35,882 nt of DNA from an uncultured Anaerolineales bacterium (lineage in GTDB: Bacteria; Chloroflexota; Anaerolineae; Anaerolineales; Villigracilaceae): contig CAIKOL010000273.1 of the NCBI GenBank assembly GCA_903829085.1, positions 1 to 35,882 of the forward strand. Reading direction: 5' to 3'. Shown piece after piece: positions 1 through 35,882 of this stretch (the stretch's first letter is position 1; each line of letters opens with the position of its first letter). A program made the translations under genes and the position numbers. The notes under the pieces were generated by a model. The model was not told where the DNA came from. It made no database searches and was given only the letters and a program-made list of their open reading frames with translations.

Positions 1-21
1 ATAGCATTTTTTACGCTCCTT

Positions 22-3000
22 TTACGCTTTAACCAATCCAACCGTGATCGTTTCCCCGTCGAACTCGTCTGACATGCTCGCTGAACCCGGGCCTGGTTCT
101 GAAAAATTCAACTCTACAGTCAACGTTTCCGTAGTGACATAATCCCGGTAAGCCTGGATGGCTTCCTTAAGACCCGGCGTCACCAACACATTGACCCGAA
201 TCCGGTCAGCCACATCCAGATCAGCAGTCTTGCGCAGGTCTTGAACACGGCGGACAAACTCGCGCGCCAGCCCTTCCCTCACCAGATCCGGGGTCAGCTC
301 GGTAACCAGGGCTGCCAGGTAAGCGCCATCATTAGCCACCGCAAACCCTTCTTTTGCCTGAGCGCGCACTTCCACTTCCTCGGGCAGGATGTCGTACGTG
401 TGGCCTTCCAGTTTAATTCTCACCGACTGCCCGGCAAGAAACACAGGCGCAACTACTCCCGGTTCCAGTGCAGAAATTATCTTGGCCAGCCCTGGGAATT
501 TGTTGCCATATTTTTGCCCGAGCTGCCTGGGCAATGGTTTGACTGCAAACGAGACAGCCTCACCGCTGGCATCCAACAGGCGGACTTTTTTCACATTCAA
601 CTCGTCCGTGATAAGGTCGGAGTAGGTTTCCACCGCATGGTGTTCTTCCGGGCGAGCCAGGGCAAACGCAGCCTCGGCCAGGGGCTGGCGGACTTTGCGG
701 TTGGCTTTCTGGCGGGCATTATGCCCCAGTGAGACCAGCTTCATGACCAGAGCCATCTCGCGGTTGAGCGTTTCGTCAATCCGGGATTCATCCGCTTTGG
801 GCCACGTCGCCAAGTGGACCGATTCCGGCGCTTTTACATCCACTGAACAGACCAGGTTCTGGTACATTTCATCAGCCAGGAAAGGCATGGCAGGCGCAAG
901 TAATTTCGACAGTGTGACCAATGCGGTATAGAGCGTGGAATAAGCCGCCTGTTTATCGGTATCGGATTCAGACTTCCAGAAACGGCGCCGGGAACGGCGC
1001 AGGTACCAGGTGGAGAGGGTTTCGACAAAAACTCCTATCGGCCGCGTTGCTCCGGGTACATCATAGTTTTCATAGGCCTGGGTTACATCACGCACCAAGG
1101 CATTCAGGGAGGAGAGCAGCCATTTATCAAGATCATTACTCGGTTTGACTTCCCAGGTCAGGTCAGGCTGGTCGAGATTGGCGTAGGTGACGAAGAAAGA
1201 GTAGACGTTCCAGAGGGTCAATGTAAAGCTGCGTACCACATCTCCAACCAGCTCGGAGGAAAACCGGGGTGCAGCATTAGGCAGACCAGAAGTATAGAAA
1301 TACCAGCGGATGGCATCCGCTCCATGCGCATTGAGCACATCCCACGGATCAACTGTATTGCCATGACTCTTGGACATCTTCTGGCCGTTGCCATCCAGGA
1401 GCAACTCAAGGCAAACCACATTCTTGAAGCTCACTTTGTCGAATAACATGGTGCTGATGGCATGCAGGGTATAGAACCAACCGCGGGTCTGATCCACAGC
1501 CTCGCAAATATAATCAGCCGGAAATTGTTTCTCGAACAGTTCCTGATTCTCGAATGGATAGTGCCATTGCGCAACCGGCATCGAGCCCGAATCAAACCAG
1601 ACATCGATCAGGTCGGGAACGCGTGTCATTTTTCCATTGCATTTTGAACAAGCCCAGGTAATTCTATCCACATGCGGGCGGTGTAGGTCAAGAGTCGAAA
1701 GGTCCCGCCCGGCTTTCTCAGAGAGTTCCTTCACCGAGCCAACGCACTCACGCTGCTTGCAATCCGGGCATTCCCAGACCGGCAACGGCGTACCCCAATA
1801 TCTTTCGCGGCTGAGCGCCCAGTCGATGTTATTTGACAACCAATTGCCAAAGCGGCCATCCCGGATATGTCCGGGAACCCAGTTTATTTTCTGGTTGAGT
1901 TCCACCAGGCGATCCTTAAAAGCGCTGGTGCGGATGTACCATGATTCGCGGGCGTAATAAAGTAAGGGAGTATCACAGCGCCAGCAGAAAGGATAAGTAT
2001 GGGTATATTTCTCAGACCTGAATAAAAGTCCGCGCGCCTCCAGGTCGGCAATGATGGATGGATCAGCATCCTTGACAAAGACACCCCGCCAGGGCTTGAT
2101 CTGTGGCAGGAATCCGCCATCCGGACCGACGGTCATCAGCACAGGCAGATCATATTTCTTGGAAATTTCCAGATCATCCGCGCCAAAAGCGGGAGCGATA
2201 TGGACCAACCCGGTGCCATCCTCGGTGGTGACGAAATCACCGAGTACCACGTAGTGCGCCGGTCTCTCCAACGGCATGAAGGTGAACAAGGGGTGATATT
2301 TTATGCCTTTTAATTTCTTGCCCTTCAGGTGCTCCACAACTTTAACTTCCTCGCCGCGGAAAACCTTTTCCAGCAAGCCTTCAGCCAGGATCAGGCGTTC
2401 CGTCCCGCCTTCCGGGAGGGCGTGTTCCACTGTCACGTACTCCACATCGGGACCCACCGCCACGGCAACGTTGGCTGGTAGAGTCCAGGGCGTGGTTGTC
2501 CATACCAGCAGGGATGTGCCCGGTTTATCCACCAGGGGCATGCGGACAAAAACCGATGGATCGGTGGCGTCCGCGTACCCCAGGGCTACTTCATGGTCCG
2601 AGAGCGGTGTACCGCAGCGGGGGCAGTATGGCACGATCTTATAACCCTTGAAAAGGAGGTCGCGCTCCCAGAAGGTCTTTAAGATCCACCAGACCGACTC
2701 AATGTACTCGTTGGTGTAGGTGACATAGGCATCGCTCAGATCCACCCAGAAAGCGATGCGGTCGGTCAATTTTTCCCAATCCTGGATGTAATCAAAGACC
2801 GATTTCTTGCACAGGTCATTGAATTTCTCGATACCGAACTCCTCGATCTGCTGTTTGTGGTTAAAGCCGAGTTTCTTCTCGACTGCGATCTCCACCGGAA
2901 GGCCGTGCGTATCCCAGCCACCACGCCGCGAGACATGAAAACCATTCATGATCTTGTAGCGCGGGAACATGTCCTTAAAAGCGCGCGCCTCCACATGATG

Positions 3001-3168
3001 GACGCCCGGTTTGCCATTGGCTGTCGGCGGTCCTTCAAAAAACACATATTCCGGTGCACCCTGGCGTTGTTCGCCAGTCTTTTGGAAAATTTTTTGACTT
3101 TTCCAGAACTTCAAGACGCCATCTTCCAGGGCGGTTACATCTAACTTGGGGGATACTGGTTTGAACAT
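22..3168 (-). CDS. ileS: Isoleucyl-tRNA synthetase (IleS2-like)
   Basis: Charges tRNA-Ile with isoleucine in the cytoplasm. The protein is 1048 residues, normal for the family. The class I signature is the HHV variant (PPTANGKPGVHHV, residues 48-59) rather than HIGH, and KMSKS lies at 597-601. Two Cys pairs (WECPDC and WACSKC) follow the editing domain and could bind zinc. The HHV variant and the long C-terminal anticodon-binding part fit the eukaryote-like IleS2 branch, some members of which tolerate mupirocin; the branch assignment and any resistance are inferences. The start codon at 3168 has GGAG upstream. The gene is single and sits behind its own T-box leader, so expression should follow the charging level of tRNA-Ile. 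Confidence 0.97.
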   Translation of the reverse strand: MFKPVSPKLDVTALEDGVLKFWKSQKIFQKTGEQRQGAPEYVFFEGPPTANGKPGVHHVEARAFKDMFPRYKIMNGFHVSRRGGWDTHGLPVEIAVEKKLGFNHKQQIEEFGIEKFNDLCKKSVFDYIQDWEKLTDRIAFWVDLSDAYVTYTNEYIESVWWILKTFWERDLLFKGYKIVPYCPRCGTPLSDHEVALGYADATDPSVFVRMPLVDKPGTSLLVWTTTPWTLPANVAVAVGPDVEYVTVEHALPEGGTERLILAEGLLEKVFRGEEVKVVEHLKGKKLKGIKYHPLFTFMPLERPAHYVVLGDFVTTEDGTGLVHIAPAFGADDLEISKKYDLPVLMTVGPDGGFLPQIKPWRGVFVKDADPSIIADLEARGLLFRSEKYTHTYPFCWRCDTPLLYYARESWYIRTSAFKDRLVELNQKINWVPGHIRDGRFGNWLSNNIDWALSRERYWGTPLPVWECPDCKQRECVGSVKELSEKAGRDLSTLDLHRPHVDRITWACSKCNGKMTRVPDLIDVWFDSGSMPVAQWHYPFENQELFEKQFPADYICEAVDQTRGWFYTLHAISTMLFDKVSFKNVVCLELLLDGNGQKMSKSHGNTVDPWDVLNAHGADAIRWYFYTSGLPNAAPRFSSELVGDVVRSFTLTLWNVYSFFVTYANLDQPDLTWEVKPSNDLDKWLLSSLNALVRDVTQAYENYDVPGATRPIGVFVETLSTWYLRRSRRRFWKSESDTDKQAAYSTLYTALVTLSKLLAPAMPFLADEMYQNLVCSVDVKAPESVHLATWPKADESRIDETLNREMALVMKLVSLGHNARQKANRKVRQPLAEAAFALARPEEHHAVETYSDLITDELNVKKVRLLDASGEAVSFAVKPLPRQLGQKYGNKFPGLAKIISALEPGVVAPVFLAGQSVRIKLEGHTYDILPEEVEVRAQAKEGFAVANDGAYLAALVTELTPDLVREGLAREFVRRVQDLRKTADLDVADRIRVNVLVTPGLKEAIQAYRDYVTTETLTVELNFSEPGPGSASMSDEFDGETITVGLVKA

Positions 3169-3227
3169 GGCAGGCTCCAGTCTAATCGCTGAATCGTGAA
3201 TTTATCTTTGACCATTTAGCGTGAGGT

Positions 3228-3262
3228 AAAAAAATACTCTCATCTCCTTACAGAGACGAGAG
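3228..3262 (-). terminator. T-box intrinsic terminator
   Basis: A 10-bp stem (3262-3253 with 3246-3237, one G-U pair) is followed on the minus strand by TA and seven T. It directly follows the T-box antiterminator sequence, which is the expected geometry for transcription attenuation. Confidence 0.9.
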
Positions 3263-3523
3263 AAAATTCCCACGCGGTACCACTCTGCTTCCCATTCAAG
3301 GGCGCTTATCGGTACGGCCTTGCGGCGATACCCTGCCAGGATAACGACCGGCTGTCGGTTTCCTTAATCTGTAGAACAAAATCCCATCTTGTTCTACATT
3401 TCAGTTCACGGCTCCAGGAGGATTTTCGGCTTTTCCCGCAGGCCCGGCTCACACTCTTTCCGGGTTCGCTGTCAGCAGTGCAAGGCCTACTCGTTCCCAT
3501 CATCGCCTTTCGGTTTCAAGATT
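3228..3523 (-). promoter_or_regulatory. T-box riboswitch leader of ileS
   Basis: The minus strand carries the hallmark T-box sequence AGAGTGGTACCGCG at 3286-3273, directly followed by a terminator hairpin. Further upstream the strand reads like T-box stem I (GGCGATGATGG near 3500, then an AGTAG motif). The segment GAAAATCCTCC near 3425 matches the usual specifier-loop context and puts codon AUC (Ile) at 3423-3421. A strong hairpin with 10-bp arms at 3370-3398 is a likely stem II or III. In this family uncharged tRNA pairs with the specifier and the T-box bulge, and so prevents termination. The element fits the ileS gene it precedes. Exact stem I borders are approximate. Confidence 0.93.
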
Positions 3524-3529
3524 AGTCAA

Positions 3530-3558
3530 ATTATGCCATAGAAACCAGAGGGAGACAA
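3530..3558 (-). promoter_or_regulatory. Predicted promoter of ileS leader
   Basis: On the minus strand TTGTCT (3558-3553), a 17-base spacer and CATAAT (3535-3530) form a sigma-70-like promoter. Transcription would begin near 3523, just before T-box stem I. Prediction by consensus only. Confidence 0.5.
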
Positions 3559-3659
3559 GTAGAATTGGAGACTTATTTTCTGGAATGCCATGGAAAAGGT
3601 TTTGTGCCCATTTCGATTACAATAGCAGCCACCCTAACCTACTACGAAGAGGATTCCCA

Positions 3660-5336
3660 ATGCCCCCCAGCCTTCTTGACCAATTGACCATCAGCGCTGA
3701 AAAATCCACTCGAACAAAGGCTGGACTATTAGTCACCGGTTCCCGTGTGGTTGTAAATCTCCCCACCACGCCCGTGCGTTATCTCTATTCCGGGTGGCAG
3801 TCCTGGTCGCTGACTGCCTGGGTGAATGTTGATCGTCCCGTTCGCCCGATGCGCCCGTCGTGCATGCACCCGATGCAGGCCGATCCAGTCTATGCCCGCG
3901 AGACCCGTCCGAACGGTTCGTGGTATGGGGCAGTGGAGCTTCCAGACGGTCAGATAGTTTTTATAGGCGCGCTGGGGCTGGAAAGCCACGTTTTACTGGA
4001 TGGGAACTCGCTCACCGGCTGGTACGAAGGGCAGGAAGTCCATAACAACCCGGAATCATCAGCCGCAATACCTGTTGGCGGAGTTTCACCGGCATCTTCC
4101 AAGGAATGGTTCATTGCCACCGGGGAAGAAGATGAAATCTATGCGCATTACATCGAAATACTCGGTAAGCAGCTGGGAAAAGGAAGAGAAAGACCGACCG
4201 CGCGGGTCTGGTGTTCCTGGTACAGCCTCTATACCGATATCCACCAGGAACAGTTATTGAAGATCCTCTCTGACCTCGGTCCCTTCGATAGTCCCCAGGG
4301 GCTGCCTTTCGATGTATTCCAGGTGGATGATGGCTGGCAGGTGAATGTGGGTGACTGGGAGCCAAACGAAAAATTTTCCTCCGGCATGGATCGGCTGGCT
4401 GCCCAAATTAAAAGCAGCGGTCGCAAAGCCGGCTTATGGCTGGCACCGCTGCTGGTTGTTCCCTCTTCGAGCGTCTATCGCAACCATCGCGACTGGCTCC
4501 TGCACGATAACCACGGCGCCCTCGTCTCGGCAGGATTCAACTGGGGCCAGCAACTCTACGCCCTGGATACCACACATCCTGCTGCGCTGGATTGGCTATC
4601 CAACCTGATGAAGAGAATCCGCAGTTGGGGATATGAATACGCCAAACTCGATTTTCTATACGCAGGAGCACTGCCAGGCAAGCGAACTGTGAATATGCCG
4701 CGCGAGGCAGCCTTCCGCAATGGTTTGAAGGTGCTCCGCGACGCTTTGGGGGAAGCCACTCTCCTGACCTGCGGTACGCCCATCCTCCCCTCCATTGGTC
4801 TGTGTGACGGGATACGTATTGGTCCGGATGTGGCTGAATATTGGACTTCCCATAGGGATGATGATCTGCTGATGAATTCTGCTGCGCCTGGAGTCCGCAA
4901 CGCTCTGCGGGCCACGCTCAATCACCTGTGGCTGCAGCCCCTCGTTCAGACTGATCCCGATGTGGCTTATTTCCGCTCCCGCCAGATCACACTCACCCGG
5001 GAAGAAAAATCCCTGCTTCAGGATATGGCCCAAATATGCAATTTCAAGGCCAGCTCGGATATCCCTGCCTGGCTCACAACCTCTGAACGCTCAGCCCTGC
5101 GCACGTTCCTTGAAAACCATCCCAGGGTGTCCAAAACAGGCCGGACAACGTTCCAGGTTGGGCAACACAGCGTAGACTTTGGCTCCTCACTCGATTTACC
5201 TCCCCTGCCCGGATTTTTCACCAATCTGCAAGGGGCAATCCTGGGCTGGTTGGCAAATAGGCCCGCCCTTATGAAATTGTTCAATAAAATGGGGAAGAGA
5301 TTATTGAGAAGAAGATTGCGAAAGAACCCGGTCTGA
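3660..5336 (+). CDS. GH36-like alpha-galactosidase
   Basis: Predicted to hydrolyse terminal alpha-galactosides. The 558-residue protein has a beta-rich N-terminal part followed by a TIM barrel. Visible motifs are VFQVDDGWQ, GLWLAPLL, the nucleophile segment AKLDFLYAG (D331) and the acid/base segment DGIRIGPDVAEYW (D390). Their order and spacing match the GH36/GH27 clan. It is shorter than the classical 700-residue bacterial enzymes and resembles compact GH36 members. There is no signal peptide, so it probably acts on imported oligosaccharides. I chose ATG 3660, behind GAAGAGG, over an in-frame ATG at 3585 that lacks a ribosome site. It appears to be a single gene convergent with the CAP lipoprotein. 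Exact substrate is uncertain. Confidence 0.85.
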   Translation: MPPSLLDQLTISAEKSTRTKAGLLVTGSRVVVNLPTTPVRYLYSGWQSWSLTAWVNVDRPVRPMRPSCMHPMQADPVYARETRPNGSWYGAVELPDGQIVFIGALGLESHVLLDGNSLTGWYEGQEVHNNPESSAAIPVGGVSPASSKEWFIATGEEDEIYAHYIEILGKQLGKGRERPTARVWCSWYSLYTDIHQEQLLKILSDLGPFDSPQGLPFDVFQVDDGWQVNVGDWEPNEKFSSGMDRLAAQIKSSGRKAGLWLAPLLVVPSSSVYRNHRDWLLHDNHGALVSAGFNWGQQLYALDTTHPAALDWLSNLMKRIRSWGYEYAKLDFLYAGALPGKRTVNMPREAAFRNGLKVLRDALGEATLLTCGTPILPSIGLCDGIRIGPDVAEYWTSHRDDDLLMNSAAPGVRNALRATLNHLWLQPLVQTDPDVAYFRSRQITLTREEKSLLQDMAQICNFKASSDIPAWLTTSERSALRTFLENHPRVSKTGRTTFQVGQHSVDFGSSLDLPPLPGFFTNLQGAILGWLANRPALMKLFNKMGKRLLRRRLRKNPV

Positions 5337-5370
5337 AAACGAAACTCCCGTCGACCTGGCAGGAGTTTCG
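5336..5370 (-). terminator. Terminator after CAP lipoprotein
   Basis: Nine-base arms CGAAACTCC/GGAGTTTCG (5340-5348 and 5362-5370) form a hairpin followed on the minus strand by TTTTC. It lies between two convergent genes and best serves the minus-strand lipoprotein gene; the plus side has no T run. Confidence 0.7.
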
Positions 5371-5390
5371 GGAAGGTTCTGGAAACCGGG

Positions 5391-6752
5391 CTATCGGTGC
5401 CCAAAGTCCACGGTAAAGTAGGCTCCATATGTGCTGGTGGAACAATACACATAACCGGCTCCTATATCCTGGTAATCGGCCAGGATCAGGTCGTGATGGA
5501 CCTGGTCGTTCATCCACCAGTTGACGGCTGCAACGGGGTTATTGTACGAACCGGAGCCTGCATAGATGATCTCTCCACCCCACAAACCAGTATACCCAGC
5601 CCGCACTTCCCGGTCCCAATAACTGGAGCCGTCAGAACCGGTGTGGGAGAGGAAGTTGTTTACCGACTGATCCAGGCTGTGGGCGCGGGCAGAGGTATCA
5701 AGGGAACTATTTTCCACCAGGGGAGCCAGAGGAGTACTATTAATGGCGCGTTCGTGGTTGATCAGAACGATCAGTTGCGCTTCGTATGCGCTGTTATAGA
5801 CCGGCACACAACCGGATGCATAAGTGGGTGTCCGGGTGGCTGTGGAAGTGACCGTGATAATAGATGTGGAAGTGGGAGTGCGCGTGACCGTGCGTGTGCC
5901 TGTTGGGGTGAAAGACAGAGATGGAGTAAAGGTAGCCGAACTGGTAAAGGTGGGAGTCAGCGTGAAGGTTGTCGAGGCAGTGAACGTGGCTGTCCGGGTC
6001 AGGCTGAGCGTGGCTGTCTTTGTGGCTGTCGCCGTGGAAGAGATGGTGGGAGTGGCTGTGCTGGTTGGTTGAGCGGTTGCTGAAGATGTGGCACTTGCTG
6101 GCAGCGTATTGGTGATGGTGGCAGTCTGGGTATTTGTTGGTGCGACACTTGGGGTCGCAGATGGTGTGATCGTACTTGTTACCGTGCTGGTGCTTGAAAG
6201 GGTAGCCGTCCAGGAGGTTGTGGCAGTCCTGGATGGACTTGCCGTCAGGCTGCGGGTGGAAGTAAGGGTGATCGTCCTAGATTGTGTGGAGGTCAACGTA
6301 CTGGTGGTGGTTCTGGATTGAGTAGGTGTGTATGTGGTCGTGGTGGTCCTTGATTGAGTAGGTGTGTATGTGGTAGTTGTGGTCCTGGACTGGGTAGGAG
6401 TGGCAGTGATTGTAAGTGTCCTGGATGTAGTTGGGCTGAGAGTGAGAGTATTAGTCTGGGTGGTGGTCAGGCTAAGAGTGGGAGTCAGCGTGCCGGTCGT
6501 TGTGGGTGTCAGGGTCGCGGTTGTCGACGCCGAAGGCGTATACGTTGGGGTATTTTCCACCGGCTGAAAAGGGGTAAAGGTTGCCGGTCCGGGAAAAGGC
6601 GTAACTGTGGCTGGAACAAAAGTGCCTGTCATGGTAGGGAAGAATGGCAGGAATTGAACAAGCTCTGGCGGAAGCGCGCACGCTGCCAGCAGCAGGAGCC
6701 CTGCAATGAAGATCATCCAAAATCGTTTCTTCAAAAGATTATCAACCTTCAT
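5391..6752 (-). CDS. CAP-domain lipoprotein with Ser/Thr linker
   Basis: A 453-residue exported protein. It begins with KKR, a hydrophobic helix and lipobox LAAC with Cys25, so it should be lipid-anchored outside the cell. Residues about 40-315 are almost only Thr, Ser, Pro, Ala and Leu, a stalk-like and possibly glycosylated linker with 12-residue repeats. Residues about 320-453 form a CAP (SCP/PR-1) domain: LINHERAINS, a conserved-type His in LSHTG, GGEIIYAG, and WMNDQVHHDLIL before DIGAGYVY. Bacterial CAP proteins are poorly understood; no function is claimed. The start codon overlaps the stop codon of tal-pgi (ATGA), so it is probably translated by coupling as the last gene of that operon. 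A dense Val/Gly-rich reading frame on the opposite strand is an artefact of the linker. Confidence 0.9.
   Translation of the reverse strand: MKVDNLLKKRFWMIFIAGLLLLAACALPPELVQFLPFFPTMTGTFVPATVTPFPGPATFTPFQPVENTPTYTPSASTTATLTPTTTGTLTPTLSLTTTQTNTLTLSPTTSRTLTITATPTQSRTTTTTYTPTQSRTTTTTYTPTQSRTTTSTLTSTQSRTITLTSTRSLTASPSRTATTSWTATLSSTSTVTSTITPSATPSVAPTNTQTATITNTLPASATSSATAQPTSTATPTISSTATATKTATLSLTRTATFTASTTFTLTPTFTSSATFTPSLSFTPTGTRTVTRTPTSTSIITVTSTATRTPTYASGCVPVYNSAYEAQLIVLINHERAINSTPLAPLVENSSLDTSARAHSLDQSVNNFLSHTGSDGSSYWDREVRAGYTGLWGGEIIYAGSGSYNNPVAAVNWWMNDQVHHDLILADYQDIGAGYVYCSTSTYGAYFTVDFGHR
6316..6423. repeat. 36-bp tandem repeat in linker
   Basis: Three head-to-tail units begin at 6316, 6352 and 6388. 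The first two are nearly identical and the third has drifted. On the minus strand each unit encodes the 12-residue phrase TQSRTTTTTYTP. The in-frame unit length fits expansion of the extracellular linker by slippage or recombination. Confidence 0.85.
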
Positions 6753-9499
6753 TTGAGTGCTTTGACCAGCACCTTCACAGCCTCAGGGAAGGGTAAATTC
6801 AAGCGTAAAATTCGCCTTCCACGTGCCTTCAGGGCTTCATAATCTCCAAGTGCCTGGGCTCGTTCCAATGTGCCAAAACTCATCCCCTGTCCAGGTATTT
6901 CCAAATCCTGTACCGGGTCGGCGGTAATTTGCAGGAACAAGCCGGAAGCCGGCCCACCCTTATGCAGTTGCCCGGTGGAATGCAAGAAACGCGGTCCGAA
7001 CCCGACGGTCGTAGCACAGCCGGTCTTAGTCCGGACGGAAAAGCGTAATTCTTCCAGGGCAGCCTTCATTTCAGAATTGCGCGGCAGATATGCGTTAATG
7101 GCTACGTAATCGCCGTGACTGGTAGCAGCAATAAATGCAGCCAAATCATTTTCCAGTCCAATACCGGTCAGACGCATGGTCGAAAACGCCTTAATTCCAT
7201 CTTTTTCCCATACGGGTTGACCTTCGTCGAAGTGTCCTGTTTGGTTATACGCAAGTATCTTGGCCTTTGTACGATCCTTTGCATCCTGCACATCCGGCTG
7301 GTCAAAGGCATTGACACCCAACATGGAACAGGCGATGGCAGTTGCCACCTCCCAGCGGTAAAATTCTGCCCCCAGGTCATAAGTATCCGCAAGATTGAAA
7401 ACAAGCACCGGGTGACCGTTCGCCTGGAGTTCCTTCAAGGTCGTATCCAACTCCCCGTCCCGTCGCAAGTAAACAAATAACCGATCGGTTCCATAACTTT
7501 CGGGTCCAGCCACCTGTTCACCCTGGACTGGCAGAATACCTTTCCCCAATTTCCCGCTTGATTCAGCCACCAGCTGCTCCAACCAGGCGCCAAAGGGAGC
7601 AACCGATTCATCTGCCAGCAAGGTCAACTTGTTGCGACCCTCCACGGCGGCTTGCCCGAGGATCGCCCCCAGCACCAAGCCCGGGTTGCGAGAACCGTCG
7701 ATATCAGCGGCGCATTGGCGCATCATTCCAGCCGCACTGCCGAGTAAGCGCTCAAGGTCAATCCCCATCAGGGCGGCCGGGACAAGGCCAAAGTGGGTCA
7801 GCACTGAATAACGACCACCGATAGTCGGATCCGCATGGAAAGTCTTTCGGAATCCACGGGCATTCGCCAATTCTTCCAGGCTGGTGCCTGGATCGGTTAT
7901 TGCCACAAAATGGCTGCCATTGTGCCCGCTACGCTCCCAAAAATAGCTGAACATGGCGTTAATCTCAGCAGTTCCTCCGGATTTGGAGGAGATGATATAC
8001 AGCGTCTTTTCAGGAGGGAATGCCTCATCAGATGCAAGAACCTGGGCTGGATCGGTAGAATCAAGAATGGCGAATGATCCCTCCCAAAGCAGCGACGAAG
8101 AAAAAACCAGAGAAAGCACTTCCGGCGCAAGGGAAGAGCCGCCCATACCGAGCAATAGAACGTAAGTAATCCCATCCGCGCGGATCTGCGAAACAAAGTG
8201 CATTATTTCCTGAAGAGCTGGAAGGGAACTATTCGGCAGGTCCAACCAGCCGAGTCGCTTCCTGGCTTCTTCCTGACCAGCCTTGTCAGCGGTCCAAAGA
8301 GTTGGGTCGTGGGACCATAACCGGGCAGGAACTGCCTCCGCGATCAGGCTGGCAACACGCCGTTTAACAGAGGCAGCCAGAGGTCCGAGTTCACTTACTG
8401 CAGCAGAACGTCGCTCATCGATTGTTTGGAGCATGGCAGCGAACGCGTCTGCAAATAATTTTACTCCCTCATCTTCAAGCTCTGCGGTCACCTTATCCAT
8501 GGAAATTCCCAGTGCTTCCACCGCTTCGATGACATTTCGTGCCTCGTCGAGGCCTTCCATCAAAGTAGGTTTGACAACGCCATGATCCCGGAAAGCTTCA
8601 AGGGTCTGTGGCGGGACGGTGTTGACAGTAGCCGGCCCAATGAGGGCATCTACATAAAGCGTGTCCGGATAGGCAGGGTTTTTGGTGCTAGTGGAAGCCC
8701 ACAGGGGCCGTTGGATTGTACAGCCAGCCGCCTGGAGGCGCGCAAACCTTTTTCCGCTCATAACCTGGCGAAATTCGTCATACGCCAGTTTGGTGTATGC
8801 GATGGCAGTCCTGCCACGCAAGGCCGAACCTTGCGGGAGGAGCCCGTCCACCTTCGTATCCATGCGGGAGACAAAGAAGGAAGCCACCGAGGCCACGTGG
8901 TTGACCGGCAAACCAGCCGTAAGGCGTGCCTCAAGACCGGTCAAGTAGGCATCCATGACTGCGCGATAGCGTTCTATGGAGAAAATCAGTGTCACATTAA
9001 TATTAATCCCGGCTGCAATGGCATCCCGAATAGCCGGCAGACCTTCACGCGTCGCTGGAATTTTGACCATTAAATTCGGACGCGCCACCCACTCCCAGAG
9101 TTGTTTCGCCTGGGCCAAAGTCCCTGCGGTGTTATGCGCCAACATCGGGTTTACTTCCAGAGAGACGTAACCATCCGCCCCATCGGTCACACGGTAAAGT
9201 TCAGATAACAGGTCGCAAGCTGCACGAATATCTTCGATTGCAAGTTGCCAGAAAATTTGATCGGCATCCCAGCCCGACCAGGCAAGCGGGACTAATGCCG
9301 AGTCATAATCGCTGGTCTTGGCGATCGCATTGTGGAAGATGGATGGATTCGAAGTAACCCCCCAGATATCACCGCAATCGATCATTGCAGCCAAATCACT
9401 TTTTTCCCCCAGCTTGGACTTGGTCAGTAAGCGGCGCTGGATATTGTCGTACCAAATTGATTGTCCGAGCGCATGGAGTTCCTGAATTTTTGAAGTCAT
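6749..9499 (-). CDS. tal-pgi: Transaldolase/glucose-6-phosphate isomerase fusion
   Basis: A 916-residue bifunctional enzyme. The first 380 or so residues are transaldolase (LHALGQSIWYDNI near the start, GVTSNPSIF, and Schiff-base lysine K146 in MVKIPAT). The rest is glucose-6-phosphate isomerase (LLGMGGSSLAPEV, ISSKSGGTAE, GGRYSVLTHFG, LVAESSGKLGKG). Fusions of this kind are known in several bacterial phyla. It links the non-oxidative pentose phosphate pathway to glycolysis. I chose ATG 9499, preceded by GAGG seven bases upstream, over an in-frame codon 13 residues earlier. It lies 48 bases behind rpiB and overlaps the next gene by four bases, so the three are likely one operon. Confidence 0.96.
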   Translation of the reverse strand: MTSKIQELHALGQSIWYDNIQRRLLTKSKLGEKSDLAAMIDCGDIWGVTSNPSIFHNAIAKTSDYDSALVPLAWSGWDADQIFWQLAIEDIRAACDLLSELYRVTDGADGYVSLEVNPMLAHNTAGTLAQAKQLWEWVARPNLMVKIPATREGLPAIRDAIAAGININVTLIFSIERYRAVMDAYLTGLEARLTAGLPVNHVASVASFFVSRMDTKVDGLLPQGSALRGRTAIAYTKLAYDEFRQVMSGKRFARLQAAGCTIQRPLWASTSTKNPAYPDTLYVDALIGPATVNTVPPQTLEAFRDHGVVKPTLMEGLDEARNVIEAVEALGISMDKVTAELEDEGVKLFADAFAAMLQTIDERRSAAVSELGPLAASVKRRVASLIAEAVPARLWSHDPTLWTADKAGQEEARKRLGWLDLPNSSLPALQEIMHFVSQIRADGITYVLLLGMGGSSLAPEVLSLVFSSSLLWEGSFAILDSTDPAQVLASDEAFPPEKTLYIISSKSGGTAEINAMFSYFWERSGHNGSHFVAITDPGTSLEELANARGFRKTFHADPTIGGRYSVLTHFGLVPAALMGIDLERLLGSAAGMMRQCAADIDGSRNPGLVLGAILGQAAVEGRNKLTLLADESVAPFGAWLEQLVAESSGKLGKGILPVQGEQVAGPESYGTDRLFVYLRRDGELDTTLKELQANGHPVLVFNLADTYDLGAEFYRWEVATAIACSMLGVNAFDQPDVQDAKDRTKAKILAYNQTGHFDEGQPVWEKDGIKAFSTMRLTGIGLENDLAAFIAATSHGDYVAINAYLPRNSEMKAALEELRFSVRTKTGCATTVGFGPRFLHSTGQLHKGGPASGLFLQITADPVQDLEIPGQGMSFGTLERAQALGDYEALKARGRRILRLNLPFPEAVKVLVKALK

Positions 9500-9547
9500 T
9501 ATGGTTCCTCGTGGAATTATTTGGTCGGGTAAATACATGAGCAGGGA

Positions 9548-10021
9548 TTATACCGATTTATCCTTCCAGTGTTCTTCCAGGTTTCGGACCTTCTCCACCC
9601 GGCGGGCATGCCGTTCCTGACCTGGGTCGTTACCAATGAAACGGGCAGCCAGAAAGGTTGCAACGATCTCTTTTACCAGATCGGGACCGACGACGCGGGT
9701 CCCGATGCATAACACGTTCATATCATCGTGCTCGACCCCCTGGTGCGCGGAATAGGTATCGTGACAAACACATGCAAATATGCCTTTTATTTTGTTGGCT
9801 GCAATACATGCCCCCACCCCAGAACCGCATAGCAAAATCCCGCGTTCAGCGTGCCCGGATTGGATGACTGAACCGAGTTTTTCAGCATAGTCGGGATAAT
9901 CTACTGGTTCAGTGCTGTCGGTCCCCAGGAAAAGAACTTCATCTCCAGCCTGAACCACAGCCTCGAGGACAGCTTGCTTCAATAAAAAACCAGCATGGTC
10001 GCAGGCAACTGCAATCTTCAT
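9548..10021 (-). CDS. rpiB: Ribose-5-phosphate isomerase B
   Basis: Interconverts ribose 5-phosphate and ribulose 5-phosphate. The 157-residue length is typical of RpiB/LacAB. Visible signatures are ACDHAGF (6-12), GTDS (33-36), LLCGSGVGACIAANK with likely catalytic Cys65, HDTYSA (87-92) and NVLCIGTRV. The true start is ATG 10021, preceded by GGAGAC; upstream in-frame codons lie outside the conserved fold. It is the first gene of the rpiB, tal-pgi, CAP lipoprotein set, so two of the three genes serve the same pathway. Confidence 0.95.
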   Translation of the reverse strand: MKIAVACDHAGFLLKQAVLEAVVQAGDEVLFLGTDSTEPVDYPDYAEKLGSVIQSGHAERGILLCGSGVGACIAANKIKGIFACVCHDTYSAHQGVEHDDMNVLCIGTRVVGPDLVKEIVATFLAARFIGNDPGQERHARRVEKVRNLEEHWKDKSV

Positions 10022-10146
10022 AATAGTCTCCAAATTATCGATCCGAGCGATCATCTGGCTGATAATGAGGTTTTTAATTGCCAACCCCTCATATCCCTGG
10101 CCCAAGAAAACACGCTAAGATTTTACCACCGGTGAAGAAATTCGAT

Positions 10147-10175
10147 TTGCGATTCTTCAACAATTATGCCATAAT
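10147..10175 (+). promoter_or_regulatory. Predicted promoter for 10209-11635 gene pair
   Basis: TTGCGA (10147-10152), a 17-base spacer and CATAAT (10170-10175) resemble a sigma-70 promoter. A 7-bp inverted repeat (10133-10139 with 10153-10159) overlaps the -35 region and could be an operator. Both are predictions from sequence. Confidence 0.5.
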
Positions 10176-10208
10176 ATCATTATTACAAATCCAATTAAGG
10201 AGAAAAGG

Positions 10209-10562
10209 ATGTGCGGATTAATTCTTGAAGGTCTGATGCTCATTTTTGGCCTGATCGGCTTGATCAGCGGAAAGCTGACCATCTCCAAGAAATTAAAAGT
10301 AAAGGGAACACCTGCCCGGATTGCTGGTTTCATCCTGATAATCCCCTTACCTGGAACCCTTTTAATGGGCTTTTTGCTTGGAATCCTACTAGGGAACTCG
10401 TTGCCACTCACAGATATCCAAAATATCGCCACGCTCGTAGAAATTGTTCTGGATTTGGGCTGTCTGGTTGGCGCCTACCTGTACGCCAATGCCAACAAAG
10501 TCATAGAAACGCCTGTCTCCTTTCCAACATCTCAACCTCCCGCTGTTCCTCCAATCCAATGA
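10209..10562 (+). CDS. Small membrane protein, unknown function
   Basis: A 117-residue protein with a good ribosome site (AAGGAG, eight bases before ATG). Three hydrophobic segments are visible at about 5-20, 38-62 and 72-92, separated by a basic loop (KLTISKKLKVKGTPAR). The C-terminal tail is Pro-rich (FPTSQPPAVPPIQ) and presumably soluble. I do not recognise the family. The next gene begins eight bases after its stop, so the two proteins are probably made together and may act together at the membrane. Confidence 0.8.
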   Translation: MCGLILEGLMLIFGLIGLISGKLTISKKLKVKGTPARIAGFILIIPLPGTLLMGFLLGILLGNSLPLTDIQNIATLVEIVLDLGCLVGAYLYANANKVIETPVSFPTSQPPAVPPIQ

Positions 10563-10570
10563 GGTGACCC

Positions 10571-11635
10571 ATGGCTACTCCTAATCCCGCTCAACAAATC
10601 GCCAGTGACATCAGCAGCCTCCAATCAAAGGTAAGTGAGCTGCAAGGAAGTGTCCGCCTGGCAAAAGTGCGCGACACAATTGAAGATCTGCAGACCAGCC
10701 TCAACAACCTTGCCCAGCGGATCGCGACCTTGCGAACACGCGGCTACGTATTTGAGAAAGACATGGAAAACCAGGCACAGGCTTTTGTGGAATCATGGGC
10801 ACTCCTGTACCCGAACCTGCAATCGCAAATCAATTTACAGTCAACAACGCTCGTCAATTCCCTGCGCCCCATCGAAATGCAAATGCCACAATTAGCCGCG
10901 GCTGCCAGCAATCCAGCCATGGCGCGCGGGTTACTTACCTCAATGCAGTCTGCCGTGAATATGCTCGACGACAAAGTATCAGCCACCGAAAACACGATCG
11001 CAGGAATGTACGACCAGTTTAATAACCAGGTCTACCAGTTCACTAAACATTTGAACGAAATTGAATTCCTGGTCGCACAACTTGCAGAAGCCACCTTTCA
11101 GCTCCTTCCTACGGAAGGCGGGATCGCAGCCATTAAAGCCGTCTGGTGTAAAACTGGTAAGGAACAGAAGGACGACCCTGAGGGGATCCTTTATCTGACC
11201 GACCAGCGCCTGCTGTTCGAGCAGAAAGAAGAGATCGTAACCAAGAAGGTGCTGTTCGTTGCCACCGAAAAACAGAAAGTACAGAAATTACAACTTGAAT
11301 GCCCGATCGCAATGGTTGACAAAGTAGACTTATCCAAGCAGGGGCTGATGAAAAATGAGGACCACATCGAGATCCGTTTCGCCAGTGGCGCGCCGGTGGA
11401 AGTGGTACACTTCCATATCTGGCAGGACAATGCCATCTGGCAGCAACTCATCAACCGTGCCAAGAGCAAGGATTTCGACAAGAGCCGCGCTGTGGCGATT
11501 GATCAAGCCGCAGTGGACAAGGTCAAGGCCGCACCGAGCCAGTGCCCGAGCTGCGGTGGGAATATCAGCCAGGTTGTGATGCGAGGGATGGACAGCATTA
11601 CTTGTGAATATTGCGGGTTTGTGATCCGCCTTTAA
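10571..11635 (+). CDS. Coiled-coil, PH-like and zinc-ribbon protein
   Basis: A 354-residue cytoplasmic protein of unknown role with GAGGTG before its ATG. Residues about 8-60 and 120-175 look like helical coiled coils. Residues about 185-300 contain ILYLTDQRLLFEQKEEI and later beta-rich strands, reminiscent of bacterial PH/GRAM-like domains. The C-terminus is a zinc ribbon with Cys325, Cys328, Cys345 and Cys348. Pairing with the preceding membrane protein suggests a membrane-associated scaffold or sensor; this is inference. A strong terminator follows at 11652. Confidence 0.85.
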   Translation: MATPNPAQQIASDISSLQSKVSELQGSVRLAKVRDTIEDLQTSLNNLAQRIATLRTRGYVFEKDMENQAQAFVESWALLYPNLQSQINLQSTTLVNSLRPIEMQMPQLAAAASNPAMARGLLTSMQSAVNMLDDKVSATENTIAGMYDQFNNQVYQFTKHLNEIEFLVAQLAEATFQLLPTEGGIAAIKAVWCKTGKEQKDDPEGILYLTDQRLLFEQKEEIVTKKVLFVATEKQKVQKLQLECPIAMVDKVDLSKQGLMKNEDHIEIRFASGAPVEVVHFHIWQDNAIWQQLINRAKSKDFDKSRAVAIDQAAVDKVKAAPSQCPSCGGNISQVVMRGMDSITCEYCGFVIRL

Positions 11636-11651
11636 TGTGAATTATCTACGC

Positions 11652-11685
11652 AAAAGGCGGCAGGTGATGACCTGCCGCCTTTTTT
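11652..11685 (+). terminator. Bidirectional intrinsic terminator
   Basis: A perfect stem AGGCGGCAGGT/ACCTGCCGCCT (11655-11665 and 11670-11680) with a GATG loop is followed by six T. Four A before the stem give T on the other strand, so it can end both the plus-strand pair and the minus-strand DUF429 gene. Confidence 0.92.
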
Positions 11686-11704
11686 GTGAAAAAATCCAAA
11701 ACGA

Positions 11705-12469
11705 TTACAAATAAGCCTCTTTCAATTCAGAAACAGGCAGGACGATTTGTCCCTCCTTTTGATCACCAACCCATATTACATCTCCTGGGTGATTGGATGC
11801 CAGGTAAGCAGTGTAGGCTGCCACCATCGCATCCAATTCTTCTGATGAGTAAATGAGATCCATCGGTAGAACACCCTTCGATAAGCGGTGCCGGGTAATT
11901 TCTTCAAAAAACTCCATCGGGTCTTTGATCCCCATATCATGCTCGTAGAGTACAAGTTGCCGTTGCAAGCGCCCTTCCAGGGTGGGCTTGGGAAGAGGGA
12001 TTTGGCCCAGCAGGGCACAATACGAGGCGTGTGGGTGCGCTTCCAGCCACTGGTGACTGGTATCCTCGGAAGGGTAAGGTTTAAACCCCAACCCATCCAA
12101 TTGGCGGTAGAAATCGAAACCCGCCTGCATCCAGGCCGCACAGGTCTCAGGCCGGGAGGGCGTCGGTGATATCGAGATGCCGCGCCCCCGTAACTCATAC
12201 TCCACCATCCGGATATCGACCCCGCGCAAGTGACCCGGCGTCAGGCTTTGTTCTTCCATTTTCTTTCGAACCAGGCCTTTATTTGGACAACGCGGCGCAT
12301 TGATTGCCACAACTGTTGCCTGCTGACCTCCCAAGAACGCGAGCACATCTTCCATCTCGCAGGAAGCCAATGCCAGTAATTGGCAATCTTCATCAAGAGC
12401 CGCGTATGTAAATGGGTGACGCCCACCGGATGGATCAATGCCAATGAAAGTTGCTTTTGAGAATAGCAT
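11705..12469 (-). CDS. DUF429 family protein (RNase H-like fold)
   Basis: A 254-residue protein resembling DUF429, a family predicted to have an RNase H-like nuclease fold. Supporting motifs are the first strand FIGIDPSGG with Asp12, VVAINAPRCPNKG, the RGVDIRMVEYELRGRGI segment, and E-rich EGRLQRQLVLYE with a later HPGDVIWVGD. Nuclease activity has not been shown for most members. No clear ribosome site precedes ATG 12469, so the start is the least certain part. The gene is divergent from folB (71 bases between starts) and shares the terminator at 11652. Confidence 0.8.
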   Translation of the reverse strand: MLFSKATFIGIDPSGGRHPFTYAALDEDCQLLALASCEMEDVLAFLGGQQATVVAINAPRCPNKGLVRKKMEEQSLTPGHLRGVDIRMVEYELRGRGISISPTPSRPETCAAWMQAGFDFYRQLDGLGFKPYPSEDTSHQWLEAHPHASYCALLGQIPLPKPTLEGRLQRQLVLYEHDMGIKDPMEFFEEITRHRLSKGVLPMDLIYSSEELDAMVAAYTAYLASNHPGDVIWVGDQKEGQIVLPVSELKEAYL

Positions 12470-12540
12470 AGGATACTGGTAGCCTGGGTTATGGTAAACT
12501 GATTATCCATAGTTTAGAACAAAAAAGGATTTAACGCAAC

Positions 12541-12891
12541 ATGGATAAGATACTAATTCAGAACCTGCGCGTCCAGGGCATTCTTGGCGTGAACGATAAG
12601 GAGCGAACCACCCTTCGTGAAATCCTCGTCAATATCATCCTCTTTACAGATACGCAACCTGCTGCCCACTCTGACGATATCGCCGACTGCGTCGATTATT
12701 CAAAAATTGCAAAAGACACCCGCGCTCTGATCGAGGTCGCGCAGCGCTTCACTGTGGAAGCGCTCGCGGAAGATATAGCCAATTTATGTCTCAACAAACC
12801 GGGGGTTCAACAGGTAACGGTACGGGTTGAGAAGCCTGGTGCCGTAACAGGTGTAGAATCCGTCGGAGTGGAGATCGAACGAAGTAACTAA
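12541..12891 (+). CDS. folB: Dihydroneopterin aldolase
   Basis: Converts 7,8-dihydroneopterin to 6-hydroxymethyl-dihydropterin and glycolaldehyde in folate synthesis. The 116-residue length fits. Motifs are the N-terminal strand [19 protein letters not shown], the VDYSKIAK segment, VEALAEDIA with the active-site-region Glu, and the end strand [17 protein letters not shown] lies upstream of ATG 12541. Its stop codon overlaps the end of folE on the other strand by four bases, so two genes of one pathway are transcribed toward each other. Confidence 0.93.
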
Positions 12892-13523
12892 ACCTGCAGC
12901 GGTGTAGCCCCCCTGCTGATATTATCGAGGAATTCCTGCCTGGTAGCCAGGTTTGCCCGAAATGCCCCGTGCATGGCTGAAGTGGTCAGGCGGGCATTGT
13001 GTTTCTGAACACCGCGCATGCTCATACAAAGGTGCAGTGCTTCAACCACCACCGCCACTCCCTGCGGATGGAGCAGGTCCCGGATGAAATCCGCGATCTG
13101 ACGGGTCATCCGCTCCTGTACTTGCAGGCGGTGAGCATAAACGTCCACTATGCGGGGAATTTTGGAAAGCCCCAATACTTTGCCATCCGGGATATATGCC
13201 ACATGCACGCGCCCCATGAATGGTAACATATGGTGTTCGCACAGACTGTAAAATTCAATATCGCGCACCAAAACCATCTCATCATACTTGACATCAAATA
13301 AAGCATCGTTCACCACCGTCACCGGGTCCACCTGGTATCCAGACAGTAATTCTGCATACATGCGGGCAATCCGTTCAGGGGTGCGCTTCAGTCCATCCCG
13401 GGTGGGATCTTCACCAACGGCCTGCAGAATCCGTTGCACAGCCGACTGTACTTCGGCCATATCAATCTTGCTTTTGGCAGTCACTTCATCAGCGGTGTTA
13501 TCGTCAAAATCAATAATTCCCAT
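12888..13523 (-). CDS. folE: GTP cyclohydrolase I
   Basis: Makes 7,8-dihydroneopterin triphosphate from GTP, the first step of folate/pterin synthesis. The 211-residue protein has the zinc ligands Cys95 and His98 ([10 protein letters not shown]) and Cys166 ([11 protein letters not shown]), plus [20 protein letters not shown]. This is the zinc-dependent type IA enzyme. The start at 13523 has AGGTGA upstream. It lies downstream of hpf on the same strand, but a terminator at 13537 separates them, so it may have its own promoter or be read through. Confidence 0.97.
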
Positions 13524-13536
13524 GGGTCACCTACAA

Positions 13537-13568
13537 GAAAACTGGCCCCGAAATCCTTCAGGGCCAGT
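13537..13568 (-). terminator. Terminator after hpf
   Basis: Arms ACTGGCCC/GGGCCAGT (13541-13548 and 13561-13568) form a hairpin, followed on the minus strand by TTTTC. It lies between the hpf stop and the folE start. Its place inside a same-strand pair means partial read-through or attenuation of folE is possible. Confidence 0.75.
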
Positions 13569-13586
13569 CGCAAAGGGCCGTGAAGA

Positions 13587-14150
13587 TTAACCTACTCTTG
13601 GTTCGATCAGTCCGTAAGTCCCATCGCGGCGATGATACAGTACATTGATGGAGTTCGTCTCTATATTGAAAAAGATAAAGAAATTATCGTGGCCCAACAG
13701 TTTCATCTGTTCCAGCGCTTCAGCTTCGTTCATTGGGATCAGGTCAAAGGTCTTATGCCTGGAGACGACCTGAACTTCCTCCTCGACGGTTGTTTCTGTG
13801 GGAACCGAGACAACCTCTGCGGCAGACCGGCCATCCCCGCGACCGTGAAAATGCTTGCCTTTAAACCGATCCAATTGCCGTTGCATCTTGTCTATGGCGG
13901 TATCAAAGGCCGCGAGCATATCATCGCTACGTTCTTCAACGCGCAATAAAGCTTTGTGCCCGCGCACAGTGATCTGGGCCACATTCCGGTCCTTGGCGCT
14001 GCGTGCCGATTTGAAATAATCCAGGTCCACTTTGACAAGGTCGATCTCATTCAGGTAGCGGTCCAGCTTGGAGGCTTTCTTGGTAATATAGTCTTTCAGG
14101 TTGTCCGCAATTTCCAGGTTCCGTGCATATACTTCAACTTCGACTGCCAT
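13587..14150 (-). CDS. hpf: Ribosome hibernation promoting factor, long form
   Basis: Binds the 30S decoding region and promotes inactive 100S dimers in starved or stationary cells. The 187-residue protein has the S30AE N-terminal domain (about 1-105, with YITKKASKLDRYL) and the C-terminal dimerising domain (about 125-187, FDLIPMNEAEALEQMKLL, FFIFFNIETNSINVLYHRRD). Both together define the long form. I chose ATG 14150, placed behind a strong AGGAGG, instead of an in-frame codon 42 residues earlier. It begins 32 bases after the comF stop, so it may be co-transcribed from the pilus operon, although its own promoter is likely. Confidence 0.95.
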   Translation of the reverse strand: MAVEVEVYARNLEIADNLKDYITKKASKLDRYLNEIDLVKVDLDYFKSARSAKDRNVAQITVRGHKALLRVEERSDDMLAAFDTAIDKMQRQLDRFKGKHFHGRGDGRSAAEVVSVPTETTVEEEVQVVSRHKTFDLIPMNEAEALEQMKLLGHDNFFIFFNIETNSINVLYHRRDGTYGLIEPRVG

Positions 14151-14182
14151 AGGTTCCTCCTGTGAGATTGGAATTGGGTTGC

Positions 14183-14911
14183 TTAAATCTTGTTCGGACC
14201 GTGATAAGGCAAAGCGCGGGCTATTGTCAGTGCATATATTGACCTCGCGCCTGCATCCAATAAAGCGCTGGCGCAAGCTGAAAGCGTGGCTCCTGTGGTG
14301 GCAACATCATCAATGAGTAGTACGGTTGTCCCAGAAACCTTTGCAGCCTCAGCATGAAAAGCGCCTCGGACATTTTCCCTGCGTTCTTGAAATGTCAGTC
14401 CCACCTGAGACCTGGTCTCACGTGCACGAACCAGCGCCCGGGGTATATACCGCCAGTGATTGAGCGCTGCCAGAGGCAGCGCCAATAATCCGACTTGATT
14501 ATAGCCGCGTTCCTTCATCCGTTCTTTCCCCAAAGGAACCGGGACAACCATGTCAACATCCCAGCCCAACTTGCCAACAAACTCCGCAAAGTGTTGTGCC
14601 AGAGCGTCACCCAGGGCCATATTCCGGTAATACTTAAGTTTATGTAATGCGTGGCGGATAGGGCCTTCAAAAACCAGCCAAGAGCGCATCATTTCATATG
14701 GGGGAATGGACTCTTTACAGTTACTGCATTGACCCGGGTGGGAAAGTGGCACTCCACACGTCTGGCACACAGGTTCCGGGATAATCTGAACCTTTTGCCG
14801 GCAATCTGGACACCAGCGGAATCCAGTTCGTCCGCATCCCCCACAAACTGGTGGAAAAAGCCAATCCAGACTAGCCCATGCCCACTGGTTTAGTCTATAA
14901 GTCGAAGACAC
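14183..14911 (-). CDS. comF: ComF-family phosphoribosyltransferase-like protein
   Basis: ComF proteins assist uptake of transforming DNA in naturally competent bacteria; their exact activity is unsettled. This 242-residue copy has two zinc-ribbon-like Cys sets (23, 26, 34, 37 and 49, 52, 62, 65), the segment MVVPVPLGKERMKERGYNQV and the PRPP loop VLLIDDVATTGATL (197-210). The start is a GTG at 14911; an in-frame stop lies just upstream, and the GGAG is too close to be ideal, so translation may depend on coupling. Its start is 15 bases after the tadC stop, placing it at the end of the Tad pilus operon. Confidence 0.9.
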   Translation of the reverse strand: MSSTYRLNQWAWASLDWLFPPVCGGCGRTGFRWCPDCRQKVQIIPEPVCQTCGVPLSHPGQCSNCKESIPPYEMMRSWLVFEGPIRHALHKLKYYRNMALGDALAQHFAEFVGKLGWDVDMVVPVPLGKERMKERGYNQVGLLALPLAALNHWRYIPRALVRARETRSQVGLTFQERRENVRGAFHAEAAKVSGTTVLLIDDVATTGATLSACASALLDAGARSIYALTIARALPYHGPNKI

Positions 14912-14926
14912 TCCAGGTCAGCCACC

Positions 14927-15877
14927 TTACACGAAGTACTTCAACGATCCGTAAAGCCGAAGGCCAGCTGGGGTTAGCAACACAATCATTAACGCCGGAA
15001 AGATAAAAAGGCCCATTGGAAATATCATTTTGATTGGGGCTTTATGGGCTTCTTCTTCAGCATGCTGGCGGCGCTTGATCCGCATCTGATCAGATTGAAT
15101 CCGTAAAACTTTCGCCATGCTGACACCCAGCATTTCAGACTGTATCACTGCAGCCACAAAACTAGTCATCTCAGGTAAACCGAGCCGTTCTGACATATCT
15201 CTTAATGCATCGCGGCGCAATTTACCCAATTGGATTTCTCGAATTACCCGGCCAAATGCCATGGATAACTCGTTGTCCCATTTTTCATTCACCTTCGACA
15301 TGGCCGCGTCAAACCCCAGGCCTGCTTCCACGCAAATCGTCAATAAATCAAGAGCATCCGGCATTGCCTTGCGCACCCCTTTTTGCCGGCTATTTACTTT
15401 GCTCCGAATCCAGAGGTCTGGAAAGAAATAACCCAAAACTGTAAAAACCAAAACAATCAATAGCTTAATCGGAAGGGTAAATGTATGTGAGAAAAGAGAG
15501 ATCAGGAATATCAGGCCACCAAACAGACCGGCTGCCACAAAATGCAATACCATGAAAGTGGAAGCATCCATCCGGCCGGGATTCCCGGCCATTTCCAACC
15601 GTATGCGCGTCTGCTCCACCACGTGTTGAGGAGTGAAGCGGGACGATACTTCACCCAACCGGCGCATGATTGGCAGCATGACGCGTTCAGAAAAAGGTTG
15701 TGAAAGCTCAATTTCCTCAAGCGTTACAGTTTCACCACGCTGGCTGTATTCAGCCAGGCGTTCGGCCAAAGGATCATCTATTTGAGATTTCGATTTTCGG
15801 ATGCCAGCCATAACCAGCACAATGGCACCGGTGATCACACCAACAATAACCACGATGATAATGATCGTCGTAAGCAT
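14927..15877 (-). CDS. tadC: Tad pilus inner-membrane platform protein TadC
   Basis: Type II secretion F-family membrane protein that forms the platform of the Flp/Tad pilus with TadB. The 316-residue protein has an N-terminal membrane helix (about 3-24), a cytoplasmic F domain (DALDLLTICVEAGLGFDAAM, ALRDMSERLGLPEMTSFVAAVIQSE) and paired helices around 110-150 and 285-305. The start has AGGTG upstream and comes one base after the tadB stop, so the two are tightly coupled. Confidence 0.93.
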   Translation of the reverse strand: MLTTIIIIVVIVGVITGAIVLVMAGIRKSKSQIDDPLAERLAEYSQRGETVTLEEIELSQPFSERVMLPIMRRLGEVSSRFTPQHVVEQTRIRLEMAGNPGRMDASTFMVLHFVAAGLFGGLIFLISLFSHTFTLPIKLLIVLVFTVLGYFFPDLWIRSKVNSRQKGVRKAMPDALDLLTICVEAGLGFDAAMSKVNEKWDNELSMAFGRVIREIQLGKLRRDALRDMSERLGLPEMTSFVAAVIQSEMLGVSMAKVLRIQSDQMRIKRRQHAEEEAHKAPIKMIFPMGLFIFPALMIVLLTPAGLRLYGSLKYFV

Positions 15878-15878
15878 A

Positions 15879-16841
15879 TTACACCTCTACATTGGCGATA
15901 CGAGTCATTATGAAATATCCGAAAACAATTAACAATCCTGCCGCTCCCAAGGCAATGCCACCACAAAGGGCATTCGCCTTATTAAAGAATTCCATTACAT
16001 AACTGCGGTTCAAAAACCACAGAATGCAAAGCAGGATGAGTGGCATTAATGCAAGCGCTCTTCCGGAATAAATTGCCTGGGCGGTTAGAGCACGAATATC
16101 GCCCTTGATCCGGATGCGTTCACGGATCGTGTAAGAAATAACATCCATGATTTCAGCCAGATTACCGCCAACCTCGCGCTGCACGTTGATGGCAGTAACA
16201 AGAAAATCAAGGTCCTGGCTCGGGATGCGCCTGAGCAGGTTGGCAAGGGCTTTCTCCATGGGAATACCCAGTTGCATTTCTTGCACAACCCGCCTAAATT
16301 CATCGCAAATGGGAGCTGGTAATTCCTTACTCACGGCTTCCATGGCCTGCAATGTTGAAAAACCCGCCCGAAGACCATTTACCATCAGGTTTAGCATATC
16401 AGGTAATTGGTCATTAAAATGCGTCAGGCGTTTGGTTTGCTGGTTTTTCACATACATCCGAGGCAGTAATGCGCCAATTCCTCCTCCTATGGCTGCTGAA
16501 AGAAGGAGCCTTCCACCAAGCAAAAACGCGATCAATGCGCCGCCGATAACAGCGATAACATACAGGGCCATATACTCGCCCGGTTTGAATTTCAAATCGG
16601 CACGCGCCAACTCCCGGGAAATACGATCACCGAATGACGATTTCTCGACGCGTTTATTCACCCAATCAGTTAGTGCACCTTTGGTGTCGGCGGTGGGTGA
16701 GTCTGCCTTTTTATCTTCTTCAAGATATTTATTCAGGCGATCATCCATCGATGACTTATCACCAGTTGCTGAAACAATAATTCCAACAACCAGTAACACA
16801 AGAGCAATTACACCGCCGCCAATCAGTAAAAAGGTAGTCAT
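15879..16841 (-). CDS. tadB: Tad pilus inner-membrane platform protein TadB
   Basis: Partner of TadC in the pilus platform. The 320-residue protein has an N-terminal helix (about 4-24), membrane segments near 90-120 and an F domain (LPDMLNLMVNGLRAGFSTLQ, MEKALANLLRRIPSQDLDFL, REVGGNLAEIMD), then two C-terminal helices. AGGTGA precedes ATG 16841. It follows cpaF by 35 bases. The motif set is the usual one for TadB and differs from TadC in order of charged segments. Confidence 0.93.
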   Translation of the reverse strand: MTTFLLIGGGVIALVLLVVGIIVSATGDKSSMDDRLNKYLEEDKKADSPTADTKGALTDWVNKRVEKSSFGDRISRELARADLKFKPGEYMALYVIAVIGGALIAFLLGGRLLLSAAIGGGIGALLPRMYVKNQQTKRLTHFNDQLPDMLNLMVNGLRAGFSTLQAMEAVSKELPAPICDEFRRVVQEMQLGIPMEKALANLLRRIPSQDLDFLVTAINVQREVGGNLAEIMDVISYTIRERIRIKGDIRALTAQAIYSGRALALMPLILLCILWFLNRSYVMEFFNKANALCGGIALGAAGLLIVFGYFIMTRIANVEV

Positions 16842-16876
16842 TTATCACCTATCCAAAACCTTCCCGACTCCGCTCA

Positions 16877-18292
16877 CTAATATCTCTGCCTGTTGCCAAC
16901 GCCAAAGATTGAAGGCGGCAAATGAATACCAGCAGCCTCAATCTTATCCATAAATTTCGGACGCAGACCGGTCGGCCGCATATGACCGAGAACTTTTCCA
17001 TTTTCCAGGCCAGTCTGCTCGAATACAAATAAATCTGTCGTGGTAATGACATCACCTTCCATGCCACTGACTTCAGTAATATTCACCACTTTGCGCGACC
17101 CATCACGCATGCGTTCTTCGTGGACTACCAGATCAATTGCTGAAGAAACCTGTTCACGGATGGCCCGTATTGGCAATTCCATCCCCGCCATCATTGTCAT
17201 TGTTTCAAGACGTGACAGAGTGTCGCGCGGGGAGTTCGAGTGCAAAGTGGTCATGGAGCCATCATGACCCGTGTTCATGGCTTGTAACATATCCAGCGCC
17301 GCATCATCACGGATTTCACCGACGATGATCCGGTCCGGGCGCATACGAAGAGCGTTAACCACCAGATTACGAATGGTAATTTCACCTCGACCTTCAATAT
17401 TCGGCGGGCGGGACTCCAGGGTGACAACATGCTCCTGGCGAAGCTGAAGCTCGGCCGCATTTTCAATGGTAAGGATGCGTTCATCGCTCGGTATAAAGCC
17501 GGAAAGTACATTTAGCAAGGTGGTCTTGCCAGAGCCTGTACCACCGGATATAACAATATTTAATCGCGACTCAACACAGGCTTTAAGAAATTGCAGTGAT
17601 TCTGGAGTAAGTGTACCAAACTGAACCATCTGCTCAATCGTAATAGGTACTTTTGAGAATTTTCGGATGGTCAATACCGGGCCGACCAGAGAAATGGGCG
17701 GGATAACAGCATTTACGCGCGAGCCATCCGCTAACCGTGCATCCACATACGGGCTGGATTCATCAATGCGCCGTCCCAATGGAGCAACGATGCGGTCAAT
17801 AATACGCATCACATGGTCATTGCTTTCGAAAGTGACCGGCACACGATGAATTTTACCCTTGCGCTCGATATAGATATTCTTGGCCCCATTCACCATCACT
17901 TCCGTGATGGTCTCATCTTCGAGAAGAGTTTGCAGGGGACCAAGTCCCAAGATCTCGGCTGTGATCTGCTCGAAAAGGCGGGCGCGCTCGGGCCTGGAAA
18001 GAACTATATTTTCCTCGCCTAGTATTTGCTCAAACAAACCTTGTATCGTCTTGCGAACATCCTCTGTCCTGGTAATATCCATGGACGGGTCAAGTTCGGC
18101 CAAAAGCCGATTCTGGACACGGGTTTTCAGGTCAAAGTATGTTCCAGCCTGGGGTGTTGTACTGGGAGCGCTCACCCTGCGAGCCTGTAAAGATGAAAGC
18201 CGGGATGCATCGCCGCCAGCTGCCTGAGGAGTACCGGCTGATTGTTCGGGAGGTTTCCCCTGTCCTTGTTCAATCCGTTTTAGTAAAGACAT
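16877..18292 (-). CDS. cpaF: Tad pilus assembly ATPase (CpaF/TadA)
   Basis: Secretion ATPase that powers Flp pilus assembly and possibly retraction. The 471-residue protein has a helical N-terminal region, Walker A GGTGSGKT (250-257), the Asp box [11 protein letters not shown], Walker [10 protein letters not shown] and the His box [13 protein letters not shown] chose ATG 18292, which has GGAGG five bases upstream; an in-frame TTG four codons earlier would place that ribosome site inside the gene. It lies directly after the cpaE gene (20-base gap) and before tadB. Confidence 0.96.
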
Positions 18293-18312
18293 CACTGCCT
18301 CCAAATCACCTA

Positions 18313-19551
18313 TTAACGCTTAGCCGTCTGCTCGGACCCTTCCATTTCCCGTTTGACCAGTCTGGCTCGTAATGCTTCAGCCAATGTATATATTCCTCGA
18401 GCTGCTGGTTGGGTCTTATTATCGAGCATAAACGGAACGCCTCGGTTGGCTGCCGGGATGACAGTCCGTTCATCCAGCGGAATCACAGCCAGAACCTCTT
18501 GTTTTAGATTCTCTCCAATTTTCTCTGGAGAAATCGCAATCCGTTTGTCATACTTGTTCATCACAAAGGCTATTTTTTCTGCCGAGATGTTCAAAGTCAG
18601 CAGAAGGTCGAGAAACAAACGATCATTCTTTATCGAAGGGATATCCTGGGTGGCCACTAAAACAATGGAGTCAGCAATATCCAAGACCGATAGGGTTATA
18701 TCTGTGAGATACGCACTGCTATCCACAATTATGTAGGCATATAATTGCCGCAAATAACGCAGCAATTTCGTAAATTGATCTGCGTTTATCTTTTCAGCAT
18801 TTTCAGGGCGGGAAGGCGACGCTAAAACATGCACTCCTGAGGCAGCATTCTTGATCATGACATTATCAACAATTTCAGGATCGAGTTCATCAACACGTGG
18901 TGCAAGATCCAGGATCGTATTTTTCCCCTGTTCATTCAGAAAAATGGCCACATCGCCAAACTGAAGGTTCGCATCCACGATAACAACACTGGTCTCTTCA
19001 TTATGAAGCGCAACAGCCAGGTTCACTGCAATGGTAGTGCAGCCTGTCCCACCTTTGGGACTATAGATCTGGATGATTTTCCCCTGGGTCATTACACTTT
19101 TCGTCATGGACTGGCTCGTGCCACCCTGGGTTGCAATATATACCTGGCTGGATTTGGAGCGTTCTTCACGCGCCATCTTGCCAGCCCGACGAATGGCTGC
19201 CACGAGTTCATCCGGCATTGGCGGTTTCGTAAGAAAATCACGCGCGCCGACCAGCATTGCCCGGCGCATATAGTTCTGATCTCCCTGAACGGAAAGGATT
19301 ACCACCTGAACGGATGGCATTTTCTGCCGGATCTGTTCCGTAGCAGCAATACCATCCATATCAGGCATATTAATATCCATCAGAACTACATCAGGATTTG
19401 TCTCCTGAGTTAGTTGGATCGCCTCCCGTCCAGTCCGCGCGGCAGCAACCACTTCAATATCCGCTTCGAACTGCAATAATTTGCGCACATTTTCGCGTGT
19501 TTCAGCAACATCATCCACGATGACAACGCGAATCTTTTCACCATCCGCCAT
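18313..19551 (-). CDS. cpaE: Tad pilus localisation protein CpaE/TadZ
   Basis: Response-regulator receiver joined to a MinD/ParA-like ATPase; CpaE/TadZ proteins position the pilus machine, often at a pole. The 412-residue protein has an intact-looking receiver: Asp13-Asp14, phospho-acceptor Asp59 in LMDINMPDMDG, Ser in VILSV and Lys109. The ATPase has KGGTGCTT (166-173), keeping the signature Lys166 but with Cys171 where the P-loop lysine is expected, a known type of deviation in TadZ. The start ATG 19551 has GGAG upstream. A second paralogue lies at 23634. Confidence 0.93.
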   Translation of the reverse strand: MADGEKIRVVIVDDVAETRENVRKLLQFEADIEVVAAARTGREAIQLTQETNPDVVLMDINMPDMDGIAATEQIRQKMPSVQVVILSVQGDQNYMRRAMLVGARDFLTKPPMPDELVAAIRRAGKMAREERSKSSQVYIATQGGTSQSMTKSVMTQGKIIQIYSPKGGTGCTTIAVNLAVALHNEETSVVIVDANLQFGDVAIFLNEQGKNTILDLAPRVDELDPEIVDNVMIKNAASGVHVLASPSRPENAEKINADQFTKLLRYLRQLYAYIIVDSSAYLTDITLSVLDIADSIVLVATQDIPSIKNDRLFLDLLLTLNISAEKIAFVMNKYDKRIAISPEKIGENLKQEVLAVIPLDERTVIPAANRGVPFMLDNKTQPAARGIYTLAEALRARLVKREMEGSEQTAKR

Positions 19552-19599
19552 TAACAATCTCCATATACCGATTCGGAAATATTAACTCTCCTTAAGTAA

Positions 19600-19656
19600 A
19601 ACGTCCTGCAAGCTCCGTATTTTAAGCTCGGTTTTGGCTCAAACCTGCAGGACGTT
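19600..19656. repeat. 11-bp inverted repeat between cpaB and cpaE
   Basis: Perfect arms AACGTCCTGCA and TGCAGGACGTT (19600-19610 and 19646-19656) are separated by 35 bases. There is no T run, so this is not a standard terminator. In the operon transcript it would form a stem between cpaB and cpaE and may affect mRNA stability or relative expression. Confidence 0.7.
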
Positions 19657-19677
19657 GCATAACATCGCTAAGAATCT

Positions 19678-20775
19678 CTATGGGGTGGTCGTTTTGTCAT
19701 TCGGTAGAGTGGGGTCCAGGAGCGTATCAAGACGTGGCTGTACCGCGTATTGCAGCTTTGCTGGAACGGGGATATCATACTGGGTCAGAAGGTATTCCAG
19801 CGTGGCGGAATCCGGTTTCACAGCCGGCCCCGTATTGTTGGGGTTGCGCAGCGTCAGGGTGATCTTCGCGCCGCTGTAAACCAGGTAAACCAGCGTATTG
19901 GCATCATCCGGCGAAACCATCAAGGTAATAATATCCGGGCGCGTGATAACAACGGGTGCGGTTGTTTGCCCGGCAGGTGTGGGGGTTGCAGTCGCCACTG
20001 CAGCAGATGTAGACGGGGACAATTGATCAGAAGCAACTTCCCCGGGGAGCGGGAAGGAACCCACATGCAGCACCTGGATATTTTGCATGATCATCTGGGT
20101 AACCAGGCGAGGGCGCTGCTCTTCAGACGGGACCAGGTAGAGAGGCTGATTCAATGTTTGATCTAATGTCGCGTTCCCTGCTCTTGATCCAACAGAACTT
20201 ATCTGAGCAACAAGTTGATCAGGCCCTGGGGCTGTGATTCCAGCAGATAAGTTGGGCAGGATGCTCTGGTTTGTGGGGTCAACATCCACAAGGAGCATTG
20301 TCACGATGACATCCACATAATCGCCATCGCGGATCCCATATGCCACTGAGGAAAGGCGGGTGATGGGAATTGCCACGGCGGTCAAACCCTGTGGAATGAA
20401 CGGAGCCCATGTGGAGCCAGGCAGATTGACATTACCGGCTGTCGCTGACACCATCGAATCCATGATCGGTACACCCTGGGCAATCAAATATTTGGCGTAC
20501 ATGTTGGCGACATCGGCTTTGTTTGTAAAAAGACCCTGAACGAGTGCAGTATCAGGGATTTGAATGGAGCTCAACATTGCCTCAGTGATAAGAGTGCCAG
20601 GGGTGATATTCTGGCCAGCCGTAACGATATCAACGAGCGTCGTTTGCGGTACAACTGGTGTTGCAACAGGCTGATTTGTAGCTGGAGTACGGTGCATCCA
20701 CAAATATCCAGCTCCGGCAGCCACAGCGATGATAACAATCAGCGCCAAATAAATGAATATACGTCCTCGCTTCAT
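19678..20775 (-). CDS. cpaB: Flp pilus assembly protein CpaB (SAF domain)
   Basis: A 365-residue protein with a basic start (MKRGR), one membrane helix (about 6-25) and an extracytoplasmic SAF-like domain (IVTAGQNITPGTLITEAML, YLIAQGVPIMDSMV), followed by an RcpC/CpaB-like region (RDGDYVDVIVTMLLVDVD). In diderms CpaB works with a secretin; no secretin gene is present here, which fits a single-membrane Chloroflexota envelope. It is the first gene of the pilus operon, with GGAAGGAG before ATG 20775 and a predicted promoter just upstream. Confidence 0.9.
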   Translation of the reverse strand: MKRGRIFIYLALIVIIAVAAGAGYLWMHRTPATNQPVATPVVPQTTLVDIVTAGQNITPGTLITEAMLSSIQIPDTALVQGLFTNKADVANMYAKYLIAQGVPIMDSMVSATAGNVNLPGSTWAPFIPQGLTAVAIPITRLSSVAYGIRDGDYVDVIVTMLLVDVDPTNQSILPNLSAGITAPGPDQLVAQISSVGSRAGNATLDQTLNQPLYLVPSEEQRPRLVTQMIMQNIQVLHVGSFPLPGEVASDQLSPSTSAAVATATPTPAGQTTAPVVITRPDIITLMVSPDDANTLVYLVYSGAKITLTLRNPNNTGPAVKPDSATLEYLLTQYDIPVPAKLQYAVQPRLDTLLDPTLPNDKTTTP

Positions 20776-20808
20776 GGGTATCTCCTTCCATCCTTAGTTT
20801 GTAATATC

Positions 20809-20837
20809 ATTATACAGTAAAATTGCGTTAATGAATA
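20809..20837 (-). promoter_or_regulatory. Predicted promoter of Tad operon
   Basis: A perfect -10 TATAAT (20814-20809) is paired with a weak -35 TATTCA (20837-20832) at 17 bases. Transcription would start near 20802, about 27 bases before the cpaB start. The poor -35 suggests help from an activator, an inference only. Confidence 0.5.
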
Positions 20838-20862
20838 AAGCACCTACACATTTGTGAAGTAG

Positions 20863-21372
20863 TTAATTTGGTTTGTCTTCCTCTGTCTGCAAACCGCGTG
20901 CCACATCATCCAGCGTGCCCCCTTCCTTTCGCATCCCAGGTGCAGGGGTGCCACAATATGGGCAAATATTCCAGGGGAGTTCCATCAATTTCCCGCAGGA
21001 GTGACATGGTTTGCGCAGTTTCGTTTGGCAGGATGGGCATACCACCCAATTTTCTTTGATGCGCCGTTCGCAACCAGGACACACAGACTGGTCCTCAATC
21101 GCCTGTAAAAGAGCTTCCTCCTCCAGAGTCTGCTGGTACTCTTCCTCCAGGGTGCGGGAAGGTCGTAGGACAAGGTAAACCAGCACACCAGGCAGGGTTA
21201 ATATAGTCACTAACGCGGCTGCCAGGAAATGCACCAGCCGGTCACGGTGGCGGGCGCGAATGTCACGGTAGGTCCAGACTACCAGCGCCACCCACAGGGC
21301 TACCAGGAAAGCTCCAGCAAAACCAATCAATACAAGGGTAAAGCCGCTTAAGAATGTGGGATCAAAAATCAT
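20863..21372 (-). CDS. Membrane-anchored double zinc-ribbon protein
   Basis: A 169-residue protein with two membrane helices (about 10-34 and 48-69), an acidic helical segment (74-95) and two zinc ribbons (Cys98, 101, 112, 115 and Cys123, 126, 137, 140). The ribbons should face the cytoplasm if the basic loop between helices does, but topology is uncertain. The family resembles generic double zinc-ribbon (DZR) proteins; function unknown. AGGAGC precedes ATG 21372. It is 87 bases upstream of cpaB on the same strand, so it may be linked to the pilus operon. Confidence 0.8.
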   Translation of the reverse strand: MIFDPTFLSGFTLVLIGFAGAFLVALWVALVVWTYRDIRARHRDRLVHFLAAALVTILTLPGVLVYLVLRPSRTLEEEYQQTLEEEALLQAIEDQSVCPGCERRIKENWVVCPSCQTKLRKPCHSCGKLMELPWNICPYCGTPAPGMRKEGGTLDDVARGLQTEEDKPN

Positions 21373-21661
21373 TATTGCTCCTGGATAACACCGTACATGG
21401 GAATCGCCACAATCCCTGGCGGTGAGTGTGTCGCAGTTGAGGTTTCAATGAAGATAGTTACAATTCCCTCGCTTACTCTTTCCTCCTTGTTTTCCAAAAA
21501 TAATTATACACTTAAATCCGATTCTTGAAATGCAGATTTATTGGTAAACCAGCATGGTATTTTCTATACCCTGCTTCCCAGTTCGAACGAAACGAAAACC
21601 CGGTTCATTTATAATAAACCGGGTCTTATACTTATGTTCTAAACTGGTGAAAAGTGAAGCT
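21373..21661. other. Intergenic region upstream of zinc-ribbon gene
   Basis: Holds the ferredoxin terminator at 21595-21624 and a possible minus-strand -10 TATAAT at 21508-21503. Between that and the zinc-ribbon start there is a 41-codon reading frame (TTG at 21497, TAA at 21374-21372) whose stop overlaps the next ATG. It has no properly placed ribosome site, so I do not annotate it as a gene. Confidence 0.4.
21595..21624 (-). terminator. Terminator after ferredoxin gene
   Basis: Arms ACCCGGTT/AACCGGGT (21598-21605 and 21617-21624) with an 11-base loop; on the minus strand TTTTCGTTTCG follows. It lies 38 bases beyond the ferredoxin stop. Confidence 0.8.
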
Positions 21662-22075
21662 TTACATCCCCTGATCCTTGTCTTTCGCTCCGTAACCTGG
21701 ACCTGATTTGAAGAAATCATAATTGGATTGGATATCATCACGCAGGTTGACAACTTCCCCGGCGCTCAACTGCTTGACCGAATTCAGAACCACCGGAACA
21801 CTACTGTGGTTGGTGCCCTCATAGTGACCAGATAATCCAAGCTTGCTGATATATTCGCCTCCCTTTGCAGAATATGCAGCGGGGACTTCATCCTCCGGGA
21901 AAATGGCGGCAAAAGGACATTCCGGGATGCACGCACCGCAATCAATACAGGTGTCCGGGTCAATGTACATCCACGGATATTTTTCCACCGGCACACCGGG
22001 CACGATGCATTCCACCGGGCATACATCAATGCAGCCGCGGTCACGCAGGCACAGGCTGGTAATAATATGCGTCAT
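21662..22075 (-). CDS. Ferredoxin with two Fe-S cluster motifs
   Basis: A 137-residue electron carrier. The Cys residues fall at 9, 15, 19 and 23 (SLCLRDRGCIDVCPVECI) and at 43, 46, 49 and 53 (CIDCGACIPECPF). The second set is a normal 4Fe-4S motif; the first has wider spacing like that of FdxA-type dicluster ferredoxins, where it may hold a 3Fe or 4Fe cluster. The 80-residue C-terminal extension is longer than in clostridial ferredoxins. AAGGAGG precedes ATG 22075. It is flanked by its own promoter and terminator, so it is probably monocistronic. The redox partner cannot be told from the neighbours. Confidence 0.93.
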   Translation of the reverse strand: MTHIITSLCLRDRGCIDVCPVECIVPGVPVEKYPWMYIDPDTCIDCGACIPECPFAAIFPEDEVPAAYSAKGGEYISKLGLSGHYEGTNHSSVPVVLNSVKQLSAGEVVNLRDDIQSNYDFFKSGPGYGAKDKDQGM

Positions 22076-22115
22076 TTTGTTCCTCCTTCTGGAAAATTAA
22101 GGTAAAGATAGACTT

Positions 22116-22144
22116 ATTATATCTGTCCTTAATAAAAATAGCAA
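22116..22144 (-). promoter_or_regulatory. Predicted promoter of ferredoxin gene
   Basis: TTGCTA (22144-22139), a 17-base spacer and perfect TATAAT (22121-22116) on the minus strand, about 40 bases before the ferredoxin start. Consensus prediction. Confidence 0.6.
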
Positions 22145-22155
22145 TAAAAAACGGA

Positions 22156-22352
22156 ACGGACGACAGGGCTTTCAAAAAGTATGAAAGTCAGGTTGTCCCC
22201 ACCCTTTGCACCCCCGCCACATGGCGCCTAAACAATCGATTGTGGCTTGTAGCCGCATCGATTGGAAGAGGATCTTGGGGTGCAGGCGGGTGACAAGCCA
22301 CCCGCCTACACCCCAAACCCCTACTTTGTGAAAAGTGTGGACGGACGAACAG
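22156..22352. repeat. REP/MITE-like hairpin array
   Basis: This gap of over 300 bases is packed with stems: CTTTCA/TGAAAG (22169-22187), CGCCA/TGGCG near 22215, a long stem CAATCGAT...ATCGATTG (22233-22264), and an 18-bp stem with one mismatch and a 6-base loop (22275-22292 with 22299-22316). Near-identical short sequences (ACGGACGACAG and ACGGACGAACAG) lie near both edges. No T run follows and no convincing protein is encoded. The pattern fits a repetitive extragenic palindrome or miniature transposon; copies elsewhere would confirm it. Confidence 0.6.
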
Positions 22353-22455
22353 ATATCACCCAAAACAGTCATTTTTTGATATGATATAGACAATCATGAG
22401 CATGATCATTTTCTGGGCTGAGTTATTCGGAAAATTTCATACCTCAATAACTATG

Positions 22456-22472
22456 AAACTATCCGATAGTTT
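22456..22472. promoter_or_regulatory. Perfect inverted repeat before 22482 start
   Basis: AAACTATC, one base, GATAGTTT: two perfect 8-bp arms ending nine bases before ATG 22482, overlapping the place of the ribosome site. It could be a repressor operator or an RNA hairpin that hides the start. A second palindrome, ATCATG-AG-CATGAT (22393-22406), lies further upstream. Confidence 0.55.
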
Positions 22473-22481
22473 TGGAATTAT

Positions 22482-23612
22482 ATGAGCAATGGGACTAATT
22501 TCTTAAAGCGTTCGCCTCTAATTACACTCGGCTTGATTTTTCTTACACTGGTTATTCTCATCAACGCAATTCCAGCAGGGGAAAAAATCGGGGAACGGGG
22601 AACGCCTACCGATTCGTTTCAAAATGGGAACGGTACTATCACAGCCAGCTTTGCGCCAACTCTGGCCAGTATTATCTCTCAGACACCTGCATCGCTCGTT
22701 GCAACCACCCAATCACCAACATTTGATCTGCCAACCCAGGTTGCTTCCGTATCTTCAAGTAATGCGTGCGCCACGGCCTGGGGAATCACGCCACCCACAA
22801 CGATCCCGGATTGGTTGGGAACACCCTCCGATGCGGGTGATCTACAAACAGAAGTCAAGTATTATCTGCTGGCTGGTCACTTAATTTCAAGTGGATCGAT
22901 TAATGCAAGCGATTGTATTGATGGAGGCCTTACCCAAAACGGAGCTGCCAATACCTGCGGTATGGAGAAGGCTTATCCACAAGTCATACTATGGCAAAAT
23001 CAATTTGATCAGGAAATATTTGCGGCAGCACAGGAAAACCAAATTCCTGCAGAAGTCTTAAAAAGGCTCTTCGCTCAGGAAACACAATTTTGGCCACCGG
23101 ATTATTATGCCCCACCGGCATATGGAATAGGAAATGTAACCAGCCGGGGTATTGAACCTCTCTTCATTTGGTACGATGATATTTATCAAAATACTTGCCA
23201 GGAAGTTTATTCACAATCTTGTACGCAGTCATATCTGGCGCTTCCCATCCACGACCGGCAAATCTTAAGAGGCTTTTTTATAAGTCGGTATATTGATGCG
23301 TACTGTGATACCTGCCTCAACAGCATCGATTTGGAGAAAACAAAGCGAAGCATTGATTATTTCGCCAAACTTATCGTAGCCAATTGTTATCAAGTGGATC
23401 AAATTCTCCAGAATCATAGTTTTTCCACAAATACGCTCTCCTATGAAGATGCTTGGCGCCTGACGCTGGCAAACTATACCGTTGGCCCTACCTGTCTGGA
23501 TAATGGTCTGGAACAGATGGATGTGTCAAAAGGCTTTTCATGGGATGGTTTCAATGACAAACTTGGACCAAATTGCAGCACGGATATCTATCTTGGCGCT
23601 ATAATGCATTAA
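22482..23612 (+). CDS. Exported lytic-transglycosylase-like protein
   Basis: A 376-residue protein with one N-terminal membrane helix (about 12-30), then a Ser/Thr-rich linker (40-95) and a Cys-containing extracytoplasmic domain. Residues 187-223 read IPAEVLKRLFAQETQFWPP ... YGIGNVTSRG, which resembles the catalytic-Glu and Gly-rich motifs of SLT-type lytic transglycosylases; Glu200 would be catalytic. Overall similarity is weak, so cleavage of peptidoglycan is inferred. Only a poor ribosome site (GGA) is seen. It is the first gene of a three-gene set with a TadZ-like protein 21 bases downstream. Confidence 0.8.
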   Translation: MSNGTNFLKRSPLITLGLIFLTLVILINAIPAGEKIGERGTPTDSFQNGNGTITASFAPTLASIISQTPASLVATTQSPTFDLPTQVASVSSSNACATAWGITPPTTIPDWLGTPSDAGDLQTEVKYYLLAGHLISSGSINASDCIDGGLTQNGAANTCGMEKAYPQVILWQNQFDQEIFAAAQENQIPAEVLKRLFAQETQFWPPDYYAPPAYGIGNVTSRGIEPLFIWYDDIYQNTCQEVYSQSCTQSYLALPIHDRQILRGFFISRYIDAYCDTCLNSIDLEKTKRSIDYFAKLIVANCYQVDQILQNHSFSTNTLSYEDAWRLTLANYTVGPTCLDNGLEQMDVSKGFSWDGFNDKLGPNCSTDIYLGAIMH

Positions 23613-23633
23613 TAAATCAGGAGGCAGATTCAT

Positions 23634-24896
23634 ATGGAAATAATGAAAGTGATCGTGTTCGAAATTCTCCCGATGGTCGGAAAGAATATTGCTGATCTGC
23701 TCAAGTCAATCCCGCTTGTTGATTTGATAGAGCATGATGTTAACAATACCGAAGAGGCTATCGAATTAATTCTATCTCATCATCCAGATGTCGTTATCTT
23801 GGGTAACGATTTCCCCGGGATTGATGGCTACTACTTTACAAAAATGATTCGTAAAGAAGCTGCCCCAACCCAGGTTATTATGATTGCCGAGATGGTGAGC
23901 GCAGAATCTGTCCGACAGGCTATGCGGGCAGGAGCATGCGATTTTATTAGCTACAAGACCCTGACGGTCGAAGAACTATCATTGGCGCTTGAAAATGCAG
24001 CGCAATTGGTAGCGGAGGAAAAAGAAATACGGGTTTCAGCTAAAGAACAAAAAGAACCCGTTGCCCAACTACAAGCAAAAACCCGTACGAAAAAGCCTAC
24101 TAAAATAATCTCCCTTTACAGTCCCAAGGGAGGTTCTGGGGTCAGTACAATAACGACTAACCTTGCCTGGTCATTATCCTCGAACGGGCTTAAGGTGCTA
24201 ATCGTGGATGGTGATTTTCTTTTTGGCGACATAGGAGTATTACTTAACCAACAGAGCAACCATTCCATATCGGATTTGGTTAGGTTTGAAGGAAATCTCG
24301 ACGAAGATGTTATCAAGGAAGTGATCAACCATGGGGATGTTGATCTCCTTGCAGCTCCCTCAAATGTTGAAAAATCAGTTGAAATTAATGGCCCCATCTT
24401 TGAGAAAATAGTTAAGGAGTTATCTCAACTCGATTATGATTTCTTGCTAATAAATTCGGCTTCACATCTTTCGGACTCAACCATTGTTGCTTTGGAGATG
24501 GCAGACACTCTCATCCTGGTTGGAACTCAGGAAATTTCGTCTCTGAGAGCGAATGGCTTGTTCTTGGATCTGACCAGGACCCTTTCCATCTCACGAGATA
24601 ATCTTATGCTGGTTATCAACCGTTTTGATAAAGGGTCAATCCTAACCCCGGGTAAATTTAATGAATATCTAAAAATAGCAGTTTCTCATACCATTCCTCA
24701 AGATTACGGGACCGTCCTGCTGGCAAACAATTTGGGCGTCCCCTTCGTCAAGGACCATAAGGGTTTACCGATTACGCTTGCAATCGAATCTTTAGCAGAT
24801 ATGCTGATAACCGAGAAGAGCCAGAAAAAAGCATCTGGAGTTTCTCAAGTAATTAAATCTGTCGCTTCCATTTTCAAAACGAAAAAAACTAAGTGA
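23634..24896 (+). CDS. TadZ/CpaE-like ATPase with degenerate receiver
   Basis: A 420-residue paralogue of the protein at 18313. The N-terminal receiver-like domain (about 4-125) lacks the acidic pair (VFE at the place of VDD) and has Gly57 where the phospho-acceptor Asp should be (VVILGNDFPGIDG), so it should not be phosphorylated. The MinD/ParA-like domain has KGGSGVST (165-172): signature Lys165 kept, P-loop lysine replaced by Val170, then VLIVDGDFLFGDIGVLL. An atypical receiver is known in TadZ. Start ATG 23634 has GGAGG nine bases upstream. Likely role: polar or membrane landmark for the neighbouring proteins or the Tad pilus. Confidence 0.9.
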   Translation: MEIMKVIVFEILPMVGKNIADLLKSIPLVDLIEHDVNNTEEAIELILSHHPDVVILGNDFPGIDGYYFTKMIRKEAAPTQVIMIAEMVSAESVRQAMRAGACDFISYKTLTVEELSLALENAAQLVAEEKEIRVSAKEQKEPVAQLQAKTRTKKPTKIISLYSPKGGSGVSTITTNLAWSLSSNGLKVLIVDGDFLFGDIGVLLNQQSNHSISDLVRFEGNLDEDVIKEVINHGDVDLLAAPSNVEKSVEINGPIFEKIVKELSQLDYDFLLINSASHLSDSTIVALEMADTLILVGTQEISSLRANGLFLDLTRTLSISRDNLMLVINRFDKGSILTPGKFNEYLKIAVSHTIPQDYGTVLLANNLGVPFVKDHKGLPITLAIESLADMLITEKSQKKASGVSQVIKSVASIFKTKKTK

Positions 24897-24953
24897 TCAG
24901 GATCCAGCTAACAGTCACCGGATCAAAGTTAATTGATTCTTAAAAGAGCAGCT

Positions 24954-26600
24954 ATGGGAAAAAGAAAAGAAGCAAAAACACGCAAACAAGGTAAGAAACA
25001 GCCCTTCAATGGCTTTAATCAAATGTTCCATAATCTTAAAAATAAGTTCCAAAAAATAAAGGCTGATTATCAAGAATGGCGCTCACTGCCAAGAATCATA
25101 TTGGGTAAAAAGGGACAAGCACAAGCAGAGATTCCCGGTTTACAAAACGCTTTGACCCTTTATCGAGCCTATGCGACCACTTGTGGTCACATCGCATTCA
25201 ATACCGATAGGAATATTCGCGCATCGTATTATTGGCTAATCAATGAGTTTAATGAATTGGAGTCATTTGAGGCAGAATATTATTTACCATTATGCTCCCT
25301 GAAAACCCTGCGTTCGCTCAATGAAAGATGGGATGGCATAATTTCCCGGCAAATAGAATTTTCCCAGTTAATTGAGCAAGCACCTGTCGCTCTTGAATTT
25401 TATAACAAGATGGCCACTACGAAAGACCAGCAGCGACGAAAAAGGAAAGAAGGTGCGGAGATAAACCAAAGATTGTCAAAAGCATATCAATCTCATAAGA
25501 ACGCTATGGAATATATCGAAAAATATGATCAGGAAAATAGCATCAGTGCTTTTGGTGCATCTGTACTGAGTCTTGATAAAGCCAGAGAATATTGGTCGGA
25601 AAAAATGGAAGAGGTTCAAAAACTGGCAAATTCCAGCAATGAACCCAACCGAACCATTACTGAAATCGAGAACCTGGTAAAGGTTATTTATGATGCACCA
25701 GGCCTGGCCAAATGGGTAAATGACATTGAAAAACGTTTTAATCGTCTTTCTTATGATCATGAGTTATTGGTAAACTCGTATGGTAAAGCCGTGATCCAAA
25801 AGGAAATCCTGGACGAATTTACATCGGTAATAAACAATATCATTCCGAAACTGTGGCAACGGGGTCAAAAAGATCAATTAACCCAATACTTGGGGGATGT
25901 GGAAAACTTTCTGACAATATATGAGCCTGAAGTGGAGAAGGAAATCGCCTACGAAGAGAGGCACAGTATAAAGAGAGAGAATACGGTTTCAGAGCAGGAG
26001 CAGCATCTAACCCGACTGATGGAATTAACAAAAATATTCATTACGGCAATGGATATTCGCGACCCCTTGATGAACACCCATTCAATGACTGTTGCCCGTC
26101 TTGCTGTCGCAACCGGTAAAGTAATGAACTGGAGTCCGGAAGAGATCCAGTATCTGGAAATAGCTGCTATGCTTCATGATATTGGAAAAATCTGGATTCC
26201 AGAATCAATCCTGACAAAAAAGGGAAAATTAAGCAGCGAGGATATCGGCAAGCTGCGCATGCATCCAATTTACGGAGCACAAATCTTACAATCCTCAGGG
26301 TTGTTTGAGCAAATAACTCCCTGGATCTATCATCATCAGGAGTTATGGAATGGGACCGGCTATCCAGATGGTTTGAAAGAAGAAGAAATACCGATCCAAT
26401 CGAGAATCATTTCGATTTGCGAATCATTTGATGCCATGCTGGCTGGAAACGCCAACAAATTAAAACTAACCATCGAGCAGGCACTGGATAGAGTAAAGTA
26501 TGAAGCAGGTACGCTCTTTGATCCTGTGATTGTCGAGGCATTTGTAAAGGCTGTCGAAACCCAGGAGATGAACTATCTATTGAAATATGTTGCCAAGTGA
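24954..26600 (+). CDS. HD-GYP domain protein, predicted c-di-GMP phosphodiesterase
   Basis: A 548-residue protein. The first 40 residues are very basic (MGKRKEAKTRKQGKK), residues about 60-350 are mostly helical with coiled-coil character, and residues about 365-535 form an HD-GYP domain with His376, HDIGK (His408, Asp409), HH at 460-461 and GTGYPDG (467-473). Active HD-GYP enzymes hydrolyse cyclic di-GMP; the key residues look complete. No signal peptide or membrane helix is seen; the basic N-terminus might bind membrane or nucleic acid. I chose ATG 24954; an in-frame ATT codon seven residues earlier lacks a ribosome site. It is third in the set with the transglycosylase-like and TadZ-like genes. 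Confidence 0.9.
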   Translation: MGKRKEAKTRKQGKKQPFNGFNQMFHNLKNKFQKIKADYQEWRSLPRIILGKKGQAQAEIPGLQNALTLYRAYATTCGHIAFNTDRNIRASYYWLINEFNELESFEAEYYLPLCSLKTLRSLNERWDGIISRQIEFSQLIEQAPVALEFYNKMATTKDQQRRKRKEGAEINQRLSKAYQSHKNAMEYIEKYDQENSISAFGASVLSLDKAREYWSEKMEEVQKLANSSNEPNRTITEIENLVKVIYDAPGLAKWVNDIEKRFNRLSYDHELLVNSYGKAVIQKEILDEFTSVINNIIPKLWQRGQKDQLTQYLGDVENFLTIYEPEVEKEIAYEERHSIKRENTVSEQEQHLTRLMELTKIFITAMDIRDPLMNTHSMTVARLAVATGKVMNWSPEEIQYLEIAAMLHDIGKIWIPESILTKKGKLSSEDIGKLRMHPIYGAQILQSSGLFEQITPWIYHHQELWNGTGYPDGLKEEEIPIQSRIISICESFDAMLAGNANKLKLTIEQALDRVKYEAGTLFDPVIVEAFVKAVETQEMNYLLKYVAK

Positions 26601-26616
26601 GCCAAAAGAAAAAGAT

Positions 26617-26680
26617 CGAGTTTCGTTAAGTTGCGTCCTTTGATTACACCAACTTGCACGAAACTCGTTCTTTATTTAAT
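26617..26680 (+). terminator. Terminator after HD-GYP gene
   Basis: A 10-bp stem CGAGTTTCGT/ACGAAACTCG (26617-26626 and 26658-26667) with an inner AAGTTG/CAACTT stem is followed by TTCTTTATTT. It closes the three-gene set beginning at 22482. Confidence 0.75.
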
Positions 26681-26730
26681 GTTAACCAAGGTGGACCAGG
26701 CTTACCAGGAAAGCCCATCACTCCGGCGGT

Positions 26731-27336
26731 TTACTTTACTGAGTATCGGCGGGAAACCTCGCCCCAATTCACTACATTCCACCAATTGCCGACATATTCA
26801 GCACGGCGGTTTTGATACTTCAAGTAATAGGCGTGCTCCCATACATCCAGCCCCAAAATCGGGGTTAATCCATCTGATATTGGATTATCCTGGTTGGCAG
26901 TCGAAATAACTACCAATCCGCTGCCCTTCTTTACCAGCCAGGCCCATCCAGAGCCGAAACGGCCCATGGCAGCCTTCTCGAACTCAGCCTTGAAATTTGC
27001 GAAGCTTCCGAATGAATTGGAAATAACATTGGCAAGGTCGCCTTGCGGTTCACCGCCTGCCTTGGGAGCCATCACCTGCCAGAACAAATCGTGATTCCAG
27101 GTTCCGCCCCCGTGATTACGAACAGCACTGCGGATATCTTCAGGAACTGCGTTCAAGTCCATGAGCAGGCCTTCGAGTGACTTACCCGCCAATTCAGGAT
27201 GCTTTTCCAGCGCCGCGTTCAGATTGGTGACATAAGCTGCATGATGTTTGTCGTGGTGAATCTGCATCGTCAGAGTATCAATAAAAGGCTCTAAAGCCTC
27301 ATAGGCGTATGGGAGGGGATTAAGTTGGATTGACAT
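26731..27336 (-). CDS. sodA: Superoxide dismutase, Mn/Fe family (Mn-type signature)
   Basis: Converts superoxide to oxygen and hydrogen peroxide. The 201-residue protein has metal ligands His27, His82, Asp164 and His168 (DVWEHAYY). Gly77/78 before TWNHDLFW and Gln149 in TANQDNP are marks of the Mn-type, though metal use cannot be fixed from sequence. ATG 27336 has AAGGAG upstream; an earlier in-frame codon lies within that ribosome site. No signal peptide, so it is cytoplasmic. A strong promoter and an operator-like palindrome precede it, which suits oxidative or metal control. Confidence 0.96.
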
Positions 27337-27370
27337 AGGGTTTTCTCCTTGTTTCAAGCAGATTATACAA

Positions 27371-27383
27371 GATAAATATTATC
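27371..27383. promoter_or_regulatory. Operator-like palindrome at sod start site
   Basis: The minus strand reads GATAA-TAT-TTATC, a perfect 5-bp inverted repeat covering the predicted transcription start. Its AT-rich GATAA/TTATC arms recall Fur-family half sites. No regulator is identified. Confidence 0.4.
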
Positions 27384-27386
27384 TAT

Positions 27387-27414
27387 ATTATACTATTAAC
27401 TTGTTCAAAGTCAA
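27387..27414 (-). promoter_or_regulatory. Promoter of sod gene
   Basis: TTGACT (27414-27409), 16-base spacer, TATAAT (27392-27387). This is one of the best sigma-70-like promoters in the window, about 50 bases before the sod start. Confidence 0.75.
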
Positions 27415-27478
27415 GTTTAAGGCAGTTTTTCTAACAAATCGCTAACATGAACTGTGTAAGCGGTATACTACGGGGGTA

Positions 27479-28414
27479 ATGTCCACATCCATCGCTCCCC
27501 GCCGTTCCACACTTACCCTTGGCCTTCTAGCCGGTATATCGGCTGCCTCCACCGCAGCCATTTTTATCCGTTTCGCCCAAAACGAAGGCGCGCCCTCCAT
27601 TGTGATCGCTGCCGCCCGGTTGACAATTGCCAGCTTGATCCTGGCGCCTTTGGCGTTAACCCGTTATCGTTCTGACCTGGGCCGGTTAAATCAGAGGGAA
27701 TGGATTCTGGCCTTGCTCTCGGGTCTTTTCCTGGCTTTACACTTTGCCACCTGGATCACCTCGCTCGAATACACTACCGTTGCCAGTTCAGTCGTTCTGG
27801 TGACCACCACTCCGCTTTGGGTGGCACTGTTCGCCCCGCTTGTGCTGCGTGAACGGGTTGGGACGGCAGCCTTGGTCGGATTGTTCCTGGCGTTGGCCGG
27901 GGGAATCATTGTCGGGTTGAGTGACACCTGTTCGCTGCAGACAGGATCGTTAACCTGCCCGCCGCTGCGCACCTTCATCGGCGGGACGGCTTTTTTAGGC
28001 GATTTGCTGGCTCTCTTTGGAGCCTGGATGGCCGCTGGTTATATGCTGGTGGGACGCAAGCTGCGGGCAAAAATGGAACTCATCCCGTACATTTTTATCG
28101 TTTATGGGATGGCCGCACTTGTATTGATGGTCGTCATGCTGGGATTGGGAAAAAGCCCCCTTCAGCTGCCTCCGATGGCATATCTATGGTTCCTCTTGCT
28201 GGCTTTGGTCCCGCAGTTATTCGGACATTCGATTTTCAATTGGGCTCTGAAGTACCTGCCCGCTTCCTTCGTATCAGTGACTTTGCTTGGGGAGCCGGTC
28301 GGCTCAACAATATTAGCCTATCTCATTTTCCAGGAGACGCCAGGCTGGGTAAAGATCGGCGGCGCTGTATTGATCCTGGCGGGGATCTGGCTGGCAGCAA
28401 GGATAGAGAAATAG
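27479..28414 (+). CDS. EamA/DMT-family transporter
   Basis: A 311-residue membrane protein with about ten hydrophobic helices in two EamA repeats (about 15-150 and 175-308), typical of drug/metabolite transporters. Helix ends carry the usual small residues (GISAASTAAIFIRFA, EPVGSTILAYLIFQETPGWVKIGGAVLILAGI). Substrate is unknown; such proteins often export amino acids or other small metabolites. The ATG at 27479 has no clear ribosome site, and a TATACT at 27464-27469 suggests a nearly leaderless transcript. A small membrane protein follows 48 bases downstream. Confidence 0.9.
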   Translation: MSTSIAPRRSTLTLGLLAGISAASTAAIFIRFAQNEGAPSIVIAAARLTIASLILAPLALTRYRSDLGRLNQREWILALLSGLFLALHFATWITSLEYTTVASSVVLVTTTPLWVALFAPLVLRERVGTAALVGLFLALAGGIIVGLSDTCSLQTGSLTCPPLRTFIGGTAFLGDLLALFGAWMAAGYMLVGRKLRAKMELIPYIFIVYGMAALVLMVVMLGLGKSPLQLPPMAYLWFLLLALVPQLFGHSIFNWALKYLPASFVSVTLLGEPVGSTILAYLIFQETPGWVKIGGAVLILAGIWLAARIEK

Positions 28415-28462
28415 ACTTCTCTTTCGAATCGGGTAGAGAAATAAGCCAAATAGGAGGCTAAC

Positions 28463-28987
28463 TTGGAAGAGAAAAAACTGTACCACTTTGGCGCATGGTC
28501 TGCCTTTGGCATGGCTCTCATGCTCATCACCAACGGCGTGACCACCTTCGTGCCGACTTACTGGTTGTACTATGCTTCGCGCATTGGCATTGTGCTGGCT
28601 GGGTTCGGTGTTCTACCGGCAATCTGGAAACAAGTCAACCAGGAGGCCGGCTGGGCCACCTGGTTGACTGCGTTGGCATTCTTAGGTCTGTCTGCCGAAG
28701 GACTGCACTACATTGGTCAGGCCAGCCTCAATTCCAACTGGTTGCTCTTCGGCGGGCTGTCTGCCTGGGCTGTGGGGATGAACATAATTGGTATGCGCGC
28801 GAAAAAATGGCCGCTTTGGATGGGCATCCTTGGTATTGTGAGCGGAATCCTGCTGTTCGCAGCCGTGCTCGCATATTCCATTGTTCCTGGAAGCATTTTC
28901 AATACCATTTCAGCCGGGTTGGGGGCGGTGGTGTTATATCCCGCCTGGCTGGTCTGGATGGGCTTGCGAATGCTGAAGGATAAATAA
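28463..28987 (+). CDS. Small multi-pass membrane protein, unknown function
   Basis: A 174-residue protein starting with TTG at 28463, supported by AGGAGG seven bases upstream. Five or six hydrophobic segments are visible (about 10-28, 32-52, 60-80, 88-106, 114-136, 145-168). No charged motif or known family is recognised. It follows the EamA gene and is probably co-transcribed with it. Confidence 0.78.
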   Translation: MEEKKLYHFGAWSAFGMALMLITNGVTTFVPTYWLYYASRIGIVLAGFGVLPAIWKQVNQEAGWATWLTALAFLGLSAEGLHYIGQASLNSNWLLFGGLSAWAVGMNIIGMRAKKWPLWMGILGIVSGILLFAAVLAYSIVPGSIFNTISAGLGAVVLYPAWLVWMGLRMLKDK

Positions 28988-29034
28988 AGCCAATTGAGCC
29001 ACAAATAAGGATTTTCAAGCTATTCAACCCTGAT

Positions 29035-29850
29035 ATGCCTTTTCTCCGCCGAAACCGAATTGGAAAGGCAGGAATAAAGCGTTTCCTGATTCTTCTCTGC
29101 TTATTGCTGAGCTGCTTTGGTTGCTCGCATACAATAAAATGTGACCAAACACAAGCTGCAGAGTCATGCATACGCGTCCTCTTTATTGGAAACAGTTATA
29201 CCTATGTCAACGATTTACCTGCCATGTTTGCTGAATTGGCCCATGCCGGAGGGCACCGAGTCGAGACCGGCCTGGCCGCTGAGGGCGGCTGGACCCTGGC
29301 CGATCATGTCAACTCACCTGTGACAATCGACGCCATAAATTCCTCCAAATGGGATTACGTTGTGTTGCAGGAACAAAGCCAGATTCCATCCATCGAGCAA
29401 ACCCGAACTGCCACGATGTACCCCGCGGCTCGAGAGCTTGTCAGCCAGGTTGAAGGGAATGGCGCTATACCTGTTTTCTTTCTTACCTGGGCGCATCGCG
29501 ATGGTTGGCCGGAAAATGGCTTGCCGGATTATCAGAGCATGCAGTACCAGATTGATATTGGTTATCTGGGGATTGCACAGGAACTTGGCGTGCCTGTAGC
29601 TCCAGTCGGGTATGCCTGGTTACTCGCATGGGGACAAAACCCCAAGTTGGATTTATGGCAGGAAGATGGCAGCCATCCCACCGAACAGGGAACCTACCTG
29701 GCAGCCTGTGTTTTCTATGCTGTTATTTTCCGCCAAAGCCCTGAAGGCTTGACAACCCTGGCTGGTCTGCCCAAAGAAACTGCCCAGTTTTTACAACAAA
29801 TCGCGGCAACTACTGTCTTGGTTAACCCGGCGCAGTGGAATCTTCCATAA
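29035..29850 (+). CDS. Exported SGNH hydrolase (DUF4886-like)
   Basis: A 271-residue protein with a basic N-terminus and hydrophobic segment (residues 15-30, ending SCFGC), so it is exported; Cys27 or Cys30 could be lipidated but neither lipobox is ideal. The SGNH blocks are clear: VLFIGNSYT with Ser54, VVLQEQSQ, and DGSHPTEQGTYLAA with Asp211 and His214. These enzymes are esterases or lipases acting on acyl groups or carbohydrate esters; the substrate is unknown. VLFIGNSYT with VLQEQS resembles DUF4886. No good ribosome site precedes ATG 29035. Confidence 0.85.
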   Translation: MPFLRRNRIGKAGIKRFLILLCLLLSCFGCSHTIKCDQTQAAESCIRVLFIGNSYTYVNDLPAMFAELAHAGGHRVETGLAAEGGWTLADHVNSPVTIDAINSSKWDYVVLQEQSQIPSIEQTRTATMYPAARELVSQVEGNGAIPVFFLTWAHRDGWPENGLPDYQSMQYQIDIGYLGIAQELGVPVAPVGYAWLLAWGQNPKLDLWQEDGSHPTEQGTYLAACVFYAVIFRQSPEGLTTLAGLPKETAQFLQQIAATTVLVNPAQWNLP

Positions 29851-29916
29851 GACTGGAGACAAAGATCTCCAGGTTATGGGATGGGATATTTCATTAATAC
29901 CGATGGGGTTATATAA

Positions 29917-29952
29917 AAACCGCCCCGGCTATTTTAACGGGGCGATCGGTTT
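29917..29952 (-). terminator. Terminator after malQ
   Basis: Arms AAACCG...CCCG and CGGGGC...CGGTTT (29917-29927 and 29938-29952) form a GC-rich stem followed by GGTTTTTATAT on the minus strand. It touches the malQ stop codon and also lies beyond the plus-strand SGNH gene. Confidence 0.8.
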
Positions 29953-31463
29953 CATCTCTGATAAAGCCAGTTCAGTTCCTTGATTTTTCCCTGCAATTCC
30001 CCGCTCAACGCCAACTCATTCGTGCGCCATTCCCAGTTTCCGCCTAGACGGGAAGGGTAATTGAAACGCGCCTCAGTTCCCAGCCCCAGGAAATCCTGTA
30101 AGGGAGCGATGGCGAAAATTGCTGTGGAACTCCAGGCTGCGCGAATCAGGTCCCGGGCAAAGTCTAACCCATCAATCTGCAGGTAACGCCGGGCAAAATC
30201 CTTCTCATTCTCCGGCGCAGATTCATACCAGCCGCGGGAAGTATCGTTATCGTGCGTCCCTGTGTAAACCACGCAATTCTGTGGATAGGAGTGTGGCAGG
30301 AACGGATTATCCGGGCCGGAAAAACCAAACTGGAAGACTTTCATTCCCGGCAGGGCAAACTGATCGCGCAAGGCGGTCACATCATGAGTGATTACTCCCA
30401 GATCCTCGGCAATAATAGGTAATTCAGTACCCAGACTTGAACACACCGTATTGAAAAAGTCGGCACCCGGACCCGGGATCCAGCGCCCAATTTCGGCGGT
30501 CGGGTTGCCAGCCGGTATTTCCCAGTAACCAGCAAAACCGCGGAAATGGTCAATCCGGACAATGTCAACCAGTTCCAGGATGGCACTTAAGCGTTCAATC
30601 CACCATTGATAGCCAGTGGATTTGTGCATTTCCCAGCGGTAGAGCGGGTTGCCCCACATCTGCCCGGTCGGGGAGAAGTAATCAGGTGGCACGCCTGCCA
30701 CAACAGTTGGCTTCAAATCACCGTCTAGAAAGAACAAGTCGGGGTGCGACCACACATCCGAGGAATCATTCGCCACAAAAATAGGGATGTCCCCAATAAT
30801 ACTCAGTCCCTTCTGGTGGGCATATTCATGCAAGGCGTCCCATTGACGGAAAAAGACAAACTGATAGAAAGTAAAACGCATTATCGAATTGGCAAGTGTT
30901 TTCCGGGCTTTTTCCAGCGCAGCCGGGTCGCGCTTCCGTAACAGTTCCGGCCAGCCATCCCACGAACCGCCGCCGTGGGCCTCCTTGATCGCCATGAATA
31001 GGGAGTAATCGTTCAACCAGGAGGCATTATCAGCGCAAAATGAATCAAAGTCTGTCTTGAGCTGCCACGCTGATCCAGTCGAAGCAGAAAGCGACACGCT
31101 TGAAGAAAAGCGGATAAAAGCCCGCTCCAGCAAGTTTAACTTCCAAGGGATGAGCGTTCCAAAATCCACTTTCTGTGGGTCAAAATCCAGTTTCTCAATC
31201 AGGTCATTCGAATGGAGCAAATTATCCCGCAATAGAAATTCCGGGCTGATGAGATAGGGATTCCCTGCGAATGCCGAAAAACACTGGTATGGTGAATCGC
31301 CGTAACCGGTAGGCCCCAGGGGGAGCACCTGCCAAAGTCTGCAGCCGGTGCCTGCCAGCCAGTCCACCCAGCAGTAAGCGGCCGGGCCAAGATCCCCGAT
31401 GCCATAAGGACCAGGCAGGGAAGTGGGGTGGAGAAGAACTCCAGCTGTGCGCTCAAATTTCAT
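29952..31463 (-). CDS. malQ: 4-alpha-glucanotransferase (amylomaltase)
   Basis: GH77 enzyme that transfers alpha-1,4-glucan chains, here probably in glycogen or maltodextrin turnover. The 503-residue length is normal. Motifs: LLHPTSLPGPYGIGDLG at the start, nucleophile Asp305 in IVRIDHFRGF, acid/base Glu353 in IIAEDLGVIT and Asp405 in GTHDNDT. The ATG at 31463 lies 11 bases inside the end of glgC, with no strong ribosome site of its own, so coupled translation is likely. Confidence 0.96.
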   Translation of the reverse strand: MKFERTAGVLLHPTSLPGPYGIGDLGPAAYCWVDWLAGTGCRLWQVLPLGPTGYGDSPYQCFSAFAGNPYLISPEFLLRDNLLHSNDLIEKLDFDPQKVDFGTLIPWKLNLLERAFIRFSSSVSLSASTGSAWQLKTDFDSFCADNASWLNDYSLFMAIKEAHGGGSWDGWPELLRKRDPAALEKARKTLANSIMRFTFYQFVFFRQWDALHEYAHQKGLSIIGDIPIFVANDSSDVWSHPDLFFLDGDLKPTVVAGVPPDYFSPTGQMWGNPLYRWEMHKSTGYQWWIERLSAILELVDIVRIDHFRGFAGYWEIPAGNPTAEIGRWIPGPGADFFNTVCSSLGTELPIIAEDLGVITHDVTALRDQFALPGMKVFQFGFSGPDNPFLPHSYPQNCVVYTGTHDNDTSRGWYESAPENEKDFARRYLQIDGLDFARDLIRAAWSSTAIFAIAPLQDFLGLGTEARFNYPSRLGGNWEWRTNELALSGELQGKIKELNWLYQR

Positions 31464-32715
31464 AAGGTTGTCTCTTTGTCTCCAAGAGTTCGCCCGATCT
31501 TACCACTGGGCCGGTGTAATCGGATGCAATCACATCTGTGCCGATGGTTGCACCCGGCTCAACGATCATACCAGCCGGGACCGTGCTGTTCTTGCCCACT
31601 ACAGCCAGTCTGATATCGGGGTTGGCAATGCCGCCGCCGATCCGGGCATTCTCCTCCACGTGTACATGTTTATCGAGGATGGCGCGCTCCACCACCACCC
31701 CGCTCTCAATGATCGTATCGGTCAGGATGATGGATTCGCGTACCACCGCTCCAGAACGCACAATCACTCCAGGTGAAAGGACGCTGTTTTCAATTCGCGC
31801 GTTCTCCTGGATATAACAACCATCCGAGATCAAGCTGGCAAAAAAGGAAGCATTCTGGGGAATACGGACAGGCGGGCGCTCTTCTGTACGCGTGTGGATG
31901 ATCCACCGGCGATCGTATAATTTAAGCGGTGGATTCGGGGAAAGCATATCCATATGCGCCTGCCAGTAGGAGAGAATGGTGCCTACATCCATCCAATAGC
32001 CGGTGAATGGAAATGCGATCACCCGTTTCTTGCTTTTGATCAGTCTTGGCAGGATGTCTTTACCAAAATCATGGCTGGAGTCGTCGCGCAGGTGGTCTTC
32101 CCACAGCGCCTTGTCCAGCACTTCACGGTTGAACAGGTACACACCCATGTTGATCAGGTCCGAAGGTGGATTCTTGGGTTTCTCCAGGAAGGATTTAACG
32201 CGGTAATTTTTGTCGACGCTAAGGACCCCAAAACGGGAGGCTTCTTCCAGGGGCACACGGATGGTGGCAAGGGTCACGTCTGCCCGCTGATCCATGTGAA
32301 AAGTGATCATTGTGTCGTAATCCATCGTGTAGATGTGATCGGCCGACAAAATAAGGATCAGATCTGGAGATCCTCGTTTGATAAAAGCAAAGTTCTGCTG
32401 AACAGCGTCTGCTGTGCCTTCGAACCAGTCCGAATCGAAACGAGCCTTGTAAGGCGTAAGAATACGCACCCCGCCGGTAAAGTCGCGATTCAAGTCCCAG
32501 GGGCCGCCGGAACCGATATGCTCGATTAGGGATTGTGGTCGATATTGCGCCAGCACCATGATATCGAAGATATCTGAATTGACACAGTTCGATAGTACAA
32601 AATCAATGATCCGATACTTGCCCGCAAAGGGGACGGCTGGTTTGGTACGCTTGGCAGTCAGCGCGCTCAGGCGGGCTCCCTCCCCGCCAGCCATGATAAT
32701 CGCTCGAGTCTTCAT
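31453..32715 (-). CDS. glgC: Glucose-1-phosphate adenylyltransferase
   Basis: Makes ADP-glucose from ATP and glucose 1-phosphate, the committed step of bacterial glycogen synthesis. The 420-residue protein has the nucleotidyltransferase start [13 protein letters not shown]...[35 protein letters not shown] and a C-terminal left-handed beta-helix with hexapeptide-like repeats. GAGGTGA precedes ATG 32715. It lies between glgA and malQ on the same strand. Allosteric control is usual in the family but the effector cannot be read here. Confidence 0.96.
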
Positions 32716-32772
32716 GCTTCACCTCGTAGAAACACAATAAGTACCCTTACAATAGCAAAGGAAACTGGAAGT

Positions 32773-32797
32773 GTGCGTGCAGCTTCGTTGCGCGCAC
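32773..32797. repeat. Hairpin between glgA and glgC
   Basis: Arms GTGCGTGCA and TGCGCGCAC (one G-U pair) with a 7-base loop. No T run follows on either strand, so a terminator is unlikely; it may mark an mRNA processing or stability site between glgA and glgC. Confidence 0.35.
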
Positions 32798-32833
32798 GCC
32801 CCCTCCCTGATCTATGGGATGATACCAAAATTT

Positions 32834-34279
32834 CTACAATCCGGATAGTAAAGAATGGTAAATGCTGGCATACCGGCGTGCTGAGCGCGGCCAGGAGAAA
32901 TCCTCTCTCATTCCATTGCGCTGGTAATGTTGCCACTTCTCCGGGTCGGCATGAACGGTCAGAGCGCGCCTTAATGCTTCCACCATCGACCCTGGTGAGG
33001 CCTCGCCAAAAAGAAAGCCTGTCCTGCCTTCCTCAACAGTGTCCTTCAATCCACCAGTGGCTCGTACCACCGGCACATTGCCATAGCGCATGGCGATCAT
33101 CTGTGCCAGTCCACAAGGCTCGTAACGCGAGGGCATCAGGAACATATCGGCTCCCCCATAAAGGAGGCGGCCTAACGCTTCATCATAACGAAAAGCCATC
33201 CGGACGCGGTCAGGAAAATCCATCTGAAGTCTGCAGGCGGCATCCTCGAGCGCGCGATCGCCGGAGCCGAGCAGCACAAACTGCCAGGATTTATCCGCCA
33301 TCAAGTGCAAAGCTTCAAACGCAATATCCAAGCCTTTTTGCTGGTCAATCCGCCCAATCATCACCAGGAGTGGGATCCGTGTATCATCCTTCAGCTCGAG
33401 AGCCTTTTGCAGGGCAGCCTTATTGACCGCCCGGACAGGGAGTTCATTGGCATTGAAACACGCCGCAAGAGCTTTATCAGTTTCCGGATTCCAGGTATTA
33501 ATATCCAGACCATTCAAGATGCCGGAAAGATTATTGGTCCGGGTCCTCAGATAAGGATCCAGGTCGCAGCCAAAACCCGGAGTCTGGATTTCCTGTGCGT
33601 AGGTAGGTGAAACCGGGATAATGGCATCCGCCGACCACAAACCGAGCGGCAGCGGCTGGGTCTGCGCCCACTTCGGAAGGGAATCGTCGTTAAGCGGCAT
33701 GAGTCCATAAGCAGACAGTACATCCGAACCGTCACCGCCCATGTAGGGCAGGTTGTGGACAGTGAATACCGTCCGGGCGCGCCTCAACTGCGGGTCTGGT
33801 TGTTGTGAACGCAAGGCATACAGCGCCAGGGCTGTATGCCAATCGTTGGCATGCACAATATCGGGGTACCAGTCCAATTGTCGGGTCAACTCCAATGCGG
33901 CCAGGGAAAAGAAAGCATATTTCTCCCGGTCCAGCGCCGGGTTCGGGGAGTAAACGGTGGGAGAATTCGAAATAGGGGCACCGCTGATAAAGTAGACTGG
34001 CATTCCACCCGATGAAATCTCAAGAACCTGAACCGGGATATTCCCACCATGCCGGTGAACGGAAAATTCTGCCGCCTGGTGGAGAGTGGCGACCTCGGCA
34101 CGGATGGCGCGGTGGAATGGTAACACAAGGCGGACATCCAGCATTGCACCACCTGTGGCTTCAAAAGGAAGAGAGCGCAGGGCTAACGGCAGTGACCCGG
34201 CTACATCGGCCAGCCCCCCAATTTTGACGAAGGGTTCCGCCTCGGCAGCCAGAAAAAGGATTTTAATCTTCGCAGGCAT
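32834..34279 (-). CDS. glgA: Glycogen synthase (GT5)
   Basis: Transfers glucose from ADP-glucose to the growing alpha-1,4-glucan. The 481-residue protein shows KIGGLADVAGSLP (19-31, ADP-glucose loop), HANDWHTAL, IGRIDQQKGLDI, and PSRYEPCGLAQMIAMRYG with the catalytic-region Glu, all standard for GT5. ATG 34279 has no ribosome site, but TACAAT sits seven bases upstream, which would fit a leaderless message. It is the first gene of glgA, glgC, malQ. Confidence 0.95.
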   Translation of the reverse strand: MPAKIKILFLAAEAEPFVKIGGLADVAGSLPLALRSLPFEATGGAMLDVRLVLPFHRAIRAEVATLHQAAEFSVHRHGGNIPVQVLEISSGGMPVYFISGAPISNSPTVYSPNPALDREKYAFFSLAALELTRQLDWYPDIVHANDWHTALALYALRSQQPDPQLRRARTVFTVHNLPYMGGDGSDVLSAYGLMPLNDDSLPKWAQTQPLPLGLWSADAIIPVSPTYAQEIQTPGFGCDLDPYLRTRTNNLSGILNGLDINTWNPETDKALAACFNANELPVRAVNKAALQKALELKDDTRIPLLVMIGRIDQQKGLDIAFEALHLMADKSWQFVLLGSGDRALEDAACRLQMDFPDRVRMAFRYDEALGRLLYGGADMFLMPSRYEPCGLAQMIAMRYGNVPVVRATGGLKDTVEEGRTGFLFGEASPGSMVEALRRALTVHADPEKWQHYQRNGMREDFSWPRSARRYASIYHSLLSGL

Positions 34280-34409
34280 AGAATATATTGTACATTAATT
34301 ATTTGTATTTCTTCCCATGCAATATCCTGACAACATCATGGTTGCCTCTTTCCCCAGATGATATTCATGGGAGGCGCGCAGCTTGAAAACCTGAAATTTC
34401 CACCTTTTG

Positions 34410-35687
34410 TCACGGGTTATGGGGAAAATCAAAGCTCGGGCCTGGGCCAATTCCAATCCAGTCGGCACCCGCATCGATCGTTGAAATGGATCCTTTGAGC
34501 TGTTCAAGATAAAGCCCGGCGTTTCCCTCGAACAGGAAAGTAGTATTGTCCATCCAGCGTAACCCGTTGATGACGGGTACCGGGTTGGGGATGGCGGTTC
34601 CAGTTCCATCGTCAAGAGCATAAAGACTGGCTTGCTCCGTCAGGAGAGGCAGTGGAAAGTCATTTGGCTGCGCCAGGCGCGGAATGGCATCGTTCATCAG
34701 CCAGAATACTATTCGCGTCGAATCTGGGTTCCAGCCCATGAAACCGATCTCTCCTTCGGGGAAAGAAATATAAGGATTATCAACACCTTGCAGGTTCACC
34801 GTATGCAGGGTCGTCGATTTCCCGGAACTCACCAGGTAAGCCACCTGGGAACCTTCGGGTGAAATATAGGTGGGGTCAAAAAGCCAGGAAAAAAAGAAGG
34901 TCTTCAGTTGGGTTTGCCCTGCCTTAGTGATAAACCAGTAATCCTGTCTTGCCAGGATTTGATTGGTGTCGGCTGTAATACTCGGAGTCACGATGTAAAA
35001 ACCGGATGAATCCGATTTCCAAACAATTTCCGGGCCGTTACCCGCCCCAAAACCACAGGTAGGTGGAAAGCTAAGTACGGTCTTCTTGGAATCATCGTCA
35101 CAAAGCAGAAGCAGTTCGTTTGAGCGGGCAAGCGCGTAGCAATGTCCATCCGGCGAGAAATGAAAGTTCCCACCCTGCCCGGGACCCAGTACCTTCACTG
35201 GTAGCGGGCTATTACTATCGATTTTGAAAAGGTCATTTCCGCCCGAACCGCTATTGGTGGTGACACTGAAATACACGGTGTGCCCATCCGGCAGGATTTC
35301 GAATTGATGGATATGGTAATCGCTATACCCCGCTGGCAGCAGAGCCTGCAGGTAGGAATGACTGACCAGGACTTTTGATTGAATATCGGTAACGGGCTTC
35401 ACAAAAAAGAGCGCTCCGTCCCGTAAATAGACGATCAATGCGCCGGTATTCGAGATAGTGACAGCCTGGGCACCTCCATCGGAAGAATATGGTGTGCTAA
35501 TATTTGTGTCTTGTTTCCATAGATATACATTTCCACCCTTGATGTAAGCCACCTCGACTGGTGGGGTTGGGTTTGGTACAGTTGCTTCAGTGCTTGGCGT
35601 GGACGGAACTTCGAGTATGGGTAATGAACCACATGCCGTACCAGAGATTAAAATGATGAGTGCGGTCAGTAAACTGGAAATTTTCAC
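34410..35687 (-). CDS. Beta-propeller-like lipoprotein
   Basis: A 425-residue exported protein. The N-terminus is MKISS, a hydrophobic helix and SGTAC with likely lipidated Cys19, then a short Pro/Thr-rich linker (21-48). The rest is beta-rich with repeated phrases such as LPDGHTVYFSV, SPDGHCYALARS, SPEGSQVAYLVSSG and NPDSTRIVFW, as in TolB/PD40-type propellers. Such domains usually bind proteins or sugars; no enzyme residues are evident. The start is GTG at 35687, supported by GGGGAG six bases upstream and a good promoter. Confidence 0.88.
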   Translation of the reverse strand: MKISSLLTALIILISGTACGSLPILEVPSTPSTEATVPNPTPPVEVAYIKGGNVYLWKQDTNISTPYSSDGGAQAVTISNTGALIVYLRDGALFFVKPVTDIQSKVLVSHSYLQALLPAGYSDYHIHQFEILPDGHTVYFSVTTNSGSGGNDLFKIDSNSPLPVKVLGPGQGGNFHFSPDGHCYALARSNELLLLCDDDSKKTVLSFPPTCGFGAGNGPEIVWKSDSSGFYIVTPSITADTNQILARQDYWFITKAGQTQLKTFFFSWLFDPTYISPEGSQVAYLVSSGKSTTLHTVNLQGVDNPYISFPEGEIGFMGWNPDSTRIVFWLMNDAIPRLAQPNDFPLPLLTEQASLYALDDGTGTAIPNPVPVINGLRWMDNTTFLFEGNAGLYLEQLKGSISTIDAGADWIGIGPGPSFDFPHNP

Positions 35688-35727
35688 GGGATTCTCCCCA
35701 TGGCTTTAACCTTTGTGATTTCAATTT

Positions 35728-35756
35728 ATATTAGCACTTGTTGAACCATTAATCAA
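35728..35756 (-). promoter_or_regulatory. Predicted promoter of propeller lipoprotein
   Basis: TTGATT (35756-35751), 17-base spacer, TAATAT (35733-35728) on the minus strand, about 40 bases before the GTG start. Confidence 0.55.
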
Positions 35757-35870
35757 GAAATGGTTGGGATTGGCATGATTTTGCAACATGGAATTCGCGT
35801 CTTTATGGGAAAGGTGACAGGCTCGTTAAGAGGAATTGTATCTTCTCAATAAGGGGAGAGGAGTGGTGGT

Positions 35871-35882
35871 ATGCGAGATCGG
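35871..35882 (+). CDS. Possible start of a gene cut by window end
   Basis: ATG at 35871 is preceded by GGGGAGAGGAG with a seven-base spacing, a convincing ribosome site. Only four codons (M-R-D-R) are inside the window, so nothing can be said about the product. Confidence 0.3.

Follow-up and report, generated by a model that had tools for sequence, protein, structure and literature searches.

The window analysed here, the whole stretch of 35,882 nucleotides from an uncultured Anaerolineales bacterium, carries a horizontally acquired cassette of three genes that encode a relative of SLT-type lytic transglycosylases (g1), a TadZ/CpaE-like paralog (g2) and an HD-GYP protein (g3). We propose that these genes form a transferable cassette for placed, c-di-GMP-linked opening of the cell wall, most likely on behalf of a Tad-type pilus machine, and we assign this reading a probability of roughly 0.45.

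The initial annotation had described three closely spaced genes on the plus strand, and this description agrees with the open reading frames: g1 (22482..23612, 376 aa), g2 (23634..24896, 420 aa) and g3 (24954..26600, 548 aa from ATG) are all read from the plus strand and are separated by gaps of 21 and 57 bp. For g3, an alternative TTG start is possible upstream at 24933. The same description placed a terminator at the end of the unit. A strong hairpin indeed lies 3' of g3 on the plus strand (~26611..26674; RNAfold -25.8 kcal/mol), but it is only a probable terminator, because its loop is 11 nt long, a clean T-run is absent and the hairpin was not listed by a terminator pattern scan. The trio is flanked by a ferredoxin gene (21662-22075) and a superoxide dismutase gene (26731-27357), both on the minus strand, and the low-GC segment inserted between them (22132..26640, with approximate limits drawn from spacer comparison and GC) contains no open reading frame of sizeable length besides the trio. 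In four sister species the spacer between these two flanking genes is free of the trio and measures about 118 bp, against 4655 bp in the window. The GC content of the trio is 42.4%, compared with 51-52% around it; in the sister species that also carries the trio (G498), the corresponding values are 42.7% for the trio and 59% downstream. The g3 gene is absent from nine other genomes of the genus, several of them at 90% completeness or more. The window and most of its relatives are draft contigs with low, not nil, contamination (7% in the MAG Kmv39). Thus, the empty site in relatives, the deviant composition and the different location in another host establish that the trio was acquired horizontally and inserted into an otherwise empty site.

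This insertion changes how the surroundings of the trio are to be read. A canonical tad operon (rcpC, tadZ, tadA, tadB and tadC; 14927..20775, minus strand) lies outside the cassette, and its nearness had been offered as an argument for a link to the Tad pilus. Because the trio was inserted into a spacer that is empty in sister species, this nearness is an accident of insertion and no evidence of shared function, and it is not seen in G498, where the trio and the tad operon are on different contigs; proximity was dropped as functional evidence once the empty sites had been found. The insertion and the low GC would also suit an ordinary stretch of horizontally gained cargo, in which three unrelated genes merely travel together. 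Such an account is unlikely given the conserved neighbourhood, and we grant it very little credence: the same genes occur in the same order at another site in a second species, and the same families meet in other genera at about 30% identity.

The order g1-g2-g3, whose conservation among relatives the initial annotation had named as a check on its proposal, recurs in G498 with gaps of 17 and 46 bp and unrelated flanks, and this is the one sister species besides the window in which the exact order is known. Across three families, g2 and g3 are adjacent in all nine loci found (seven g3 loci come from GTDB contigs), and a g1-family transglycosylase gene lies beside the pair in seven of the nine. 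In the three species of Bellilinea and the two of Thermanaerothrix, g2 and g3 are divergent, and next come a small Cys-rich gene and a g1-family gene; the small gene is listed in some of these loci, an overlapping reverse open reading frame having been chosen at that place in the others. The pair is also divergent in an Anaerolinea thermophila MAG, where the g1-family gene is elsewhere, and on a short contig of the MAG Kmv39, where an rcpC lies downstream of g3. Since the full order recurs in a sister species and g2 and g3 stay together in every locus, the trio neighbourhood is more than chance.

The g1 product has a single strongly hydrophobic segment at its N-terminus (residues ~12-32), a low-complexity linker reaching to ~92 and a Cys-rich domain (91-376). 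Searches with g1 alone against Pfam, NCBIfam and PDB sequences gave no useful match, and a g1 family profile matched nothing in the PDB; because these sequence searches were unproductive, the SLT assignment draws on the fold, the motifs and the Pfam matches of relatives. A confident AlphaFold model for residues 91-376 (pLDDT 92.7, pTM 0.90) was aligned by VIA-align with MltE (Z 12.7), MltC (Z 12.6) and MltF (Z 12.0), in a list filled by transglycosylases and lysozymes whose top rows are all transglycosylases; Foldseek alone was weak (best E 0.47), and its top rows were the same enzymes. Relatives of g1 are common in the order (113/201 genomes), and PF01464 (SLT) is matched by 38 of the 42 aligned family members, the window g1 itself falling below the model. 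Glu200, the predicted catalytic residue (E200-T201 of an E-S/T motif; codon 23079..23081, plus strand), sits in ETQFWPP here and in ESQFWPG in relatives, is Glu in 98% of aligned relatives, is invariant in A1 and is kept in the sister species. We thus retain the earlier view of g1 as an exported, or membrane-anchored, SLT-like protein with Glu200, and its modelled fold is not one unrelated to lysozyme/SLT, the finding that would have spoken against that view.

Family-1 transglycosylases carry the motifs ES, GLMQ and AYN, and aligned g1 relatives mirror them with ESQFWP, GLGQ and NYN/NYHAGPG. The window g1 and its sister-species ortholog, which are 59% identical and both retain Glu200 and the Cys framework, have GIGN and NYT at the places where most relatives have GLGQ and NYN/NYH. 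Because N218 and T333 here replace the usual signature residues (Q and N/H, respectively), catalysis by g1 is probable but not certain. The phylogeny of g1 is also divided: the window protein and the Bellilinea-type module gene fall into different groups, so that the tree separates the two module versions, and a single clade of module g1 proteins is not rejected (p-AU 0.081), so that one origin of all module g1 proteins could not be shown. These observations bear on a reading in which the g2-g3 pair alone is a messenger-responsive positional switch, whereas g1 would have been added separately in two lineages and would do something else, in the window's version perhaps binding peptidoglycan without cleaving it. 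The invariable adjacency of g2 and g3, even where g1 is elsewhere as in the Anaerolinea MAG, fits this reading, as do the split tree and the alteration of both signature residues in the two species of the window's genus. We nevertheless consider it improbable, since a member of the same family recurs beside the pair in seven of nine loci, and separate recruitment of that family would therefore still imply a functional tie; the retained Glu200 and Cys framework also argue against it.

The g2 protein combines a receiver domain with a deviant-Walker-A ATPase of the ParA/MinD type, whose signature Lys lies in PKGG, and the Pfam model TadZ_N matches it below threshold only. It shares 32-34% identity with the TadZ of the window's tad operon. 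Because that operon already encodes its own TadZ (18313-19557), g2 is an extra paralog and not the TadZ of the window's Tad pilus. In a tree limited to Anaerolineales, in which the branch leading to the window pair is long, g2 and every g3-adjacent TadZ-like protein found form one "module" clade apart from the tad-operon TadZ (support 98/94, or 100/99 without the most distant rows). The Walker-B-like Asp position (Asn274 in g2; codon 24453..24455, plus strand) is Asn in 9/9 module proteins, Asp in 34/34 Tad-type proteins and Asp in 4/4 kinase-linked proteins. At the phospho-acceptor position of the receiver (Gly57 in g2; codon 23802..23804, plus strand), six module proteins have Glu, two have Gly and one has Asp, so that the Asp is lost in 8/9, against Asp in 34/34 Tad-type proteins. 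From these residues we infer that g2 has probably lost the usual phosphorylation and would hydrolyse ATP poorly. The clade-specific residues of g2 agree with the tree despite the long branch to the window pair. As for the original identification of g2 as a TadZ/CpaE-like ATPase, the family was correct, but the operon's own TadZ, the separate clade and the altered residues show that g2 is not the TadZ of that pilus.

The best-scoring models for the ATPase part of g2 are those of MinD, and the Actinobacterial CpaE homolog Ssd (septum site-determining) also matches. The cassette might accordingly place wall remodelling for growth, septation or a filamentous form, with g2 as a MinD/Ssd-like marker, g3 as a messenger-dependent switch and g1 as a morphogenetic transglycosylase. 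The cassette has no pilus gene, and in Bellilinea, Thermanaerothrix and the sister species the module does not neighbour a tad operon; moreover, long forms of g1 relatives (519 aa and more) are common, and no Tad cluster was found near them in the loci checked. All of this is compatible with a role in growth or septation, but the make-up of g2, a receiver joined to an ATPase, is nearer to TadZ than to MinD, and g1 relatives as short as the window protein sit within Tad clusters. In addition, relatives of g3 are rare (5/201 order, 2/150 family, 3/396 class and 3/400 phylum-sample genomes, in samples that overlap one another), and the sporadic presence in 2/150 family genomes makes a core growth function a poor fit. 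We therefore regard this alternative as rather unlikely, though worth keeping in view.

The C-terminal domain of g3 belongs to the HD_5/HD-GYP family (1.6e-35) and keeps the invariant residues H408, D409, H437, H460, H461, G469, Y470 and P471; its nearest solved relatives are HD-GYP phosphodiesterases. The initial annotation had an HD-GYP enzyme that removes c-di-GMP, and the intact motifs bear out the family. The final metal-ligand Asp of ADxFDA, which in the alignment corresponds to that of PDB 4mcw, is Glu490 in g3 (codon 26421..26423, plus strand) and Glu in all nine members, for which reason hydrolysis cannot be assumed and c-di-GMP hydrolysis by g3 is uncertain. The N-terminal ~360 residues are helical and have no Pfam family above threshold and no credible PDB relative, and no fold is claimed for them because the whole-protein model is weak (pTM 0.39). 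The messenger itself is probably made in the host, in view of the GGDEF matches in its genome, of which five are strong and two weaker. Anti-phage defence was also considered and rejected, the PADLOC matches being to generic ATPase and HD domains only.

Independent support for a connection with Tad pili comes from other genomes. Short g1 relatives (about 330-340 aa) occur inside Tad clusters of other Anaerolineales, where their SLT label reflects homology to g1 and kept motifs, the Pfam SLT model scoring 0.0018 for one and missing the others. In G263, one strand reads SLT, TadE, TadG, RcpC, TadZ, TadB, TadC, TPR and TadA. G430 and G471 have the SLT gene, a single-domain HD-GYP gene on the opposite strand, two TadE genes and two TadG genes, and the G430 locus reads on into RcpC, TadZ, TadB and TadC; the HD-GYP proteins of both genomes retain the canonical ADVFDA. 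The combination of transglycosylase-like, HD-GYP and TadZ genes is thus found within a Tad cluster as well, in two species that belong to the same genus. In G452 the SLT gene lies between a weakly matched prepilin peptidase gene and TadE/TadA-like genes. G369 and G303 are weaker cases of a g1 relative with Tad genes. In Kmv39, an rcpC follows g3 on the same strand at a distance of 242 bp; L089 and L112 of this MAG might join, as they have 31 or more bases of rcpC in common, but the rcpC residues on either side do not agree, which could also point to a strain variant or a second rcpC. Service to a Tad pilus, first argued from nearness, therefore finds its support in the Tad-cluster relatives of g1 and in the Kmv39 locus.

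Our data suggest a model whereby g2 would form a stable landmark at the membrane or pole, its receiver not phosphorylated in the usual way and its ATP hydrolysis poor. Bound to g2 through its helical N-terminal part, g3 may read or lower c-di-GMP at this site, and g1, as a membrane-anchored SLT-type lytic transglycosylase, would cut the wall at the place that g2 marks, so that a Tad-type pilus machine could cross. We infer that the wall is cut, that the cutting is placed at one site and controlled by c-di-GMP, that the three proteins touch one another and that they serve a pilus from the conserved order with different flanks in the sister species, the constant pairing with g3 of a monophyletic g2, the g1-family members beside the pair in the Bellilinea and Thermanaerothrix species, the SLT fold of g1 with the SLT domain of its relatives, the short relatives in the Tad clusters of G263, G430, G471 and G452, the rcpC next to g3 in Kmv39, and the GGDEF matches by which c-di-GMP is probably made in the window's host. 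Several observations weigh against the pilus cassette: pilin, motor and platform genes are all absent from it, its closeness to tad in the window stems from insertion, the Bellilinea and Thermanaerothrix modules do not adjoin tad operons, g1 lacks two SLT signature residues, the HD-GYP metal ligand is changed, the two module versions of g1 stand apart in the tree and the HD-GYP gene of the Tad clusters is on the opposite strand. More broadly, and only tentatively, the Anaerolineales may possess dedicated Tad wall-opening enzymes, one version of which would travel in this cassette, where a TadZ paralog in a locked state and an HD-GYP protein acting as a switch would together determine the site of wall opening and the c-di-GMP level at which it occurs.

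Each component resembles a known system and departs from it. Like the TadZ/CpaE landmark ATPases of Tad pili, g2 has a receiver, a MinD-like ATPase and the signature Lys, and it branches next to tad-operon TadZ; unlike them, it is encoded outside the tad operon, falls in a separate clade with a Walker-B-like Asn and the receiver Asp lost in most members, and has an HD-GYP partner. The fold, the Glu, the export and the association with an envelope-machine gene set recall the family-1 SLT transglycosylases (MltE, MltC, MltF and the VirB1-type enzymes of transport systems), but g1 belongs to a Cys-rich Anaerolineales family, falls below the Pfam SLT model and differs at two signature positions (N218 and T333). 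The HD, H, HH and GYP motifs and the fold of g3 are those of the HD-GYP phosphodiesterases PmGH (4mcw), PA4781 (4r8z) and V-cGAP3 (5z7c) and of the c-di-GMP-bound DvhD (9rbz), from which g3 differs in the Glu at the metal-ligand Asp and in a long helical N-terminal part without a matched family. The pairing of a transglycosylase homologue with a CpaE protein is also found in PleA and CpaE of Caulobacter, both of which are needed there for polar Tad pilus assembly; to our knowledge, the gene for PleA accompanies neither cpaE nor an HD-GYP gene, and we know of no such cassette. The need for PleA, a transglycosylase homologue, for CpaE-dependent Tad pili in Caulobacter is attributed in PMC5182063 to Viollier and Shapiro (2003). 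According to a 2025 paper, a transglycosylase with a Tad pilus had never been reported, and a literature search of open-licence papers found none on TadZ together with HD-GYP, an absence that is not proof.

The Tad-type pilus has almost no known wall-opening partner, and the Tad-cluster transglycosylases, together with the cassette, are named candidates for this gap. The module is carried by the cultured Bellilinea caldifistulae and Thermanaerothrix daxensis, and the clade-wide change from Asp to Asn in a TadZ paralog offers a natural test of the role of ATP hydrolysis in this family of landmark proteins.

A further instance of a transglycosylase-like gene adjoining a TadZ-like gene is found in a genome of the same genus (locus L154, contig C329 of G538, 3242-8071). 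Three genes follow one another there on a single strand: one for a kinase/receiver/Hpt protein, one for a receiver-MinD protein and one for a distant member (579 aa) of the g1 family of SLT-fold proteins; the TadZ-like gene of this row belongs to a different TadZ-like clade. An SLT-like gene also stands at the head of two Tad-type clusters (L182, 8979-18541; L183, 1-5384), and in both the stretch that separates it from tadE holds a canonical single-domain HD-GYP gene of opposite orientation. Another Tad-like cluster contains a group II intron maturase/reverse transcriptase gene (L180, 4088-5854).

In Bellilinea and Thermanaerothrix, a small DnaJ-type Cys-rich gene (90-95 aa) is positioned between g3, the HD-GYP gene, and g1 (L102, 11589-11861, with counterparts in L087, L103 and L107); the window lacks this gene. 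Close to the end of the segment inserted in the window lies a long-stemmed hairpin with an 11-nt loop (26611-26674), which could be a terminator or else a mark of insertion.

Three loci (L155, 4086-8489; L157, 9591-13966; L159, 5951-10348) each pair a gene for a large multidomain protein (about 1025-1060 aa, with a weak TadZ match) with a receiver-MinD gene, in whose product Arg replaces the Walker signature Lys. These pairs are a second TadZ-like system of the genus.
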